Shown here: positions 1 to 52,851 of the stretch, one piece after another
How the letters are laid out: every line of letters begins with the position of its first letter
How positions within the stretch are numbered: the stretch's first letter is position 1
IMG/VR virus record: IMGVR_UViG_3300023115_000025
Location: 1-52,851 of that record
DNA length: 52,851 nt
From: a virus
Reading direction: 5' to 3' (one strand)
Notes under the pieces: model-generated
What the model was told of the DNA's origin: nothing
What the model saw: only the letters and a program-made list of their open reading frames with translations
The model's database searches: none
Position numbers and translations under genes: made by a program

Positions 1-595
1 CTTCGTTCTGTGCAAATGTTTTTGTGAGTGTGACTAAAGCACCAGCAGTAGATGAAGTTGGCGCTCCAGCAAGACTTGAATATTGGCCATCAAAGAGCAG
101 ATTGGTTGTATCTGTCAAATCTGATATATCTGCTGGAATATTATTGGTGCCGACTTTTGATCCAGCAGGCAAAGTGATATATCCATTTGCATCTGAAGTG
201 ATTTGAGCATCTCCAAGATGTAGTGTATTTCCACTTAGATATGCATCTCTAAATCTTAGCGAAGATGAACCCAAGTCATATGTAACATCAGTGTCTGGTA
301 TGATACTTTCAGATACCGCGCCGAGATTGGTGGAGCCCCCACTTGGATTTCCGGCTGGATCTGACATTTTTTTGATTACATCACCAAGTTTTTTTACATC
401 GTCTGGTGTCGCATTTGTAAGTAATGCATTCACTCTTGTATTGATGGCAGTTTCGATTGTAGTATTATTATCCTCTCCAATCGAATTTGCAGCGCGGGCC
501 AAATCAACTAGTTCATCAACCGTAGCTGTCGCAACGTCATTTGCAATTTTAGTTGCAAGTGCAGAGATGGATGTATTTAATAAGTTGTCTGCCAT
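1..595 (-). CDS. Tail fibre/structural protein, N-terminal part (runs off the window)
   Basis: The frame is open from ATG at 595 to the left window edge (about 198 codons). The N terminus starts MADNLLNTSISALATKI and runs to about residue 85 in a helical, Ala/Asn-rich stretch. It parallels the N terminus of the neighbouring fibre gene (MADNNLSSSIAALINNI, then a similar LARxxxxxG...TIxTxINxRxNAL pattern), so both probably attach to the same virion site. Downstream come YDLGSSSLRFRDAYLSGNTL-type and SDLTDTT-type segments typical of marine myovirus fibres. An AAAAAGG ribosome binding site precedes the ATG, and a late-promoter-like AATAAATA overlaps the previous stop. The C terminus and receptor specificity lie outside the window. 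Confidence 0.8.
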   Translation of the reverse strand, partial: MADNLLNTSISALATKIANDVATATVDELVDLARAANSIGEDNNTTIETAINTRVNALLTNATPDDVKKLGDVIKKMSDPAGNPSGGSTNLGAVSESIIPDTDVTYDLGSSSLRFRDAYLSGNTLHLGDAQITSDANGYITLPAGSKVGTNNIPADISDLTDTTNLLFDGQYSSLAGAPTSSTAGALVTLTKTFAQNE

Positions 596-614
596 TTCTA
601 ACCCTTTTTAGTAT

Positions 615-622
615 TATTTATT
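615..622 (-). promoter_or_regulatory. Candidate late promoter (AATAAATA)
   Basis: The minus strand reads AATAAATA, one mismatch from the T4 late consensus TATAAATA. It lies 20 bp upstream of the partial fibre gene's ATG and overlaps the stop codon of the preceding fibre gene. The evidence is weaker than for the exact TATAAATA sites in this window. Confidence 0.4.
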
Positions 623-2747
623 ATACTGTAGTCTCTGGATCAACATTATAGTCATTGGTTGTGTTTGTGTCTGGATATGATCTACCATCACCCCATATGA
701 TTCTAACAGCTCCTTGCCAGCCTTGGCCACCGGCCCAAGTTGAATAAGTATTTCCTTTGCCTGCGCCGCCCGCACCGTAGAGAGGGGAATTTGATACAGC
801 GGTTGGATCGGTCCCATTCCCTCCAGAACCCGCTCTACTTGTTGAAGAAGAACCCCCTATACCAGTTAGGCCCTTTCCATAAACACCTACTCCACCGCCG
901 CGATCCCCGCCTGCGTTACCGCTACCATTCCAAGTGTATGCTGCACATGCGCCTGCACCAGTACCCGATACTGGGGTTGGTGCATTGTAATCGCCACCTT
1001 GGCCAGTGTATCCACCGGCGCCGCCACCGCTGCCACCAGAACTATCTGAATCATTGTAATTTGCACCACCACGTCCACCAGAACCCCCGCCGGATGTTGT
1101 ACCAGATGTTGATGCATGTTCTGTGCCGTGTACTGCAATTCCTCTACTTTGTGGCCAAGCTTGACCAGCGCCATTAAGAAATTGGCCAATCGCATCGTCC
1201 ACAGCGCCACCGCCACCGCCTGTTCCTTGAACAATTCTTGTTGCATCACTTAAAGTACTACTTCCATATGATATCCAAGAATCACCTCCAGTCAGTCCAC
1301 CTACGGTCGTGCCGCTTCCTCCAGTTTGTCCGGCTGTACTACCAGCAACTCTAACATAAAGTGTATCTCCGGGCGTGACCGAAATATTACTCATCCATGC
1401 CAAACCACCACCAGAACCTCCCGCTGCAGACCAATTTGCGCCAGCTGAACCGCCGGACCCACCAGCACCAACAACAACAGCGGAAATACTCGTCAATCCA
1501 TCTGGCACAACCCAAGAATGTGTACCTGGCGTAGTGAATATTACGCTAGATGCAGCAGGACCAAACACAAGCGAAATATCGGTGTTGACTGTTACAGTTG
1601 ATACACCATCAGTTGCACTGAGTGTTAATGTAAAAGTTCCGGCATTGGCACTATCGGTACTTGGTGTGATAGTAAATACATTGTCTACTTGACTTATTGC
1701 AGCAATACTACCAAGTCCAGAAGTAGAATATGTCCATGTCAGAGGGGTGCCTTCTGGGTCTGAAGAAACCGCTGTGATTACAGTAGGAGTTCCGTCAGTT
1801 GCAAGTTCGTAGGTTCCATCCACTCCAGTAATCGCAATAGGAGGATCATTTACTAATGATATTGAACTAGTCTTATTTGTTACATTTACGCCGTCACTTG
1901 CTGTAATTGTAATACTAAAGGTTCCAGCATTAGCAATATCATTACTAGGTGTAATCGTGAATACATTGTCTGCTTGACTTACTGTGGCAATACTACCAAG
2001 TCCACTAGTTGAATAACTCCATGTTAGAGCGAAACCGTCAGGGTCTGTAGAAACCGCCGTGATTACAGTAGGTGTTCCATCATCTGCAAGTGTATAAGAC
2101 TCAGCAACTCCAGTGATTGCTGTTGGAGAATCATTCTGAACAGTTGCTATTTTATACCAACTAGCACCAGAATAGATATACATATTATTTGTTGCAGTGA
2201 CTAGAGCCAAATCTCCAGAAGACATACCAGTAGCAGCTACTAGTGCTGCCATATCTGCATAGACAGTAGCACCACCACTTCCCAACAAACCAGTGGTGTC
2301 TGTTAGTTCGGAAATATCAGATGGGACTGCACCAGTGACAACTGTAGAGTTTGCCTGAATCCATTGAGCACCATCACCATCTTCGTAGTAGACATATAAA
2401 TTCAAGTCATCAGTTTTCCACCACAGATCTCCGTTGACAGCAGATTCTGGTGCTGCGTCACCAACATGAACATCTGCGTTTACATTTGTCGCTCCAGTGG
2501 GATTTGATGTATCATCTACCTGATTGATAGCTTCTGCAATTGTCTGCAATTCCGTAGCATCTGCCGTTGCAGTAAGGGCATTCGCTCTATTATTAATAAG
2601 CGTGTCAATTGTCGCATCGCCGGAATATCCCAATTTTCTTACAGATCTAGCAAGTCTTTTAAGATTTTCTGGGTTTGCATTTGGTATTTCTGATTTAATA
2701 TTATTAATCAGAGCTGCAATCGAAGATGATAAATTATTGTCCGCCAT
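621..2747 (-). CDS. Tail fibre/adhesin with Ig-like repeats and glycine-rich tip
   Basis: This 708-residue protein has four visible parts. (1) An N-terminal helical domain, residues 1-85, resembles that of the next fibre gene. (2) Residues about 145-205 are a linker module (SELTDTTGLLGSGG... to WYKIATVQNDS) almost identical to one in the FG-GAP fibre. (3) Two tandem repeats of about 95 residues (206-300, 301-396) share TVITAVSxDPxG, LTWxYSTSGLGSIA and NVFTITPS, and look like bacterial cadherin/Ig-type beta domains. (4) From about 400, a TPGTHSWVVPDGLTS lead-in opens a long Gly/Ser-rich region (GGSGG, GGGG), resembling polyglycine-type phage adhesin tips that bind receptors. It is a virion surface protein and probably late-expressed from TATAAATA at 2768. 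Assignment as a receptor-binding fibre is inferred from architecture. Confidence 0.85.
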   Translation of the reverse strand: MADNNLSSSIAALINNIKSEIPNANPENLKRLARSVRKLGYSGDATIDTLINNRANALTATADATELQTIAEAINQVDDTSNPTGATNVNADVHVGDAAPESAVNGDLWWKTDDLNLYVYYEDGDGAQWIQANSTVVTGAVPSDISELTDTTGLLGSGGATVYADMAALVAATGMSSGDLALVTATNNMYIYSGASWYKIATVQNDSPTAITGVAESYTLADDGTPTVITAVSTDPDGFALTWSYSTSGLGSIATVSQADNVFTITPSNDIANAGTFSITITASDGVNVTNKTSSISLVNDPPIAITGVDGTYELATDGTPTVITAVSSDPEGTPLTWTYSTSGLGSIAAISQVDNVFTITPSTDSANAGTFTLTLSATDGVSTVTVNTDISLVFGPAASSVIFTTPGTHSWVVPDGLTSISAVVVGAGGSGGSAGANWSAAGGSGGGLAWMSNISVTPGDTLYVRVAGSTAGQTGGSGTTVGGLTGGDSWISYGSSTLSDATRIVQGTGGGGGAVDDAIGQFLNGAGQAWPQSRGIAVHGTEHASTSGTTSGGGSGGRGGANYNDSDSSGGSGGGAGGYTGQGGDYNAPTPVSGTGAGACAAYTWNGSGNAGGDRGGGVGVYGKGLTGIGGSSSTSRAGSGGNGTDPTAVSNSPLYGAGGAGKGNTYSTWAGGQGWQGAVRIIWGDGRSYPDTNTTNDYNVDPETTV

Positions 2748-2755
2748 TCATCTGT

Positions 2756-2766
2756 CCTTTTTAGTA
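2756..2766 (-). repeat. Repeated leader TACTAAAAAGG (copy 2 of 3)
   Basis: TACTAAAAAGG occurs on the minus strand at 603-613, 2756-2766 and 2845-2855. Each copy lies just upstream of a start codon (partial fibre, 708-residue fibre and the 13-codon mini-ORF) and supplies the AAGG ribosome binding site. The repeated leader suggests duplication or recombination of fibre cassettes. Confidence 0.6.
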
Positions 2767-2767
2767 C

Positions 2768-2775
2768 TATTTATA
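2768..2775 (-). promoter_or_regulatory. Late promoter TATAAATA
   Basis: An exact T4-type late promoter octamer lies on the minus strand in the gap before the 708-residue fibre gene, 20 bp upstream of its ATG. It is expected to be read by RNA polymerase carrying gp55. Confidence 0.7.
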
Positions 2776-2795
2776 AGTGGATAATGTATATCTAA

Positions 2796-2837
2796 TTAAA
2801 ACACAAACCCATCTGCAATTGTATTTTGAGTTACCAT
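2796..2837 (-). CDS. 13-codon mini-ORF between fibre genes
   Basis: ATG at 2837 opens MVTQNTIADGFVF followed by TAA. It has a good ribosome binding site (AAAAAGGATTTACA) within the repeated TACTAAAAAGG leader. It could be a remnant of a deleted fibre gene or a leader peptide. No similarity is claimed and translation is unproven. Confidence 0.25.
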   Translation of the reverse strand: MVTQNTIADGFVF

Positions 2838-2855
2838 TGTAAATCCTTTTTAGTA

Positions 2856-4700
2856 TTAGCCTTTAACAAAAATATAAGCTGAACCAGCATCAGTTGCAGG
2901 GCTATCATCATCCTTCGCCCCAACAATAGCTGTGTTACCATCACTAGAAATAGAAACAGAATAACCAAATCTATCAGTGTTTCCAGCATCGCTGGCTTGT
3001 ATCTTGACTTCCTGTGACCAAGTAGTACCAGAACGTGTGAAGATATAAGCGGAGCCAGCACCAGTTGCGGTGGTATCTTCGTCGCGAGCACTAACAATAG
3101 CTGTGTCTCCATCGCTGGAAATAGAAACAGAATAACCAAAGTAATCATTTTCTTCTGGATCACTGGCTTGTATTTTGGCTTGTTGGGACCATGATGAGCC
3201 TGATCTGGTAAAGATATAAGCGGAGCCAGCATTAGTTGCAGTAGTGTCATCATATCTCGCACCAACAATAGCTGTGTTTCCGTCAGAAGAAATAGAAACA
3301 GAAAAACCAAATTCAGCACTTGCTTGTGCATCGCTGGCTTCTAACTTCTGTTGTTGGGACCAAGTAGACCCAGACCGAGTGAACACATAAGCTGCGCCGC
3401 TATCTACTGGAGTGTCTTCTTTGTAAGCTCCTACTATTGCTGTGTCTCCATCGCTGGAAATAGAAACAGACGTACCAAATTCATCATTTTCTGCAGCATC
3501 ACTGGCTTGTATCTTGGCTTGTTGGGACCAAGTGGTTCCTGATCTGGTAAAGATATAAGCGGCGCCAGCATTAGATGCAGTGGTATCTACAGCTCTCGCA
3601 CCAACAATAGCTGTGTTACCATCGTCGGAAATAGAAACAGAAAAACCAAATAGAGCGCTTGCTTCTGGATCACTGGCTTGTATCTTGGCTCGCTGGGTCC
3701 ATGATGAGCCTGATCTGGTAAAGATATAAGCGGAGCCAGCATTAGTGATGCCGCCGGTATCTTCCAAATAAGCACCAACAATAGCTGTGTTACCATCACT
3801 AGAAATAGAAACAGACATACCAAAGTAATCAGTTGCTTGTGCATCGCTTGCCGTCAGTTTTTCCTGCTGGGCCCATGTTGAGCCTGACCGTGTGAAGATA
3901 TAAGCGGAGCCAGCACTAGTTGAAGGGGTATCTTCCCATCTCGCACCAACAATAGCTGTATTACCATCACTTGATATGCTCACACTTTCCCCAAAACCAT
4001 CACTTGCTTGTGCATCGCTGGCTTGTATTTTAGCTTCTTGAGTGGCGTTGGCCCAAGATACGAATGACAAGGAAAATTCACTACTTGCATTTACTGCTCC
4101 ATTGACACCATCAGTGGCACTAAATGTCAACTCAAATGTTCCGGCGTTAGCACTATCAGTACTAGGTGTAATAGTAAATACATTATCCGTTTGACTTATC
4201 GCAGCAATACTTCCTAAAGAACCAGATGTGACTGCATAACTCCATGTCAAAGGGAATCCTTCAGGGTCTGTAGAAACCGCTGTAATAACTGTTGCAGTCC
4301 CATCAGTTGCTAAGTTATAAACTCCATCCACTCCAGTGATTGCACTTGGTGAGTCATTTTGTACTGTAGCAATCTTATACCAACCAGAACCATTATAAAC
4401 GTATATATTATTTGTTGCGGTAACTAATCCAAAATCTCCATTAGACATACCAGTAGCAGCTACTAGTGCTGCCATATCTGCATAGACAGTAGCACCACCA
4501 CTACCTAACAAACCAGTAGTATCAGTTAAATCAGAAACATCTGCCGGAATAGTTGGTGTGTTTGTTAAATTATTATAATCTGTAACAGTTGTGCCGGTCA
4601 CAACTTCCCAAACACCTGATGGACCATTGAATCTATATGTTCTGCCGGCCGATACAAAAGTGTCTTGGTCTGATGGATTGTTTGGAAAATTAATTGCCAT
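2856..4700 (-). CDS. Tail fibre with seven FG-GAP repeats (predicted beta-propeller)
   Basis: This 614-residue protein opens with a short domain (NFPNNPSDQDTF, then RTYRFNGPSGVWE), seen at the start of many marine phage structural proteins. Residues about 55-115 are the SDLTDTTGLLGSGG linker module, followed by one Ig/cadherin-like repeat (about 116-214). From residue 222 to the end are seven repeats of about 56 residues. Each has an IQASDAQA-type lead, FGxSVSISSDGNTAIVGA, then GSAYIFTRSGxxW. This is the FG-GAP signature of integrin-alpha propellers, and seven copies match a complete seven-bladed propeller. It is probably a surface adhesin. Two tandem late promoters lie upstream. It abuts the 130-residue gene (TAATG overlap). 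Confidence 0.85.
   Translation of the reverse strand: MAINFPNNPSDQDTFVSAGRTYRFNGPSGVWEVVTGTTVTDYNNLTNTPTIPADVSDLTDTTGLLGSGGATVYADMAALVAATGMSNGDFGLVTATNNIYVYNGSGWYKIATVQNDSPSAITGVDGVYNLATDGTATVITAVSTDPEGFPLTWSYAVTSGSLGSIAAISQTDNVFTITPSTDSANAGTFELTFSATDGVNGAVNASSEFSLSFVSWANATQEAKIQASDAQASDGFGESVSISSDGNTAIVGARWEDTPSTSAGSAYIFTRSGSTWAQQEKLTASDAQATDYFGMSVSISSDGNTAIVGAYLEDTGGITNAGSAYIFTRSGSSWTQRAKIQASDPEASALFGFSVSISDDGNTAIVGARAVDTTASNAGAAYIFTRSGTTWSQQAKIQASDAAENDEFGTSVSISSDGDTAIVGAYKEDTPVDSGAAYVFTRSGSTWSQQQKLEASDAQASAEFGFSVSISSDGNTAIVGARYDDTTATNAGSAYIFTRSGSSWSQQAKIQASDPEENDYFGYSVSISSDGDTAIVSARDEDTTATGAGSAYIFTRSGTTWSQEVKIQASDAGNTDRFGYSVSISSDGNTAIVGAKDDDSPATDAGSAYIFVKG
2859..4037 (-). repeat. Seven tandem FG-GAP coding repeats (about 168 bp period)
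   Basis: On the plus strand a block containing ACAATAGCTGTGTT and a nearby GATATAAGC recurs seven times with a period of about 165-175 bp. Repeats differ mainly at the FG-adjacent residues and the VGAR/VGAY-plus-loop positions. The repeats are protein-coding, not spacer-type. Confidence 0.85.
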
Positions 4701-5092
4701 TAAATTGCCTCTATTAAATATTCTAGTACATTTTCGTCTGTATTTATATTATTAGTATTTATATCTTTTCCACATATACCATTTACAGAATAGGGCAATT
4801 TATTTAAGAACTGTAGAAATGTTTTCAATATGTAATGCTGTTCTTCGTCAATCTTCAAAAACAATATTCTCGTACACGCCTCATTGCCCAAAACATTATA
4901 AAGAATAATTAAATGATTTATTATCAATCTTTCTTTCAATACTTTCTTTGTATGATATCTATAAAATAATCTTTTAATGTATTTTATTCTTTTCATATCT
5001 TCAAGAAACTCGTCCATACTAAAACAAGAAGGATTTTCATAAGATTTCATTTGATATAATGCGACATTCGCTTCAGTTAAATTTTCAAACAT
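4700..5092 (-). CDS. Conserved phage protein of unknown function (DUF7207-like)
   Basis: This 130-residue protein has the pattern MFENLTEANVALYQMKSYENP, then SMDEFLEDMKRIKYIKRLF, then LIILYNVLGNE and ILFLKI. I recognise it as a small family common in marine T4-like phages and annotated only as a domain of unknown function. It is helical, without membrane segments or catalytic motifs. It sits between two fibre genes, so a structural or fibre-assembly role is plausible but unproven. Its 3' end contains two late promoters for the next gene. Confidence 0.7.
   Translation of the reverse strand: MFENLTEANVALYQMKSYENPSCFSMDEFLEDMKRIKYIKRLFYRYHTKKVLKERLIINHLIILYNVLGNEACTRILFLKIDEEQHYILKTFLQFLNKLPYSVNGICGKDINTNNINTDENVLEYLIEAI
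4741..4748 (-). promoter_or_regulatory. Late promoter TATAAATA (proximal of a pair)
   Basis: An exact late octamer lies on the minus strand inside the 3' end of the 130-residue gene, about 40 bp upstream of the FG-GAP fibre ATG. A second copy lies 15 bp further upstream. Confidence 0.6.
4756..4763 (-). promoter_or_regulatory. Late promoter TATAAATA (distal of a pair)
   Basis: A second exact late octamer on the minus strand, in tandem with the one at 4741. Both read TATAAATAC, and both would drive the FG-GAP fibre gene. Confidence 0.55.
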
Positions 5093-5115
5093 TAATTAAG
5101 TCACCAATTTATTTT

Positions 5116-5123
5116 TATTTATT
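5116..5123 (-). promoter_or_regulatory. Candidate late promoter (AATAAATA)
   Basis: A one-mismatch late octamer on the minus strand, overlapping the stop of the 411-residue fibre gene and 24 bp upstream of the 130-residue gene. Same configuration as the site at 615. Confidence 0.35.
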
Positions 5124-6357
5124 ACCAAGATGTTTCGATAGACGACCTAACCCAAGTATCTGTATCCGTACAAACATACATATAATCACCGACAACTCTT
5201 ACATCACCCTTTTTACCTTCGTCTGTATTAGAAGCTGGCGCTGGTTGGTCAATATAAACTTCCATACTCCTATCAATATTTGCCTCACTAAATGATGTAT
5301 CACCAATTGTTAGTGAGTTCGAACTTAGATAGAAGTGACGAATTTTATATTCTGCCGAACCAAAGTCATAAGCGGCATTAGATGTAGGAATAAGATGTCC
5401 ACCTGAAGTGAAATCCCAAGTGTGTGTCCCATTTGTATGAATTTCTATGTGTCCGTCTATACCTGTATCAATTACTTCAACTTTTGTGTCGCCCTCTGAA
5501 ATGAGGTCAGAGGCAGTTGCGGCTCCACCTACCGACACTTGATTACCATTCCAAAGTAGATTTCCACTACCATCGTTTGAAAGGGTGGTTCCGTCAATAT
5601 TGATTGTTTTTGTATGAGTTTCATCCCACTGTGATGCAGATGTACCCAAATTTCCTACTTCATTATTAACAGGACGCAAGTTAAAGTCACCAGCGACTTC
5701 TTCGTGATAAACAAAGTTAGTACCATTAACTCTTGTCATAATTCTAGTGTTTGTATCATCTGTAAAGATTTGTGTATCATCATCACCGATTTGAGTAAAT
5801 CCAGTGAATGAAAATGTACCGTTTCCATTTGCTCTTAAAAATGTTCCAGCAGCACCATCTACAATATTCAAATCCGTAAGAGAGTTGCCAGATAAATCCA
5901 AATTTGTCAGTCCAGAACCATTACCACTGAATTGACCATTTGTAAGAGTGACGTTTCCATTAGTGTTCGTGATATCACCATCAACCATGTTGATTGAACC
6001 TGTTGGAACTCCCACACTTTGCGAAACTGTAAGTTCACCCTGCACATCTATGTTTGTTTGATTTCCACCTAATATATTTCCAAAAGATATTGTAGCGCCA
6101 GGAATGGAACCTACAATCGAGTCTGTTTTAATTCCACCAACTTCTGCAACTAATGTTGTTGCATTGCCGGTGTTCAATACACTGTCTAAGTCTTGCGCGG
6201 CAGCCTGAGTATCAATTACAGAAAGGTCTACCGTATTACCAGCACTAATCCCCAATGATGTTCCAACTAGGGTCAATGTTTGAGCAACACCATCAATTGC
6301 AGCATTGCTTGGTGCTAATTCTATTCTTCCTGAGAGGGGATTAAACTGATAAGGCAT
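5122..6357 (-). CDS. Tail fibre-like virion protein
   Basis: This 411-residue protein begins MPYQFNPLSGRIEL, an N-terminal signature common to marine myovirus fibre proteins. The remainder is rich in Gly/Asn/Thr with short beta-type repeats (NTNGNVTLTNGQFSGNGSGL, then NLGTSASQWDETHTKTINID and SNAAYDFGSAEYKIRHFYLS). The last type is the recurring fibre segment describing a shaft/knob transition and is also seen in the partial fibre at 1-595 (YDLGSSSLRFRDAYLSGNTL). The C terminus (VRVVGDYMYVCTDTDTWVRS) is a compact beta domain. It starts one base into the stop of the previous gene (TAATG), suggesting translational coupling. Surface fibre assignment is by composition and context. Confidence 0.75.
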   Translation of the reverse strand: MPYQFNPLSGRIELAPSNAAIDGVAQTLTLVGTSLGISAGNTVDLSVIDTQAAAQDLDSVLNTGNATTLVAEVGGIKTDSIVGSIPGATISFGNILGGNQTNIDVQGELTVSQSVGVPTGSINMVDGDITNTNGNVTLTNGQFSGNGSGLTNLDLSGNSLTDLNIVDGAAGTFLRANGNGTFSFTGFTQIGDDDTQIFTDDTNTRIMTRVNGTNFVYHEEVAGDFNLRPVNNEVGNLGTSASQWDETHTKTINIDGTTLSNDGSGNLLWNGNQVSVGGAATASDLISEGDTKVEVIDTGIDGHIEIHTNGTHTWDFTSGGHLIPTSNAAYDFGSAEYKIRHFYLSSNSLTIGDTSFSEANIDRSMEVYIDQPAPASNTDEGKKGDVRVVGDYMYVCTDTDTWVRSSIETSW

Positions 6358-6566
6358 TAGAGGCTCCTTGTGATTGTCAGTAGTTGTCCATTACCATCAT
6401 AAGTCATATCTAAAATACCTACTAGTGACCCACCAGCGCCACCAATAAAATATTCAACTCTCAAAAGGTTCCCAGCGCCATCATATGTATTTGAAATATG
6501 ATCGTGTGCCGGAATACCTAATCCATTAGGAATATAGTTAGATTGTGAATGTGCGGAATTAACCAT
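6357..6566 (-). CDS. Small Gly-rich fibre-associated hypothetical protein
   Basis: This 69-residue protein (MVNSAHSQSNYIPNGLGIPA, then NTYDGAGNLLRVEYFIGG and DMTYDGNGQLLTITRSL) contains two YDGxGxLLxxxxxx motifs like those of RHS/YD-type beta strands. It overlaps the preceding gene by 8 bp and ends one base into the fibre start. It is probably a small virion or fibre-linked protein. I know similar short ORFs in cyanophage fibre loci but no assigned function. Confidence 0.6.
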   Translation of the reverse strand: MVNSAHSQSNYIPNGLGIPAHDHISNTYDGAGNLLRVEYFIGGAGGSLVGILDMTYDGNGQLLTITRSL

Positions 6567-6873
6567 TTCTATTTTCCTCTATTTCTGCTATTAGGGCCTT
6601 TTTTGTTTTTCTTTTGTCCAATTCAAGGTCAAGATGCTCTCTTGCCCATTCTTCCAGTTCATCCTTATTCATAGATTTCAAATCATCTGAGTTTTCTTCC
6701 ACAACTGGTTCTGGAGCAGGGGCAGGAGCAGGGACTCCACCGTTTGCAGCCATCCACTCATCAATTTCGGCCTGAGTGAAACTTCTAGATTGTAGAATTT
6801 CTCTTCTTGTAGGATGCTTCCAACCTTTAAGTGTTGGGATTGCGTTTTTGCACCATGCTGGTCTTACTATCAT
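6559..6873 (-). CDS. Hypothetical protein with C-terminal HeH/SAP-like helix-hairpin
   Basis: This 104-residue protein has an N-terminal half (MIVRPAWCKNAIPTLKGWKH, then TRREILQSRSFTQAEIDEWM) matching a recurring small marine-phage protein. It is followed by an Ala/Pro linker (APAPAPEP) and a C-terminal 35-residue segment LKSMNKDELEEWAREHLD...KKALIAEIEE. That segment resembles the HeH/SAP-type helix-extended-helix fold found in nucleic-acid or protein-binding modules. It lies at the border of the fibre and internal-protein regions. Function unknown. Confidence 0.65.
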   Translation of the reverse strand: MIVRPAWCKNAIPTLKGWKHPTRREILQSRSFTQAEIDEWMAANGGVPAPAPAPEPVVEENSDDLKSMNKDELEEWAREHLDLELDKRKTKKALIAEIEENRNG

Positions 6874-6883
6874 TTTCTATCTC

Positions 6884-8542
6884 CTATTTTACCATACCGG
6901 CAATTTTGTTTGCTCTAGATTTATTTTTATATTTTTCCATTGCCATGTCATAAACTCTTTTTTTGAGTACCGCAACTTTTACTTTTGGATCTAATTCTTT
7001 TACAACATCTGACATTTCTTTTGCATCTTCTTTGTCTGAATTTTCAACCAAATCACTAAATTCGAAGGATTCTTTCTTTGCGCGTAGTTTTGCAAGATCT
7101 GCGCCGTCAACTTTACCGTTTTTGTTAATGTCAATTTTCTTTTGTTTTGCAGACAATTCCTCATCTTTCATATGATACCCTTTGTCATTGCAATGTTCGC
7201 ATCCTTTACCATCACACTCTGGACAAACAACTTTTTCTTCAGAAACACAATGGGAAGCCATTAGTTTTTGAATATCTTTTCCTGATACATAATCTGGTAG
7301 AATTTTTTCCAATGATTTGCGAATATTCATAGTTTTTGAAACATCTTGCTTAAACTTATCTGCAAAAGATTTCATCACAAAGTTTTTCTGCATTCCTTTA
7401 TATACATTATCAATATCGAGTGCGAGGTCTTTCATTTTACCTTCATTAACGAACTCTTCTTCTACTTCTTCGCTTCTATTGTTAAATCTTACCTTGAACA
7501 TTTTTTCTGTTGCTTTAACACCAATATGATTTGCAACAACATCAACAATCTTTTCTCTTGGTTCTGTGTCTAAATCATTTGTGAAATCTACAAGTTTATC
7601 TGACATACCCTGTCTCATCAACTTGACAGCCTTCATAAAATCTTTCTTGTCAATACCACCAGATTTTTTTGAATATTTCTCTAATTCATCGGCAGCACCA
7701 ATCATTTTCATACCGCCCGTAGCTTCGTTCATGAAAGTCCCAAATCTTTTCATCGTTGTTCCCTCTTTTTTTGGTACACAGTTAGGTACTTCTTTACCGT
7801 TTTTCTTTTTCATACCAATCATTTCGTAACCCTTCCAACAGGGATTGTCATCTTCTTCCACCTTTTTATCTTCGTTGTTGCGGGCTCGGCTTTGATTTTT
7901 CGCCGCGAGCTTGTGCTCATATTCTGCCTGCGTCAATTCTACGATTTCTAATGCTTTCTTTGCGAATGCAATTGCTTTGACTGGACCAGTTGCTTTGTTG
8001 CCAGTCTCTTTTGAGTCCCAGAACATATTCCACACTTTACTACGTGCTGCATCATTTTTAGCTTGTTTCATGTATTTGTTTAAAATATCAGCATCTGCCT
8101 TTGAAAGTTTGTAATCTAACTTATCATCATATCTTAGATTACCACCTACTTTGTAATTTGTGTCGCCCTTATATTTCCATCTTTCTTCATCAAGTTCTAC
8201 TTCTTCCTTATACATATTCAGTTCATATTTCTTATTGTCCATGTTGTACACTTGGATTTGAACTGCCTTTTTACCATCTTTATCAAGTAAACGATAAGAG
8301 TTTGTTTTACCAGATGTTGGTTTGCGAGGCCCTGTAGCGACCTTGTCGTCTATTTCTTTAGAATCAATGTCTATTCCATATTTCTTTTTTGCAAATTCAT
8401 ATGCGTGTTTCATCGCACTAGAAAAGTCTTTATGATACAATTGATAACCTGTAGAAGATTTATTCTCTTCTAAAGTTTTTTCCATAATGGATTTTATCAA
8501 ATCTACAACAGCTTTTGGTTGGTTTTGTAAATCGTTTTTCAT
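6884..8542 (-). CDS. Multidomain phage protein with DnaJ-type zinc motif, EF-hand-like loop and possible internal start
   Basis: 552 residues from ATG 8542 (AGGTG site, late promoter just upstream). A longer reading from 8611 would have a poor start and run into the late promoter. In order: an alpha-rich N terminus; NPCWKGYEMIGM...NGKEVPNCVP (about 233-258), a short Cys module known in marine phage structural proteins; MKRFGTFMNEATGG at about 264, resembling a capsid-targeting peptide and preceded by its own GAGGG site; a helical middle; CPECDGKGCEHCNDKG (about 440-455), a DnaJ-like zinc motif; and DINKNGKVDGADL (about 470-482), an EF-hand/dockerin-like calcium loop. Probably a virion or prohead-internal protein. 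The function is not known. Confidence 0.7.
   Translation of the reverse strand: MKNDLQNQPKAVVDLIKSIMEKTLEENKSSTGYQLYHKDFSSAMKHAYEFAKKKYGIDIDSKEIDDKVATGPRKPTSGKTNSYRLLDKDGKKAVQIQVYNMDNKKYELNMYKEEVELDEERWKYKGDTNYKVGGNLRYDDKLDYKLSKADADILNKYMKQAKNDAARSKVWNMFWDSKETGNKATGPVKAIAFAKKALEIVELTQAEYEHKLAAKNQSRARNNEDKKVEEDDNPCWKGYEMIGMKKKNGKEVPNCVPKKEGTTMKRFGTFMNEATGGMKMIGAADELEKYSKKSGGIDKKDFMKAVKLMRQGMSDKLVDFTNDLDTEPREKIVDVVANHIGVKATEKMFKVRFNNRSEEVEEEFVNEGKMKDLALDIDNVYKGMQKNFVMKSFADKFKQDVSKTMNIRKSLEKILPDYVSGKDIQKLMASHCVSEEKVVCPECDGKGCEHCNDKGYHMKDEELSAKQKKIDINKNGKVDGADLAKLRAKKESFEFSDLVENSDKEDAKEMSDVVKELDPKVKVAVLKKRVYDMAMEKYKNKSRANKIAGMVK
7751..7765 (-). promoter_or_regulatory. Internal ribosome binding site and ATG within the 552-residue gene
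   Basis: On the minus strand GAGGG lies 7 nt before an in-frame ATG at 7753, which would start a 289-residue product beginning MKRFGTFMNEATGG. Both the site quality and the new N terminus are unusual for a chance methionine. Confidence 0.35.
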
Positions 8543-8565
8543 ATTACACCTAATGTTTTTTCTAC

Positions 8566-8573
8566 TATTTATA
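8566..8573 (-). promoter_or_regulatory. Late promoter TATAAATA
   Basis: Exact late octamer on the minus strand in the 32-bp gap between the nucleotidyltransferase-fusion gene and the zinc/EF-hand gene, 23 bp before the latter's ATG. It indicates late expression. Confidence 0.7.
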
Positions 8574-8574
8574 A

Positions 8575-10287
8575 TTATGTTTCTTTGTATTTTTTCAACA
8601 ATTCTTTCCAATCCATACCACCATAAGACTTTGCAATTGTAACTGCATAAGACTTTATAGAGCTCTGATCGCCTTTACTTTTTACGATCTTATCCAAATC
8701 TTTAATTGCACTATTCCAATATTTTTCCTTGGGTGTTAGTAGTTTTTCAGAAACCTTCATATGTGGTGTATCTTTCATATAAGTATCTCTGAGTTTTTTA
8801 GACCCCCATTCACCAGCCCCCGCCTTTGAAACAAATGGTTGATTTTCAGCACCACTAATTGATTCTGTTTGCATTTGACTTAACTGACTCCAGCTTAGTT
8901 TTGCAGCTTCCTTATCTCCAATTTTCATTGCGACTTTTTTTCTTATTGCCATTTTTTGTTTTAGTGACAAATCCATTGGTTCAGTTTTCTTTTTAACAAC
9001 AGTTACTTTCTTTGGATTTGACCTTTTTTGCAACCAAAATTCATCTATCTCTTCCGTAGAATATCCCAATTTCTTTTTCAACATATTCATTGCAGTTGCC
9101 ATTTTTACTGACTTCCACTCATCACCATATCTTTTCTTAAAATCTGCATCGGGTAAATCCTGTGCAATTTTTTCTAACTCTTTTTCTCTGTCTGGATTCA
9201 TTTTAAAATCTTCGTATTTTAATTCTTTACTTGATGTAGAGAAGTTTTTCTTACGCATGATTGTTTTATGTACAACTTCAAACTCACCATTCTTATAGTT
9301 GATAACTACAGGCAGATTTAAGTTAGTTGACATGTCTTTGAGAACTGCTTCGATATCGGGGTTCGCTTTAATTTGAGAACCCTTCTTCTGTTGAACTTTT
9401 TTAAAAAACTTTTGAAGTTCTGCGACTTTAATTTCTGGATCATTTCTTTTATCATTCATTCTATCAGCAAAATGTCTTGTAAATGTAATATCAATATCAT
9501 ATTTTGCAAGCATTCTATCTGCAAATTTTTCCAAATCGTCTATTTGTTTTTGAGATACATCCTCTCCATACATTTTATGATTTAAATCAGTTTTTCTTTC
9601 CATTAAAAACTCAAACAAATCAGCATCATCGATATCTTCCAACAATTCAACCATAGGATCTGTGATAAATTCTTCGTAACTTGGCGACAAGAATATAGAT
9701 AGTTCTTCACTTATTCCCATCGCATCTTTGAGTGCATCGAATATTTTCTTTCCTGTTGTTTTTTCAAATTTTGGCGGCAATCCTTTTTTAAAACTTTCAT
9801 AATCATTTGCAGCGGCCGCAGCTCTCATTTTAGAGGCAGACATTCCGGTAACGCCTTCTGCATCTGGGTCTCTTTCACCGGCAGAATGTATTTCAATGCC
9901 ACCTTTAAAATCATAGAGCCCATGTTTGCCTTCAACACCATTATATTTGTTTAATAGCGTTTTAAATTCTGTAACTCTATCTCCACCTACTACCATTGCG
10001 CATTCTTTATATCCCATTTCATATAAAAGAGTTGCAACATTGATTGCAGTCTTTGCTTTATTATTTTGAATAATATTTTTTGCATAGTTTGGAAACATTT
10101 TTTTCATGAATCTAATTTTAGTTTTTATATCTAACGGATCTTTTTTAGGATTTTGAGAGTGACTTGGAAAGACCATAAAATCCGCATTCTCTTTTTTAGC
10201 GACTGCGGCAACTTTTTCGATTAATTTTTCGTGTCCTGTTGTTGGTGGGTTAAATCTACCAAACGTAAATACTATTTTATCCTTCAT
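8575..10287 (-). CDS. Cytidylyltransferase-like domain fused to a phage-specific C-terminal region
   Basis: 570 residues. The N-terminal 165 or so carry the HIGH-superfamily nucleotidylyltransferase signature: GRFNPPTTGHEKL (residues 10-22), a VVGGDR strand, and GMSASKMR as the second conserved motif (compare ISSTxxR). Such domains transfer NMP to phosphorylated substrates (NMN, FMN, phosphopantetheine, glycerol-phosphate). The substrate is not predictable here. A middle region (about 255-345) with FTRHFADRMNDKRN and VVINYKNGEFEVVHKTIMRK is a conserved block in marine phage proteins, and the C terminus is Lys-rich with SLKQKMAIRKKVAMKIGDKE. It overlaps the preceding gene by 11 bp. Confidence 0.7.
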   Translation of the reverse strand: MKDKIVFTFGRFNPPTTGHEKLIEKVAAVAKKENADFMVFPSHSQNPKKDPLDIKTKIRFMKKMFPNYAKNIIQNNKAKTAINVATLLYEMGYKECAMVVGGDRVTEFKTLLNKYNGVEGKHGLYDFKGGIEIHSAGERDPDAEGVTGMSASKMRAAAAANDYESFKKGLPPKFEKTTGKKIFDALKDAMGISEELSIFLSPSYEEFITDPMVELLEDIDDADLFEFLMERKTDLNHKMYGEDVSQKQIDDLEKFADRMLAKYDIDITFTRHFADRMNDKRNDPEIKVAELQKFFKKVQQKKGSQIKANPDIEAVLKDMSTNLNLPVVINYKNGEFEVVHKTIMRKKNFSTSSKELKYEDFKMNPDREKELEKIAQDLPDADFKKRYGDEWKSVKMATAMNMLKKKLGYSTEEIDEFWLQKRSNPKKVTVVKKKTEPMDLSLKQKMAIRKKVAMKIGDKEAAKLSWSQLSQMQTESISGAENQPFVSKAGAGEWGSKKLRDTYMKDTPHMKVSEKLLTPKEKYWNSAIKDLDKIVKSKGDQSSIKSYAVTIAKSYGGMDWKELLKKYKET

Positions 10288-10696
10288 TGGATCCTCTCGT
10301 TATTTCTAGAACCTTATCCATCTGGGCCCTAATAATAGGTTCTCTGTTCGGCCAAAAAATATACTCTTTATCTTTGTTCTTTAACAAATTGTGCAACAGT
10401 GGCATAATGAGTCTTTCCAGTTTTATAACTTTATCTTCGGTTTGTTCTTTAGAGATGTCAAAATCATTAACCTTATCCTCGTAAAGTTGTTTCGCACCGA
10501 TTAACTCTGACATAACATCTCTTTGCATTTCTATTAATTCAGACAACTTAGCGTCCAAAGATTTAATCTCGGCACTAGTGCCTTCTACAACTCTAGTAAC
10601 TTGTTCTGTATCGGCCCCACTTAGTCTGCCGAGTTCTTCTTCGTCTACGGCAGTGAATCCGAAATCTACATCTTCGTACTTATAATCGTTAGTCAT
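10277..10696 (-). CDS. Conserved coiled-coil hypothetical protein
   Basis: 139 residues from ATG 10696, chosen because GAGGGAACT directly precedes it; an upstream GTG at 10729 lacks a site. It opens with Tyr/Asp-rich YKYEDVDFGFTAVDEEEL, a pattern I associate with small marine-phage proteins. A long amphipathic helix follows (about 40-110, AEIKSLDAKLSELIEMQRD), probably a coiled coil. The C terminus (EYIFWPNREPIIRAQMDKVL) is better conserved in composition. Function unknown. The start of the nucleotidyltransferase gene overlaps its 3' end. Confidence 0.65.
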   Translation of the reverse strand: MTNDYKYEDVDFGFTAVDEEELGRLSGADTEQVTRVVEGTSAEIKSLDAKLSELIEMQRDVMSELIGAKQLYEDKVNDFDISKEQTEDKVIKLERLIMPLLHNLLKNKDKEYIFWPNREPIIRAQMDKVLEITRGSNEG

Positions 10697-10748
10697 AGTT
10701 CCCTCTTTCTTTCCATTCCAAAATGCCACGTTATCATCCTTTCAATTA

Positions 10749-11081
10749 TCAATCCTCGACTTTACTACCGGCTCTCCATTGATAGCATGACCAATATCTA
10801 GCCTTCCATTTGGGGCCAGGATCGTCACAGTTATGTCTGGCACGGAATGAGGCTCTACGATCTGGGTCGTCTCGCTTAATTTCCATATTTGGATCGCCGA
10901 AACCAACTTTAACAATATTACCTTTATCATTTTTTACATAGACATAGAATTTTTTCTTGCCATCATTTGCTCTTTGTGGTTTGTTTAGAGTTACAGATTT
11001 GCCTTGATATTCTGCCTCTACCAATTCCAATTTTTCTCCACAACCGCAATCTTCGTTATAATAATCTCTAAACGTATACAT
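10749..11081 (-). CDS. DUF5872-like small protein with capsid-targeting-like N terminus
   Basis: 110 residues. The start at ATG 11081 shares a base with the preceding stop (TGATG). The N terminus MYTFRDYYNEDCGCGEKLEL fits the M-x-(S/T)-F-x-x-(Y/F)-x-x-E pattern of T4 capsid-targeting peptides. The body carries the block YVKNDKGNIVKVGFGDPNME, then RRASFRARHNCDDPGPKWKA and RYWSCYQW, a compact Cys/His/Arg domain recurring in marine phages as a free protein or fused to head proteins. It may be a virion-internal, nucleic-acid-associated domain. No enzymatic role is claimed. Confidence 0.65.
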   Translation of the reverse strand: MYTFRDYYNEDCGCGEKLELVEAEYQGKSVTLNKPQRANDGKKKFYVYVKNDKGNIVKVGFGDPNMEIKRDDPDRRASFRARHNCDDPGPKWKARYWSCYQWRAGSKVED

Positions 11082-11383
11082 CAATCTTCCTCTTCGTCTT
11101 CGGAATACATCATGTAATCGAATACAGTATTCATGTAGTCGTTACACTTTGTAACTTTTGATTGCAACCATGCATCATATTCCACTTCATCAAATTCTTC
11201 CAAATCTTCTCTAATCACTTCAATAACCTGTTCGGCTTTATCTGCGATAGATTTCAATTCAGTTAGCATCATGTTTGCTTCACTATCTTCTTTTATGAAT
11301 TTAACATCAGTAGAAATTTCTTCATTAGTTCTATTATGTAGATTTTCTACCATGTTTTTCCAAGTGTCAACGTAGTTTTTCAT
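11081..11383 (-). CDS. Acidic helical hypothetical protein
   Basis: 100 residues, strongly acidic at the C terminus (YMMYSEDEEED). Mostly predicted helix: MKNYVDTWKNMVENLHNRTN, then LTELKSIADKAEQVIEVIRE. The start overlaps the SNase gene stop by 4 bp (ATGA), and its stop overlaps the next start, so it lies in a tightly coupled operon. No recognisable domain. Confidence 0.6.
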   Translation of the reverse strand: MKNYVDTWKNMVENLHNRTNEEISTDVKFIKEDSEANMMLTELKSIADKAEQVIEVIREDLEEFDEVEYDAWLQSKVTKCNDYMNTVFDYMMYSEDEEED

Positions 11384-11736
11384 CTCTTACCTCCAAAGTA
11401 TTCTACTGCGTGTCCAGACTCAACCAACATCTTGTTCAAAGATATTTCATCATCAATCATTATTTCTCCAAGAATTCTTCCGTACTTACCAGTTTCGTTA
11501 TCCTTTTTCGTGCGGATGTAAATTTCTTTACCGACTGGTGCTTGACTTTTTGCAAATTCTTTTGCCGCAAGTCCAAGTTCCTTTTCCTTCAAATCTTTTG
11601 TTCTCGACTCTGGAGTATTGATACCGTATAAACGAACTCTTTGCCGGCGCATCCAAACGCCAAATCCAAGATCAATGTCAACATCAACGGTATCCCCGTC
11701 GACCCATCTTAGTACAGTTGCTCTATATTCATACAT
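11380..11736 (-). CDS. Staphylococcal nuclease-like (SNase/TNase) protein
   Basis: 118 residues, a minimal SNase OB-fold. VLRWVDGDTVDVDIDLGFG is the first calcium-binding segment. RLYGINTPESR contains the catalytic Arg and the metal-binding Asn/Thr-Pro-Glu region. LGLAAKEFAKSQ supplies the Glu-region helix, and GKYGRILGEI the second catalytic Arg. No signal peptide is visible, so it would act in the cell or in the virion. It could degrade host nucleic acid or trim DNA ends. It is embedded in the cluster with the ligase-like gene, with a 1-bp gap upstream. Confidence 0.85.
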   Translation of the reverse strand: MYEYRATVLRWVDGDTVDVDIDLGFGVWMRRQRVRLYGINTPESRTKDLKEKELGLAAKEFAKSQAPVGKEIYIRTKKDNETGKYGRILGEIMIDDEISLNKMLVESGHAVEYFGGKR

Positions 11737-11737
11737 A

Positions 11738-12994
11738 TCATTTATCCCAATTTTTTGCAGCAGTAAAGTTGTTGTAACTGAATTCCAATCTATCTACTAA
11801 TTTGACAGCCGTTTTTCCATCAGTATCGATTGCAACATACCCTTCTACATTAGTAACTTTATATCCATTATCTGTTCTTATAAACACTTTTGCTAATTGT
11901 TGAATTTTATTTAATTTATTTACAATGAGACTTTTTGCCTCTACAATATATCCCATAAACTCAATTACAGAATATACAGTTTTATTCATTGATAGTAACT
12001 CTTTTACTATTGAATCTCTTAATTCTTCTTTTTCAGCTCTTGCTTTTTCTGTTTTTAATTTTATAATTACCTTTTCATCAAAATATCTTTTCACATACAT
12101 CGCATAATCTAATTTTTTTACTTTATCTAAAGAAAATTTTTCTCCGTTTTTTATGAAACTATTTAGGTAAGTTTTAAATGACGCTCCAGAAAGACCACCT
12201 TTCATTACTTCAGTCTGCATCTTTTGAAACTTTGACAGTTCATCAGATTTAATTTTTCTAAAACTAGAACCAGCTTTAGATAATTCTTTGGTAACAAGAT
12301 CGGTTTCGGATTTTGTCATTTTTGCATTACCAGACACATCCTTATACGTTGCATCGTCCATCCAAACAGTTGATGGTTTTCTTAATCCACTAATGTTAAC
12401 TCCGAATGATGCACTCATCATTTGTAGATCACTACCAGTATATGTGGTGTGCCAAACAACACCAACTTTTGCGGAATTTATTTTCTTTCCTAAGTCTGTA
12501 TTAGTAGGTACTGCATAGACAAGTGTGTTTGGTTGGAATGTATAATAACTTTCACCATCAATAGTTTTAGTTGATACATCATCTGTAAACATCAAATCAC
12601 CTTGCAACACACCCTTAATTCCAAGTTTTTTAAATTCAGTAAACGCAATAGTAAATTTTGATTTTAAAGTATCACTTAGTTTTTGATCATCTGAAATTTC
12701 TTCAATACTTTTATAAAGCAATGGAGTTGCATTAAATACAGATTTTTTTGCAACAAAAAACTTACCATCACTAGGATCTTCTCCAGCAAAAATGGCAGGA
12801 GCTCCATCCCATTTTACAGTCATATTTACAGACTTAGTTGCACTACCAGCTAACATATTTCTTAGCGAACGCAAAAAGTTAATAGAGGCACGCCCACCAG
12901 AAATTCCATAGTTGACTATTTCATCTTCTATGTGTTCTAGATGAAGGTTTTTCCCACCTTTATCTTCTGTTAAATACGATCCAAAAGTCTGCAT
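11738..12994 (-). CDS. DUF6267-like protein with nucleic-acid-ligase/nucleotidyltransferase motifs
   Basis: 418 residues. VKWDGAPAIFAG (K61-x-D-G) matches motif I of the covalent nucleotidyltransferase/ligase superfamily, where Lys takes the AMP. FFVAKKSVFN, GVLQGDLMF (about 129-136), VGVVWHTTY (about 177) and EGYVAI near the C terminus followed by AVKLVDR occupy positions expected for motifs Ia, III, IIIa, IV and V. I recall this family as DUF6267 in marine phages, without an assigned reaction. It opens MQTFGSYLTEDKGG, a capsid-targeting-like peptide with a potential gp21 cleavage after LTE. Activity, and whether the substrate is DNA or RNA, is inference. Confidence 0.65.
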   Translation of the reverse strand: MQTFGSYLTEDKGGKNLHLEHIEDEIVNYGISGGRASINFLRSLRNMLAGSATKSVNMTVKWDGAPAIFAGEDPSDGKFFVAKKSVFNATPLLYKSIEEISDDQKLSDTLKSKFTIAFTEFKKLGIKGVLQGDLMFTDDVSTKTIDGESYYTFQPNTLVYAVPTNTDLGKKINSAKVGVVWHTTYTGSDLQMMSASFGVNISGLRKPSTVWMDDATYKDVSGNAKMTKSETDLVTKELSKAGSSFRKIKSDELSKFQKMQTEVMKGGLSGASFKTYLNSFIKNGEKFSLDKVKKLDYAMYVKRYFDEKVIIKLKTEKARAEKEELRDSIVKELLSMNKTVYSVIEFMGYIVEAKSLIVNKLNKIQQLAKVFIRTDNGYKVTNVEGYVAIDTDGKTAVKLVDRLEFSYNNFTAAKNWDK

Positions 12995-13005
12995 TACTTT
13001 ACCTT

Positions 13006-13299
13006 TTACTTCATTAGTCCTTTAATCATTTTTAGTGCCTTTTCTGCGTCTGGATGTTTTGGATTAATACTTACTTCATCTCCATTCACAAAATCTGAAA
13101 TATTTGCAGATTTACCTAACGCTTTAATTGCTTTATGAAGTGGATCTTTTGGATCAAACCTTGTTTCAAATCCAGGCTTGCCTCTTAATTCTACCCACTT
13201 GTTATCGCCTTTATTCCACATTTTTAAAACATCCATGTTTTTACCACGAATTAATTTAAACTTTATTCCTTCTTTTATAAACTGACTAAAGCTTTTCAT
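13006..13299 (-). CDS. Small protein with capsid-targeting-like N terminus
   Basis: 97 residues, basic. It begins MKSFSQFIKEGIKFKLIRGK, very close to the T4 internal-protein leader MKTYQEFIAE, with a plausible cleavage after IKE. The remainder (WNKGDNKWVELRGKPGFETR, then NPKHPDAEKALKMIKGLMK) is a small alpha/beta domain I do not recognise. Adjacent to the ligase-like gene. A virion-internal role is inferred from the leader only. Confidence 0.55.
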   Translation of the reverse strand: MKSFSQFIKEGIKFKLIRGKNMDVLKMWNKGDNKWVELRGKPGFETRFDPKDPLHKAIKALGKSANISDFVNGDEVSINPKHPDAEKALKMIKGLMK

Positions 13300-14592
13300 T
13301 TACTCTACCTTTGCATATACGCCACTAAGAGATGATTGTGAAGAGGCATAAGAAATAATTTCTGTCGTTACATCATTTGGATTTTTATAAGAGTTTATAA
13401 CACTACAAATTTCCGCACCCAAATATTTACTGTAAAACCATTGTACTCCAGAATCTACTGTTTTTTTACTTACTTCAGAAACAAATTTTTCATAATCCAT
13501 ACGCTCGTTCGTCAATTCATTAAAGTATTTATATAGTTTTTCTAAGTGTTTTTTGTCCACTTTTACTGTGTTTGGTGTCGTGCAGGTTTCCCCTGTAACT
13601 CTTTTCAATATATTTTGTAAAACTCCGCCACCAACTTTACCTTGGTTTGCAAATTGTCCTTTTATTTCGCCCTGCCATGATGATGGAACGGGACCAAAAG
13701 TTCTCATTTGTATTTTACCACCTTCATATTCAATGTACCAATCTTTGGAGCTAAAAAATGTTTTTCCAAATGTATATCCTTTATATGCATAAGTCTTTTT
13801 AACGGCCCCTGTTAAATTTTTAACGGAATACCTACCAGTTGCACCCACAACTTTTTTTAGTGACACACCCATTATTCTTTTTTCATTAAACATTTTTTCA
13901 ATATAATCATTCAACTGAACATAATTTTTAAATTGTGTCCAATCTGGAGACAATCCATTTTCAACAATCCATATGTCGGCAGGACTCCATTTATTGATGT
14001 TTGAGAATACATTTTCTTTTTTATTGATAACTTTCCATTGCGTTTCTAATGCTGTTACCCACGAACTTCCTCTATGATATGTGTAGTTTTTTGTTGGGTT
14101 TATTTTACCTTTAAGTAACTTTGCTCCAGTAATAGAAGATTTAACCCAATCTTCTGACAATTCTTTTCTGATTTCTTCCAGTTTTACATCACACGCACAA
14201 TTAGAAAATCCATCTGACAAATCTTGTGCGGTAAAATCTGTTGATTTATAATCCCTATGTGCTGCAAGGTAGAGGCATTGAGCAGACTCACCAATTGCAG
14301 TTGCTCTTGCGCCAGCTCCCGATCCACCACCTAATGGTTTTACAACCACTCTATATAATTCGTCAAAGTAACTAAACTCTATAACTGGTATAGAGCTCGA
14401 TTCACTTTGAATCATTTTTTCTTCGAAACTGATACTTTGAGATTTTAAAGACTTTATTATTTGGTCGTATGTAGAAGTTCTTTTATTAGAAGGGACTCTA
14501 AGATGATACTTTTTTATTGTCTTAGTACTCTTGTCTAAGACAGAATTGTGATTTTGAATTTTGGACAGTTTAAGTACCAATTCTTTAGACAT
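13300..14592 (-). CDS. Large conserved hypothetical protein
   Basis: 430 residues with no domain I can name. Notable blocks: VVVKPLGGGSGAGARATAIG then ESAQCLYLAAHRDY (about 107-140), WSPADIWIVENGL (about 213), and SSWQGEIKGQFANQGKVGGG (about 307). The VKP...GGSGAGAxAT and WxPADIW combinations recall nuclease-like or replication-associated families, but catalytic residues cannot be assigned. First gene of the 14.6-6.4 kb block, preceded by a late-like octamer and an ACAGGA ribosome site. The ends abut the 97-residue gene. Confidence 0.6.
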   Translation of the reverse strand: MSKELVLKLSKIQNHNSVLDKSTKTIKKYHLRVPSNKRTSTYDQIIKSLKSQSISFEEKMIQSESSSIPVIEFSYFDELYRVVVKPLGGGSGAGARATAIGESAQCLYLAAHRDYKSTDFTAQDLSDGFSNCACDVKLEEIRKELSEDWVKSSITGAKLLKGKINPTKNYTYHRGSSWVTALETQWKVINKKENVFSNINKWSPADIWIVENGLSPDWTQFKNYVQLNDYIEKMFNEKRIMGVSLKKVVGATGRYSVKNLTGAVKKTYAYKGYTFGKTFFSSKDWYIEYEGGKIQMRTFGPVPSSWQGEIKGQFANQGKVGGGVLQNILKRVTGETCTTPNTVKVDKKHLEKLYKYFNELTNERMDYEKFVSEVSKKTVDSGVQWFYSKYLGAEICSVINSYKNPNDVTTEIISYASSQSSLSGVYAKVE

Positions 14593-14617
14593 AGTTTTTT
14601 CCTGTAGATAGTTACAC

Positions 14618-14625
14618 TATTTATT
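14618..14625 (-). promoter_or_regulatory. Candidate late promoter (AATAAATA)
   Basis: A one-mismatch late octamer followed by GTGTAAC in the 51-bp gap after gp41 and 26 bp upstream of the 430-residue gene. If real, it would place the internal-protein cluster in the late class. Confidence 0.4.
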
Positions 14626-14643
14626 ATTTTAGGAAAAACAACA

Positions 14644-16017
14644 CTAGAATTCAATTTCAAAACTTCCTACATCAAGTTTTTTACTTTTCTTTCCAATATT
14701 TGTTGTAGGAGTAGAATCAGTTAGTTCATCCTGAGCACCTTCTTCTGCATCATAGAGTCTCATTTTTGGTCTGTCAATTCCTACAACAAATCTTTTGTGA
14801 TTATTTGGATCGTTATATCGATTTTTCAACTGTTTTACCAGTATCTGATCTAGTTCTTCCAATTCTTCTGTGGATATTAGCGCAAACATAAAGTCTGCTG
14901 TTGCAGGCAAACCAAAGGATTCTGATGTATCTTCCAATCCAACATCAGTGTTTGTATAACCACTGCGAGTTGTCTGTGTCGCAGAAACAATAGGTACGTT
15001 ATTTTCTACTGCAAGCCCACGCAGTTCTTCTGCGATAGATTTGATGTAAGAATACGAATTAACATTTGCACCATGTTTAATTCTAGAGGACGAACAAATA
15101 TTTAGGTAATCAATATAAATTATATCTGGAATAAAGTTTCTCTTTAGCATAAGCTCTTGTAACAGATGTCTAAAGTGATTGGCGTTTGCAGATGCAGTTG
15201 GATATTCTTTTACGATTAGTTTGCCAGTTGTTTTCTTCTGTATCTTTTGAATTTTTCTAACAAACAAATCTTTAGGCATTTCGGAAACTTGTTGAATGTT
15301 AGTGTTTAAAAGATTTGCATCAATCCTTTCTGCAATCTTTTCTTCAGCCATTTCCAAAGTAATATATAATACATTTTTACCCATCATCAAATGAGATGCG
15401 GCCACATCACACATAAACAGAGACTTACCCACACCAGTACCAGCGAGGGCAATATTTAGTGTTTTGTTTGGTAGTCCACCCTTTGTAATTTGATTAAATT
15501 TTTCCAAATGAAAAGGAATGCGTTCCTCTTTTTTCTGATAAAAATCAAATCGTTCTTCATAGTCGTCAATAAAGTCATGTCCAATATGATTATCAAAAGA
15601 AACTGCAAGTGCATCCTGTAAAAGTTTTGGTAATGCACCTTTATCTTTTTGTGTTTTTCCATCAATAATCTGAATAGACTCCAAGACGGCATTATAGATA
15701 GCTTTATCTTTACACCACTTTTCTGTGTGGTCAATTAACCAATCTTGATTGATATCTTCAACACTATCCAATACATTTATAGTGTCTCCAACCTCTTTAA
15801 ATATCATATCCGATACTTGCAACTCATCCAACATAAGTTGCAAAGCTATCGGAGCAGGAGCGTCATTATACTTGTCTATGTGATCCCGTATCAGATCAAA
15901 CAAAATTTTATCTTTTTCTTCTGTAAAATATGCCCTATCTATAAAGGGAATAGTTTTTCTACAGTATTCATCATTATTAACAAGATTTTGTAATATAGTT
16001 AATTCATTAAGATCCAT
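14644..16017 (-). CDS. 41: Replicative DNA helicase gp41 (DnaB-like)
   Basis: 457 residues (T4 gp41: 475). An N-terminal helical domain is followed by a RecA-type core: Walker A GTGVGKS within NIALAGTGVGKSLF, DnaB-type VLYITLEMAEEKIAERID, Walker B DIIYIDYLNI, and SATQTTRSGYTNTDVGLED as the conserved switch region. It forms the 5'-3' hexameric helicase at the phage fork and pairs with a primase, which is not in this window. It follows uvsX and two small genes, like the T4 uvsX-40-41 order. Its start overlaps the 103-residue gene by 11 bp. Confidence 0.95.
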   Translation of the reverse strand: MDLNELTILQNLVNNDEYCRKTIPFIDRAYFTEEKDKILFDLIRDHIDKYNDAPAPIALQLMLDELQVSDMIFKEVGDTINVLDSVEDINQDWLIDHTEKWCKDKAIYNAVLESIQIIDGKTQKDKGALPKLLQDALAVSFDNHIGHDFIDDYEERFDFYQKKEERIPFHLEKFNQITKGGLPNKTLNIALAGTGVGKSLFMCDVAASHLMMGKNVLYITLEMAEEKIAERIDANLLNTNIQQVSEMPKDLFVRKIQKIQKKTTGKLIVKEYPTASANANHFRHLLQELMLKRNFIPDIIYIDYLNICSSSRIKHGANVNSYSYIKSIAEELRGLAVENNVPIVSATQTTRSGYTNTDVGLEDTSESFGLPATADFMFALISTEELEELDQILVKQLKNRYNDPNNHKRFVVGIDRPKMRLYDAEEGAQDELTDSTPTTNIGKKSKKLDVGSFEIEF

Positions 16018-16318
16018 TTTGCGCCTGTAAATTTGTTATTGCATCGTTAACAGATACTTCTAACATATATTTCAAGATTTGTCCAGCTAGCTCTTCCAAA
16101 TCTTTATTTCCATATAAATCTAAAACTTCATATGTGTCGTTTCCAAGTAAAGGTTCAAAATCAAAAGACATTGTTGCGCCTTCACCCTGTTCTGAAATAT
16201 CAACTTTTCCAAATTTATACATCACACCAGAAAATGGACCATCATCTATTCTTACTGCAAAACCATCTTCTTCATTTTCGGTTTGCATCATTGTGAAACT
16301 TTCTTCTGTAATAATCAT
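16007..16318 (-). CDS. Conserved acidic hypothetical protein between uvsX and 41
   Basis: 103 residues, acidic. A small beta-rich N terminus (GFAVRIDDGPFSGVMYKFGK and then MSFDFEP) precedes a helical tail (EELAGQILKYMLEVSVNDAI). The start overlaps the zinc-ribbon gene by 4 bp and its end overlaps gp41, so all three are coupled. It sits where T4 carries gene 40 but does not look like it. Similar proteins are frequent in marine T4-like phages. Function unknown. Confidence 0.6.
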   Translation of the reverse strand: MIITEESFTMMQTENEEDGFAVRIDDGPFSGVMYKFGKVDISEQGEGATMSFDFEPLLGNDTYEVLDLYGNKDLEELAGQILKYMLEVSVNDAITNLQAQNGS

Positions 16319-16599
16319 TTTAAACTTTCCCTTATATTTCGAGCTTCTCTTTCTAGTGCATCTGCGAGTTTCAAAAGTTCCTCTTTATCATCTGGAACAT
16401 CATCTTCTGGCGCTACATCTTCGGTGCCATAAACTTCTGTCCATTTATCTTTAGGACATCTAATATTTGCAATCTTAGATTTTGCGGGCATGAAACATCC
16501 ACATTCTCTACAAGTGTATATTCTTTGCATGTATTCTGGACAGGCCTTGCAAATATCCATTCTTTGTTTGTAAATATGTTTTGATGCAAACATTGCCAT
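16315..16599 (-). CDS. Zinc-ribbon protein downstream of uvsX
   Basis: 94 residues from ATG 16599, which shares a base with the uvsX stop (TGATG). Cysteines are arranged C-x2-C (DICKACPEYM), C-x2-C-x-C (TCRECGCFMPA) and a further Cys (IRCPKDKW), so a structural zinc site is likely. A Glu/Asp-rich helical tail follows (LLKLADALEREARNIRES). Small zinc proteins of this type are common next to recombination genes in marine T4-like phages. A DNA- or protein-binding role is inferred. Confidence 0.7.
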   Translation of the reverse strand: MAMFASKHIYKQRMDICKACPEYMQRIYTCRECGCFMPAKSKIANIRCPKDKWTEVYGTEDVAPEDDVPDDKEELLKLADALEREARNIRESLK

Positions 16600-17615
16600 C
16601 ACGAACCAACCCTATATTTCTTTCTAAGAAAACTATTAAAATTTTGATCTTGCAAATAAGGTTTCCAAAATTCCATATTATGAGTTTCCTTTTCACGAAA
16701 CTTTTTATCGTTTATTTCACCAGTTTCCATATCTACAGTTTGATACCAACCCCCACCTTTTGTGATTGCACCATATTCCACCGCCATATCCAATAATCCA
16801 GAAGTTCTATCCACACCATTTTCCCAAGATACTGAAATTGGAATTTTAGACTTTTCTTTTACAAATCTAGACTTCTCTACATTAATCACAAAGTGATATC
16901 CTTGAACTTCTGCACCAACTTTATCTTGTTGTCTACCAACAATCCAGATAGTATCAGCACTATAATACATTCCAGTACCACCAGAAACAACCTTAGTAGG
17001 ATATAGTCCCTGCGAATCATATGTATGATTAATTGCGACCATTGGAATATCTTTCATTGTTAGATGCGGAGTTACCATTCTAAACAAAGACTTGAATTGT
17101 TTTGCTCTTGTCATATCGGCGGCAGACTTTTGATTCTCTGCATCCTCTACTTCTTTTTTGGATGCAAGGTTTCCCACAGAATCGACCATGATAAAAAGTT
17201 TGTCTTCTGTTTCGATTTCTTTTAATTGCGAAACTATATCAAATTTTAATTCTTCCAAATCAGTAACTGGAATATGAACCACTCTTGTAGTATCAATTTC
17301 AAATACATCAAAATAGTTCTGTGGAGTTCCAAACTCACTATCATAAAAAAGAGCAACCGCATCTGGATATTTGTCTAGATAAGATTTCATCATAATCAAA
17401 CCGAATGCCGTTTTAAAGTGTTTACTGGGGCCTGCAATCATAGTCAACCCAGATGTGTACCCTTTATCTAAAGAACCAGAAAATGCAACATTCATTGCCG
17501 GAATACTTGTCGGCACATTATCTTTCTCATGTAAGAATGGCGATTCTGATAAAGTATTAACTCTACCATCTTTGAAAGAAGTATTCTTTCTTAACTTATT
17601 CATTAAACTACTCAT
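16599..17615 (-). CDS. uvsX: UvsX RecA-like recombinase
   Basis: 338 residues (T4 UvsX: 391). An N-terminal segment is followed by a RecA core with Walker A-like GPSKHFKTAF, Walker B LFIMVDSVGNL, and loop/switch segments around VAINHTYDSQGLYP and KVVSGGTGMYYSADTIWIVG. It coats ssDNA and catalyses strand exchange, with UvsY (39019) as mediator and UvsW as branch-migration helicase. It lies 9 bp downstream of gp43, in the T4-like order 43-uvsX-41. Confidence 0.95.
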   Translation of the reverse strand: MSSLMNKLRKNTSFKDGRVNTLSESPFLHEKDNVPTSIPAMNVAFSGSLDKGYTSGLTMIAGPSKHFKTAFGLIMMKSYLDKYPDAVALFYDSEFGTPQNYFDVFEIDTTRVVHIPVTDLEELKFDIVSQLKEIETEDKLFIMVDSVGNLASKKEVEDAENQKSAADMTRAKQFKSLFRMVTPHLTMKDIPMVAINHTYDSQGLYPTKVVSGGTGMYYSADTIWIVGRQQDKVGAEVQGYHFVINVEKSRFVKEKSKIPISVSWENGVDRTSGLLDMAVEYGAITKGGGWYQTVDMETGEINDKKFREKETHNMEFWKPYLQDQNFNSFLRKKYRVGS

Positions 17616-17624
17616 GATTTTCTC

Positions 17625-20138
17625 CTAGAAAAATTGATCTAATGTAAATTTCTTTTCCAAATCCCACTGTATAGTATCGGTTATTGTTTTAATTGGTTCG
17701 AGAAAGGCCTTTTCAAATTGAGTGTCATAGTCAATGTAGTTATCCAATTCAAATTCCTCGGGCAACCCACTCAAAATGGCGATTGTATTGTTTTGTATGG
17801 GATTTGGTATTTTCAAATAACAAAACTTAATCTTTTCGCCTTCTTTAATTAATTGATATTTTCTATCAAGTTTTTTGTCTTTTAGTAATTTGTTATAATA
17901 CAACACACCTTTTACATGGATGGGCGTGCCTTTTCGAAAAACGTGTTGTGAGTCGTGATACTTTTTAAGTCCATTACAACCTCTTGGAAATGCTATCGCA
18001 TCTATGTCTGTTTTCTTAAAATCTTTTCTGAAGTTGTCAATGTGTTCAATTAACTCATCATTAGTTTTTCTAAGAATAATCTTTAGGGATTCTTTAATTT
18101 TTTCCCTACAAATTTCTGGAGTAGAAGATCTAACGGCCTCAATACCCATAATTTTCAATTCTGGTTCTTTATATCTTACACCTTCGTTGTCCCAAACATT
18201 TAGAATATACCTTTTCTTTGCTGTCCAAATGCCACTATCAGCAATAACTTCACGAGCCATCTGCATTTTTTGATCATATGCATTTACATACGAAGCAAGG
18301 TCCTCATAAGACTTATCAATAAAAGGTTCAAGTTTATCTTTAGCCACTTTATCAAGAAAATTGACCACTTTTTGTTTTGATACCTGTGCTTCCTTTCCAA
18401 AGACTTTGTGTACCAATTCACTAAAAACAACATATATCGAATCCGTATCGCTTGCAATGACATATTCTTTCTGCTCTTCATTTTCTAAAACCCTATTTAG
18501 ATATTGATTAACTTTCTTTTCAATCCATCTAATACTTAGTTGTCCAGAAAGTGTGATAGATTCTGCCTGTCTAATATCATAATAACGGAAATACTGATTA
18601 CCCAAAGCACCATATGCAGAGTTCAACAAAATCTTTGCAGCCATTTGTTTATTATCAAGTTGGGATATTTTATTCTTCAATTCTCTTTCATCACCATTTC
18701 CATCAATTAAATCTTGTTTGGTTTTCAACATCTCTTTTTTGTATTTTGTTCTATCATCATACATTTTTTGCATCAATGTTGGCAAAAACCCACGTTTATC
18801 TTTGTTAAACAAAACACCACTAGGACAGACTGTCAAATTACTTTGTTGTAAAATAGTCAAGTCAGTTTTTTCTTCTAATAAATCATCGACCGAGGTGTTT
18901 ATTCTTTCTTCGTCAAAAAGTGTTTCTGGTGAAATATTATATTGCATAATAAGATGTGGGTACAAACTATTCAAATCAAATGACATAATCCATTCGTGCT
19001 TACCAACATGGGGATCCTTTACATACCCACCAGCATATGATTCACTTTTAGTGGCAGATGATTTTGGTGGTATTACAATATTTGATTTTCTGAGCTCATT
19101 AAATGCAATCGAGTCCCATACCTTAATAGGAGAAAATACCTCATCAAAGTTTACCTTTGATTGATATGCAATAGTAATCAAAAGATCCATCAGTTTGAGT
19201 TTTTCTTCGAGCCTATCAACAAGTCCAACATCTTTAATGTTATAGTCAATATACTTTTGATAGTCTTGTTTGTAAAACAAATGCATATTTGCAAACTCTG
19301 AGTGGTCGAGTTTTCTTTCGCCCAACTCTACATATGCAATAGTATCAAGTCTATAATTTTCTCTTGTCACATAAGTAAACTTACGATACAGGTCAAGATA
19401 ATCAACAATCGCAAGGCCTGATATTTTAACCTGTTGTTGTATCATACCACGAATGTTTTTCTCAACACGATCAACCATACCCCAAGGCGAAAGAGTTTTC
19501 ATCTCTTTTTCACCCAAGACTTTTTCGATACGGTTAACAAGATATGACATATCAAACTGATTCACATTCCAACCAGTAACAATATCAATCTTTGAGTTTT
19601 TCCAAATGTTTAGAAAACTGCGTAGCAGGTCAAGTTCGTTTGAAAACTTATAATACTTTACGGGCAATCCATCTTTATTTTCCCAATCACCCAGACCAAG
19701 AACAACATATTGTCCATGCATTTTCATTGTGATAGCGTTAACACGCTCAATGGCCTGCATTGGTTCTGGAAATCCTTGTTCACACTCCACCTCAATATCA
19801 ATATTACAAATATTGACTTTAGAAATATCATATGCAATATCTTGCGGATAAGTGTCAGAAATAAATGGATACACAAACTGAGTATGTCCGTATATTTTTA
19901 CATCTTCGATTTCACTATATTTTTTTAGAAAATCTCTTGCTTCTTTAATACTGCCTTGTTTCAAAGGCCAAACTTTTTCGCCATACAGAGTCTTATGTTT
20001 TGTTGGTGTATTTTTCCTAGAAGAATTAATAAAAAGAGTAGGCGAGTAGTCTAGTTTGACCTCTCGCCTCTTTCCATCATCGATTTCTCTTAATAGTATT
20101 TTGTTGCCAACACATTGCACATTAGTATAAAAACGCAT
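17625..20138 (-). CDS. 43: DNA polymerase gp43 (family B)
   Basis: 837 residues from ATG 20138 (T4: 898). A TTG one codon earlier is not preferred; GAGG precedes the ATG. 3'-5' exonuclease motifs are NIDIEVECE (Exo I), TGWNVNQFDMSYL (Exo II) and YNIKDVGLVDRLE (Exo III). Polymerase motifs are DLNSLYPHLIMQYNISPETL (motif A), KILLNSAYGALGN (motif B) and ASDTDSIYVVF (motif C). The C terminus ends DLEKKFTLDQFF, a clamp-binding-type tail (LDQFF). It has its own strong sigma70-like promoter at 20163-20191 and is probably an early gene subject to RegA control. Confidence 0.97.
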   Translation of the reverse strand: MRFYTNVQCVGNKILLREIDDGKRREVKLDYSPTLFINSSRKNTPTKHKTLYGEKVWPLKQGSIKEARDFLKKYSEIEDVKIYGHTQFVYPFISDTYPQDIAYDISKVNICNIDIEVECEQGFPEPMQAIERVNAITMKMHGQYVVLGLGDWENKDGLPVKYYKFSNELDLLRSFLNIWKNSKIDIVTGWNVNQFDMSYLVNRIEKVLGEKEMKTLSPWGMVDRVEKNIRGMIQQQVKISGLAIVDYLDLYRKFTYVTRENYRLDTIAYVELGERKLDHSEFANMHLFYKQDYQKYIDYNIKDVGLVDRLEEKLKLMDLLITIAYQSKVNFDEVFSPIKVWDSIAFNELRKSNIVIPPKSSATKSESYAGGYVKDPHVGKHEWIMSFDLNSLYPHLIMQYNISPETLFDEERINTSVDDLLEEKTDLTILQQSNLTVCPSGVLFNKDKRGFLPTLMQKMYDDRTKYKKEMLKTKQDLIDGNGDERELKNKISQLDNKQMAAKILLNSAYGALGNQYFRYYDIRQAESITLSGQLSIRWIEKKVNQYLNRVLENEEQKEYVIASDTDSIYVVFSELVHKVFGKEAQVSKQKVVNFLDKVAKDKLEPFIDKSYEDLASYVNAYDQKMQMAREVIADSGIWTAKKRYILNVWDNEGVRYKEPELKIMGIEAVRSSTPEICREKIKESLKIILRKTNDELIEHIDNFRKDFKKTDIDAIAFPRGCNGLKKYHDSQHVFRKGTPIHVKGVLYYNKLLKDKKLDRKYQLIKEGEKIKFCYLKIPNPIQNNTIAILSGLPEEFELDNYIDYDTQFEKAFLEPIKTITDTIQWDLEKKFTLDQFF

Positions 20139-20162
20139 CAAAACCTCAATATAATTTCAACT

Positions 20163-20191
20163 AGAATATCATATTATTTGTGATTTGTCAA
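20163..20191 (-). promoter_or_regulatory. Early (sigma70-like) promoter for gp43
   Basis: Minus strand: TTGACA at 20191-20186, a 17-bp spacer, then TATTCT at 20168-20163, with TGA immediately before it (extended -10). It lies in the 54-bp gap upstream of the polymerase gene. Confidence 0.65.
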
Positions 20192-20192
20192 G

Positions 20193-20561
20193 TTATAATT
20201 TGACAAATGAATGATTTCCAGAGGGTTCTTGTGGTTTTGCCTTCTTAATAGTATTAACACTAGTAGAAGAAGGCAGGACCAAACCACTACCAAATACTTT
20301 GCTATATTCGTTTAATAATTCATTTACTGGAGTTAGAACAAAAAGAACTAAATCTTTTTTAATTTCTATTCCATCTTTTGCGTTTGTGTACGGTAAAAAT
20401 GGGGCCAATCCAATCCTAGCAGTTGCAGATGTTGGATCGGCATATGAAGTTGCGATTTGACACACATCTTTGATTTTATAATGTGTATCAGTTTCTTCAA
20501 CAATACCCATCAATTCTTCACCAGATATAAGTCTGACAACTTTTGTATCTGTTAAAGACAT
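20193..20561 (-). CDS. Small Sm/LSM-fold-like protein
   Basis: 122 residues. The N-terminal 75 residues read KVVRLISGEELMGIVEETDT then YKIKDVCQIAT, a strand pattern with an internal SGEE turn like the Sm1 motif of LSM/Hfq folds, followed by a C-terminal tail rich in Ser/Pro. A second protein with the same LxxGE pattern occurs at 37084-37515. It starts one base into the preceding stop and lies just upstream of the gp43 promoter. RNA binding is suggested by fold resemblance only. Confidence 0.55.
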   Translation of the reverse strand: MSLTDTKVVRLISGEELMGIVEETDTHYKIKDVCQIATSYADPTSATARIGLAPFLPYTNAKDGIEIKKDLVLFVLTPVNELLNEYSKVFGSGLVLPSSTSVNTIKKAKPQEPSGNHSFVKL

Positions 20562-20830
20562 TAGCTTTCCTCTTGTGGATCTGTTGGTGTTGCGGTTGCA
20601 GTGGGTTGTGGCTGATTGGCAAAATGCGAAACTAAACTTTTTAGTTTGCCTTCAGAGTCTGATAGTTGAGTCAACCATTTATCCATCGTTCCAACAAAAT
20701 CACTATGTTCTGCAACACCAGAAGAATTAGAAAAGAATACATTTAGATTTGCGATTGCTTCATCTCTTTCAAATTCGTATTTTCTAATCAATGCCCTCAT
20801 GAAGGGACTTTGTACATAATTAAATTGCAT
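20561..20830 (-). CDS. Hypothetical helical protein
   Basis: 89 residues, MQFNYVQSPFMRALIRKYEF start, predicted helical to about residue 70, then a Pro/Thr/Ala-rich tail (QPQPTATATPTDPQEES) like a flexible linker. It overlaps the preceding gene by 11 bp and the following one by 1 bp. No domain recognised. Its context in the small-gene run upstream of gp43 suggests early expression. Confidence 0.55.
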   Translation of the reverse strand: MQFNYVQSPFMRALIRKYEFERDEAIANLNVFFSNSSGVAEHSDFVGTMDKWLTQLSDSEGKLKSLVSHFANQPQPTATATPTDPQEES

Positions 20831-21125
20831 TTACTTTCGCTCCTTTTGCTATCCATTTCTTTTCTTCTTTGATATGTTGTTTTATATCTGATTGGAGTTT
20901 TCTTGCAGTTGGAGTATCACCCAACCATTTAATTATTCTCCTTTCAAGATATTTCCATTCCATATCAATTACTTTTCTCATAATATCACCAGCATTTTGA
21001 TTCATCATGATATCTTTATTATTTAAGATTTGTTCCATAAGTTTATCATTTGGAAGTGCCGGTTGAAATTCAACATCACCAAATCTTGGTGATTTTTTTC
21101 TTATTCTATAGAGTGGTTCATTCAT
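20820..21125 (-). CDS. Conserved small basic hypothetical protein
   Basis: 101 residues: MNEPLYRIRKKSPRFGDVEF, then NDKLMEQILNNKDIMMNQNA, and a Lys-rich helical C terminus (KLQSDIKQHIKEEKKWIAKG). The start is shared with the previous stop (TAATG). It resembles short marine T4-like phage ORFs near gp43. No function assigned. Confidence 0.55.
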   Translation of the reverse strand: MNEPLYRIRKKSPRFGDVEFQPALPNDKLMEQILNNKDIMMNQNAGDIMRKVIDMEWKYLERRIIKWLGDTPTARKLQSDIKQHIKEEKKWIAKGAKVNAI

Positions 21126-21304
21126 TATTTAACAATCCACTCTTTCTCTTCTTGAATTTCTTGCCTGCGAGATTTGACGCATTTGGAAATCTCCATTAAC
21201 GCTTTTCTTGCTCTAATTCCGGCAGATTTGTTTCCTGTTGAAAATTTTTCATTTTCTAACTTGTATTGTTCTACAAGTGCAATAATTTGTTCATGTGTAT
21301 CCAT
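21125..21304 (-). CDS. Small conserved helical protein
   Basis: 59 residues from ATG 21304, chosen for its AAGGTGA ribosome site; a TTG six codons upstream is not needed. The sequence MDTHEQIIALVEQYKLENEK is followed by STGNKSAGIRARKALMEISK. The KSAGIRARKAL motif is a hallmark of a short marine-phage family sometimes called histone-like, although DNA binding is not shown. It immediately follows the hsp20 terminator hairpin. Confidence 0.65.
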   Translation of the reverse strand: MDTHEQIIALVEQYKLENEKFSTGNKSAGIRARKALMEISKCVKSRRQEIQEEKEWIVK

Positions 21305-21323
21305 TTTTATCACCTTTTTCAAA

Positions 21324-21341
21324 GTGGGGGTTTCCCCCCAC
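21324..21341 (-). terminator. Hairpin terminator after hsp20
   Basis: A 7-bp GC stem (GTGGGGG/CCCCCAC) with a 4-nt loop lies 8 bp past the hsp20 stop. The trailing T run is short on the minus strand (TTTG) and longer on the plus strand (CCTTTTATTTATT), so it may work in both directions or only partially terminate. Confidence 0.6.
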
Positions 21342-21348
21342 CTTTTAT

Positions 21349-21807
21349 TTATTCAGCCAAAAACTTTTTGTTTTTTGACTTTTTTACAGTACCAATTTCA
21401 ATAGTCCTTGGTTTTTTGTGTTCCGGAACTACTAACTCCATACTGATAGTTAAAATTCCATTCACGATTTCAGCACCTGTTACTACGAGGTCAGCAGCGA
21501 GTGTAAACTTTCTTTCAAAGTTACGTCCACCAATACCTTTATGTAGATATTCCACATCTGCGATATCAGTTTTTGTACCAGTGACCGTCAAAGTATTTTC
21601 TTTCACTTCGACAGAAAGTTCATCTTCAGAGAAACCAGAAACCGCCAATTCAATTGTATATGTTTCTTCGTCACCTTTAATAATATTATAAGGTGGATAA
21701 TTATCACCTTTGAAAGCGACCGAATTATCTAATTCTCTGAGTAAATGATCGAAGCCGATGCTACTGCGTAGAAAAGGATCGAAGTGCTGTGTTGTAAACC
21801 TAACCAT
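21349..21807 (-). CDS. Small heat-shock protein (Hsp20/IbpA family)
   Basis: 152 residues from ATG 21807; the AGGAGG site 7 nt upstream fixes the start (a TTG eight codons further upstream would include that site in its coding sequence). An N-terminal segment with RFTTQHFDPFLRSSIGFDHL is typical of IbpA/Hsp20. The alpha-crystallin domain follows: PPYNIIKGDEETYTIELAVS, FSEDELSVEVKENTLTVTGT, the GIGGRNFERKF loop, and NGILTISMELVVPE. It has an ATP-independent holdase role and may protect virion or host proteins. Hsp20 is a known gene of marine T4-like phages. It has its own leader (possible RNA thermometer) and terminator. Confidence 0.95.
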   Translation of the reverse strand: MVRFTTQHFDPFLRSSIGFDHLLRELDNSVAFKGDNYPPYNIIKGDEETYTIELAVSGFSEDELSVEVKENTLTVTGTKTDIADVEYLHKGIGGRNFERKFTLAADLVVTGAEIVNGILTISMELVVPEHKKPRTIEIGTVKKSKNKKFLAE

Positions 21808-21903
21808 TTTATTTCCTCCTATATTTAGCAAGGTTAATTATGAGTCCCATAAGGCGACCCGCATATTATTTAGTATACTTTTTTGCGTCATACTAAAAAA
21901 TAT
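21808..21903 (-). promoter_or_regulatory. hsp20 leader with ROSE-like RNA thermometer candidate
   Basis: The 96-nt gap upstream of hsp20 contains two stems. The distal one pairs TTTAGTAT with ATACTAAA around a 13-nt loop. The proximal one (21815-21833) is CCUUGCU, a 6-nt loop, then AGGAGG, which buries the Shine-Dalgarno sequence. UUGCU facing AGGA with a G-G opposition and an unpaired C is the key signature of ROSE thermometers of proteobacterial small heat-shock genes. This is a reading by eye. Confidence 0.5.
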
Positions 21904-22326
21904 TTAAATATCTTCACTTTTTCTATTTTCTGACATATAAACATCAAATTTACCGCCAGGATATCTAGACTCTAACTTTTGAACATTTTGCGCAATGACT
22001 TCGTTTGGATCCACATCAATGGCCCTACATGCATTTATCCAATACCAAATCACATCGCCCAATTCGGATTTTAAATGTGCCTTTGTTTGATCTGTAAATG
22101 GTTTGCCTTGAAACAACAATTTCTTTACAATTTCCGCAAACTCACCAGATTCACTTGACATTCCAATAGTACTTGTCATTAGTAATGACATATTGATATC
22201 AAACACATCTAAATGTTTTTGTGTTTCTTCGAGATTATCAATAAACAACTTTGTACTATTACTTTGCAGGCTTGTGACGCCCTCTACAAAGTTTTTATAA
22301 GAATTTAAATCAATTTGTTTCGACAT
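21904..22326 (-). CDS. mazG: MazG-like nucleotide pyrophosphohydrolase
   Basis: 140 residues from ATG 22326 (AGAGG site; the earlier in-frame ATG at 22347 lacks one). The MazG/all-alpha NTPase signature is present: SSESGEFAEIVKKLLFQGKP provides the first E-x2-E helix, and LKSELGDVIWYWINACRAID the ExxD helix binding Mg. Such enzymes hydrolyse (d)NTPs to monophosphates. In marine phages MazG may adjust nucleotide pools or alarmones, but the substrate here is unknown. It overlaps the previous gene by 17 bp. Confidence 0.85.
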   Translation of the reverse strand: MSKQIDLNSYKNFVEGVTSLQSNSTKLFIDNLEETQKHLDVFDINMSLLMTSTIGMSSESGEFAEIVKKLLFQGKPFTDQTKAHLKSELGDVIWYWINACRAIDVDPNEVIAQNVQKLESRYPGGKFDVYMSENRKSEDI

Positions 22327-22906
22327 CTTGTTCCTCTCGTAAATCATAAATAATATTTTCTATACTATTTTCTTGAATGGCGCACATTTGTTCCCAACTT
22401 GGCTCCCAATCTTCTGGCTCTTCTTCACCCATTTCGTCTTCGTCCCAATAAAAACTCAATCCTTCATTACTATATTCATCCGATTCAATCATATAATTAT
22501 CATAAACTTCGCCTTCGTAAAAAACCGAAGAACCAAAAAAGTTTGGCATCTCATCCTCATATGTTGCGGCAAAAATAACTTTAGGGTCAATTTTCTCGGC
22601 CTCTTCCGCAATCTTTACATAAAAATATTCTGGATAATCCCATGCGGAACAACAAGAGATAGATTCAACGTCAATATCTTGAACATTACACCATTTTGCG
22701 CCGATATTATCTATGTACCAAGATCTTGTTGAAGTTTCTTCTTCATTAACATCAGACCAAAACATTTCATGTACTGGTTTATATAATTCAAAATCAACAA
22801 CTTCATCTTCTGGAATCACAAGGCCATCTAACTTTTCTTTAAACCATTTCTTTACTTCATCATTTCCTTCATAAATCCAAAAATTTGAATAAACATTATT
22901 TGCCAT
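22310..22906 (-). CDS. Acidic protein resembling YubB/DUF1281 ferredoxin-like family
   Basis: 198 residues from ATG 22906, which has a GGAG site; a GTG at 22918 would overlap the previous gene. Strongly acidic C-terminal region (WDEDEMGEEEPEDWEPSWEQ). The central block YIDNIGAKWCNVQDIDVESI, then CSAWDYPEYFYVKIAEEAEK and YEDEMPNFFGSSVFYEGEVY, matches by eye the layout of the DUF1281/YubB family (WGTKW..., aromatic Trp-rich strand, fxG). Function unknown. Highly negatively charged phage proteins sometimes act as DNA mimics, which is speculative here. Confidence 0.55.
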   Translation of the reverse strand: MANNVYSNFWIYEGNDEVKKWFKEKLDGLVIPEDEVVDFELYKPVHEMFWSDVNEEETSTRSWYIDNIGAKWCNVQDIDVESISCCSAWDYPEYFYVKIAEEAEKIDPKVIFAATYEDEMPNFFGSSVFYEGEVYDNYMIESDEYSNEGLSFYWDEDEMGEEEPEDWEPSWEQMCAIQENSIENIIYDLREEQDVETN

Positions 22907-22908
22907 TT

Positions 22909-23442
22909 TTATCTCCACTTTGGGTTAGGGTAAAATATTGTATCGCCTTCGCTATCGTCGAATAAGTACCAACAAGAATTATCTTTGCCGGTATGTTTAC
23001 TATTTTCTATCCATTTAACTCTACCTATACTAACAACTTTTTTCAGTTTTGTCAAGTAGGGAACTGCTTGTTTTGTATGAATCCAGTCTGCATCAAACAA
23101 AAACCATGTTGGTGCTTGTTTGGAGAAGTGTATAATCATTGGATGTAATAACCACCTAGACCAAGGTGGATTTGTTATTATAAAATCTGTTTTAAAAGGA
23201 ACTACCACATCAAACGCATCTTTCTTGCCAACCCAATCGCATTGTGGGTTGATATCTGTATGTCCAACAGAAATGCCGGGCGACAGAGACTGTAAATAAT
23301 TTACTAGTCTACCATCACCGGCACATGGTTCATAAAATTTGAAATGTTCTTTTGGTAAAAACGGAATTAATGGCTTAACTGCATCCATTGGTGTTGGATA
23401 GAAATCATTTTTTCTATGTTCAAATTCACTTCTTTTTCCCAT
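22909..23442 (-). CDS. Methyltransferase-fold protein (NPPW motif)
   Basis: 177 residues, a minimal Rossmann methyltransferase. FYEPCAGDGRLVNYL (about 38-52) is motif I (E-P-x-A-G-D-G), GHTDINPQCDW the second motif, and DFIITNPPWSRWLL (about 86-100) motif IV (NPPW). This order (SAM motif before NPPW) is that of alpha/gamma-type N6-adenine or N4-cytosine DNA methyltransferases. There is no clear separate target-recognition domain, so substrate (DNA, RNA or protein) is uncertain. It lies between regA and the YubB-like gene, 3 bp apart from the latter. Confidence 0.7.
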   Translation of the reverse strand: MGKRSEFEHRKNDFYPTPMDAVKPLIPFLPKEHFKFYEPCAGDGRLVNYLQSLSPGISVGHTDINPQCDWVGKKDAFDVVVPFKTDFIITNPPWSRWLLHPMIIHFSKQAPTWFLFDADWIHTKQAVPYLTKLKKVVSIGRVKWIENSKHTGKDNSCWYLFDDSEGDTIFYPNPKWR

Positions 23443-23457
23443 AATATAATACTCATT

Positions 23458-23847
23458 TTATTTTTTACGTCCAATGTTGTACTTGGGCACTAATTCCCAT
23501 TCATCCTTTTCTCTGTGAGATAAAACTTTTATCTGAGATAGTGGAGCGGCATCAAAATTATCCGCCCTACTAATTTTTATCAATCCCCATTCTTCGAGTA
23601 AATTTACAATTGCGTTTCTTCTTGATCTATCGTTATCCGAAAAATCAGAATTTTTTCCATCAAGTTTAAAAAGTTCTTTAAAATGCACAATATAATACTT
23701 ACCCTGTTTATGTAAAATGTGGCAAGATTGATAAAGTTTACGATCTTTTCTTGAAGCAACACCAATCCGTGTCAAGGTTTCTTTAATTTTAAGAAAATCT
23801 TCTTGATCCTTGAGTTCAACTTCTGTTAAAGTATCAAGTATACTCAT
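23458..23847 (-). CDS. regA: RegA translational repressor
   Basis: 129 residues (T4: 122). The RegA pattern is clear: LTEVELKDQEDFLKIKETLT, RIGVASRKDRKLYQSCHILH, KGKYYIVHFKELFKLDG, RSRRNAIVNLLEEWGLIKI. It binds start regions of early mRNAs to repress their translation, including its own and clamp-loader messages in T4. Position 62-regA-43 is as in T4, but here about 3.3 kb of extra genes separate regA from 43. Confidence 0.93.
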   Translation of the reverse strand: MSILDTLTEVELKDQEDFLKIKETLTRIGVASRKDRKLYQSCHILHKQGKYYIVHFKELFKLDGKNSDFSDNDRSRRNAIVNLLEEWGLIKISRADNFDAAPLSQIKVLSHREKDEWELVPKYNIGRKK

Positions 23848-23856
23848 AACATTCTC

Positions 23857-24243
23857 CTATCCGCCTTTATTCAATTTGCTTTTTATATATTCAATTTGTT
23901 CATCATTTAGTATTTTAAGAGCTTCTTCTGCCCTCTCATTATTGTAGCCATAATATTCTTTTACATAATCTAGATCACTATGGATACTTTTTTTCGCCCA
24001 AGGTGAAAATCTTTTTCTTGGACGTATACTATTTAGTAAATAATCAAACTGAAGTTTATTATCTATAAGCGGATATTGGTTTACTTCATTTGCAAACAAA
24101 ATCGTATCTTGGTGATACGAGAAGTTGCGATTTATCATAAATGCTTTATAATTCTTCTCCCACATTTCATCTTCTGTGTCCAGCAATCTCTTTTTAGTAC
24201 TAGAGATTGCTGGCACATAATCTTTAAACAAATCATAACTCAT
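23857..24243 (-). CDS. 62: Clamp-loader small subunit gp62
   Basis: 128 residues from ATG 24243, overlapping the gp44 stop by 4 bp (ATGA); T4 gp62 is 187 residues, and marine versions are shorter. SYDLFKDYVPAISSTKKRLL then NRNFSYHQDTILFANEVN and SIRPRKRFSPWAKK match marine phage gp62. It assembles with gp44 to load the gp45 clamp. Translational coupling with gp44 is expected. Confidence 0.85.
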   Translation of the reverse strand: MSYDLFKDYVPAISSTKKRLLDTEDEMWEKNYKAFMINRNFSYHQDTILFANEVNQYPLIDNKLQFDYLLNSIRPRKRFSPWAKKSIHSDLDYVKEYYGYNNERAEEALKILNDEQIEYIKSKLNKGG

Positions 24244-25175
24244 TTCCAATCACACTCCACCATCAATTCGGTGAGACATGCAACCAGATTTATTTCTTGA
24301 TCTGCAACAAACGCTGATTTGTATTGATAGTCAGCAATTGTAACGACAGCCTGGGGAATAGAAGCGTGATTGAGGTGCTCATACAAACCATCGTAAATAG
24401 TTCTAAAAATAATAGTTGGGTCATTATCTACATTCTCCACTACCCATTTTCTCATTTCAGTAAACTTGCGAGACTTTAATAACTCTGCAAGGTCTTTCAT
24501 TTTTAAGTCGCCAAGATTTACAAGCAATCCTTCATCAATTCTTCCACTTGCAGAATATCTTTGCAACTCATTTAACACTCTCCTCCAATCGGGAAAATGT
24601 TTTTGGATTAATTGTGCAATAACTATTTTGTTAAAGTCCACACCCTCATCCACTAAGATATTACACACTCTTTTAAAGAAAGATGCCATTATCTTATCTT
24701 TTTCAGAATTTGAAATCTTAAACTCAATTGTAGAACATCTACTGTGTAAAGGTTCGATTATGCGATTTTTAAAATTACACGTTAGAATAAACCTACAATT
24801 ACCAGCAAACTCCTCTATAAACCCACGTAGCGCAGGCTGTGTTGACTGTGGATTAAGGTAATCAGCCTCATCAAGTATGACCACCTTACCATCACTTGAG
24901 AAACTAACAGTGGAGGCATAATGTCTAATTTTAGTTCTGAGAGTGTCTATGTTTCCATCCTCGGAACCGTTAATTAACATGTGGTCAAGACCCATTTCAT
25001 TACACAGAGCCTTTGCAACCGTTGTTTTACCAACACCGGCAGAACCTGACAATAACAAATTGGGCAATTCTTTGTTTTCTACAAACTCTTTAAATGTAGA
25101 TTTAAGATCATTTGGTAGGATACATTCATCTATAGTTTTAGGGCGATATTTTTCAACCCACAAAAATTCACTCAT
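24240..25175 (-). CDS. 44: Clamp-loader ATPase gp44
   Basis: 311 residues (T4: 319). RFC/AAA+ motifs: WVEKYRPKTIDECILP at the N terminus, Walker A GSAGVGKTTVA, Walker B VVILDEADYLNP, sensor 1 FILTCNFKNRI and the SRC motif HSRCSTIEF, which is the arginine-finger region. A C-terminal collar domain follows. It loads the gp45 clamp with gp62. Located between gp45 and gp62 in the T4 order. Confidence 0.95.
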   Translation of the reverse strand: MSEFLWVEKYRPKTIDECILPNDLKSTFKEFVENKELPNLLLSGSAGVGKTTVAKALCNEMGLDHMLINGSEDGNIDTLRTKIRHYASTVSFSSDGKVVILDEADYLNPQSTQPALRGFIEEFAGNCRFILTCNFKNRIIEPLHSRCSTIEFKISNSEKDKIMASFFKRVCNILVDEGVDFNKIVIAQLIQKHFPDWRRVLNELQRYSASGRIDEGLLVNLGDLKMKDLAELLKSRKFTEMRKWVVENVDNDPTIIFRTIYDGLYEHLNHASIPQAVVTIADYQYKSAFVADQEINLVACLTELMVECDWK

Positions 25176-25185
25176 TACCTACCTC

Positions 25186-25881
25186 TCAATCTTCGTATTT
25201 CGAATCTTGTTCGAGAGTCACCCAATATTGAATTGCCTTTATATGATGTCGGAATGTTGAAATTTTATTCCTCGAAACAGAAACATTATAATCACCTTCG
25301 ATTAGTTTCATATTCTCAGCTCGGAAATACATTTGAAAGTTTGCATTACTTTCACCAACTGGTTCTTTTGCAATATCAGTTGTATCTGATTTTTTATCTA
25401 GAGCAACAAAATTAATTATACCATCCTCTGTCATAAGAGCATAATCAGGCAAAGAATTAATAGACGCAACTTTACTAATAGTGGAAAGAGTTGCATTTGT
25501 TAGAGTCACATTAACATCATAATCTTTAATCTCTTTTGCATCATCTGGATTATTTTTAGAATCATCCATTTTAAATGTGGTTGTTGGATGGACAATGATA
25601 GATGGATCTGCTGCCATAAATTTATATGTTTTACTTCCATTAGACATCAATACATACTTTTCATGGAATTCTAATTCTGGATAGATAGACAAATTACCAA
25701 GGAAACGAGGCAAATCATAGATACCAAACTGTACAGGAAACTCTTCTTCAATATCAGCTGATGCAAGAATATTTCTCATCACCGACATGGTAGATAATCT
25801 ATTGCCAGGATTAATTAGAATAGATTGATTGATATTTGCAAAGTTTCGCAAAACCAATTGAGTTTGTTCACTTATTTTCAT
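25186..25881 (-). CDS. 45: Sliding clamp gp45
   Basis: 231 residues from ATG 25881 (T4: 228). The start MKISEQTQLVLRNFANINQS aligns with T4 MKLSKDTTALLKNFATIN, so an upstream start at 25896 is rejected. Other matches: FGIYDLPRFLGNLSIYP, MAADPSIIVHP (T4 AADPSTVVAP), and FRAENMKLIEGDYNVSVS. It is the processivity clamp for gp43 and the mobile enhancer of late transcription with gp55. It overlaps the 53-residue ORF by 14 bp. Confidence 0.92.
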   Translation of the reverse strand: MKISEQTQLVLRNFANINQSILINPGNRLSTMSVMRNILASADIEEEFPVQFGIYDLPRFLGNLSIYPELEFHEKYVLMSNGSKTYKFMAADPSIIVHPTTTFKMDDSKNNPDDAKEIKDYDVNVTLTNATLSTISKVASINSLPDYALMTEDGIINFVALDKKSDTTDIAKEPVGESNANFQMYFRAENMKLIEGDYNVSVSRNKISTFRHHIKAIQYWVTLEQDSKYED

Positions 25882-26029
25882 TTTCAATAACTCCATATTT
25901 CATTTTAAGATAATTAGAAATGGTCAAATTTTCTTTACTAGCCATTTTTTTCACATATTCTTTTCTGCCCTTGCTGAGTTTTTTGTAATCTCTATCCAAG
26001 TTATCAGAATGTTTCAGATTAATGCTCAT
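25868..26029 (-). CDS. 53-residue basic ORF upstream of gp45
   Basis: A 53-codon ORF (MSINLKHSDNLDRDYKKLSK...) from ATG 26029 (GGAG 6 nt upstream) to TGA at 25868. It overlaps the DUF3310 gene by 11 bp and gp45 by 14 bp. Highly Lys-rich (RKEYVKKMASKENLTI). It lies where T4 carries small genes 45.1/45.2 but similarity is not established. Tight overlap and a good ribosome site favour a real, coupled small gene. Confidence 0.5.
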   Translation of the reverse strand: MSINLKHSDNLDRDYKKLSKGRKEYVKKMASKENLTISNYLKMKYGVIENENK

Positions 26030-26312
26030 CATTTTCTCCATACATTAAATCATGATTGTATAGCGCCAGTATACCATAATGTATGATTTTTAGCAAGTCT
26101 TTTCTGAAATCTTTTTCGGTCTCGCCTTTTTTACCATACCTCTGAGAATACTTTACAACATTACCTAAACAAAACCCAGCACCATGACCATTGTCTATGA
26201 TAACTTCAGTCGATTGTAGTTTTGAACTTGAGTAATGTTGATCGTATGTTAGATCAATGTATTGCCTGATTTCCTCAAGCAATACATCTTCGTTAAATTT
26301 ATAGTCTATCAT
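26019..26312 (-). CDS. DUF3310-like protein
   Basis: 97 residues. The GAGFCLGNVVKYSQRYGKKG block followed by a DLLKIIHYGILAL helix matches the DUF3310 family of phage small proteins (also called SaV-like nucleotide kinases). AAAGGAGGAAT precedes the ATG. It is probably linked to nucleotide metabolism or replication, but the biochemical role is not established. It sits between the CobS-like ATPase and the clamp gene. Confidence 0.75.
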   Translation of the reverse strand: MIDYKFNEDVLLEEIRQYIDLTYDQHYSSSKLQSTEVIIDNGHGAGFCLGNVVKYSQRYGKKGETEKDFRKDLLKIIHYGILALYNHDLMYGENDEH

Positions 26313-26321
26313 ATTCCTCCT

Positions 26322-27470
26322 TTAAAATGGGCAATCTTCTTCTGTAGCATAATCTTCGTTTACTTCTGATGTTTCTGTTTCAAAAACATCATCAGAGATT
26401 TTCTGATATAGGTCAACAAAAGAAGTTTTTGTATCTTCGTCAAAACGATTAGTACACAATTCTACAGACTTTACACGGTCTTTGAAAATTGAGAAAGTTT
26501 CGACAATGTGAACCAAACGGCGAGTAGAGATAATTTCATCAATACCACCATCAGCAAAAGTTTTGCGAATAGTTTGAGCCCAAACTGTAAGATTTTCTAC
26601 AAACTCATCATCTTGTAGTCCAAAAGATGCAAGCACTTTTGTGAGAATTTTTTTCTCGACAACTTGTGATGGATATTCTTGTTCGAAAGTAATTTTGAAA
26701 CGTTCCAGAAACGCCTCATTCATTACGTTAGTACCGATGAAACGTCCATCATCAGAACCTTTACCTTTAGTGTTTGCAGTTGCGACAACTGTAAATCCAG
26801 GCGCTGGTTTTACAAACCGATTATCTTTTTTGAGATAAACACCTTTACCATCAATGATGGACTGGAGACACATAATTTTGTTTGATGCAAGGTCAACTTC
26901 ATCAAGTACAAGTACTGCACCAGATTCCATCGCACGAACTACAGGTCCAGCAACAAAGGTCACATTACCATCAATTAGAGTTTTGTCACCAAGAAGGTCT
27001 GACTCATCAGTTTCGACAGTGATAGGGACAATAATACATTCACGTTTCAACTGAGCACAAGCTTGTTGTGTACCGAATGTTTTACCATTACCAGACATAC
27101 CAGTAATAAAAACTGGATAAAAGATTTTTGATTTGATAATAGTTTTGAGATCATCAAAAAAACCAAACTTGACAAAGTTAGGGTCTTTCTCTGGAACAAG
27201 AGACTCAGAATGAGATAGGTCAACACTCATTGCTTGTTTCAAGGGAGCTGGTGTTACATGGACTGGAGCGTTAACAACAACTCCACCATCATTCATTAGT
27301 GGTAATTTGTATTTACCACGACTAACCCGATATTCATCAGATTTTAACCAAGCAGGATCGGGCAATTTGTGTACCTTTGCCAGATTGTTGATTTGAGTGC
27401 GAGATAATACGTCAGTATTAAATTCGCGTTGCGCAACTTCGATAAAAGTTTTGCGAGATTCTAAGTTCAT
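26322..27470 (-). CDS. MoxR/CobS-like AAA+ ATPase
   Basis: 382 residues from ATG 27470 (GGAG site); the reading from 27503 lacks one. The N terminus (RKTFIEVAQREFNTDVLSRT, QINNLAKVHKLPDPAWLKS) is the small helical region seen in marine-phage CobS-like proteins. AAA+ core: Walker A GMSGNGKT (about 124-131), Walker B VLVLDEVDLAS, sensor VVATANTKGKG, and NEAFLERF for the arginine finger. Marine phages often carry this gene under the name cobS, but pairing with a VWA protein just upstream points to a MoxR-type chaperone or remodelling machine rather than proven cobaltochelatase. Confidence 0.85.
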   Translation of the reverse strand: MNLESRKTFIEVAQREFNTDVLSRTQINNLAKVHKLPDPAWLKSDEYRVSRGKYKLPLMNDGGVVVNAPVHVTPAPLKQAMSVDLSHSESLVPEKDPNFVKFGFFDDLKTIIKSKIFYPVFITGMSGNGKTFGTQQACAQLKRECIIVPITVETDESDLLGDKTLIDGNVTFVAGPVVRAMESGAVLVLDEVDLASNKIMCLQSIIDGKGVYLKKDNRFVKPAPGFTVVATANTKGKGSDDGRFIGTNVMNEAFLERFKITFEQEYPSQVVEKKILTKVLASFGLQDDEFVENLTVWAQTIRKTFADGGIDEIISTRRLVHIVETFSIFKDRVKSVELCTNRFDEDTKTSFVDLYQKISDDVFETETSEVNEDYATEEDCPF

Positions 27471-27513
27471 ATTTTCACTCCGTTCATTACGAATCATCAT
27501 CAATTACATATAT

Positions 27514-27542
27514 ATTGAACCACATATGCTCGGCATTGTCAA
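27514..27542 (-). promoter_or_regulatory. Promoter of the CobS-like gene (TGCTTGACA-type)
   Basis: Minus strand TTGACA at 27542-27537, 17-bp spacer, TTCAAT at 27519-27514 and a following ATA. The -35 is part of TGCTTGACA, and the -10 region GGTTCAATATA is repeated before the partner VWA gene (29792-29820). The weak -10 suggests an activator or a modified polymerase. Confidence 0.5.
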
Positions 27543-27546
27543 GCAG

Positions 27547-29766
27547 TTATTTCACCAATTCAACAAATTTGTTCAAAAGTTGGCGATTTGTTTTTTTAGA
27601 CTTGTTATGTTTTGCAAAATTGCGAACAACTTGACTTTTAGTCATAGAAGAATTTACATTCAAATTTTCGTCTTTAGTATCTGTCGGTTGGATTATAAAG
27701 TAATTATTATAACCGGCATTGGTGACAGAAACAAATCCATTTTCGCGGATTTTTTTACGACCATTGGACATCAATTCTTTACTTTTGGTACTATAAATTG
27801 TTTCTTCCGCAACATAGTTTTCCATCGCATATTTTAGTTCACGTTTGTTTGAACAAAGCATAAAACCAATTGCATTCATATTATGACAATCTCGCATATG
27901 TTCAACCATTGCACTAGTAAATTGCCCACCGTCTGGATTATGAACTAGAATTTTATTATGGATTTTATCTCGAATGATTTGTTGACGGCGGCGCCAAGGA
28001 TAATTATTAATATCACAGGCTAGATATTTGTCATTGCTGGAATGACGTAAAACATATGATGTTCCATTGTCACCACCATCTGTCAATACTACCATGTTGA
28101 CTTTTTCAACACCGGATTTTTTCACAAACACTGGAATGTGTTGGTGCAAAATCAAAAGACTATCATTTAATGGTGTTGTACAATAATCATCATACGTCAA
28201 ATTAGGCCGGCACCATCCATAACCAGTATCCATAGAACGAGTAAGTTGCAAAAGTAAATTTGCATTCTTTTTGAAATTTTGATTATTCATTTCACTAGAA
28301 AGTAAGTTGCGCAGAGCAACTTCTTTTTTGGGGATCCAAGAGTTGATATCCACAGATGATAGGTAATTTTGAAAATCTTCATTTGATTTTGTTTCATTCC
28401 AATGGGCAGGATTGTCACTAAAACTGAAAACATCAAACGCAATACCAACACGGCGACAGAAGGTAGCTAATGTGATAGTTTGTTTCATAGTAGAATACAT
28501 AGAGCCATGCATCGAACCAGACCAATCAACTAACATAACCATACCATGATTTTTACCTTCTGGCACAACTACTTTGCGTTGGAAGATGTCTTCATTAATT
28601 TGATAACTCCAAAGTTTCCCAGAGTTAATATTACCACTTTTATGTGATGTAGAATTGGCGGCAGCACGGGCGGCCTTTTTCATTTCAAACTCTTTAACCA
28701 AGTATGAAATTGTCTTTTGATTTTCTTTTAGAAATTCTTCATAGAGATTTTTAGTTGAGTCAACATTAAATTGGTTTTCAAGTTGAACACTAACTGTTTT
28801 CCAATGCACAACATGATTTGACAAATTTTTGATAGGAGTAATGTTAGCATATTTAAAATTGTTTCTTGAGTCTGTAGAAACCATAGTTTTCAGACCCTGT
28901 TGCAGTGCATCATCAGTTTTAGATTCTAATTCATCATTATCAACAACTGAAACTGTTTCTACTTCGGAAACACCGTCATTCATATCATCAGTATCAGACT
29001 CATCTTCAGTTTCTGTTTCAGATGTTTCTTCCGAAGTGTCATTGTTATTTGAATTTTCTCCGCCTTCCATGTCACCAGATTCTTCAGAATTGTCTGAACC
29101 AGTATCTTGTGTTTCTTCGTCAGACTCATCTGCATCAAAAAGAATTGGATTTGTCATGGTAGTTTGAGTTTGGTTATCTTCTTTATTGTCTTTCAAGAAA
29201 TTGTAAAGTTCTTCTGCAAGGTCTGCAACTTCATCAAAAGTTTTTAACTTTTCAATTTTACGAACCCAATGCAATTCATCTTCGTTAAACCAATCCGATT
29301 CAACCAACATCTGAGCTGCGGAAACTTTAAACCAAATATTGATACGGTCAATCAAATTGATTTTACTAGGAGAAACATCTTTGACACCAAAGAAATCTTT
29401 GTCCCAAAGTTCTTGATAACCTTTGATAAACGCGGTCCGCAATCCAGCAAACTTTTGTTTCTGTAGTTTTTCGATACGAGCATCTTCGATAACATTTACG
29501 AAACCATGTGACGAACGAGCGGAAGCTTCAGTCAATGCCTCTTCGCCAGCGGGAGTAAACAGTGCGTGTGCAACTTCGTGTCCTACCAAAAGGTCATAAA
29601 GTTCTTCACTCATATCTTTCCAAACTGGTAGTGTCAATATACGATGTTTAACATCAAACATCGCAGTTTCGACGTTTTGATGTTCAACCGTAATATCTTC
29701 TTCGGACATCAGTTTTGCAAGTAATGTCTTAGACTCTTTTGTAAACATTGTATTAGAACTAATCAT
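27547..29766 (-). CDS. HEXXH plus VWA protein (CobT/MoxR-partner-like)
   Basis: 739 residues. HEVAH (63-67) with VIEDARIE (92-99) suggests a zinc metallopeptidase. A strongly acidic Ser/Thr-rich linker spans about 211-285. A VWA domain follows with MIDAS DWSGSMHGS (414-422) and a later VVLTDGGDNG. This combination (zinc site, acidic linker, VWA, and an AAA+ gene next door) is like CobT/BchD-type partners of AAA+ motors. In marine phages it is usually annotated as peptidase. It may unfold or process a target with the AAA+ gene. GGGAG precedes ATG 29766. Confidence 0.8.
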   Translation of the reverse strand: MISSNTMFTKESKTLLAKLMSEEDITVEHQNVETAMFDVKHRILTLPVWKDMSEELYDLLVGHEVAHALFTPAGEEALTEASARSSHGFVNVIEDARIEKLQKQKFAGLRTAFIKGYQELWDKDFFGVKDVSPSKINLIDRINIWFKVSAAQMLVESDWFNEDELHWVRKIEKLKTFDEVADLAEELYNFLKDNKEDNQTQTTMTNPILFDADESDEETQDTGSDNSEESGDMEGGENSNNNDTSEETSETETEDESDTDDMNDGVSEVETVSVVDNDELESKTDDALQQGLKTMVSTDSRNNFKYANITPIKNLSNHVVHWKTVSVQLENQFNVDSTKNLYEEFLKENQKTISYLVKEFEMKKAARAAANSTSHKSGNINSGKLWSYQINEDIFQRKVVVPEGKNHGMVMLVDWSGSMHGSMYSTMKQTITLATFCRRVGIAFDVFSFSDNPAHWNETKSNEDFQNYLSSVDINSWIPKKEVALRNLLSSEMNNQNFKKNANLLLQLTRSMDTGYGWCRPNLTYDDYCTTPLNDSLLILHQHIPVFVKKSGVEKVNMVVLTDGGDNGTSYVLRHSSNDKYLACDINNYPWRRRQQIIRDKIHNKILVHNPDGGQFTSAMVEHMRDCHNMNAIGFMLCSNKRELKYAMENYVAEETIYSTKSKELMSNGRKKIRENGFVSVTNAGYNNYFIIQPTDTKDENLNVNSSMTKSQVVRNFAKHNKSKKTNRQLLNKFVELVK

Positions 29767-29791
29767 AGATAAACTCCCGAATCACAAGTAT

Positions 29792-29820
29792 ATTGAACCA
29801 TATTCTACTGATTCTGTCAA
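29792..29820 (-). promoter_or_regulatory. Promoter of the VWA gene (TGCTTGACA-type)
   Basis: Minus strand TTGACA at 29820-29815, 17-bp spacer, TTCAAT at 29797-29792. It shares TGCTTGACA and GGTTCAATATA with the promoter before the CobS-like gene, implying co-regulation of the pair. Confidence 0.5.
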
Positions 29821-29827
29821 GCACTAT

Positions 29828-31168
29828 TTAAAAGAAACTATCTAAACTAACAACTCTTTTGTGTCGAAATAAATCTAAGTCACTCTTTCCCTTACGAAAA
29901 GTCCAAACATTTTCCATATAAACTTTGTTCATAAAATTATTCATTTTTTCTTTATCAAAGTTTCCATCTTCATCAGAAAACACCGACTTACCCTGTGGTC
30001 GTTGCATAATTCTCATACCAATCTGACCTAAAAAATTATCTTTTAATTCATCTACAAGTTCATCACCAGAGCGATATCTTTTACCTTTGATTTTAGGATC
30101 CATAATGTTAATCAACATATGTCCACCATCACTCAATGAATTAAATGTATTTACAGAAACTGGTAGATAAAAATCATCTCTCCAAGCCTCATACTCATTA
30201 AATTTCGCCCACGATTGATCTTCAGAATGTTCACCACCTTCGTTATATCTTTCTGTAGAAAAATATGGTGGCGATGTAAATGCACAATCTACATTTTCAA
30301 TTTCATCCCATGGCATATTCTCTGCACCACTGCGATACATTCTTACTGATTTTAAATTGCCATCTAATACCCACATATTACCATCTTCATGAATACTATA
30401 TTGATTACCAATGAGTTTAGAATATTCTATAGCCTGAAGTTTGTAATTTTCAAATGTATTTGGATTTGGGTCACAACCAATATAGTAAGTGGCATTCGAG
30501 GCAAAGAAACCACACAGTCTATCTCCCCACCCCATAGATGTGTCCAAAACAGTTTTTGCATTAGACATCTCATAGATACACTTTGCCACTATTGGTTTAA
30601 ACTGCGTGGCAATATATGTACCAAGGCGAAATGCCATCATATATTGTTTAGGTGTTAACTCCCAACTGTCATTCACGCCCCGCCAGATTGGGCCAAAGAC
30701 CCCCCAAATATTGTCTCCTTCATTCCATCTATCTACTGGAGATCTAAATCCATATGAACCACAGGCCATTCGCAATTTGTTTTGAAAGTAATCACTAGCC
30801 TCATTGAATGTTGATGGAGCATCAATCATACCCAAACCATATTCTGCATAGGAATATTTGTAATCGTCATACTTTTCTAAGACTTCTTTTTGCATATTTT
30901 CTTGTGGTTGAATATATGTAGAATAGTCAACTTTTCTTAACTTACGAAAAGTGTTTACAAACTCTTCGTATGAAAACTCTTTATATGGAAATGGTGGTTT
31001 ATTATCTGTAATATACTTTGCAAGTACTTTTCTGAATAATTCTTTACCGTAAGCTTCGGTAATTTTACCAAACAAATTACTATCCATCACAGGTAATCCG
31101 TCTGCGTTTTTACATTTGTCTAATACATTATAAAGTTCATTATCTAAATTATCAATTGTTTCAATCAT
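29828..31168 (-). CDS. DNA methyltransferase-like protein (SPPYF motif)
   Basis: 446 residues from ATG 31168, which overlaps the preceding stop by 4 bp (ATGA); the longer start at 31264 would overlap the upstream gene by 100 bp and add a basic, unconserved tail. TVLDTSMGWGDRLCGFFA is SAM motif I, IGCDPNPNTFENY the acidic loop and AFTSPPYFSTERYNEGGEHS motif IV. Catalytic layout is that of amino-methyltransferases with motif I before IV. It has a paralogue at 34137-35375 with the same SPPY-x3-E-x-Y-x2-GGE-x-S pattern. The target is unknown; DNA modification against restriction is a reasonable guess. Confidence 0.75.
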   Translation of the reverse strand: MIETIDNLDNELYNVLDKCKNADGLPVMDSNLFGKITEAYGKELFRKVLAKYITDNKPPFPYKEFSYEEFVNTFRKLRKVDYSTYIQPQENMQKEVLEKYDDYKYSYAEYGLGMIDAPSTFNEASDYFQNKLRMACGSYGFRSPVDRWNEGDNIWGVFGPIWRGVNDSWELTPKQYMMAFRLGTYIATQFKPIVAKCIYEMSNAKTVLDTSMGWGDRLCGFFASNATYYIGCDPNPNTFENYKLQAIEYSKLIGNQYSIHEDGNMWVLDGNLKSVRMYRSGAENMPWDEIENVDCAFTSPPYFSTERYNEGGEHSEDQSWAKFNEYEAWRDDFYLPVSVNTFNSLSDGGHMLINIMDPKIKGKRYRSGDELVDELKDNFLGQIGMRIMQRPQGKSVFSDEDGNFDKEKMNNFMNKVYMENVWTFRKGKSDLDLFRHKRVVSLDSFF

Positions 31169-31503
31169 ACGGTAATGTCCACTATACTCTTTTGTTCTTT
31201 TTCGTTTCCTATTTTTTGATCTATGTACGCTCTTAGTTTTAGATTTTTTACAAGTCCTAACCACATTTGTTGTTTTTCATAAAACTGTTTTAACATATCC
31301 ATATTAACTGAGGCTCTTGTTGCTGCCTCTACCACTCTACGAGGTTCAGTTTTGGGTGGCATAATATTTTCTGCATTTGGATATGTGTGTGCAGTAAAAG
31401 GCATTTGTTTTGATATGCCCTGCAACGATTTATCTCCCTCAGTGAAAGGCATCGAACTATTCCCTTGCAACATTTGTTGTTGTTTTATTATATGAGTTTC
31501 CAT
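31165..31503 (-). CDS. Small hypothetical protein between methyltransferases
   Basis: 112 residues, beginning METHIIKQQQMLQGNSSMPF. The N-terminal half is low-complexity with two MPFT-containing blocks (MPFTEGDKSLQG and MPFTAHTYPN); the C-terminal half is helical (MLKQFYEKQQMWLGLVKNLK). It overlaps the upstream methyltransferase gene by 47 bp and the next by 4 bp (ATGA), the latter supporting reality. Function unknown. Confidence 0.5.
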   Translation of the reverse strand: METHIIKQQQMLQGNSSMPFTEGDKSLQGISKQMPFTAHTYPNAENIMPPKTEPRRVVEAATRASVNMDMLKQFYEKQQMWLGLVKNLKLRAYIDQKIGNEKEQKSIVDITV

Positions 31504-32152
31504 CTAAAAATCCATCTAAGTTTGTAGTTTCCTCGCTTATTCTATCATTACACAGTTTCCAATAAGAACTATTTAGTTCGCTTCCCATATAATCTCTATT
31601 CGTTCTGATCGCAGCTATTGCAGTCGTGCCAGATCCCATAAATGGATCATATACAATGTCACCTTCTTGTGTATAATTTAAGATACACTTTCTTGGAACA
31701 TCAACCGGCATACCATATGGATATTTTTTATATTTGCCTCTACCATCCAACCAAACATCTGGTTTAAATTCTTTATTCATATTTTGTTTCACTTTACCTT
31801 TTCCAAAAGTCAAAACATTACCATAAGTCAATCTAAACATATCAATTTTTGTACTCTTTACCCATATTTTGTGCGACAACAATTTATAACCAATCGCAAG
31901 CATTGAATGTTTTAGAATCGAACTCTTAGGAACTATTGTACCATTAAATTTACGATCTGTAAAGGCTACTGTAATAATTTTTTTTCTTGGATTGGCCCGA
32001 CCAAAAATATCCAATAAAAATTCTTGGTATTTTTCTGGATTGCCGGGATCTGTTCCTATTTCTTCGAAATCTGGAGGAGAAGTAAAAATATAATCATATT
32101 CATACTCATTTATAATATTTTTAAAATCTTCTAAATGTATCACGTTTTTCAT
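31457..32152 (-). CDS. DNA methyltransferase-like protein (beta-type order)
   Basis: 231 residues from ATG 32152. YDYIFTSPPDFEEIGTD at the N terminus is motif IV, and near the C terminus DIVYDPFMGSGTTAIAAIRT is motif I with DYMGSELNSSYWKLC after it. This IV-before-I order is the beta class (N4-cytosine/N6-adenine DNA methyltransferases). The motif IV reads SPPD where an aromatic residue (Y/F/W) normally stacks with the base, so activity or target may differ. It overlaps the 99-residue gene by 32 bp. Confidence 0.7.
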   Translation of the reverse strand: MKNVIHLEDFKNIINEYEYDYIFTSPPDFEEIGTDPGNPEKYQEFLLDIFGRANPRKKIITVAFTDRKFNGTIVPKSSILKHSMLAIGYKLLSHKIWVKSTKIDMFRLTYGNVLTFGKGKVKQNMNKEFKPDVWLDGRGKYKKYPYGMPVDVPRKCILNYTQEGDIVYDPFMGSGTTAIAAIRTNRDYMGSELNSSYWKLCNDRISEETTNLDGFLDGNSYNKTTTNVARE

Positions 32153-32420
32153 AACCAACCGCTTTCCTATAATATTTTTCTGCTAGTTTTTCGTATTCAC
32201 TCATTGCATTATTTATTATTTGCCACTTTATCCATGCCTCAAGGCAATGGTCTTTACCTTCCCAAAGCCAAATAAAATCTATCAAAAAACATATATTAAA
32301 CTTACCTTTTCTTTTTCTTTCATATTGCAGTGCAGAAAGTGTTTGATTATTTTTCCCACCAACTAAACTATTTAAAAATATAGAAAATGCAACAAAAACT
32401 CTACTTAAATATCTTATCAT
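32121..32420 (-). CDS. Conserved phage hypothetical protein
   Basis: 99 residues, MIRYLSRVFVAFSIFLNSLV start with a hydrophobic stretch (about 5-20), then GGKNNQTLSALQYERKRKGK and FNICFLIDFIWLWEGKDHCL. The pattern (SLVGG..NQT.SA......R.G...W/F.ID....GxDHC) recurs in small proteins of many phages and prophages without known function. It overlaps the gp46 stop by 4 bp (ATGA). A membrane-associated role is possible but unproven. Confidence 0.6.
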   Translation of the reverse strand: MIRYLSRVFVAFSIFLNSLVGGKNNQTLSALQYERKRKGKFNICFLIDFIWLWEGKDHCLEAWIKWQIINNAMSEYEKLAEKYYRKAVGYEKRDTFRRF

Positions 32421-34135
32421 TTTTCCTGTACAATTTGACTAAAGTTTTTCACCTTATCGAATTTAATAACACTATGAAATTTATCATACAATATTTCACC
32501 TTTATGACTAATAACAAATACATTATTGCCACCCAAAGTGTTCAGTAGTTTCAAAAACTCATCTGTGCCGGAATTATCTAAACTGCTATCAAATACTTCA
32601 TCAAGTATTAATAAATTAGTATTGACGCTATTTTTCATCTTTGCAATCGCCCTCCAAGTAAAGAGTAACGCAAGATCGATACGCATCTTTTCGCCCTCAG
32701 AGAATGACGCATAAGAAAAATTTTCTCTGCCTCTAGATTTGATATTTTCACTAAATTTTTCATCCATAGTAAAGTTAATATAAAAATCCATCTCTTTTAA
32801 ATATTTATTAATCAAACCATTCATTTTTGGCAGATAATATTTGATAATGGAAGTTTTAACACCAGTATCTTTTAGTAACATAGAAGATACATTATAATAT
32901 TCTCTTTGTTCAACAAGCTCTTTTCTTTTAATATCCAACTTACTAAGTGACGTAGTAAGTTTTTTCATCTCCTTCTTTAATTCTGTAATCGATGTTTCAT
33001 CGTTATTTAATTCGTCATTTTCTTCTTGAATCTCTTTGATGTTTTTTTGAATCATTCTTATAGTTGTATTATTTTCTGTAACTTTTGAATTGAGTTTGTA
33101 AATCTCATCTTGTACTGTTGTAATCTCACTCAATCTACTATTTACTACTTTAAATTGTTTAGACAACTTTTCAACGGCAGTATTGATTTCTTCAATCTTA
33201 GACTTTTTATCATCTACAATGTTACATCTATGTTCATCTTCAACAGACTGTTTACAAGAAGGACAAGTTTCTATTGTCTCAAAAAAATCTATATCTTTTT
33301 TATGTTTTTTACCAGTCGCAATTAATTGACTTTCTAGGCTGTCAAGTTTATTTTGTTTTTTCTTTACGTCATCAAAATCAGAAATAGATTCTGTCAACTC
33401 AATTATTTTTGAATTGATTATCTCTATCTCATCAAATGCAGAAGATACTTCAGTTTCTTTTTCTGAAATTTTTTCATTATTAGTTTTTATTTTCTTTGCT
33501 TTATTTTTTGCAGCGTTTTCCATATACCTTTCTTGCATATCAATGGAATATTCTATTTTATCTCTTTCTAAAGTGTTTGTATCAATATCATCTTTTAGTA
33601 ACGATTGTCTTTGTTTTAAATTTTCATTCATGATCGAAAATATTTTGATGTCCAACAAATCTTCAATAATATCTCTGCGATCATTTGCATTTAATTGCAT
33701 AAAAGGAACAAATGTTGCACTACCCAAAATTACTGTTTGCGTAAATGATTTGTAATTCAATTTAAGAATATTTTCTTCTAGATATTTTTGATAATCTTTT
33801 GCCTTCGAATCTTGATCTATTAACTTACCATTATGATAAATTTCAAATATTGTAGGCTTGATACCTCTGCGAACCATATACTTTGTTTTGCCTATCTGAA
33901 AATTAATTTCAATTAAACAATCTTTATCATTGATACTATTTGTAAGTTGTGGTTTATTAATTTTACGGAAAGGTTTACCAAACAAACCAAACGTCAATGC
34001 ATCTAGTATTGTAGATTTACCAGCACCATTAGTACCCAAGATAAGTGTAGTCGAAGATTTATTGAGAGCGACTTCGGTGAAGTTGTTTCCTGTGGAAAGA
34101 AAATTTTTCCATTTTATCGATTGAAACTCTAACAT
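32417..34135 (-). CDS. 46: Recombination endonuclease subunit gp46 (Rad50/SbcC-like)
   Basis: 572 residues (T4: 560). Walker A GTNGAGKST (34-42), coiled coils with a zinc-hook CPSCKQ (291-296), signature YASFSEGEKMRIDLAL, Walker B NLLILDEVFD and H-loop FVISHKGE. It pairs with gp47 to resect DNA ends for recombination-dependent replication and host DNA degradation. It is normally adjacent to gene 47, but here a 412-residue methyltransferase-like gene sits between them. Confidence 0.95.
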   Translation of the reverse strand: MLEFQSIKWKNFLSTGNNFTEVALNKSSTTLILGTNGAGKSTILDALTFGLFGKPFRKINKPQLTNSINDKDCLIEINFQIGKTKYMVRRGIKPTIFEIYHNGKLIDQDSKAKDYQKYLEENILKLNYKSFTQTVILGSATFVPFMQLNANDRRDIIEDLLDIKIFSIMNENLKQRQSLLKDDIDTNTLERDKIEYSIDMQERYMENAAKNKAKKIKTNNEKISEKETEVSSAFDEIEIINSKIIELTESISDFDDVKKKQNKLDSLESQLIATGKKHKKDIDFFETIETCPSCKQSVEDEHRCNIVDDKKSKIEEINTAVEKLSKQFKVVNSRLSEITTVQDEIYKLNSKVTENNTTIRMIQKNIKEIQEENDELNNDETSITELKKEMKKLTTSLSKLDIKRKELVEQREYYNVSSMLLKDTGVKTSIIKYYLPKMNGLINKYLKEMDFYINFTMDEKFSENIKSRGRENFSYASFSEGEKMRIDLALLFTWRAIAKMKNSVNTNLLILDEVFDSSLDNSGTDEFLKLLNTLGGNNVFVISHKGEILYDKFHSVIKFDKVKNFSQIVQEK

Positions 34136-34136
34136 A

Positions 34137-35375
34137 TTATTCCTTTGTCAAAATGTGTACATTTTCTAATAGATTTTTTCTTTTTTCATTTGCAATCTTG
34201 GTTGCACTAAATCCACCCCAAGAGATATGAATCAGTTTATCATATTTAAAATAATACTCTGCAATTCTTTTCATATCATCACTGATAGGAATTCTTTTCT
34301 TATTTAACTCGGAATAATCTTCGACGATAACAAAACTAAACTTAGAGCCTGGTTTGAGACATTTGTAACACAATTCAACAGTGGGTTTCCAATATCCATC
34401 CAACCATTCCTCATATGTTTTCCATGTTTCGTGCGATTGTTCCCCACCACTGTAAATTTCCAGATTGTAATATGGCGGTGAGAAAAATACTAAATCAAAA
34501 TATTCTGAATACTTTTCAGTGAAGTTATGTCTTTCATCAAGTTTTTCTGATGGACAACAATAAAATGTACCTTCCTTTCCATCATCACCAAACCAAGTAT
34601 TTCTCATACCCTCGCTGTATTGATGTAATTGTTCGGCCTTGTCAACTACTTCTGGTATTACATCAATTGCAACCAACTCATCATAGTTTGAATTTGCAAC
34701 ACCAATTACTGGCGTTACCCAACTTAATACAGGAGATAAAAGTTTTTTACCATCTGGAAATACATTTTTTAATATCCATGAGTATGTGTAAGGATTGAAT
34801 ATAGAAGCGCGATTAGCGGTGCCGCGCAACATAGCGAATAAACTGTCATAGTTACCAGAGGATAAGAACTCTGAGACTTTTGGAGTAACCACAGCAGACA
34901 CACTGAATTTATTGTTAATAAGATTATCAAATACACCTAGTAAAGTATCCTTCTCGTTTGAGTTTATTTTTGCAGTCTCTTTGTAAATGCCCTTATATGA
35001 TATATTTCTGAGTAATCTACCACTGGTTATCTCTTTTCTACCATCAATTATAAATCCATCTTCAATTTTGTACTTACTTGGCTCAACCGAATATCTTAAA
35101 TACTTTTCTATATTATCAACTGATGCATGTGCAGTAAACCACTTTTTCATCATTACTTCAAAGTTTACAATATATGCGGTATACAGAGTTTCCGACCATT
35201 GGTTAAACTCTACTTTTCGATAGTCATTGTCATCCAACTTGTTTGCAAAATCTGCCAACGAAACATCACCGGCATTATAAGTAAGTCTGGACTCATTTCT
35301 AAATTGTTCTAAAGTAGGTTTTGAATAATTACCAAAACAATCTTTCATAAAATCTTCGAATGTGTAAGTAAGCAT
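34137..35375 (-). CDS. Methyltransferase-like protein inserted between gp47 and gp46
   Basis: 412 residues from ATG 35375, which shares a base with the gp47 stop (TGATG). LVFFSPPYYNLEIYSGGEQS carries motif IV and the same SPPY-x3-E-x-Y-x2-GGE-x-S pattern as the 446-residue protein at 29828. The preceding motif I region reads LLSPVLSWVTPVIGVA where the paralogue has VLDTSMGWGDRLCGFF, so the SAM-binding Asp and Gly residues are not conserved. An acidic AIDVIPE strand follows. It may have lost catalysis, use another cofactor or act as a binding partner of the intact paralogue. Confidence 0.7.
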   Translation of the reverse strand: MLTYTFEDFMKDCFGNYSKPTLEQFRNESRLTYNAGDVSLADFANKLDDNDYRKVEFNQWSETLYTAYIVNFEVMMKKWFTAHASVDNIEKYLRYSVEPSKYKIEDGFIIDGRKEITSGRLLRNISYKGIYKETAKINSNEKDTLLGVFDNLINNKFSVSAVVTPKVSEFLSSGNYDSLFAMLRGTANRASIFNPYTYSWILKNVFPDGKKLLSPVLSWVTPVIGVANSNYDELVAIDVIPEVVDKAEQLHQYSEGMRNTWFGDDGKEGTFYCCPSEKLDERHNFTEKYSEYFDLVFFSPPYYNLEIYSGGEQSHETWKTYEEWLDGYWKPTVELCYKCLKPGSKFSFVIVEDYSELNKKRIPISDDMKRIAEYYFKYDKLIHISWGGFSATKIANEKRKNLLENVHILTKE

Positions 35376-36421
35376 CAATCACCCCTCAATGCCGCAATGT
35401 ATAGGTCATTCATTATACTCTTTAATTTTGTTTTGTCAATATCAATTTCGTAATTATCAATATATTTTGACAGGAGGCCCATAGTATCCTCTGCGACATC
35501 TTCACTATCAACTTCTTCATAATCAACATCCACATCATCTTCTATAATACTAATGTCTGCAATGTCAGACTTATATAATTTGTCAACAAAAACATCGAAT
35601 TTATATGGGTTTGGTTTGTCCTCAACTATAAGTTTTACATATTTCCCTTTCATAGAATCAAGATCAAGTTTCATATCATCTTTGTACCAAACTTTATAAA
35701 ACATTCTATGTGGGTTTACAATGTATTCCAACTCATTTGTTTCTGTGTCCCAGATATGAAATCCTTTTGTATCTTTATAATCCGACCAAAACAATTCATA
35801 AGCAGTCCCAAGATATGTAATATTTCCTTGCATAGATTTGCAATGAAAATGTCCAGTGCATACCATATCAAATTTCTTAAAGATTTCTGAACTCATACCA
35901 CCTTCGTTTCGCAAACCACGCATCATTTCAAATCCGGCAAGCTCTAGATGAGAAAAACAAACTTTTGATTTTGTTTTTTTAATAGCCTTCATACTATCAT
36001 CATAATTTTCTGAGTTTATCCAAGGTAATAAAAATACATCAGTATTACCTATTTTTACTGTCTCTGGTTCAGAAATGACTCTTGGATTCCAGTTTGCATC
36101 CGTACCACTCAAAATATTTTCCATTGCATTTATTTTATTAGTATTTTTATAGTAGGTGTCGTGATTTCCAACAATGAAATAGGTATCTAAGTTATGGTTT
36201 TCCAACTCTCGAATAAAATCTTTTTTCATTCTATTAAGAATATTAAAATTAATAAACTTTCTACGATCAACAACATCACCCAAATGTATGAGAGTGTCAA
36301 TCTTTCTTTCTTTTATAGTGGGGAAAAATACATTCTTATAAAATTCCATCATATATTCGTAAAATAACACAGAGTCACCTCGAGCACCGAAGTGTGTGTC
36401 AGTCAATAAAGCAATTTTCAT
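35375..36421 (-). CDS. 47: Recombination endonuclease subunit gp47 (Mre11/SbcD-like)
   Basis: 348 residues (T4: 339). Calcineurin-type phosphoesterase motifs: LLTDTHFGARGD, HLGDVVDRRKF, FIVGNHDTYY, VCFSHLELAG and CTGHFHCKS supply the metal ligands. An acidic stretch near the C terminus (DDVDVDYEEVDSEDVAE) is notable. It forms the nuclease with gp46. Starts one base into the gp55 stop (TAATG). Confidence 0.95.
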   Translation of the reverse strand: MKIALLTDTHFGARGDSVLFYEYMMEFYKNVFFPTIKERKIDTLIHLGDVVDRRKFINFNILNRMKKDFIRELENHNLDTYFIVGNHDTYYKNTNKINAMENILSGTDANWNPRVISEPETVKIGNTDVFLLPWINSENYDDSMKAIKKTKSKVCFSHLELAGFEMMRGLRNEGGMSSEIFKKFDMVCTGHFHCKSMQGNITYLGTAYELFWSDYKDTKGFHIWDTETNELEYIVNPHRMFYKVWYKDDMKLDLDSMKGKYVKLIVEDKPNPYKFDVFVDKLYKSDIADISIIEDDVDVDYEEVDSEDVAEDTMGLLSKYIDNYEIDIDKTKLKSIMNDLYIAALRGD

Positions 36422-36966
36422 TATATACTATTGGCCTCTTCTTTAGACTTTCTACCACGTTTATTTTTTTTGTTTCTTTGTGACTGCTCAAACTCTTCTA
36501 AAAAATCGCCCATATTTGTTTGAATAAAATCCAAATAAGTATTCTTTACTTTACTACCATCACTAGAATGCATTATCTCTTCGATCAAATCTGCATTTTC
36601 AAGTGATTTATATTTTACATACATTTGTTTTTTCTCTTTTTGAATTCTACGAATAAATGCATAATAAATAATTTGAGTAAAATATGCAAATGGATTTTTA
36701 CTTTTATCAGGGTCAAAATTATCAATGTATAACAAACAATTTTCAATCCCATCACATATCATATCTTCTTTATATGTGTAGTTGATAAAGTTAGGCCTGT
36801 ATGATAAATGCTCTGCAATCTTCATGATACAGTCGCCAATATAGTTTGATACTATAGGTCTAGGTAAGTTTTTTTCTTTCGCCTCTTGTACTTCAGCGCG
36901 AAATTTAATCATTTCCGCAAGTAAGGCCTTGTTGTCAACATAATGTTGTTTGGTTTTCTTTGCCAT
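36421..36966 (-). CDS. 55: Late transcription sigma factor gp55
   Basis: 181 residues (T4: 185). The sigma region-2-like core is clear: YKEDMICDGIENCLLYIDNF, DPDKSKNPFAYFTQIIYYAF, IRRIQKEKKQMYVKYKSLEN. The C terminus is Lys/Arg-rich (NKKNKRGRKSKEE). It directs host RNA polymerase to TATAAATA late promoters, exact copies of which occur before the structural genes here. GAGGTGA precedes ATG 36966, and a strong sigma70-like promoter lies just upstream. Confidence 0.95.
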   Translation of the reverse strand: MAKKTKQHYVDNKALLAEMIKFRAEVQEAKEKNLPRPIVSNYIGDCIMKIAEHLSYRPNFINYTYKEDMICDGIENCLLYIDNFDPDKSKNPFAYFTQIIYYAFIRRIQKEKKQMYVKYKSLENADLIEEIMHSSDGSKVKNTYLDFIQTNMGDFLEEFEQSQRNKKNKRGRKSKEEANSI

Positions 36967-36987
36967 ATTTCACCTCAAATTTATACT

Positions 36988-37016
36988 AATATATCACAAA
37001 AATATTTTTTTGTCAA
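36988..37016 (-). promoter_or_regulatory. Early promoter for gp55
   Basis: Minus strand TTGACA at 37016-37011, 17-bp A/T-rich spacer, TGA extended element and TATATT at 36993-36988. It lies 22 bp upstream of the gp55 ATG in one of the few true intergenic gaps. Confidence 0.7.
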
Positions 37017-37030
37017 TACCAAAAAATCTA

Positions 37031-37058
37031 TTGACAAATCGCTTGACTTGTGTATAAT
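37031..37058 (+). promoter_or_regulatory. Consensus sigma70 promoter on the opposite strand
   Basis: Plus strand TTGACA (37031-37036), 16-bp spacer, TATAAT (37053-37058): both hexamers are perfect. It points against the operon into the 3' end of the 143-residue gene, so it would make an antisense or small RNA. No plus-strand gene follows. Chance occurrence in AT-rich DNA is possible. Confidence 0.4.
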
Positions 37059-37071
37059 GGTCGGTGACCAT
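37057..37071. repeat. 15-bp palindrome ATGGTC-GGT-GACCAT
   Basis: A perfect 6-bp inverted repeat with a 3-bp centre (one more A/T pair on each side extends it) overlaps the end of the plus-strand TATAAT and the expected start site. It is upstream of gp55's own promoter on the minus strand. It could be an operator or a small RNA hairpin. Confidence 0.5.
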
Positions 37072-37083
37072 TGATAATAAGGA

Positions 37084-37515
37084 TTAGTGAAATGTTATAT
37101 TTCTCTTAGCTTTAATCATTTCTACTATCCTGTCAAACGCTTCATTCGCTTCTTCAGAGCTATCTTCTTCGATTTCTTTTTCTAATTCTTGTTCTATTAA
37201 AGGTTCTTCTCTGTGTTCGTTTACACTGACTCTGATGTAATATTCTAACAGGTCGGGTTTTACATTAGATATTGTTAAAACATTATCTAAACTTAAAGCA
37301 ATTTTTTCGTCATGTGTAAAAGGATTCCATTTAGTAATTGCAATTTGTTGATACCCTGTGTTTGCAGGTCCATTAAAGATTTTAATAGTATATGGATCTA
37401 TTAAATAAACAATATTATTTTGAAGGTTTTTTAGGCCTGAAACTTGAGATATTATATCTTCACCGTTATATAATTTAATAACACAATATTCAGTATTTTC
37501 TGTTTCTAAGGTCAT
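37084..37515 (-). CDS. Sm/LSM-like protein next to gp55
   Basis: 143 residues. CVIKLYNGEDIISQVSGLKN then NIVYLIDPYTIKIF gives a beta pattern with a NGED turn like the Sm1 motif, and parallels the 20193-20561 protein (LxxGE(E/D)). The C-terminal part is acidic (EQELEKEIEEDSSEEANEAF) and helical. It follows uvsW by 2 bp and precedes the gp55 promoter gap. Possibly RNA-related; not shown. Confidence 0.55.
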   Translation of the reverse strand: MTLETENTEYCVIKLYNGEDIISQVSGLKNLQNNIVYLIDPYTIKIFNGPANTGYQQIAITKWNPFTHDEKIALSLDNVLTISNVKPDLLEYYIRVSVNEHREEPLIEQELEKEIEEDSSEEANEAFDRIVEMIKAKRNITFH

Positions 37516-37517
37516 TA

Positions 37518-39026
37518 TTATTCCTTATATAAATTAACATCATAAACTTGAAAATCAAATTTTTCTTCATTGTATATATTTATGCGTTCAATAAAGTGTC
37601 TTAACGCAAAGTTAATATATGTCTTGTGTTTTAAATCATCTGCAATATCTATCAGAGTTGCAACTTGTTTATTATCGCCCTTTCTAAGGCCTCTTCCTAT
37701 AGATTGTAGATTTCTAATTCTACTTTTCGAAGGAGATGCGAAAATAATATTATGAAGATTTCTAATATTTACACCCGTAGAAAAAGTACCATAAGATGCA
37801 ACGATAATTGCATTGCTTGATTTTTCCGTGATACTACGAATTTCTTCTCTGACTTCAGCTTTTGTTTCAGCGGCGACAAAGAAACATGGTCTTTTATTAT
37901 CTAAACTATTTTCTATCTTATCTACTAACATAGAATGTAATGGTTTTCCATGTTTTTCTACATAGTTATATAGTAGTAAAGTATTACCAGATAAAGAGTG
38001 CGTTAAATTTGTAATATACTTATTTCTTTTTTCATTACCAATTATAAAATCTATTTCATCTTTATACTTTCTACCTTTATTCTCTTTTCTCATTTCGTCT
38101 GGATATTTGAAAACTAAACATTTAATTTTAAAATCTGCAAGAGTTTTACTGTCAATAAGTTTTCTAGTGGATGTTACAACTTTAACATCTCCAAACAAAC
38201 CATTCAATACAAGTTTATGTGTCTTTGTTCCATCTAATGTACCTGTCGTACCAAATCGATATTTACAATTAGAAAGTTTCTCCATAATTTTTGTAAGGGA
38301 ATTAGCCTTAAATAAGTGACATTCATCACCAATCACAACACCAAATTGGTCAAAGTATTGTCTACCCATTTTATAGATAGACTGCCACGTAGATATAACT
38401 ACTTTTTTGTTTGTCGCCTTTTCTTCGCCTTGATAAATTTTATGACAATACTTTTCTACGTCCCATCCATAATCTTTAAAGTCGCCATACATCTGTGTAA
38501 CTAATGAAGTTGTTGGAACAATGATAAGAATTTTTTTACCTTTTACATTTGGATGCATATTGTAAAATCTAACAAGAGTGTATATAATTAAAGACTTGCC
38601 AGAAGCTGTAGGAGAAATTAATAGACCTCTGTCGTTTTGTATAGAATACTTTACGGCCTCTAACTGATAGTCTCTATACTCTATCTTTTTCCCCTGAGAG
38701 TGTGGATCTATCATATCTGTCAAAGATTTTAAATCATTATCTGTAAAATCTATTTTATTTTCATCGTTTACATATTCAAATTCATAATTATTTTTTTCAC
38801 AAAATCTTTTTATATTATTTACAAGTCCAAGATATATTTTTTTATTATTTGGATTTAATAATCTAATTCTACCATCCCAAAGTTTATTTCTGTACGCAGG
38901 CATAAATTCTGCGCCAGGGACTTTAAAAGTAAAATATTCGACAAGTTCTTTTAGAATATAAAACTCATCACTATCTACTTCACAAAAAACTTCATTTAGT
39001 TTTGTAACGATTACTTTATTAACCAC
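37518..39026 (-). CDS. uvsW: UvsW helicase
   Basis: About 502 residues from a GTG at 39026; a TTG at 39050 is also possible, and the N terminus (KVIVTKLNEVFCEVDSDEFY) aligns better with T4 UvsW from the GTG. RNLWDGRI-type region NKLWDGRIRLLNP is followed by helicase motifs: SPTASGKSLIIYTL (I), VIGDECHLF (II), FGTTGTLDGT (III), and SIGRGLRKGD (VI). It remodels branched DNA and reverses stalled forks. It overlaps uvsY by 8 bp. Confidence 0.9.
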   Translation of the reverse strand: MVNKVIVTKLNEVFCEVDSDEFYILKELVEYFTFKVPGAEFMPAYRNKLWDGRIRLLNPNNKKIYLGLVNNIKRFCEKNNYEFEYVNDENKIDFTDNDLKSLTDMIDPHSQGKKIEYRDYQLEAVKYSIQNDRGLLISPTASGKSLIIYTLVRFYNMHPNVKGKKILIIVPTTSLVTQMYGDFKDYGWDVEKYCHKIYQGEEKATNKKVVISTWQSIYKMGRQYFDQFGVVIGDECHLFKANSLTKIMEKLSNCKYRFGTTGTLDGTKTHKLVLNGLFGDVKVVTSTRKLIDSKTLADFKIKCLVFKYPDEMRKENKGRKYKDEIDFIIGNEKRNKYITNLTHSLSGNTLLLYNYVEKHGKPLHSMLVDKIENSLDNKRPCFFVAAETKAEVREEIRSITEKSSNAIIVASYGTFSTGVNIRNLHNIIFASPSKSRIRNLQSIGRGLRKGDNKQVATLIDIADDLKHKTYINFALRHFIERINIYNEEKFDFQVYDVNLYKE

Positions 39027-39456
39027 CTTCAGTCCACTTTTTCCATTCAATATAGTTTTTTATTGTCCATTTCTTTTCAGATATTTGATCTATTGTTTTT
39101 TCTATGAAATATACAATTTGTGTTTGTGCTTCTAATTTATGTTTAGATAGAATTACTTCGTCATCCGAATCCATCCACATAAATAAATCTGCCTTCAAAA
39201 CTTTTGTGCCTTCAAGAGCCCAACCAAGATTTTCTCTTTGGTCGTCGTCCATTTTACCCATGTAATATTTTGTTTTGAGTGCTACGAGTCTTTTGTGCTC
39301 TGTCTCTAATAAAACTAATTTTGACCTTTGCACTTGATGATATTCTAACCATTTTCCCAATAAGTTTGGGTTTTTTGTCATTTCATTCTCTAGTGAAAGG
39401 AAATCAATTTTAATGTCCGATTTAGACTCTTCAATTAAATCCTTTATATTCGCCAT
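39019..39456 (-). CDS. uvsY: UvsY recombination mediator
   Basis: 145 residues (T4: 137). Matches the UvsY layout: SLENEMTKNPNLLGKWLEYH, KLVLLETEHKRLVALKTKYY, MGKMDDDQREN, and a C-terminal helix (QIVYFIEKTIDQISEKKWTI). It loads UvsX on ssDNA displacing ssDNA-binding protein. It is coupled to uvsW downstream and 1 bp from the gp3-position gene. Confidence 0.9.
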   Translation of the reverse strand: MANIKDLIEESKSDIKIDFLSLENEMTKNPNLLGKWLEYHQVQRSKLVLLETEHKRLVALKTKYYMGKMDDDQRENLGWALEGTKVLKADLFMWMDSDDEVILSKHKLEAQTQIVYFIEKTIDQISEKKWTIKNYIEWKKWTEGG

Positions 39457-39457
39457 C

Positions 39458-39979
39458 TTAATCTATCAATTCAACTTCATAACTTCTATATTGAAAATCC
39501 ATAACAACAGATAAAAACTCATCTCCAGTTTCACCAAAAGATAATGGGATATCACCCAGAGCAATTGGAAATAAATCATAAAACTTTAATTTCATAAATG
39601 GTTTTTGTTGACTTGTATATAACAAAAGTGATGCATCAGAAAATGCTTCTGCTGGTGATAATATTGTTTTTGCGTTTGGATTAAAATTTTTGTATTGAGA
39701 AAAGCTTTCTGGAAATCCTAAACCATTTATCCAATCATATACTTCTTTCCAAACTTTAAGTTCTTCATCTAATATGACAGTTAAAGACAACACAGAAAAT
39801 ATAATTTTATCGCCCGGTTCTTTTCTGTCGCTAAATGGTGTGCCCGCAATAGCTTCGCCAAGAGTTAGTCCAGGCACAGACACAGACTGTACATAGTCAG
39901 AAACCATCGGACATTTGCCTATGTCCAAACTAAATGTTTGAGAATTAAACTTGTTAAAGTTATCTGTATTAAGTAACAT
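39458..39979 (-). CDS. Tail-tube-fold structural protein in the gp3 position
   Basis: 173 residues from ATG 39979 (AAGGAG site; a GTG at 39994 is not needed). By position (between 23 and uvsY) it corresponds to what cyanophage maps call gene 3, the tail completion protein. The sequence, however, resembles gp19 here: VSVPGLTLGEAIAGTPFSDR versus IPGSTIPAIDVPYFGRQVR, the VILDEELKVWKEVYDWING versus ILNDEDFSIRNALEEWMGS block, and LFPIALGDIPLSF versus IFPTELGAIELAW. So it is probably a tube-fold protein of the tail or baseplate. Exact role uncertain. Confidence 0.6.
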   Translation of the reverse strand: MLLNTDNFNKFNSQTFSLDIGKCPMVSDYVQSVSVPGLTLGEAIAGTPFSDRKEPGDKIIFSVLSLTVILDEELKVWKEVYDWINGLGFPESFSQYKNFNPNAKTILSPAEAFSDASLLLYTSQQKPFMKLKFYDLFPIALGDIPLSFGETGDEFLSVVMDFQYRSYEVELID

Positions 39980-39997
39980 ACTTTTCTCCTTCACATA

Positions 39998-40005
39998 TAT
40001 TTATA
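39998..40005 (-). promoter_or_regulatory. Late promoter TATAAATA
   Basis: Exact late octamer immediately after the gp23 terminator and 18 bp before the ATG of the gp3-position gene, giving this gene (and uvsY/uvsW read-through) a late start. Confidence 0.7.
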
Positions 40006-40012
40006 ATGAAAA

Positions 40013-40032
40013 AAGGGGGCAAAAGCCCCCTT
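40013..40032 (-). terminator. Strong intrinsic terminator after gp23
   Basis: Minus strand: AAGGGGGC, TTTT loop, GCCCCCTT, then TTTTC. A classical GC-rich stem with U tract. A second AT-rich hairpin (AAAGTATA/TATACTTT) at 40041-40069 overlaps the gp23 stop. Confidence 0.9.
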
Positions 40033-40040
40033 AGTTTTTG

Positions 40041-40069
40041 AAAGTATATTGTTATTGTTATTATACTTT
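40041..40069 (-). repeat. Inverted repeat at the gp23 stop
   Basis: AAAGTATA and TATACTTT form an 8-bp perfect stem around a 13-nt loop. The gp23 TAA codon lies in the stem. It may stabilise the gp23 mRNA 3' end together with the terminator. Confidence 0.45.
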
Positions 40070-41425
40070 GAGCAGATTGTCCACGCGGAACATTCTGTAG
40101 TATTGGTTTGCGCGGTCAGCGATTGCACCACTGTTTGCACTACCACCACCAGCAAATGGATTTGCAACAATACCGTAACGTGTTTTAAATCCGATTTTTG
40201 GTTGGAAGGTATCTGGTCCAACTGCACGAACCATTTGTAGTGGAACGTATGGGCAATAGAACAGACCTGCGTCATATGGTGAAGTACCTTTATATCCAAC
40301 ACATGCGAGTTCATATGAACCAGCAGCGTCAAAATATGGGTCAATGTAAACGCGCATCTTACCGTTGAGGATACCAGCAAAAGTTTGTCCGGTGTCATCT
40401 ACTGAGATACCATTGTTTACTGCAAGAGCTTGGTTGTAGTCAAGTACACCGGCCATTGAGAGAGCTGAAGCGACATCTGAAGAACAGATGAGCATGTTAC
40501 CCTTACCACGGCGAGTTGCTTTTGCAATTGCGTTTGCTTCGCGTTCGATTTGGAAAAGAAGACCTTTCCATTTCTCTGCACTCCAGCGTCCGTCTGCATC
40601 AGCACCCAAGTCAAAGACACCTGGCTTAACAGTTCCAGCTGCACCAATAACTGCACTTGAGTATACTGTGCGGATAACTTCGCGGTTGATTTCTGCCATA
40701 ATCTCAGTTGAGAGAATGTTAGAAAGTTCAGACTCTGCATCCAGTCCATGAACTGCTTTCAAGTCTTGTGCGAGTTCCATTGTGTATTCTGCTTTGAGAG
40801 CGCGTGACTTTGCGGCCACAGTAATTCTCTCAATTGAGAATGCCATTTGGTTGAAGTGTCCACTCGTACCCATGTTGTTTGCGTTACCGTCACCGAGTCT
40901 TTCAGCTTCGGCTGTAGTACCACCAACACCAGATGAGTGTGTAGCATTAGTCACATCAACAGGTGTACCATTTGCAAATACCATACCTGCGAATGGATCC
41001 GTAGATGCGTGAGTACCAGTACCTGAGAAATCAGAGTCTGCTTCGTTATAGAATGCCTCTGAACCAGTTTGTGATTCGTAACGCGAACGCATTGCGAAAA
41101 TCAAACCAGTTGGTCCTGACATTGGTTGAACACCGAGCAGATCGTATGCCATCAGATTTGGCATTGACCGGCGAACCAAAGAAATAAGGACTGGGTCCAT
41201 ACCTTTGATGTTACCTTCTCCAGCCGTTGGTGACATTCCGGCACCAACAATGTTTACTTCGTTAAGCATTGCCGCTTCTTCTGCAGCTGCCTTTTCTTGG
41301 TTTTCTAGGAGAATTGCAGTAACCGCCTTTTTGTAAGTATCCTTAATCTCTGGAAGATCAGGATGCTCAATGATCGGCTTCCACTTCTCCTGAAGTTTGT
41401 CTGACAAATGCATTTCTGTATACAT
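40061..41425 (-). CDS. 23: Major capsid protein gp23
   Basis: 454 residues (T4: 521 before cleavage). Diagnostic blocks: NIVGAGMSPTAGEGNIKGMD, VLISLVRRSMPNLMAYDLLG, VQPMSGPTGLIFAMRSRYE, QMAFSIERITVAAKSRALKA, YTMELAQDLKAVHGLDAESE, and GFKTRYGIVANPFA. The N-terminal 56 residues end in MLNE, which fits the (L/I)-x-E site of prohead protease gp21, so a propeptide of about 56 residues is expected. Forms the HK97-fold capsid lattice. Late promoter and terminator bracket the gene. Confidence 0.97.
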   Translation of the reverse strand: MYTEMHLSDKLQEKWKPIIEHPDLPEIKDTYKKAVTAILLENQEKAAAEEAAMLNEVNIVGAGMSPTAGEGNIKGMDPVLISLVRRSMPNLMAYDLLGVQPMSGPTGLIFAMRSRYESQTGSEAFYNEADSDFSGTGTHASTDPFAGMVFANGTPVDVTNATHSSGVGGTTAEAERLGDGNANNMGTSGHFNQMAFSIERITVAAKSRALKAEYTMELAQDLKAVHGLDAESELSNILSTEIMAEINREVIRTVYSSAVIGAAGTVKPGVFDLGADADGRWSAEKWKGLLFQIEREANAIAKATRRGKGNMLICSSDVASALSMAGVLDYNQALAVNNGISVDDTGQTFAGILNGKMRVYIDPYFDAAGSYELACVGYKGTSPYDAGLFYCPYVPLQMVRAVGPDTFQPKIGFKTRYGIVANPFAGGGSANSGAIADRANQYYRMFRVDNLLKV

Positions 41426-41472
41426 CTTAGTCTCCTTGTTAAAAGTTTAGTTTCAGTTTATAACTTCAATAT

Positions 41473-41480
41473 TATTTATA
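41473..41480 (-). promoter_or_regulatory. Late promoter TATAAATA for gp23
   Basis: Exact octamer followed by ATATT, 47 bp before the gp23 ATG in the 60-bp gap after gp22. Confidence 0.75.
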
Positions 41481-41485
41481 AATTT

Positions 41486-42520
41486 TCAATTTTTAGCAAA
41501 TCTTGACAAAACGGCAGCATAGGCATCCATATTTGTGTATTTACTTGGTTGTTTGGAAGCTTCCTCTTGAATTACAACAGGAGAATCTTCTAGCGCAGTT
41601 TCTGCTTCTGTCTCATCAGAAATCTCAGTAGTTACTTCAACTTCGTCTGAAGGAAAATAGTTTTCCTTGAGCACTTTTAGTTTTTCACTAAAGTCCTCTG
41701 TAGAAACAAAATCAATACCCTCACTAAGTGAACGAAGTTTTTCTGATTGCGTCAATGTCAAACCTTCGGTGATGTCACGAACTGCAATTTCTTTTTGTAG
41801 CAATTCAACTTCTTTTGAAAGTTCAACTGACTTTTTGATTTCGTCATTCAATTTAGTTTCGGTTTCTTCTAGATTTGAAACTGACTCGGTATAGAGGTCT
41901 AGTTTCTCTTCTGGAATATCTACATAATTTTCAACAAATACTGCCTTGAGACCTTTTTGGAAATTTTCCATGATTTCCAATTTCAATCCGTTTTCAACAG
42001 CAAGTTTGTTTTCTTCTAACCATTCTTTTGCAATATAGGTTAGATACTCATCTACTTTTTCAGAAATTTCGGTACGAATTTCTACCAAATTTTCTTCGAG
42101 AGTTTCTTTGTATTCTTCTTCTAGTTTTTCAACTTCTTCATTAATTTTTTCAAGTACTGCGGCTTCAAAGATAGTTTGAGCTTTCTCTTTAAATTCTTCC
42201 GATAGATCTTGTCCAGAGAGCATTGCATCGATATGCTCTTTTACATCAATGTCTTCTTTGGCCACCTTTTTCTTTGAGGCCATTTTATTACCATATGATG
42301 CATTCATTGGTTTCTTTTCTTTATCTTCTTCATCGTCTTCTTCCTCATCATCCTCGCGATCATCTTCGACGATCTCTTTGGTTTCAGAAGTTTCCTCGAC
42401 AATATCAGTTTCTGCTGACTCTTCAGATTCAACAACTGTTTCTTCTACAGTTACTTCTTCTTCAACAACAGATTCTTCAACATTTTCATTTTCGTTGATT
42501 TCTAATTCTTTATCTGCCAT
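41486..42520 (-). CDS. 22: Prohead scaffold protein gp22
   Basis: 344 residues (T4: 269). Highly charged and helical: the first 75 residues are Glu/Val/Asp-rich (VEESVVEEEVTVEETVVESE), then KEKKPMNASYGNKMASKKK, and long coiled coil (FEAAVLEKINEEVEKLEEEY). It shares composition and position (21-22-23) with marine T4-like scaffolds, which are degraded by gp21 in the prohead. It has its own late promoter. Confidence 0.85.
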   Translation of the reverse strand: MADKELEINENENVEESVVEEEVTVEETVVESEESAETDIVEETSETKEIVEDDREDDEEEDDEEDKEKKPMNASYGNKMASKKKVAKEDIDVKEHIDAMLSGQDLSEEFKEKAQTIFEAAVLEKINEEVEKLEEEYKETLEENLVEIRTEISEKVDEYLTYIAKEWLEENKLAVENGLKLEIMENFQKGLKAVFVENYVDIPEEKLDLYTESVSNLEETETKLNDEIKKSVELSKEVELLQKEIAVRDITEGLTLTQSEKLRSLSEGIDFVSTEDFSEKLKVLKENYFPSDEVEVTTEISDETEAETALEDSPVVIQEEASKQPSKYTNMDAYAAVLSRFAKN

Positions 42521-42564
42521 TTTAGGTCTCCTATTACGACTTTAAAAATTGTTACAATTATATT

Positions 42565-42572
42565 TATTTATA
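42565..42572 (-). promoter_or_regulatory. Late promoter TATAAATA for gp22
   Basis: Exact octamer in the 56-bp gap after gp21, 44 bp upstream of the gp22 ATG. Confidence 0.7.
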
Positions 42573-42576
42573 AAAA

Positions 42577-43218
42577 TCACAAACTCGACAAAAAGTTTTT
42601 GAATAAGTTAATCTTTGTTTCCTCAAGTTGAGACTTTCTCGCTTCTTTCAATTCCTGTGAATAGGAGTCGATAGTAGCTTCTTTAATGATACCATTGTCC
42701 CAAATCCACTCTTTACCTTCCATTATACCATTAACAAATGCGTCCGGCGCAGATGGATCTGCAACGATATCAGCAGCTGTTGCAAGATAAAAATCATTCT
42801 GTACAACATTAGCGCCACCTGACGATTTAACACTACCCATGCCTCTTGATGAAACACCAAGCTGTGCCCCTTCTTTGATAAGATTTTTTACAATTGCACC
42901 ATAAGGTGTTTCCGTCATAATTTTAGCCTTACCAATGAAATTCTTATCTTCCAGTCTCAACTCTTTAATCATATGCGAGACTCTTTCTAAATTAATAGTA
43001 GGACCGTCTGGATGTCCTAACTCACCAAACGCTCTGTTTTTATTTACATAGTTTTCCGTATATCTATTTACTTCATTCATTAAAACATCAGTAGGATAAA
43101 TTCTACCATTTCTGTTTTTAACATCAGACTGTAAGAATACCCCTTCGATATACAAATCATTGCCAGATTTAGACTCGACAATATTGATGTCTTCTATAAC
43201 TTCGGTTATGAGTTTCAT
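42577..43218 (-). CDS. 21: Prohead core protease gp21
   Basis: 213 residues (T4: 212). Serine protease of the U9/prohead family: FLQSDVKNRNGRIYP at the N terminus, FGELGHPDGPTINLERVSH with the catalytic His, and LGVSSRGMGSVKS with the catalytic Ser. It cleaves (L/I)-x-E sites in head proteins at maturation, which makes the LNE in gp23 and the x-x-E leaders of several small proteins here of interest. Starts within the previous stop (ATGA). Confidence 0.95.
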   Translation of the reverse strand: MKLITEVIEDINIVESKSGNDLYIEGVFLQSDVKNRNGRIYPTDVLMNEVNRYTENYVNKNRAFGELGHPDGPTINLERVSHMIKELRLEDKNFIGKAKIMTETPYGAIVKNLIKEGAQLGVSSRGMGSVKSSGGANVVQNDFYLATAADIVADPSAPDAFVNGIMEGKEWIWDNGIIKEATIDSYSQELKEARKSQLEETKINLFKNFLSSL

Positions 43219-43481
43219 AGTCCTGTCCTTTTCATATTTGATCTATTTCTTTTCATATTTGAAATAGCAACTTTACCTCTTCTCTTGCGAGCAGATTTCT
43301 TATTTCTAATACTCATCTTAATAGCATCACTGGCACCAATTTTAATTTCGCGTTTGTTTTTGACATAATATCCCGGCCTATCCGAAACGTATTTAATTTT
43401 TCTTTTACCCTGACGAACAACAACTTTTCTTTTTATTGCTTCGTCTAGATCGTCTGCAAGATACTCCGAAAAACTTAACAT
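43215..43481 (-). CDS. Small basic prohead-core candidate (gp68 position)
   Basis: 88 residues, very Lys/Arg-rich (IRNKKSARKRRGKVAISNMK, then RNRSNMKRTGL). It begins MLSFSEYLADDLDEAIKRK, resembling a capsid-targeting leader with possible gp21 cleavage after LDE. Placement 67-68-21 as in T4 suggests a gp68-like core component; marine phages carry similar KxSxxxxxxRRxARKRK proteins here. Sequence similarity to T4 gp68 itself was not seen. Confidence 0.6.
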   Translation of the reverse strand: MLSFSEYLADDLDEAIKRKVVVRQGKRKIKYVSDRPGYYVKNKREIKIGASDAIKMSIRNKKSARKRRGKVAISNMKRNRSNMKRTGL

Positions 43482-43482
43482 T

Positions 43483-43752
43483 TTATGCCTCTTTTTCTGT
43501 TTCTATTTCAACATCATCTACATTTGTTTCGTCAGTTAAATCTACATCGTCTACTTCGATATCTTCGATTGATGGTTCGTCTGCAAAAATAGTTGCTGCA
43601 AACTCTTTTTTATAATCTTCTATTTCACCAGATATTTTATGTTTCAAAATATCGTGAATTTCGTCTTTCGCTTTCGACACATTACCCAGTACGATATTAT
43701 CTACAACATCTGACGTGATGTTATTATTTATATTTTCTGATTTATCACTCAT
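43483..43752 (-). CDS. Small acidic prohead-core candidate (gp67 position)
   Basis: 89 residues, acidic at the C terminus (DIEVDDVDLTDETNVDDVEI), with a helical middle (NVSKAKDEIHDILKHKISGE, KDEIHDIL being amphipathic). It follows portal gp20 and precedes the gp68 and gp21 slots, as T4 gp67 does, and gp67 is likewise small and acidic. Assignment is by position and composition. Confidence 0.55.
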   Translation of the reverse strand: MSDKSENINNNITSDVVDNIVLGNVSKAKDEIHDILKHKISGEIEDYKKEFAATIFADEPSIEDIEVDDVDLTDETNVDDVEIETEKEA

Positions 43753-43761
43753 TTTTCACTC

Positions 43762-45270
43762 CTATAAGTTATTTTCATCGGATGGTTCTTGGGTCGGTTC
43801 TTCTGGTTTTTCAGAATCCATCTGTGATTGCATTTCTCTTATTTCATCATCAGACATTTTTAATATATTACGGCGTATCCAATCTTTTGAATAGTAAACA
43901 CCAACAAAATCTGCCATCTCTCCAACTAATGTGATTCTATCTCTAATCATTTCTGTATTCTTAATTTCTGTGTAATAAGAATCTTGTGTATAATCTAAAA
44001 TGATTTCTTCTGATAGTTCTTCCCAATCTTCTGGAGAAATGATACCTTTAATGATTAATTGTTTCTTTAACAAATCCATAAACAGAACTGTAAACGAATT
44101 TCTTAATCTTACAATAAATCTATTAAACTTATATTCATCTCTTGAAATTTCAGTAGCTCTACCCAATTGAATACTGTTTTCTGGTTCAAGTCTAGAGATT
44201 GGAACATTTAGCGCCTTGTATAATTTCTTTTGGAAATAAATTACATCGTCCATTTCCCCAAGATTTGATCCGCCGGGAAGTGTCTCAATTTCAGTTCCCC
44301 TACCACCCTCTCTGCGCGGAAACCAAAAATCTTCTAACATGGAAAGATGTTTTCTGTCATCTCTTACTTCGCCAGTACTACCGTCATAAACAATTTTATT
44401 TTTATATTTTGTCATTATATCGTTAAGATATTGTTCGGCTTTCATTTTAGGTAAATTACCAACATCAATATAAAACACTCTACGTTCTGGTGCTCTTGAC
44501 CATCTATAAATTACAACGGAGTCTTCTACAAGTCTTAACTGATTAAGTGGTTTGATAGCTTTATGTAAATGTCCAATGACATAATTTCTTTTTCCATCTT
44601 TTAATCCAGATGGACAATATGCAACGGAATCGAGTGTGATAGGAATACCACCAGCAGTGTCTCCGTTAATTATACCTTTATCATTGTAAATGTAATATTC
44701 TTTTACATTGGAAATAAGGGATACATTTGTTTCGCCTTGTTTTCTATCTTTCTTTTCGATCTCTCTAATTTTTTTAATTTTTCTTGGATCGATTTTTCTT
44801 AATTCTTTAATACCTTCTTTTGGTTTGTTTGGATCGATTATAATGTGATAATATAATCTACCATCTATATACCAATTTCTAAAAATATCATAACCATTTT
44901 CTCTAAACTTCATCAACCGTAGAATTTTACTAAATTCTTCGGATATTGTTTTCTTTACAGTTTCTGACTGGTTTACATTTTTAGTAAGAAGTTTAATAGG
45001 ATATTCATCTGTATCATTAACAATAGCTTCTGCGACAATATCATCGATTGCAGAATCTACTTCTGGATGAATTGACATATCCCTATATCTATCAATGAGT
45101 TCGGAATCACTCTTTGCGTTATTATCTAGATTTAGATATGTTCCATAAAAGTTTGATTGAACTGTAAGAGAACCCTCATCATTGACCGTTTCTCTTGGTA
45201 CAAATGATTTGAGTTCTCTTTCTTGTTCTTTTGGACGACTTATTTCAAAGCCAAATAGTTTGACAGCCAT
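43762..45270 (-). CDS. 20: Portal vertex protein gp20
   Basis: 502 residues (T4: 524). NLDNNAKSDSELIDRYRDMS, IHPEVDSAIDDIVAEAIVND, YYHIIIDPNKPKEGIKELRK, VIYRWSRAPERRVFYIDVGN, and LPGGSNLGEMDDVIYFQKKL are hallmarks of T4-like portals. It forms the dodecameric DNA channel and docks terminase gp17 and the neck. Lies 31 bp downstream of gp19 with no exact late octamer, so it is probably cotranscribed. Confidence 0.95.
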   Translation of the reverse strand: MAVKLFGFEISRPKEQERELKSFVPRETVNDEGSLTVQSNFYGTYLNLDNNAKSDSELIDRYRDMSIHPEVDSAIDDIVAEAIVNDTDEYPIKLLTKNVNQSETVKKTISEEFSKILRLMKFRENGYDIFRNWYIDGRLYYHIIIDPNKPKEGIKELRKIDPRKIKKIREIEKKDRKQGETNVSLISNVKEYYIYNDKGIINGDTAGGIPITLDSVAYCPSGLKDGKRNYVIGHLHKAIKPLNQLRLVEDSVVIYRWSRAPERRVFYIDVGNLPKMKAEQYLNDIMTKYKNKIVYDGSTGEVRDDRKHLSMLEDFWFPRREGGRGTEIETLPGGSNLGEMDDVIYFQKKLYKALNVPISRLEPENSIQLGRATEISRDEYKFNRFIVRLRNSFTVLFMDLLKKQLIIKGIISPEDWEELSEEIILDYTQDSYYTEIKNTEMIRDRITLVGEMADFVGVYYSKDWIRRNILKMSDDEIREMQSQMDSEKPEEPTQEPSDENNL

Positions 45271-45301
45271 ATATAATTCACCTCACATCCATTTTAAATA
45301 C

Positions 45302-45832
45302 TTATCTTACTGCCACATCATCATGTGTCCAGAAATCATAAGCAAATGTTACAGTATATTCTTCAATCTGGTCATTATTATCCCATGCTAGTTCGATAGC
45401 ACCCAATTCTGTTGGGAAAATGCCTGTAAAATTATAAGTTGCAATCGCTTTTCCATTTTTCGCATAATGAGTTACATAAGAATCTCTTGATTTATAAACT
45501 AACTGATTATTCAGTTGTGTACCACTTTCGTGTCCATTAATTGAACCCATCCACTCTTCGAGAGCATTTCTGATAGAAAAGTCTTCGTCATTTAAGATTG
45601 TTACAGTCCAAGGTTCAAAAGTTCTATTTCCTGCCATTCTAACTTGTCTACCAAAATATGGTACATCAATGGCTGGAATAGTTGAGCCGGGGATTTGTGC
45701 AGCCTTTACCATGAAATTAGAAAGAGCATCCGCATCAGTATTTACTGGATTGTTAATCTGAACTTCAAAAAGATTTGGTCTCGCCCCGCCATTTTTCAAG
45801 CGACTTTTGAAATCACTTATATTAAATGCCAT
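45302..45832 (-). CDS. 19: Tail tube protein gp19
   Basis: 176 residues (T4: 163). PNLFEVQINNPVNTDADALS, KAAQIPGSTIPAIDVPYFGR and TNRTFEPWTVTILNDEDFS-type segments (here AGNRTFEPWTVTILNDEDFS), plus GIFPTELGAIELAWDNNDQI at the end, are the tube signature. It polymerises as hexamer rings inside the gp18 sheath. Own late promoter upstream. Confidence 0.95.
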   Translation of the reverse strand: MAFNISDFKSRLKNGGARPNLFEVQINNPVNTDADALSNFMVKAAQIPGSTIPAIDVPYFGRQVRMAGNRTFEPWTVTILNDEDFSIRNALEEWMGSINGHESGTQLNNQLVYKSRDSYVTHYAKNGKAIATYNFTGIFPTELGAIELAWDNNDQIEEYTVTFAYDFWTHDDVAVR

Positions 45833-45859
45833 TTTAGTTCTCCTCTAGGTCTTTAGTTT

Positions 45860-45867
45860 TATTTATA
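45860..45867 (-). promoter_or_regulatory. Late promoter TATAAATA for gp19
   Basis: Exact octamer in the 44-bp gap between gp18 and gp19, 27 bp upstream of the gp19 ATG. Confidence 0.75.
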
Positions 45868-45876
45868 ATACTTTTT

Positions 45877-48207
45877 TTAAACTGTTCCAATAATTTCTTC
45901 GAAAGCTACACCAGAACGTACGGCGACAAAGTTCAGTTGAATGAAATTGATAGAACGTGCTGGTTTAATGAAAATATCCCCAACAAATTCATTTCTATCA
46001 ATTACACCAGCAGTATTGTTTGTTTCGTCACAAACAACTAGGAAATCATAAATACCACGTCTGCCTTTTACATCTCTCAAGAATGGTTCTACTAAACTTA
46101 CAAACTGCGAACGTGTAAACTCATCGTTGAATTCAAAGAGTGTAAACTTAGATGCAGCTGCAATAGATTTTTCAAGTACGATAAACAATCTACGAACATT
46201 AATTCTGTCAAATGCACTTGGTTTAGTGGTAAGTGTTTTATCACCAAACAAGACGGTGCCTTGGCCAGGAAATGTTACTACAGGGTTAATTGCCTTTTTG
46301 TAAAGATCATCTCTATCAGTTTTATTTTGTGCCCATGCAAGTTTAACAACATTTTTAATAATGCCTCTGTTAAATCCTGCTGGAGAGAACCACGCATCTC
46401 TTTCACTGTCTGTGCGAGCCATCAAACCAGCAACATCACCGTTCATTGGAACCCAGCGATATACGTCATTGTATTTATCGTACTGATATTTCCAGTTTGA
46501 ATCTGCGAATGCATAATTACTGGCCAAATCATTAAATGAACTAATTACATTACTTGCATTCTTTGACTGAACGGAAGCCCAAGATGCGGAAAGTATCGCA
46601 ACACAATCTTTTCTCGACTCAACTATAGAGATAAGGTGTGCGAGAATAGTGTTTCTGTTATCTGCATTTCCACCAAATTCTCCCCACTCACCCAACAAAA
46701 GAAGTGATACGTCAGTTGTCTCTGAATCCGCAAACAAATCAAATGCACTCGAAACAGTACCAACAGTTGGTGTAACACCATCATTACCGCCTGACATTGG
46801 AGAATAATACATTTCGGACAAAGACGGCAGTGCCGCATCGCCATTTGCAACATCTGTTCCCCATGCAAGATCTTCTGGATGATTAAGTGGCCAAATGAAA
46901 CCAGATTGTTCTCTAATCACATCTACATAATAAACATTAGTTCCATCAGCTCTTTTTCCATTTCCTGCTTTTGATAGGAAAGAGTGTGTTTCTACAACAT
47001 TCCATTGAAATCCACCATCACCAATAGCGACATTTTCTTCGACTATGACATGCAGTTCATTTGTGCCTGGAGCTGCATCAAATAGATTTTGATATGCTTG
47101 CGGTAATTCGCTAAATGTAGCGGAGTCCACTAAATAAACTCTTAAATTATTTCCTCTTTTACCGGCACAACGTGCGCCAAATACTGCATCACCGCCTTGG
47201 CCAGTATCATGAACTGAAAGATCATCTTCGTTACCAATGGGTGCTACAAGTGTTCCGTATTGGAAACTTTCAACAGCAGCACTAAAAACTTGAAGTGTAA
47301 CTGTTTGTCCACTTGTGGGCGCGGATACAAAAGTTACTGTCTGTCCACTAACCGTGTAATCTGTTGTAAGTGCAAGAGTTACATTGTCGAGTTTGACAGT
47401 AAGACTATCTGTAGTTTCAATAGTTTCAGTGACTACAAATTTAGTTCTGGCTGGAATATCAACTTCGATTGAAGCACCATCTGCTGGCGCAGCGTTGAAT
47501 GTTAATACAGCGCCAGTTGAAGAATATGTAGACGCATCTTGTACTACTGTATCAATTCTAACAACAACATCAGATTCGTATGTATCTCTTGAAAGAGTAA
47601 ATTGAGTTCTTGCTGCAATGGTGATTACAACATTACCAACAACAGCTTGAGGCGCGCCGTGCGGTGATGTACCAGCAGCAAAATCAATACTATTTCCTGT
47701 TCTTACGAATCCGACACCATCTGTTAGAGTACTTCCATCAACCGAAACGGTCGCGGTTCTATCTGTCATATCAGCTGGGTCAGTGATTGTAAATACGGTT
47801 GTTGTACCATCACCATCTGATACTTGCGTAACAGCAGCATCACCAGTGAAAGGAATTGCGTTTGTTGCGTCAACTCCACTTTCTGTATTTTGACCATCTA
47901 ATGCGGAACTTGATACTTTTGTACCAGAAATCGAATTCAGCGCACCAGTACCCAATGCTCTTACAACTTTTAAAGAATTTGAGTATGCAAGAAAATTGGC
48001 TGCAGTGAACCAAGATTTGTAATTTGTGGCGTTTGGTTTACCAAAAACGCTTACCAATTCAGTTTCTGAACTAATATTTTGAATTACATTAGAAGGGCCC
48101 CACGAAAACTGACCAACCATTGCACCATCTGAGGTACTGACAGCTGGTGCAGAAGCAGTAAGGTCGATTTCTGAAACATTAACGCCTGGACTTACTTGGA
48201 ATGGCAT
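45877..48207 (-). CDS. 18: Tail sheath protein gp18
   Basis: 776 residues (T4: 659). N terminus MPFQVSPGVNVSEIDLTASA and GQFSWGPSN, then SETELVSVFGKPN; C-terminal core with VRRLFIVLEKSIAAASKFTL, EFNDEFTRSQFVSLVEPFL and LNFVAVRSGVAFEEIIGTV is typical of sheath proteins. It contracts around the gp19 tube. Residues about 125-310 form an insertion of three beta-type repeats (for example FTLSRDTYESDVVVRID, TFNAAPADGASIEVDIPART, then TVTFVSAPTSGQTVTLQVFS), accounting for much of the extra length. Late promoter upstream. Confidence 0.95.
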   Translation of the reverse strand: MPFQVSPGVNVSEIDLTASAPAVSTSDGAMVGQFSWGPSNVIQNISSETELVSVFGKPNATNYKSWFTAANFLAYSNSLKVVRALGTGALNSISGTKVSSSALDGQNTESGVDATNAIPFTGDAAVTQVSDGDGTTTVFTITDPADMTDRTATVSVDGSTLTDGVGFVRTGNSIDFAAGTSPHGAPQAVVGNVVITIAARTQFTLSRDTYESDVVVRIDTVVQDASTYSSTGAVLTFNAAPADGASIEVDIPARTKFVVTETIETTDSLTVKLDNVTLALTTDYTVSGQTVTFVSAPTSGQTVTLQVFSAAVESFQYGTLVAPIGNEDDLSVHDTGQGGDAVFGARCAGKRGNNLRVYLVDSATFSELPQAYQNLFDAAPGTNELHVIVEENVAIGDGGFQWNVVETHSFLSKAGNGKRADGTNVYYVDVIREQSGFIWPLNHPEDLAWGTDVANGDAALPSLSEMYYSPMSGGNDGVTPTVGTVSSAFDLFADSETTDVSLLLLGEWGEFGGNADNRNTILAHLISIVESRKDCVAILSASWASVQSKNASNVISSFNDLASNYAFADSNWKYQYDKYNDVYRWVPMNGDVAGLMARTDSERDAWFSPAGFNRGIIKNVVKLAWAQNKTDRDDLYKKAINPVVTFPGQGTVLFGDKTLTTKPSAFDRINVRRLFIVLEKSIAAASKFTLFEFNDEFTRSQFVSLVEPFLRDVKGRRGIYDFLVVCDETNNTAGVIDRNEFVGDIFIKPARSINFIQLNFVAVRSGVAFEEIIGTV
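47277..47835 (-). repeat. Degenerate three-repeat insert coding region in gp18
   Basis: Codes for residues about 125-310 of the sheath protein. Three units of about 60 residues share a strand pattern ending in an APxxGxxxxVxI/QVF block. Repeats are protein-level, not obvious at DNA level. Confidence 0.55.
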
Positions 48208-48275
48208 TTTTCATCTCCTCTATATTAAGTTTGTTTGTATCTATAAAAAATTCTTTTATTGTATGTTTCATAATT

Positions 48276-48283
48276 TATTTATA
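48276..48283 (-). promoter_or_regulatory. Late promoter TATAAATA for gp18
   Basis: Exact octamer 12 bp after the gp17 stop and about 70 bp upstream of gp18 ATG, so the gp18 leader is longer than that of other late genes. Confidence 0.7.
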
Positions 48284-48294
48284 AAAAAACAGAT

Positions 48295-49905
48295 TTAGTC
48301 AACTACCCACATATCACCTTCTGCATCTACAAATGTTTCAATGTCTGCCCCACTTCGTATAAAACCGAAAGGCAACATATTTTCTTCCATTATTCTGATT
48401 CTTTCATCATATATCTCTCTTCTTGTATCTATATTACAGAGGTCTTTAAAATATGTCTCTGTGGTCATCCACGAAAATAAAATACAAGTATCTACCAAAT
48501 CATCAGTTCTGTCAGCTTCAGCTTCAAATTTTTGTCCTTTTGCGACAAACGAACTCATTTCATTTATAGTTTCATAATCTGGAATAAGTAATTTATCTTC
48601 TTCTATAAGACTTTTAAAATTAAAACATCCCTGTTTTTTAGTCGCTTTTGTTGTTCGTATACCCAAAGTAAATGCTTTGCCAAATCCACTAGAAATACTC
48701 TGTCCTTTTCTTGGATCATTTTGAACACTTATAATATTCTCATATTCCATTTCATGATATAAAATATCAACTACTTGTTGTCCCACATCATTTATTTCCA
48801 CCAAAATATAAGCATCGTTATATTCTCTGGAAAGTGCCATAATAATATTTGGATATATCATTGGTGGAATTTGATTTGATCTATACACAGCAACTTGTTT
48901 ATATGGCACTTCGGTTGAATCAAAAATGGAAAATGCAGAATAATCTCCACCCCTTCCTCTCGCTACATCTACTGTAACAAAATATAAATGATTTTCTTTT
49001 GGCGCTTCATATATTTTCAAATCCCCATTTTCCAAAATTCTTTTTGGAGTTCTATATGCTAATGATTTTAATTTTGCGGTATTAATAAGTGTGTTTGTAG
49101 AACCTAAAAATTCCGTATCAAATTCCTGCTTAAATTGTTGTTCACTGGTATTTTTAATGGTCATTTCTTTCCATTTTGCATCTCTGCCTGGAACTTCTGA
49201 CCAATGTACCTCAATTGGTACATATGTATTTCTACCTTCTTCTGCGTCAACCCAAAGTTTGTAAAAATGATTCATACCTTGTGGTGTTGATACAATTATA
49301 ACTTTTGTTGATTGACCAGAAGAAATTGTAGGATAAACTGAATTGAAAAATTCTTCTGCCAACTCATTTGGAACGAATGCAAATTCGTCCAAAAATAGAA
49401 TATTAAAAGAACCACCACGAATTGCACTGGATGATGTTGCAGCAGCCATTACTTTCGCGCCATTTTCTAATTCAATATTACCCTTGTTCCAAGTAACCAC
49501 CCCTTGTTGTAGCCATTTGGGTAAATGTTCATATGCCATTTGTAATCTACCTAACAGCTCCCTAGCGGTAGCGAGTTTGTTTGCAAGAAGTGCAACAGAA
49601 ACATCTTTATTAAATAAGATATAATGCAGAAAAAATGCAATACATGTAATTGACTTTCCTGATTGTCTCCCAATTTTACAAATAGTAAAACGATTTTCAT
49701 AAAAATTATTTACCATTTTTTCTTGAAATGGATATAAATCAAAATGAATTAATCCCAAATCTACGTTTACAATTTTAACATATGTCCTAATAAAGTATAT
49801 GGGGTCATTCATACACTTTACATATTCTTCTGCCTGTTGTTTATCCCATTGAATTTGTATACCGGCAGATTTCAAGTTTGGGTTATTATTATAAAACTCA
49901 CTCAT
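48295..49905 (-). CDS. 17: Terminase large subunit gp17
   Basis: 536 residues (T4: 610). ATPase: Walker A KIGRQSGKS (about 78-85), ASSSAIRGGSFNILFLDEF Walker B region, then VSTPQGMNHFY. Nuclease: VTVDVARGRGGDYSAFSIF carries the first metal Asp, LVEINDVGQQVVDIL the next, and EADRTDDLVDTCILFSW the C-terminal acidic site. It packages DNA through the gp20 portal. Overlaps gp16 by 4 bp (ATGA). Confidence 0.97.
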   Translation of the reverse strand: MSEFYNNNPNLKSAGIQIQWDKQQAEEYVKCMNDPIYFIRTYVKIVNVDLGLIHFDLYPFQEKMVNNFYENRFTICKIGRQSGKSITCIAFFLHYILFNKDVSVALLANKLATARELLGRLQMAYEHLPKWLQQGVVTWNKGNIELENGAKVMAAATSSSAIRGGSFNILFLDEFAFVPNELAEEFFNSVYPTISSGQSTKVIIVSTPQGMNHFYKLWVDAEEGRNTYVPIEVHWSEVPGRDAKWKEMTIKNTSEQQFKQEFDTEFLGSTNTLINTAKLKSLAYRTPKRILENGDLKIYEAPKENHLYFVTVDVARGRGGDYSAFSIFDSTEVPYKQVAVYRSNQIPPMIYPNIIMALSREYNDAYILVEINDVGQQVVDILYHEMEYENIISVQNDPRKGQSISSGFGKAFTLGIRTTKATKKQGCFNFKSLIEEDKLLIPDYETINEMSSFVAKGQKFEAEADRTDDLVDTCILFSWMTTETYFKDLCNIDTRREIYDERIRIMEENMLPFGFIRSGADIETFVDAEGDMWVVD

Positions 49906-50336
49906 GTTCTATTCTTACCCTTTAACATTTCTAAAAATTCATTGGTATCACCAACAAAAACAGAATTGTTGTTTATAACCTTATTAGGGCCCCCGCCATT
50001 CTTTTCGTTTTGTATTTTATTCATTTCGATTTGTAATTGAGTTAAGTCTTTGACTAAATCAGCTGTTGTTTTCATCAATTGACCTGTGACTTCATATGCT
50101 CTTGGATGGTCACTTTCCTTTGCAACATGCATTAAATTTTCTAAAGCATCCTGACCCTTACCAATCAATTGATATAGTGTTTCTCTCCGAAACTCATAAT
50201 CGTCTTGGATTTCTCTATCTCTTTCTTTGGAAATATCATACTGCTCGACCTGTTTTATTACGGGCGGTTTATTGTTTTTAATTTCCGTATTGACTTCTAG
50301 AAAGTTATTCAGTTTATCATCTATATCATTACTCAT
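49902..50336 (-). CDS. 16: Terminase small subunit gp16
   Basis: 144 residues (T4: 164). A coiled-coil core (RETLYQLIGKGQDALENLMH, then TADLVKDLTQLQIEMNKIQN) with short flanks, ending NSVFVGDTNEFLEMLKGK. Length and position match marine T4-like gp16, which forms rings that recognise genomic DNA and stimulate gp17. Confidence 0.88.
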   Translation of the reverse strand: MSNDIDDKLNNFLEVNTEIKNNKPPVIKQVEQYDISKERDREIQDDYEFRRETLYQLIGKGQDALENLMHVAKESDHPRAYEVTGQLMKTTADLVKDLTQLQIEMNKIQNEKNGGGPNKVINNNSVFVGDTNEFLEMLKGKNRT

Positions 50337-50348
50337 TTCAAACTCCTA

Positions 50349-51068
50349 TCAAGGAAGATCAGTCCCAAAACCAAAATCATTAGGTACAACCGAACTTGTA
50401 AATTTTTGATCTGGATTGTCTTTATCATATGTATTAGTTAATGCAGTTCTAATAATATCTCTTTTTGCAACAGTGCCATATATTTGACCTTTCATTGTAA
50501 AAGATAAAGTCCATATCAAAGCTCTTCTTGTAAGAAAGTCGCCTTCATACTCATCTTGTACATCAACCGAATCTAATATTAATGGAACATCAGTTGTTAA
50601 ATTCATTTCTTCAACTTCTTTTATTGGTAAGATAAAAGAAGGAGTAAAGAAAGGTAAAATCTGTTCTAAAATTTGAGTTCCATCTTCTGCGTTTTTTACC
50701 ATAATAGAAAGCGCAAACCCAATATCCCAAGGAACAGGATTATAAACAAAATTTGAAGTATTGTCATCTGGGTTTTTTATATTTCTAACACCACGAATTT
50801 TACTTCTTTTTCTTGTCGGGTCATAATTAAACGAAGTCATTTCAAAACTCATTCTAGGTAAAGTAATTGCAACTTCGTTATTTTGAGATTGTGCATCAAG
50901 TCTTGAAAGATATTTTTGGCCGGGCCCATATGCAAGGGGAACTTTTATAAGTTGTTGTGTCTTTCCAACACTATCTTTTCTTGCAACCGTGATATCATCA
51001 AAGACACTACCGAATGCAATTACATAGTTTCTAATTGTACTTCTATATTGTGGAGTTATACCTAACAT
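50349..51068 (-). CDS. 15: Tail terminator/sheath stabiliser gp15
   Basis: 239 residues (T4: 272). MLGITPQYRSTIRNYVIAFG, LIKVPLAYGPGQKYLSRLDA, LPRMSFEMTSFNYDPTRKRS, and YNPVPWDIGFALSIMVKNAE are diagnostic. A hexameric ring caps the tail and joins it to the neck (gp13/gp14). It starts in the gp14 stop codon (TAATG). Confidence 0.93.
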   Translation of the reverse strand: MLGITPQYRSTIRNYVIAFGSVFDDITVARKDSVGKTQQLIKVPLAYGPGQKYLSRLDAQSQNNEVAITLPRMSFEMTSFNYDPTRKRSKIRGVRNIKNPDDNTSNFVYNPVPWDIGFALSIMVKNAEDGTQILEQILPFFTPSFILPIKEVEEMNLTTDVPLILDSVDVQDEYEGDFLTRRALIWTLSFTMKGQIYGTVAKRDIIRTALTNTYDKDNPDQKFTSSVVPNDFGFGTDLP

Positions 51069-51919
51069 TAGTAACCCTCACTAAATGGATTAGTTACGGA
51101 AAAGTCTATGACATCATCACTTTTTGTTGTAAATTGATTATTATCTATAGTTTTGTCTTCGACATAAATAAATTGTTGTGTTGCACCCAACAAATAATTT
51201 GCAGCGCTTGTTATACCAATTGTATTTGTATTTTGCAAAAAGTTTCCAGTCAAGTTATTTAATCTTAATACACTAGTTCCACTATTCCAACTCAATACAA
51301 CACCACTTGCTGTCGCTTCTGCAAAATTTGTACCTTGATATACTATCTCTCCAATTTGGAAATCTCCAGAACCTGTACCCATTGTTAAATCTACTGAGTA
51401 TTGTTTTTCTGTTTCAATATCATCAATTACTTCAATACCAGTATTGAAATCTTCATGTGAGTACTCGAAGGTTTCTGTTTGCAATCTATATGCATAAGTT
51501 TTACCTAATTGATAAAAGTTAACTTCATCTTCAACAAATAGAATTTCAAATATTTTATCTACCAAAGGCCAGTAAAGTAAGTCACCTTCTTTTGGTACAA
51601 GATAGTTTGGATTTTCTTCTTCCCATCTTGTTTTAGATACCATCACATTTAATTGATCTCTTACTTCCAAACCAAACTTGGAAAGAAAGTCTCCCTCTCC
51701 ACCAAAACCTTCGGTATCTTCTATATACATTTCAATCAGAACGGCATTTTCATATTTTGCAAGATAATCTTCATTAAAAATTGTATCTGGATTCTCTGTA
51801 GTTTTTCTTATATAATAGAAATTTTGCCCATGAATTTGTATAGATTCTTGCAATAAAGTATCTATTAAATTTTGCTCTTGTACGAATGTAGTTTGATTGA
51901 AATATTGATTTATTGCCAT
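51068..51919 (-). CDS. 14: Neck protein gp14
   Basis: 283 residues from ATG 51919 (AGGA site; a TTG one codon upstream is not preferred); T4: 256. NQYFNQTTFVQEQNLIDTLL, ESIQIHGQNFYYIRKTTENP, MVSKTRWEEENPNYLVPKEG, DLLYWPLVDKIFEILFVEDE, and FEYSHEDFNTGIEVIDDIET match T4-like gp14. It forms the neck with gp13 between portal and tail. Confidence 0.93.
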   Translation of the reverse strand: MAINQYFNQTTFVQEQNLIDTLLQESIQIHGQNFYYIRKTTENPDTIFNEDYLAKYENAVLIEMYIEDTEGFGGEGDFLSKFGLEVRDQLNVMVSKTRWEEENPNYLVPKEGDLLYWPLVDKIFEILFVEDEVNFYQLGKTYAYRLQTETFEYSHEDFNTGIEVIDDIETEKQYSVDLTMGTGSGDFQIGEIVYQGTNFAEATASGVVLSWNSGTSVLRLNNLTGNFLQNTNTIGITSAANYLLGATQQFIYVEDKTIDNNQFTTKSDDVIDFSVTNPFSEGY

Positions 51920-51923
51920 CAAA

Positions 51924-52673
51924 TTATCCTATCATAAAATCAACTGGTAACTCATAACTCAATGACATTTCTTCTTCCAGTCTTTGAATTTCTTCGTTTG
52001 CTTCGTCAATAAGCCGTTGTCCATTGAAAGTAACTCCACCAGGCATCGTAATGCCATCATACTTGGAAACATTTTCCCCCCACTGTTTTTTAATTAATGC
52101 TGTTGCATATCTTTTTAACCATCTATCATTCCACACATCTGTATATGTATCTGGGTCTAAAATTCTCATAACTTCTACAATAATATATTCGCCTTCTGTA
52201 ATTCCATCATTCCAATCAATATCTAAGTGTAATTGATTTTGATGTCTATTATATCTTATAGGCACTTGTCCTTGCAACATATCATTAATCAATTGAATAT
52301 GAGATTGTGTCAATTCATATGTCAACATTTCTGTAGATGTTAGATTATAAACATCATTAAGAAACATTTGATACCGAATATCAAACATATTAATATTATT
52401 TGTTTGATCTCCAAGATATAAAGGTAATACTCTCTTAATACCAATAATCGCATCGTTAATTGGTATCCATCCATTTGTAATGTCTGTTGATGTAATCTGA
52501 TGTTTTAGAAAAACTTTTTCAACGGCATCATAGTGATAATCACGATAATATTCTAATGCGTCATCAATTCTATCATCAATTTGCTCATCAGCAACATTGA
52601 TTTGAATCACAGGTGATCCCAATTTTCTAAGACAATAATTTTTAAACTCAGTTCTAGATGTAACTACGGCCAT
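51924..52673 (-). CDS. 13: Neck protein gp13
   Basis: 249 residues (T4: 309). RTEFKNYCLRKLGSPVIQIN, VADEQIDDRIDDALEYYRDY, HYDAVEKVFLKHQITSTDIT, and YATALIKKQWGENVSKYDGI, then MPGGVTFNGQRLIDEANEEI are typical. Completes the head-tail joint with gp14. It follows a late promoter at 52697. Confidence 0.93.
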   Translation of the reverse strand: MAVVTSRTEFKNYCLRKLGSPVIQINVADEQIDDRIDDALEYYRDYHYDAVEKVFLKHQITSTDITNGWIPINDAIIGIKRVLPLYLGDQTNNINMFDIRYQMFLNDVYNLTSTEMLTYELTQSHIQLINDMLQGQVPIRYNRHQNQLHLDIDWNDGITEGEYIIVEVMRILDPDTYTDVWNDRWLKRYATALIKKQWGENVSKYDGITMPGGVTFNGQRLIDEANEEIQRLEEEMSLSYELPVDFMIG

Positions 52674-52696
52674 GTCATACCTCTCTTTGATATGAC

Positions 52697-52704
52697 TATT
52701 TATA
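52697..52704 (-). promoter_or_regulatory. Late promoter TATAAATA for gp13
   Basis: Exact octamer followed by GTCATATC, 23 bp upstream of gp13 ATG, within the 42-bp gap after the partial structural gene. It heads the gp13-gp17 block. Confidence 0.75.
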
Positions 52705-52715
52705 TGTTTTTGAGT

Positions 52716-52851
52716 TTATCCTTTTAGTGGTACTGTTGGTGGTGTAAAGTTTCCAGTGTATCTTGCTAGACCTTTAGTGATTCTTAGGTCTTGGATGTAG
52801 CCAGGAAAATATGAAATTGCATCCGCATTATTTCCAATACCAATTCTCACT
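52716..52851 (-). CDS. C terminus of a LamG/concanavalin-A-like structural protein (runs off the window)
   Basis: Only the last 44 residues are present, reading in frame from 52850 to TAA at 52716. They contain ISYFPGYIQDLRITKGLARY and TGNFTPPTVPLKG, the ending typical of LamG/Con A-like domains (xxDLRIxKGxARYTxxFTPPTxPL) in phage virion and fibre proteins. It lies upstream of gp13. Identity of the full gene cannot be decided. Confidence 0.65.
   Translation of the reverse strand, partial: VRIGIGNNADAISYFPGYIQDLRITKGLARYTGNFTPPTVPLKG

Follow-up and report, generated by a model that had tools for sequence, protein, structure and literature searches.

Probable T4-type capsid-targeting leaders on new cargo, including a ligase-like enzyme, in a marine T4-like virus

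Several proteins encoded by the virus record IMGVR_UViG_3300023115_000025 (the window, the whole 52,851-nucleotide stretch that was analysed) begin with short leaders that are most likely capsid-targeting sequences (CTS) of the T4 type placed on new cargo. The tag would serve the marine T4-like lineage as a movable address label on unrelated proteins, the cargo in the window being a ligase-like enzyme of the DUF6267 family, a protein of 97 residues and a small domain of 110 residues. The tagged proteins would be made late in infection, F4 and F/Y/L7 of the leader would bind the prohead core (scaffold), and the gp21 protease would cleave the (L/I)-x-E site behind E10. The tag would then depart, leaving the enzyme inside the head beside the DNA, to be ejected alongside it. 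The phage would probably in this way carry enzymes into the host along with its DNA; that the DUF6267 enzyme of the window is itself packaged is a prediction. A first-pass annotation had proposed a T4-like capsid-targeting function, and this proposal is supported by the constraint on individual positions, by the mobility of the tag, by its place outside the folded domain and by the leader-bearing relatives that other groups found in purified virions. The leader-like sites in the window are as follows.

13006..13299, minus strand: 97-residue protein, leader MKSFSQFIKE at 13299-13270
11738..12994, minus strand: DUF6267 ligase-like protein, 418 residues, PF19782, leader MQTFGSYLTE at 12994-12965
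10749..11081, minus strand: 110-residue protein, phrog_7595, leader MYTFRDYYNE at 11081-11052, followed by a small domain
43215..43481, minus strand: 88-residue protein rich in K/R, placed where T4 has gene 68, leader MLSFSEYLAD at 43481-43452, displaced site LDE|A
6884..8542, minus strand: 552-residue protein of shuffled modules, with the leader-like MKRFGTFMNE|ATGG internally at 7753-7724

All five sequences lie where the first-pass annotation had placed them (13299, 12994, 11081, the internal 7753, and MLSFSEYLADDLDE from 43481 in the protein of 88 residues). Its description of the carriers as small proteins holds for all but the DUF6267 protein, with 418 residues, and the fifth site, which is inside a protein of 552. 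Matches anchored at the start codon occurred in 4 of the 63 called genes of the window, compared with 0.16 expected from residue-shuffled N termini (at most 2 in 2000 shuffles), the regular expression having been composed after the window and T4 leaders were known. Of 312 internal methionines in the window, two matched the pattern, one of these being the MKRF site itself, and the T4 proteins IPII and IPIII (MKTYQEFIAE) were recovered as positive controls.

The constraint within the leader is specific to position. Among 41 distinct homology-aligned DUF6267 leaders, entropy was 0.17 bits at position 4, 0.62 at position 8 and 0.17 at position 10, where F, L/I and E are nearly fixed; the other positions, at 2.3-2.9 bits, are freely variable, and position 7 contains only F, Y, L, I or H. 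The family of the 97-residue protein has L4 in some members but otherwise fits a leader of about ten residues with an aromatic residue at 4 and a hydrophobic or aromatic one at 7; an alignment of 11 rows shows no invariant leader residues other than M1 and E10, and the sequence after E10 is conserved. Mutagenesis of the T4 leader has connected residues 4 and 7 with capsid targeting and residues 8 and 10 with processing, with D10 permitting targeting while blocking processing (PMC9026906). Like the CTS of T4 IPI, IPII and IPIII, the leaders described here are N-terminal, about ten residues long, aromatic at 4, hydrophobic at 7, L/I at 8 and E at 10, and they form a conserved tag ahead of variable, unrelated bodies in a genome that also encodes gp21 and the scaffold. 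The cargo differs, however: the T4 internal proteins have small bodies (that of IPI inhibits restriction as an anti-restriction protein), whereas the cargo here and in relatives includes enzymes (ligase-like, cytidyltransferase, nucleotidase, SAM lyase, kinase), and the marine lineage additionally has shorter leader variants and leaders at fusion junctions. The ejection proteins processed by the prohead proteases of phiKZ and SPN3US are likewise cleaved behind the Glu of a short motif and are virion proteins delivered to the host, but their propeptides are mostly longer and the SPN3US motif is A-x-E.

Evidence for mobility comes from the wider set of proteins. The leader heads proteins of 28 clusters with unrelated bodies, where shuffled N termini would give 4.4 (maximum 8 in 100 shuffles); with one representative per cluster there were 19 matches against 1.35 expected (maximum 6 in 500 shuffles), and the internal methionine control gave 4 of 4107. 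Leader-bearing cargo among relatives comprises cytidyltransferases, nucleotidases, a SAM lyase and a kinase, and both leader-bearing and leaderless members were found in phrog_1462, HAD/NT5C, the cytidyltransferases and the 110-residue domain. Leaders were also seen at fusion junctions (L014, L015, L285). The swapping between downstream domains for which the first-pass annotation had suggested looking is therefore present, with the tag preceding unrelated domains and orthologs occurring with and without it. Nor is the leader conserved only within a folded domain, a pattern that the first-pass annotation had named as counting against its proposal: in DUF6267 it is absent from whole clades, is followed in others by linkers of different length, and is where the AlphaFold model has its lowest confidence (pLDDT 46 for residues 1-10, 84.5 overall). 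A leader is also present on the DUF6267 protein of a cultured phage, Methylophilales phage Melnitz (LINFSKYITE|D). The model of the 97-residue protein makes a weaker case (54 for residues 1-10, 70.9 overall).

Three other explanations must be weighed against T4-type targeting and processing. That the pattern reflects chance or a codon or composition bias at N termini (AT-rich ATG-AAA starts) might be suggested by the frequency of M-K at protein starts and by an expression composed with the sequences in hand. It is nevertheless extremely improbable, as shuffles that keep composition fall far below the observed counts both in the window and among cluster representatives, and the constraint lies at positions 4, 7, 8 and 10, not position 2; the window leaders are not chance matches. 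The F-x-x-F-L-x-E segment could instead form a small helix of use to the folded protein itself, through an oligomer contact, stability or a common cell partner, and not act as a packaging signal, and AlphaFold does place a short helix at residues 4-7 of DUF6267 and 4-10 of the 97-residue protein. We regard this as very unlikely, since the same pattern occurs on unrelated folds, the segment is missing in orthologs and scores lower in pLDDT than any other part of either model, its linker to the cytidyltransferase domain ranges from about 15 to 118 residues, and leader-bearing proteins are concentrated in a published virion list. Slightly more credible, but still unlikely, is that the leaders target the core while some stay uncut, so that the enzymes are tethered or act in head assembly and are not delivered to the host. 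MLSFSEYLAD has D in place of E at position 10, the residue that in T4 leaves targeting intact and prevents processing, with a site L-D-E|A following at residue 14, and MYTFRDYYNE has Y at position 8, an exception to L/I. Against this, (L/I)-x-E is kept in most leaders, and variants one residue shorter (MMKFSQLNE and others) retain L-x-E, as a cut site would.

Relatives with published virion proteomes also bear on packaging. In a genome-wide scan of S-CREM2, made with the expression unaltered but shortly after its block N termini had been inspected, four of the five matching genes were in the virion proteome determined by mass spectrometry (MS) (Fisher p=0.012): the SAM hydrolase ORF6, the kinase ORF14, ORF136 and the cytidylyltransferase ORF154. 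Leader-bearing cytidyltransferases have been detected by other groups in virions of four cyanophages: S-SM1 (represented by the proteins named in the main text of its paper), S-CREM2, S-SZBM1 (matched through a short leader variant added to the pattern afterwards) and S-SCSM1. Leaders in these four phages, with the expected cut marked, include MKNFSSFLTE|ADEK, MKDFDSFLEE|FDR, MKSFLQFLKE|AAES and MRFRQFIIE|AVA. S-SM2 contributed only its cytidyltransferase N terminus. At the level of families, virion detection holds for 4 of the 6 that have a leader and occur in phages with MS data. The leaderless DUF6267 proteins of S-SZBM1 and S-CREM2 are absent from the virion lists of those phages, the small leader-bearing orthologs SSCSM1_30 and SSZBM1_191 were not found in the readable parts of the lists, and HTVC008M gave no strict leader match despite having DUF6267, cytidyltransferase and gp21 homologs. 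The cytidyltransferase/NMNAT and kinase proteins detected by MS in S-SM1, S-CREM2, S-SZBM1 and S-SCSM1 virions include proteins homologous to members of the block in the window (cytidyltransferase, phrog_1462, CWKGY module), but the papers, in the parts consulted, name no packaging signal, and the window cytidyltransferase is leaderless while its DUF6267 neighbor is tagged. Cyanophage virion proteomes repeatedly include cytidyltransferases and kinases; the authors leave undecided whether these are packaged or contaminants, detection by MS after CsCl purification leaving, on their own account, contamination possible.

A T4-type tag would offer a concrete packaging mechanism for these cyanophage virion enzymes, would let the injected enzymes of marine T4-like phages be predicted from sequence alone, and predicts at the peptide level that mature N termini begin after the leader Glu. 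A search of open-license papers found no description of a CTS in marine T4-like phages. One speculative extension, which we consider doubtful, is that marine T4-like phages bring a prepackaged kit for nucleic acid and nucleotide repair, possibly against immediate host nucleases, made up of tagged DUF6267 and, in some relatives, tagged phosphatases and cytidyltransferases, with multi-module members cut by gp21 in the head. Tagged phosphatases in relatives include L004 (VKSFNTFLVEASGK..., matching the polynucleotide-kinase family phrog_415) and the NT5C nucleotidase L006.

The DUF6267 protein matches PF19782 over residues 16-414, beginning after the leader (E=1.1e-98; 331.5 bits against a cut-off of 27). 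It contains three ligase-type motifs, KWDG (residue 61), EGYV (384) and KLVDR (398), and K61, D63, G64, E384, G385 and K398, corresponding to motif I KxDG, motif IV EG and the motif V Lys, are invariant in an alignment of 35 sequences. A fold search of the PDB with the DUF6267 model returned only noise, with no credible match, profile comparison with solved structures gave no match, and hhalign against T4 Rnl2 and Rnl1 was not significant (0.3% and 4.5%). In BFVD the first match outside the family was an RNA ligase (E=2.3e-3, probability 0.98, TM-score 0.25), and several more RNA ligases with low TM-scores were among the top matches. Motifs and faint fold similarity together hint that DUF6267 may be ligase-like, of the covalent nucleotidyltransferase/ligase superfamily. 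The likeness to DUF6267/phrog_455 extends over the full length behind the leader, but some members of the family are leaderless and some are fused to a cytidyltransferase; a literature search found no paper on DUF6267. Complementary tagging, in which DUF6267 and cytidyltransferase would share one leader per pair, was not supported: among distinct combinations, both were tagged in 38, only the cytidyltransferase in 37, neither in 25 and only DUF6267 in 10.

The head module supplies the expected partners of the leader, listed here together with a late-promoter-like box from the block.

42577..43218, minus strand: gp21-type prohead protease, PF03420 Peptidase_S77 (E=5.5e-35), the expected cleaving enzyme
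41486..42520, minus strand: gp22-type scaffold, PF25623 (E=5.2e-67), the expected leader-binding partner
40061..41425, minus strand: major capsid protein gp23, PF07068 (E=1.8e-142), LNE at 54-56
8566..8573, minus strand: late-promoter-like box TATAAATA, upstream of ATG 8542

The gp21 blocks GELGHP, SSRGMGS and ATAADIVADPSAP are intact, and gp23 has L-N-E ending at residue 56, as had been noted earlier; no Pfam or PHROG family matched the 88-residue K/R-rich protein. The earlier claim of late-type promoter signals for the block holds only in part. The window has 12 copies of TATAAATA, every one on the minus (coding) strand, where 6.7 would be expected over both strands, and most of them precede head and tail genes. 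The block itself has only two, at 8573-8566 and at 13533-13526, the latter within the gene at 13300-14592. Such boxes, as sequence matches, were near 19 of 168 leader genes and 112 of 1885 others (p=0.008).

The internal MKRFGTFMNE at 7753 is residue 264 when counted from ATG 8542, probably the true start of the gene; the called TTG at 8611 is probably wrong because TATAAATA lies just upstream of ATG 8542. The site separates the CWKGY module from the next module, and we prefer a module junction to a working N-terminal leader; relative L004 has ELAE|ATGG at the same junction. Compatible with T4-type targeting is the tentative possibility that junction [LIVMF]xE sites, including this one, are gp21 cuts and that the 8542-6884 protein is a packaged polyprotein split into modules. 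In its favor are the conserved module starts (FMNE|ATGG and LAE|ATGG, LDE|GKMK and VNE|GKMK), the leaders at fusion junctions already mentioned, and the module relatives SSZBM1_139, an MS-detected virion protein sharing the CWKGY module, and SSCSM1_92, also a virion protein. At module break points the fraction of windows containing [LIVMF]xE is 0.40, compared with 0.21 at random, but the control motifs E.[LIVMF], [LIVMF]..E and [DEK].E also rise 1.4-1.7 fold there, so acidic linkers may explain part of the excess, and alignment ends are fuzzy; the break-point test is only suggestive.

Three further genes of the block lack a leader.

8575..10287, minus strand: cytidyltransferase/NMNAT-like protein, 570 residues, PF01467 (E=1.7e-5), phrog_3041 (E=2.5e-62), no leader
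11380..11736, minus strand: SNase-like nuclease, PF00565 (E=6e-13), no leader
13300..14592, minus strand: phrog_1462-family protein, 430 residues, no leader here

The 97-residue protein had no match in the annotated phage collection. The 110-residue protein matches phrog_7595 over residues 22-102 (E=8e-14), and its small domain occurs elsewhere without a leader or as the C-terminal module of leader-bearing cytidyltransferases. The window cytidyltransferase scores 25.5 bits with PF01467 against a cut-off of 21, and most of its relatives (75 distinct N termini) have the leader. A relative of the phrog_1462-family protein, SSCSM1_90, is a virion protein by MS, and another, L287, has the leader MINFKTYISEA.

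The window, a virus record of 52,851 bases, represents part of the genome of a marine phage of the T4-like type: a Pfam profile search found gp20, gp21 (prohead protease), gp22 (scaffold) and gp23 (major capsid protein) all encoded in it, and the closest relatives of its DUF6267 protein among annotated phages are those of Methylophilales phage Melnitz, placed in Kyanoviridae. Every leader named in the first-pass annotation, which read these N termini as T4-type capsid-targeting signals, was found at its position. A start-anchored pattern (aromatic at position 4, hydrophobic at 7 and 8, acidic at 10) matched 4 of the 63 called window genes, against 0.16 expected when residues were shuffled within each N terminus. 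The leaders are confirmed as an observation.

T4 IPII and IPIII begin MKTYQEFIAEA. The first 10 residues of IPIII are enough for packaging, with targeting depending most on residues 4 and 7 and processing on 8 and 10; Asp at 10 permits targeting and blocks processing (review of T4 work, PMC9026906). DUF6267 orthologs were aligned on their conserved body (KNLHLEH), without use of the leader pattern, giving 41 distinct equal-length leaders. Entropy was lowest at positions 4 (0.17 bits; F in 40/41), 8 (0.62 bits; L/I in 40/41) and 10 (0.17 bits; E in 40/41), and position 7 was restricted to F, Y, L, I or H, against 2.3 to 2.9 bits at positions 2, 3, 5, 6 and 9. The constrained positions are thus those functional in T4 mutagenesis. 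This constraint, the unrelated cargo and the relatives in virion lists support reading the leaders as a signal of a known kind, the T4 capsid-targeting sequence. New within the material searched is that marine T4-like phages attach it to several enzymes, with a tie to published virion lists.

By this reading, leader proteins would be synthesised late and bind the prohead core through the leader, and gp21, whose catalytic blocks are intact in the window, would cleave after E10. The trimmed protein would be kept with the DNA in the head and delivered at infection, last steps that rest on analogy to T4. The protein starting at 43481 (MLSFSEYLAD) has D at position 10 and L-D-E/A (slash, proposed cut) at residue 14, a combination that would suit a leader able to target but cut at a shifted site. 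T4 gp23 itself contains AFGSFLTE/AEIGG (AF158101, 104945-106510); its FGSFLTE is close to the MQTFGSYLTE/D of the window and shares F-x-x-F-L-x-E with the leaders. The tag of internal proteins could be derived from this capsid propeptide or be a mimic of it. T4 hypothetical protein 61.1 (gene 61.1, 18966-19130, minus strand) also has a targeting-like start, MKTFKEFIKED.

A leader kept solely as part of a folded domain is not borne out. The Pfam DUF6267 match begins at residue 16, past the leader, and in an AlphaFold model built with 35 relatives mean pLDDT was 84.5, with 46 for residues 1-10 and values below 50 at residues 1-5 and 9-14. DUF6267 clades variously lack the leader (MSKNTHLEHLED), carry a stub (MELLNEDKNTHLEH) or combine a leader with an altered linker (MYNFKTFLSEAHASNEDKLTHLEH). 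In cytidyltransferases the leader is N-terminal, at about 15 to 118 residues from the FGRFNPP motif, and the cytidyltransferase of the window (10287-8575) has none. The domain of the 110-aa protein bears a leader in the window and in the related sequence L311, is leaderless in non-T4-like phages (matches begin at residue 16-33), and makes up the C-terminal module in cytidyltransferases that carry a leader. The phrog_1462 family lacks a leader in the window (13300-14592) and has MINFKTYISEA in another relative, L287. The Pelagibacter isolate HTVC008M encodes DUF6267, cytidyltransferase and gp21, but its leaders are degenerate (MYNDLLVED, MKTLKELLRKK); its clade may have lost or altered the signal.

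The suggestion that the leader is swapped between different downstream domains held across 280 sequences grouped into 1133 clusters: start-anchored matches fell in 28 clusters, against 4.4 with shuffled N termini (maximum 8 of 100 shuffles), or 19 against 1.35 with a single representative per cluster (maximum 6 of 500). At internal Met the pattern occurred in 4 of 4107 cases, two at apparent fusion junctions. Cargo included cytidyltransferases, DUF6267, NT5C nucleotidase (PF06941), SAM lyase (PF23780), a HAD phosphatase-like protein with a further match to a polynucleotide-kinase PHROG, and a protein that matches a kinase weakly. One leader-bearing HAD protein (L004, 12206-12811; PHROG match E=1.9e-7) directly follows the 97-aa leader gene, near the DUF6267 gene.

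Mass spectrometry of S-CREM2 listed 52 virion proteins (PMC10665884, Table 3). A genome-wide regex scan gave 5 N-terminal matches, 4 of them listed (Fisher p=0.012):

SAM hydrolase, MKDFDSFLEE
kinase, VKRFDAFLTE, at the annotated GTG start
hypothetical ORF136, MQTFSMFFSE
cytidylyltransferase, MKNFSSFLTE

The available portions of other virion lists include leader-bearing cytidyltransferases of S-SM1 (T4-GC190, MKKFSAFLNE), S-SZBM1 (MRFRQFIIE) and S-SCSM1 (MKSFLQFLKE). They also contain members of two other families from the block in the window: the phrog_1462 protein SSCSM1_90 (31% identical across 417 aa to the window protein at 13300-14592) and the CWKGY-module protein SSZBM1_139. The leaderless DUF6267 of S-CREM2 (58869-59777) was not found among its 52 listed proteins, nor that of S-SZBM1 (gene 141) in the available part of its list. 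As exceptions, leader-bearing SSCSM1_30 and SSZBM1_191 (about 106 aa) were not found in those portions, so that, taking each family once, 4 of 6 are detected across the phages with virion mass spectrometry. SSCSM1_93 (7627-7836), a 69-aa virion protein, has the leader-like RTFKEFLEYIE at its C terminus. A copy of the N-terminal arm of gp23 (e.g. GGFTGSSAAEGPTAGYDPLM) is present in three small proteins outside the capsid set: SSCSM1_97 (9122-9307), S-CREM2 gp160 (12343-13236) and S-SM1 GC426 (47806-48354). Two of these were detected in virions by mass spectrometry, and the copies may be a second mimic, used in packaging or assembly and separate from the leader.

The DUF6267 protein, called ligase-like in the first-pass annotation, is probably so, although the fold evidence is weak. 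K61-x-D-G, E384-G and K398, which are invariant in the alignment, agree with motifs I, IV and V of nucleotidyltransferases. Against BFVD, the first match of its model outside the family was an RNA ligase (E=2.3e-3, TM-score 0.25), followed by several further RNA ligases at low TM; the PDB fold search gave no credible match, and hhalign against T4 ligases was not significant.

Shuffled-module proteins (CWKGY, YHK, EF-hand-like, zinc-knuckle-like and FTRHF modules) occur at 6884-8542 and 8575-10287 and in five relatives (L004, L006, L008, L014, L015); their modules recombine between neighbouring genes, with leaders at some fusion junctions. The internal MKRFGTFMNE of the 6884-8542 protein lies where the CWKGY module meets the following one, a junction that reads ELAE/ATGG in a relative. 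At module break points [LIVMF]xE was enriched (0.40, against 0.21 at random), some control motifs being enriched too. Judged from sequence, this protein is a possible gp21-cut polyprotein. ORF calling started the 6884-8542 gene at TTG 8611; TATAAATA at 8573-8566, preceding ATG 8542, suggests a start at 8542 instead.
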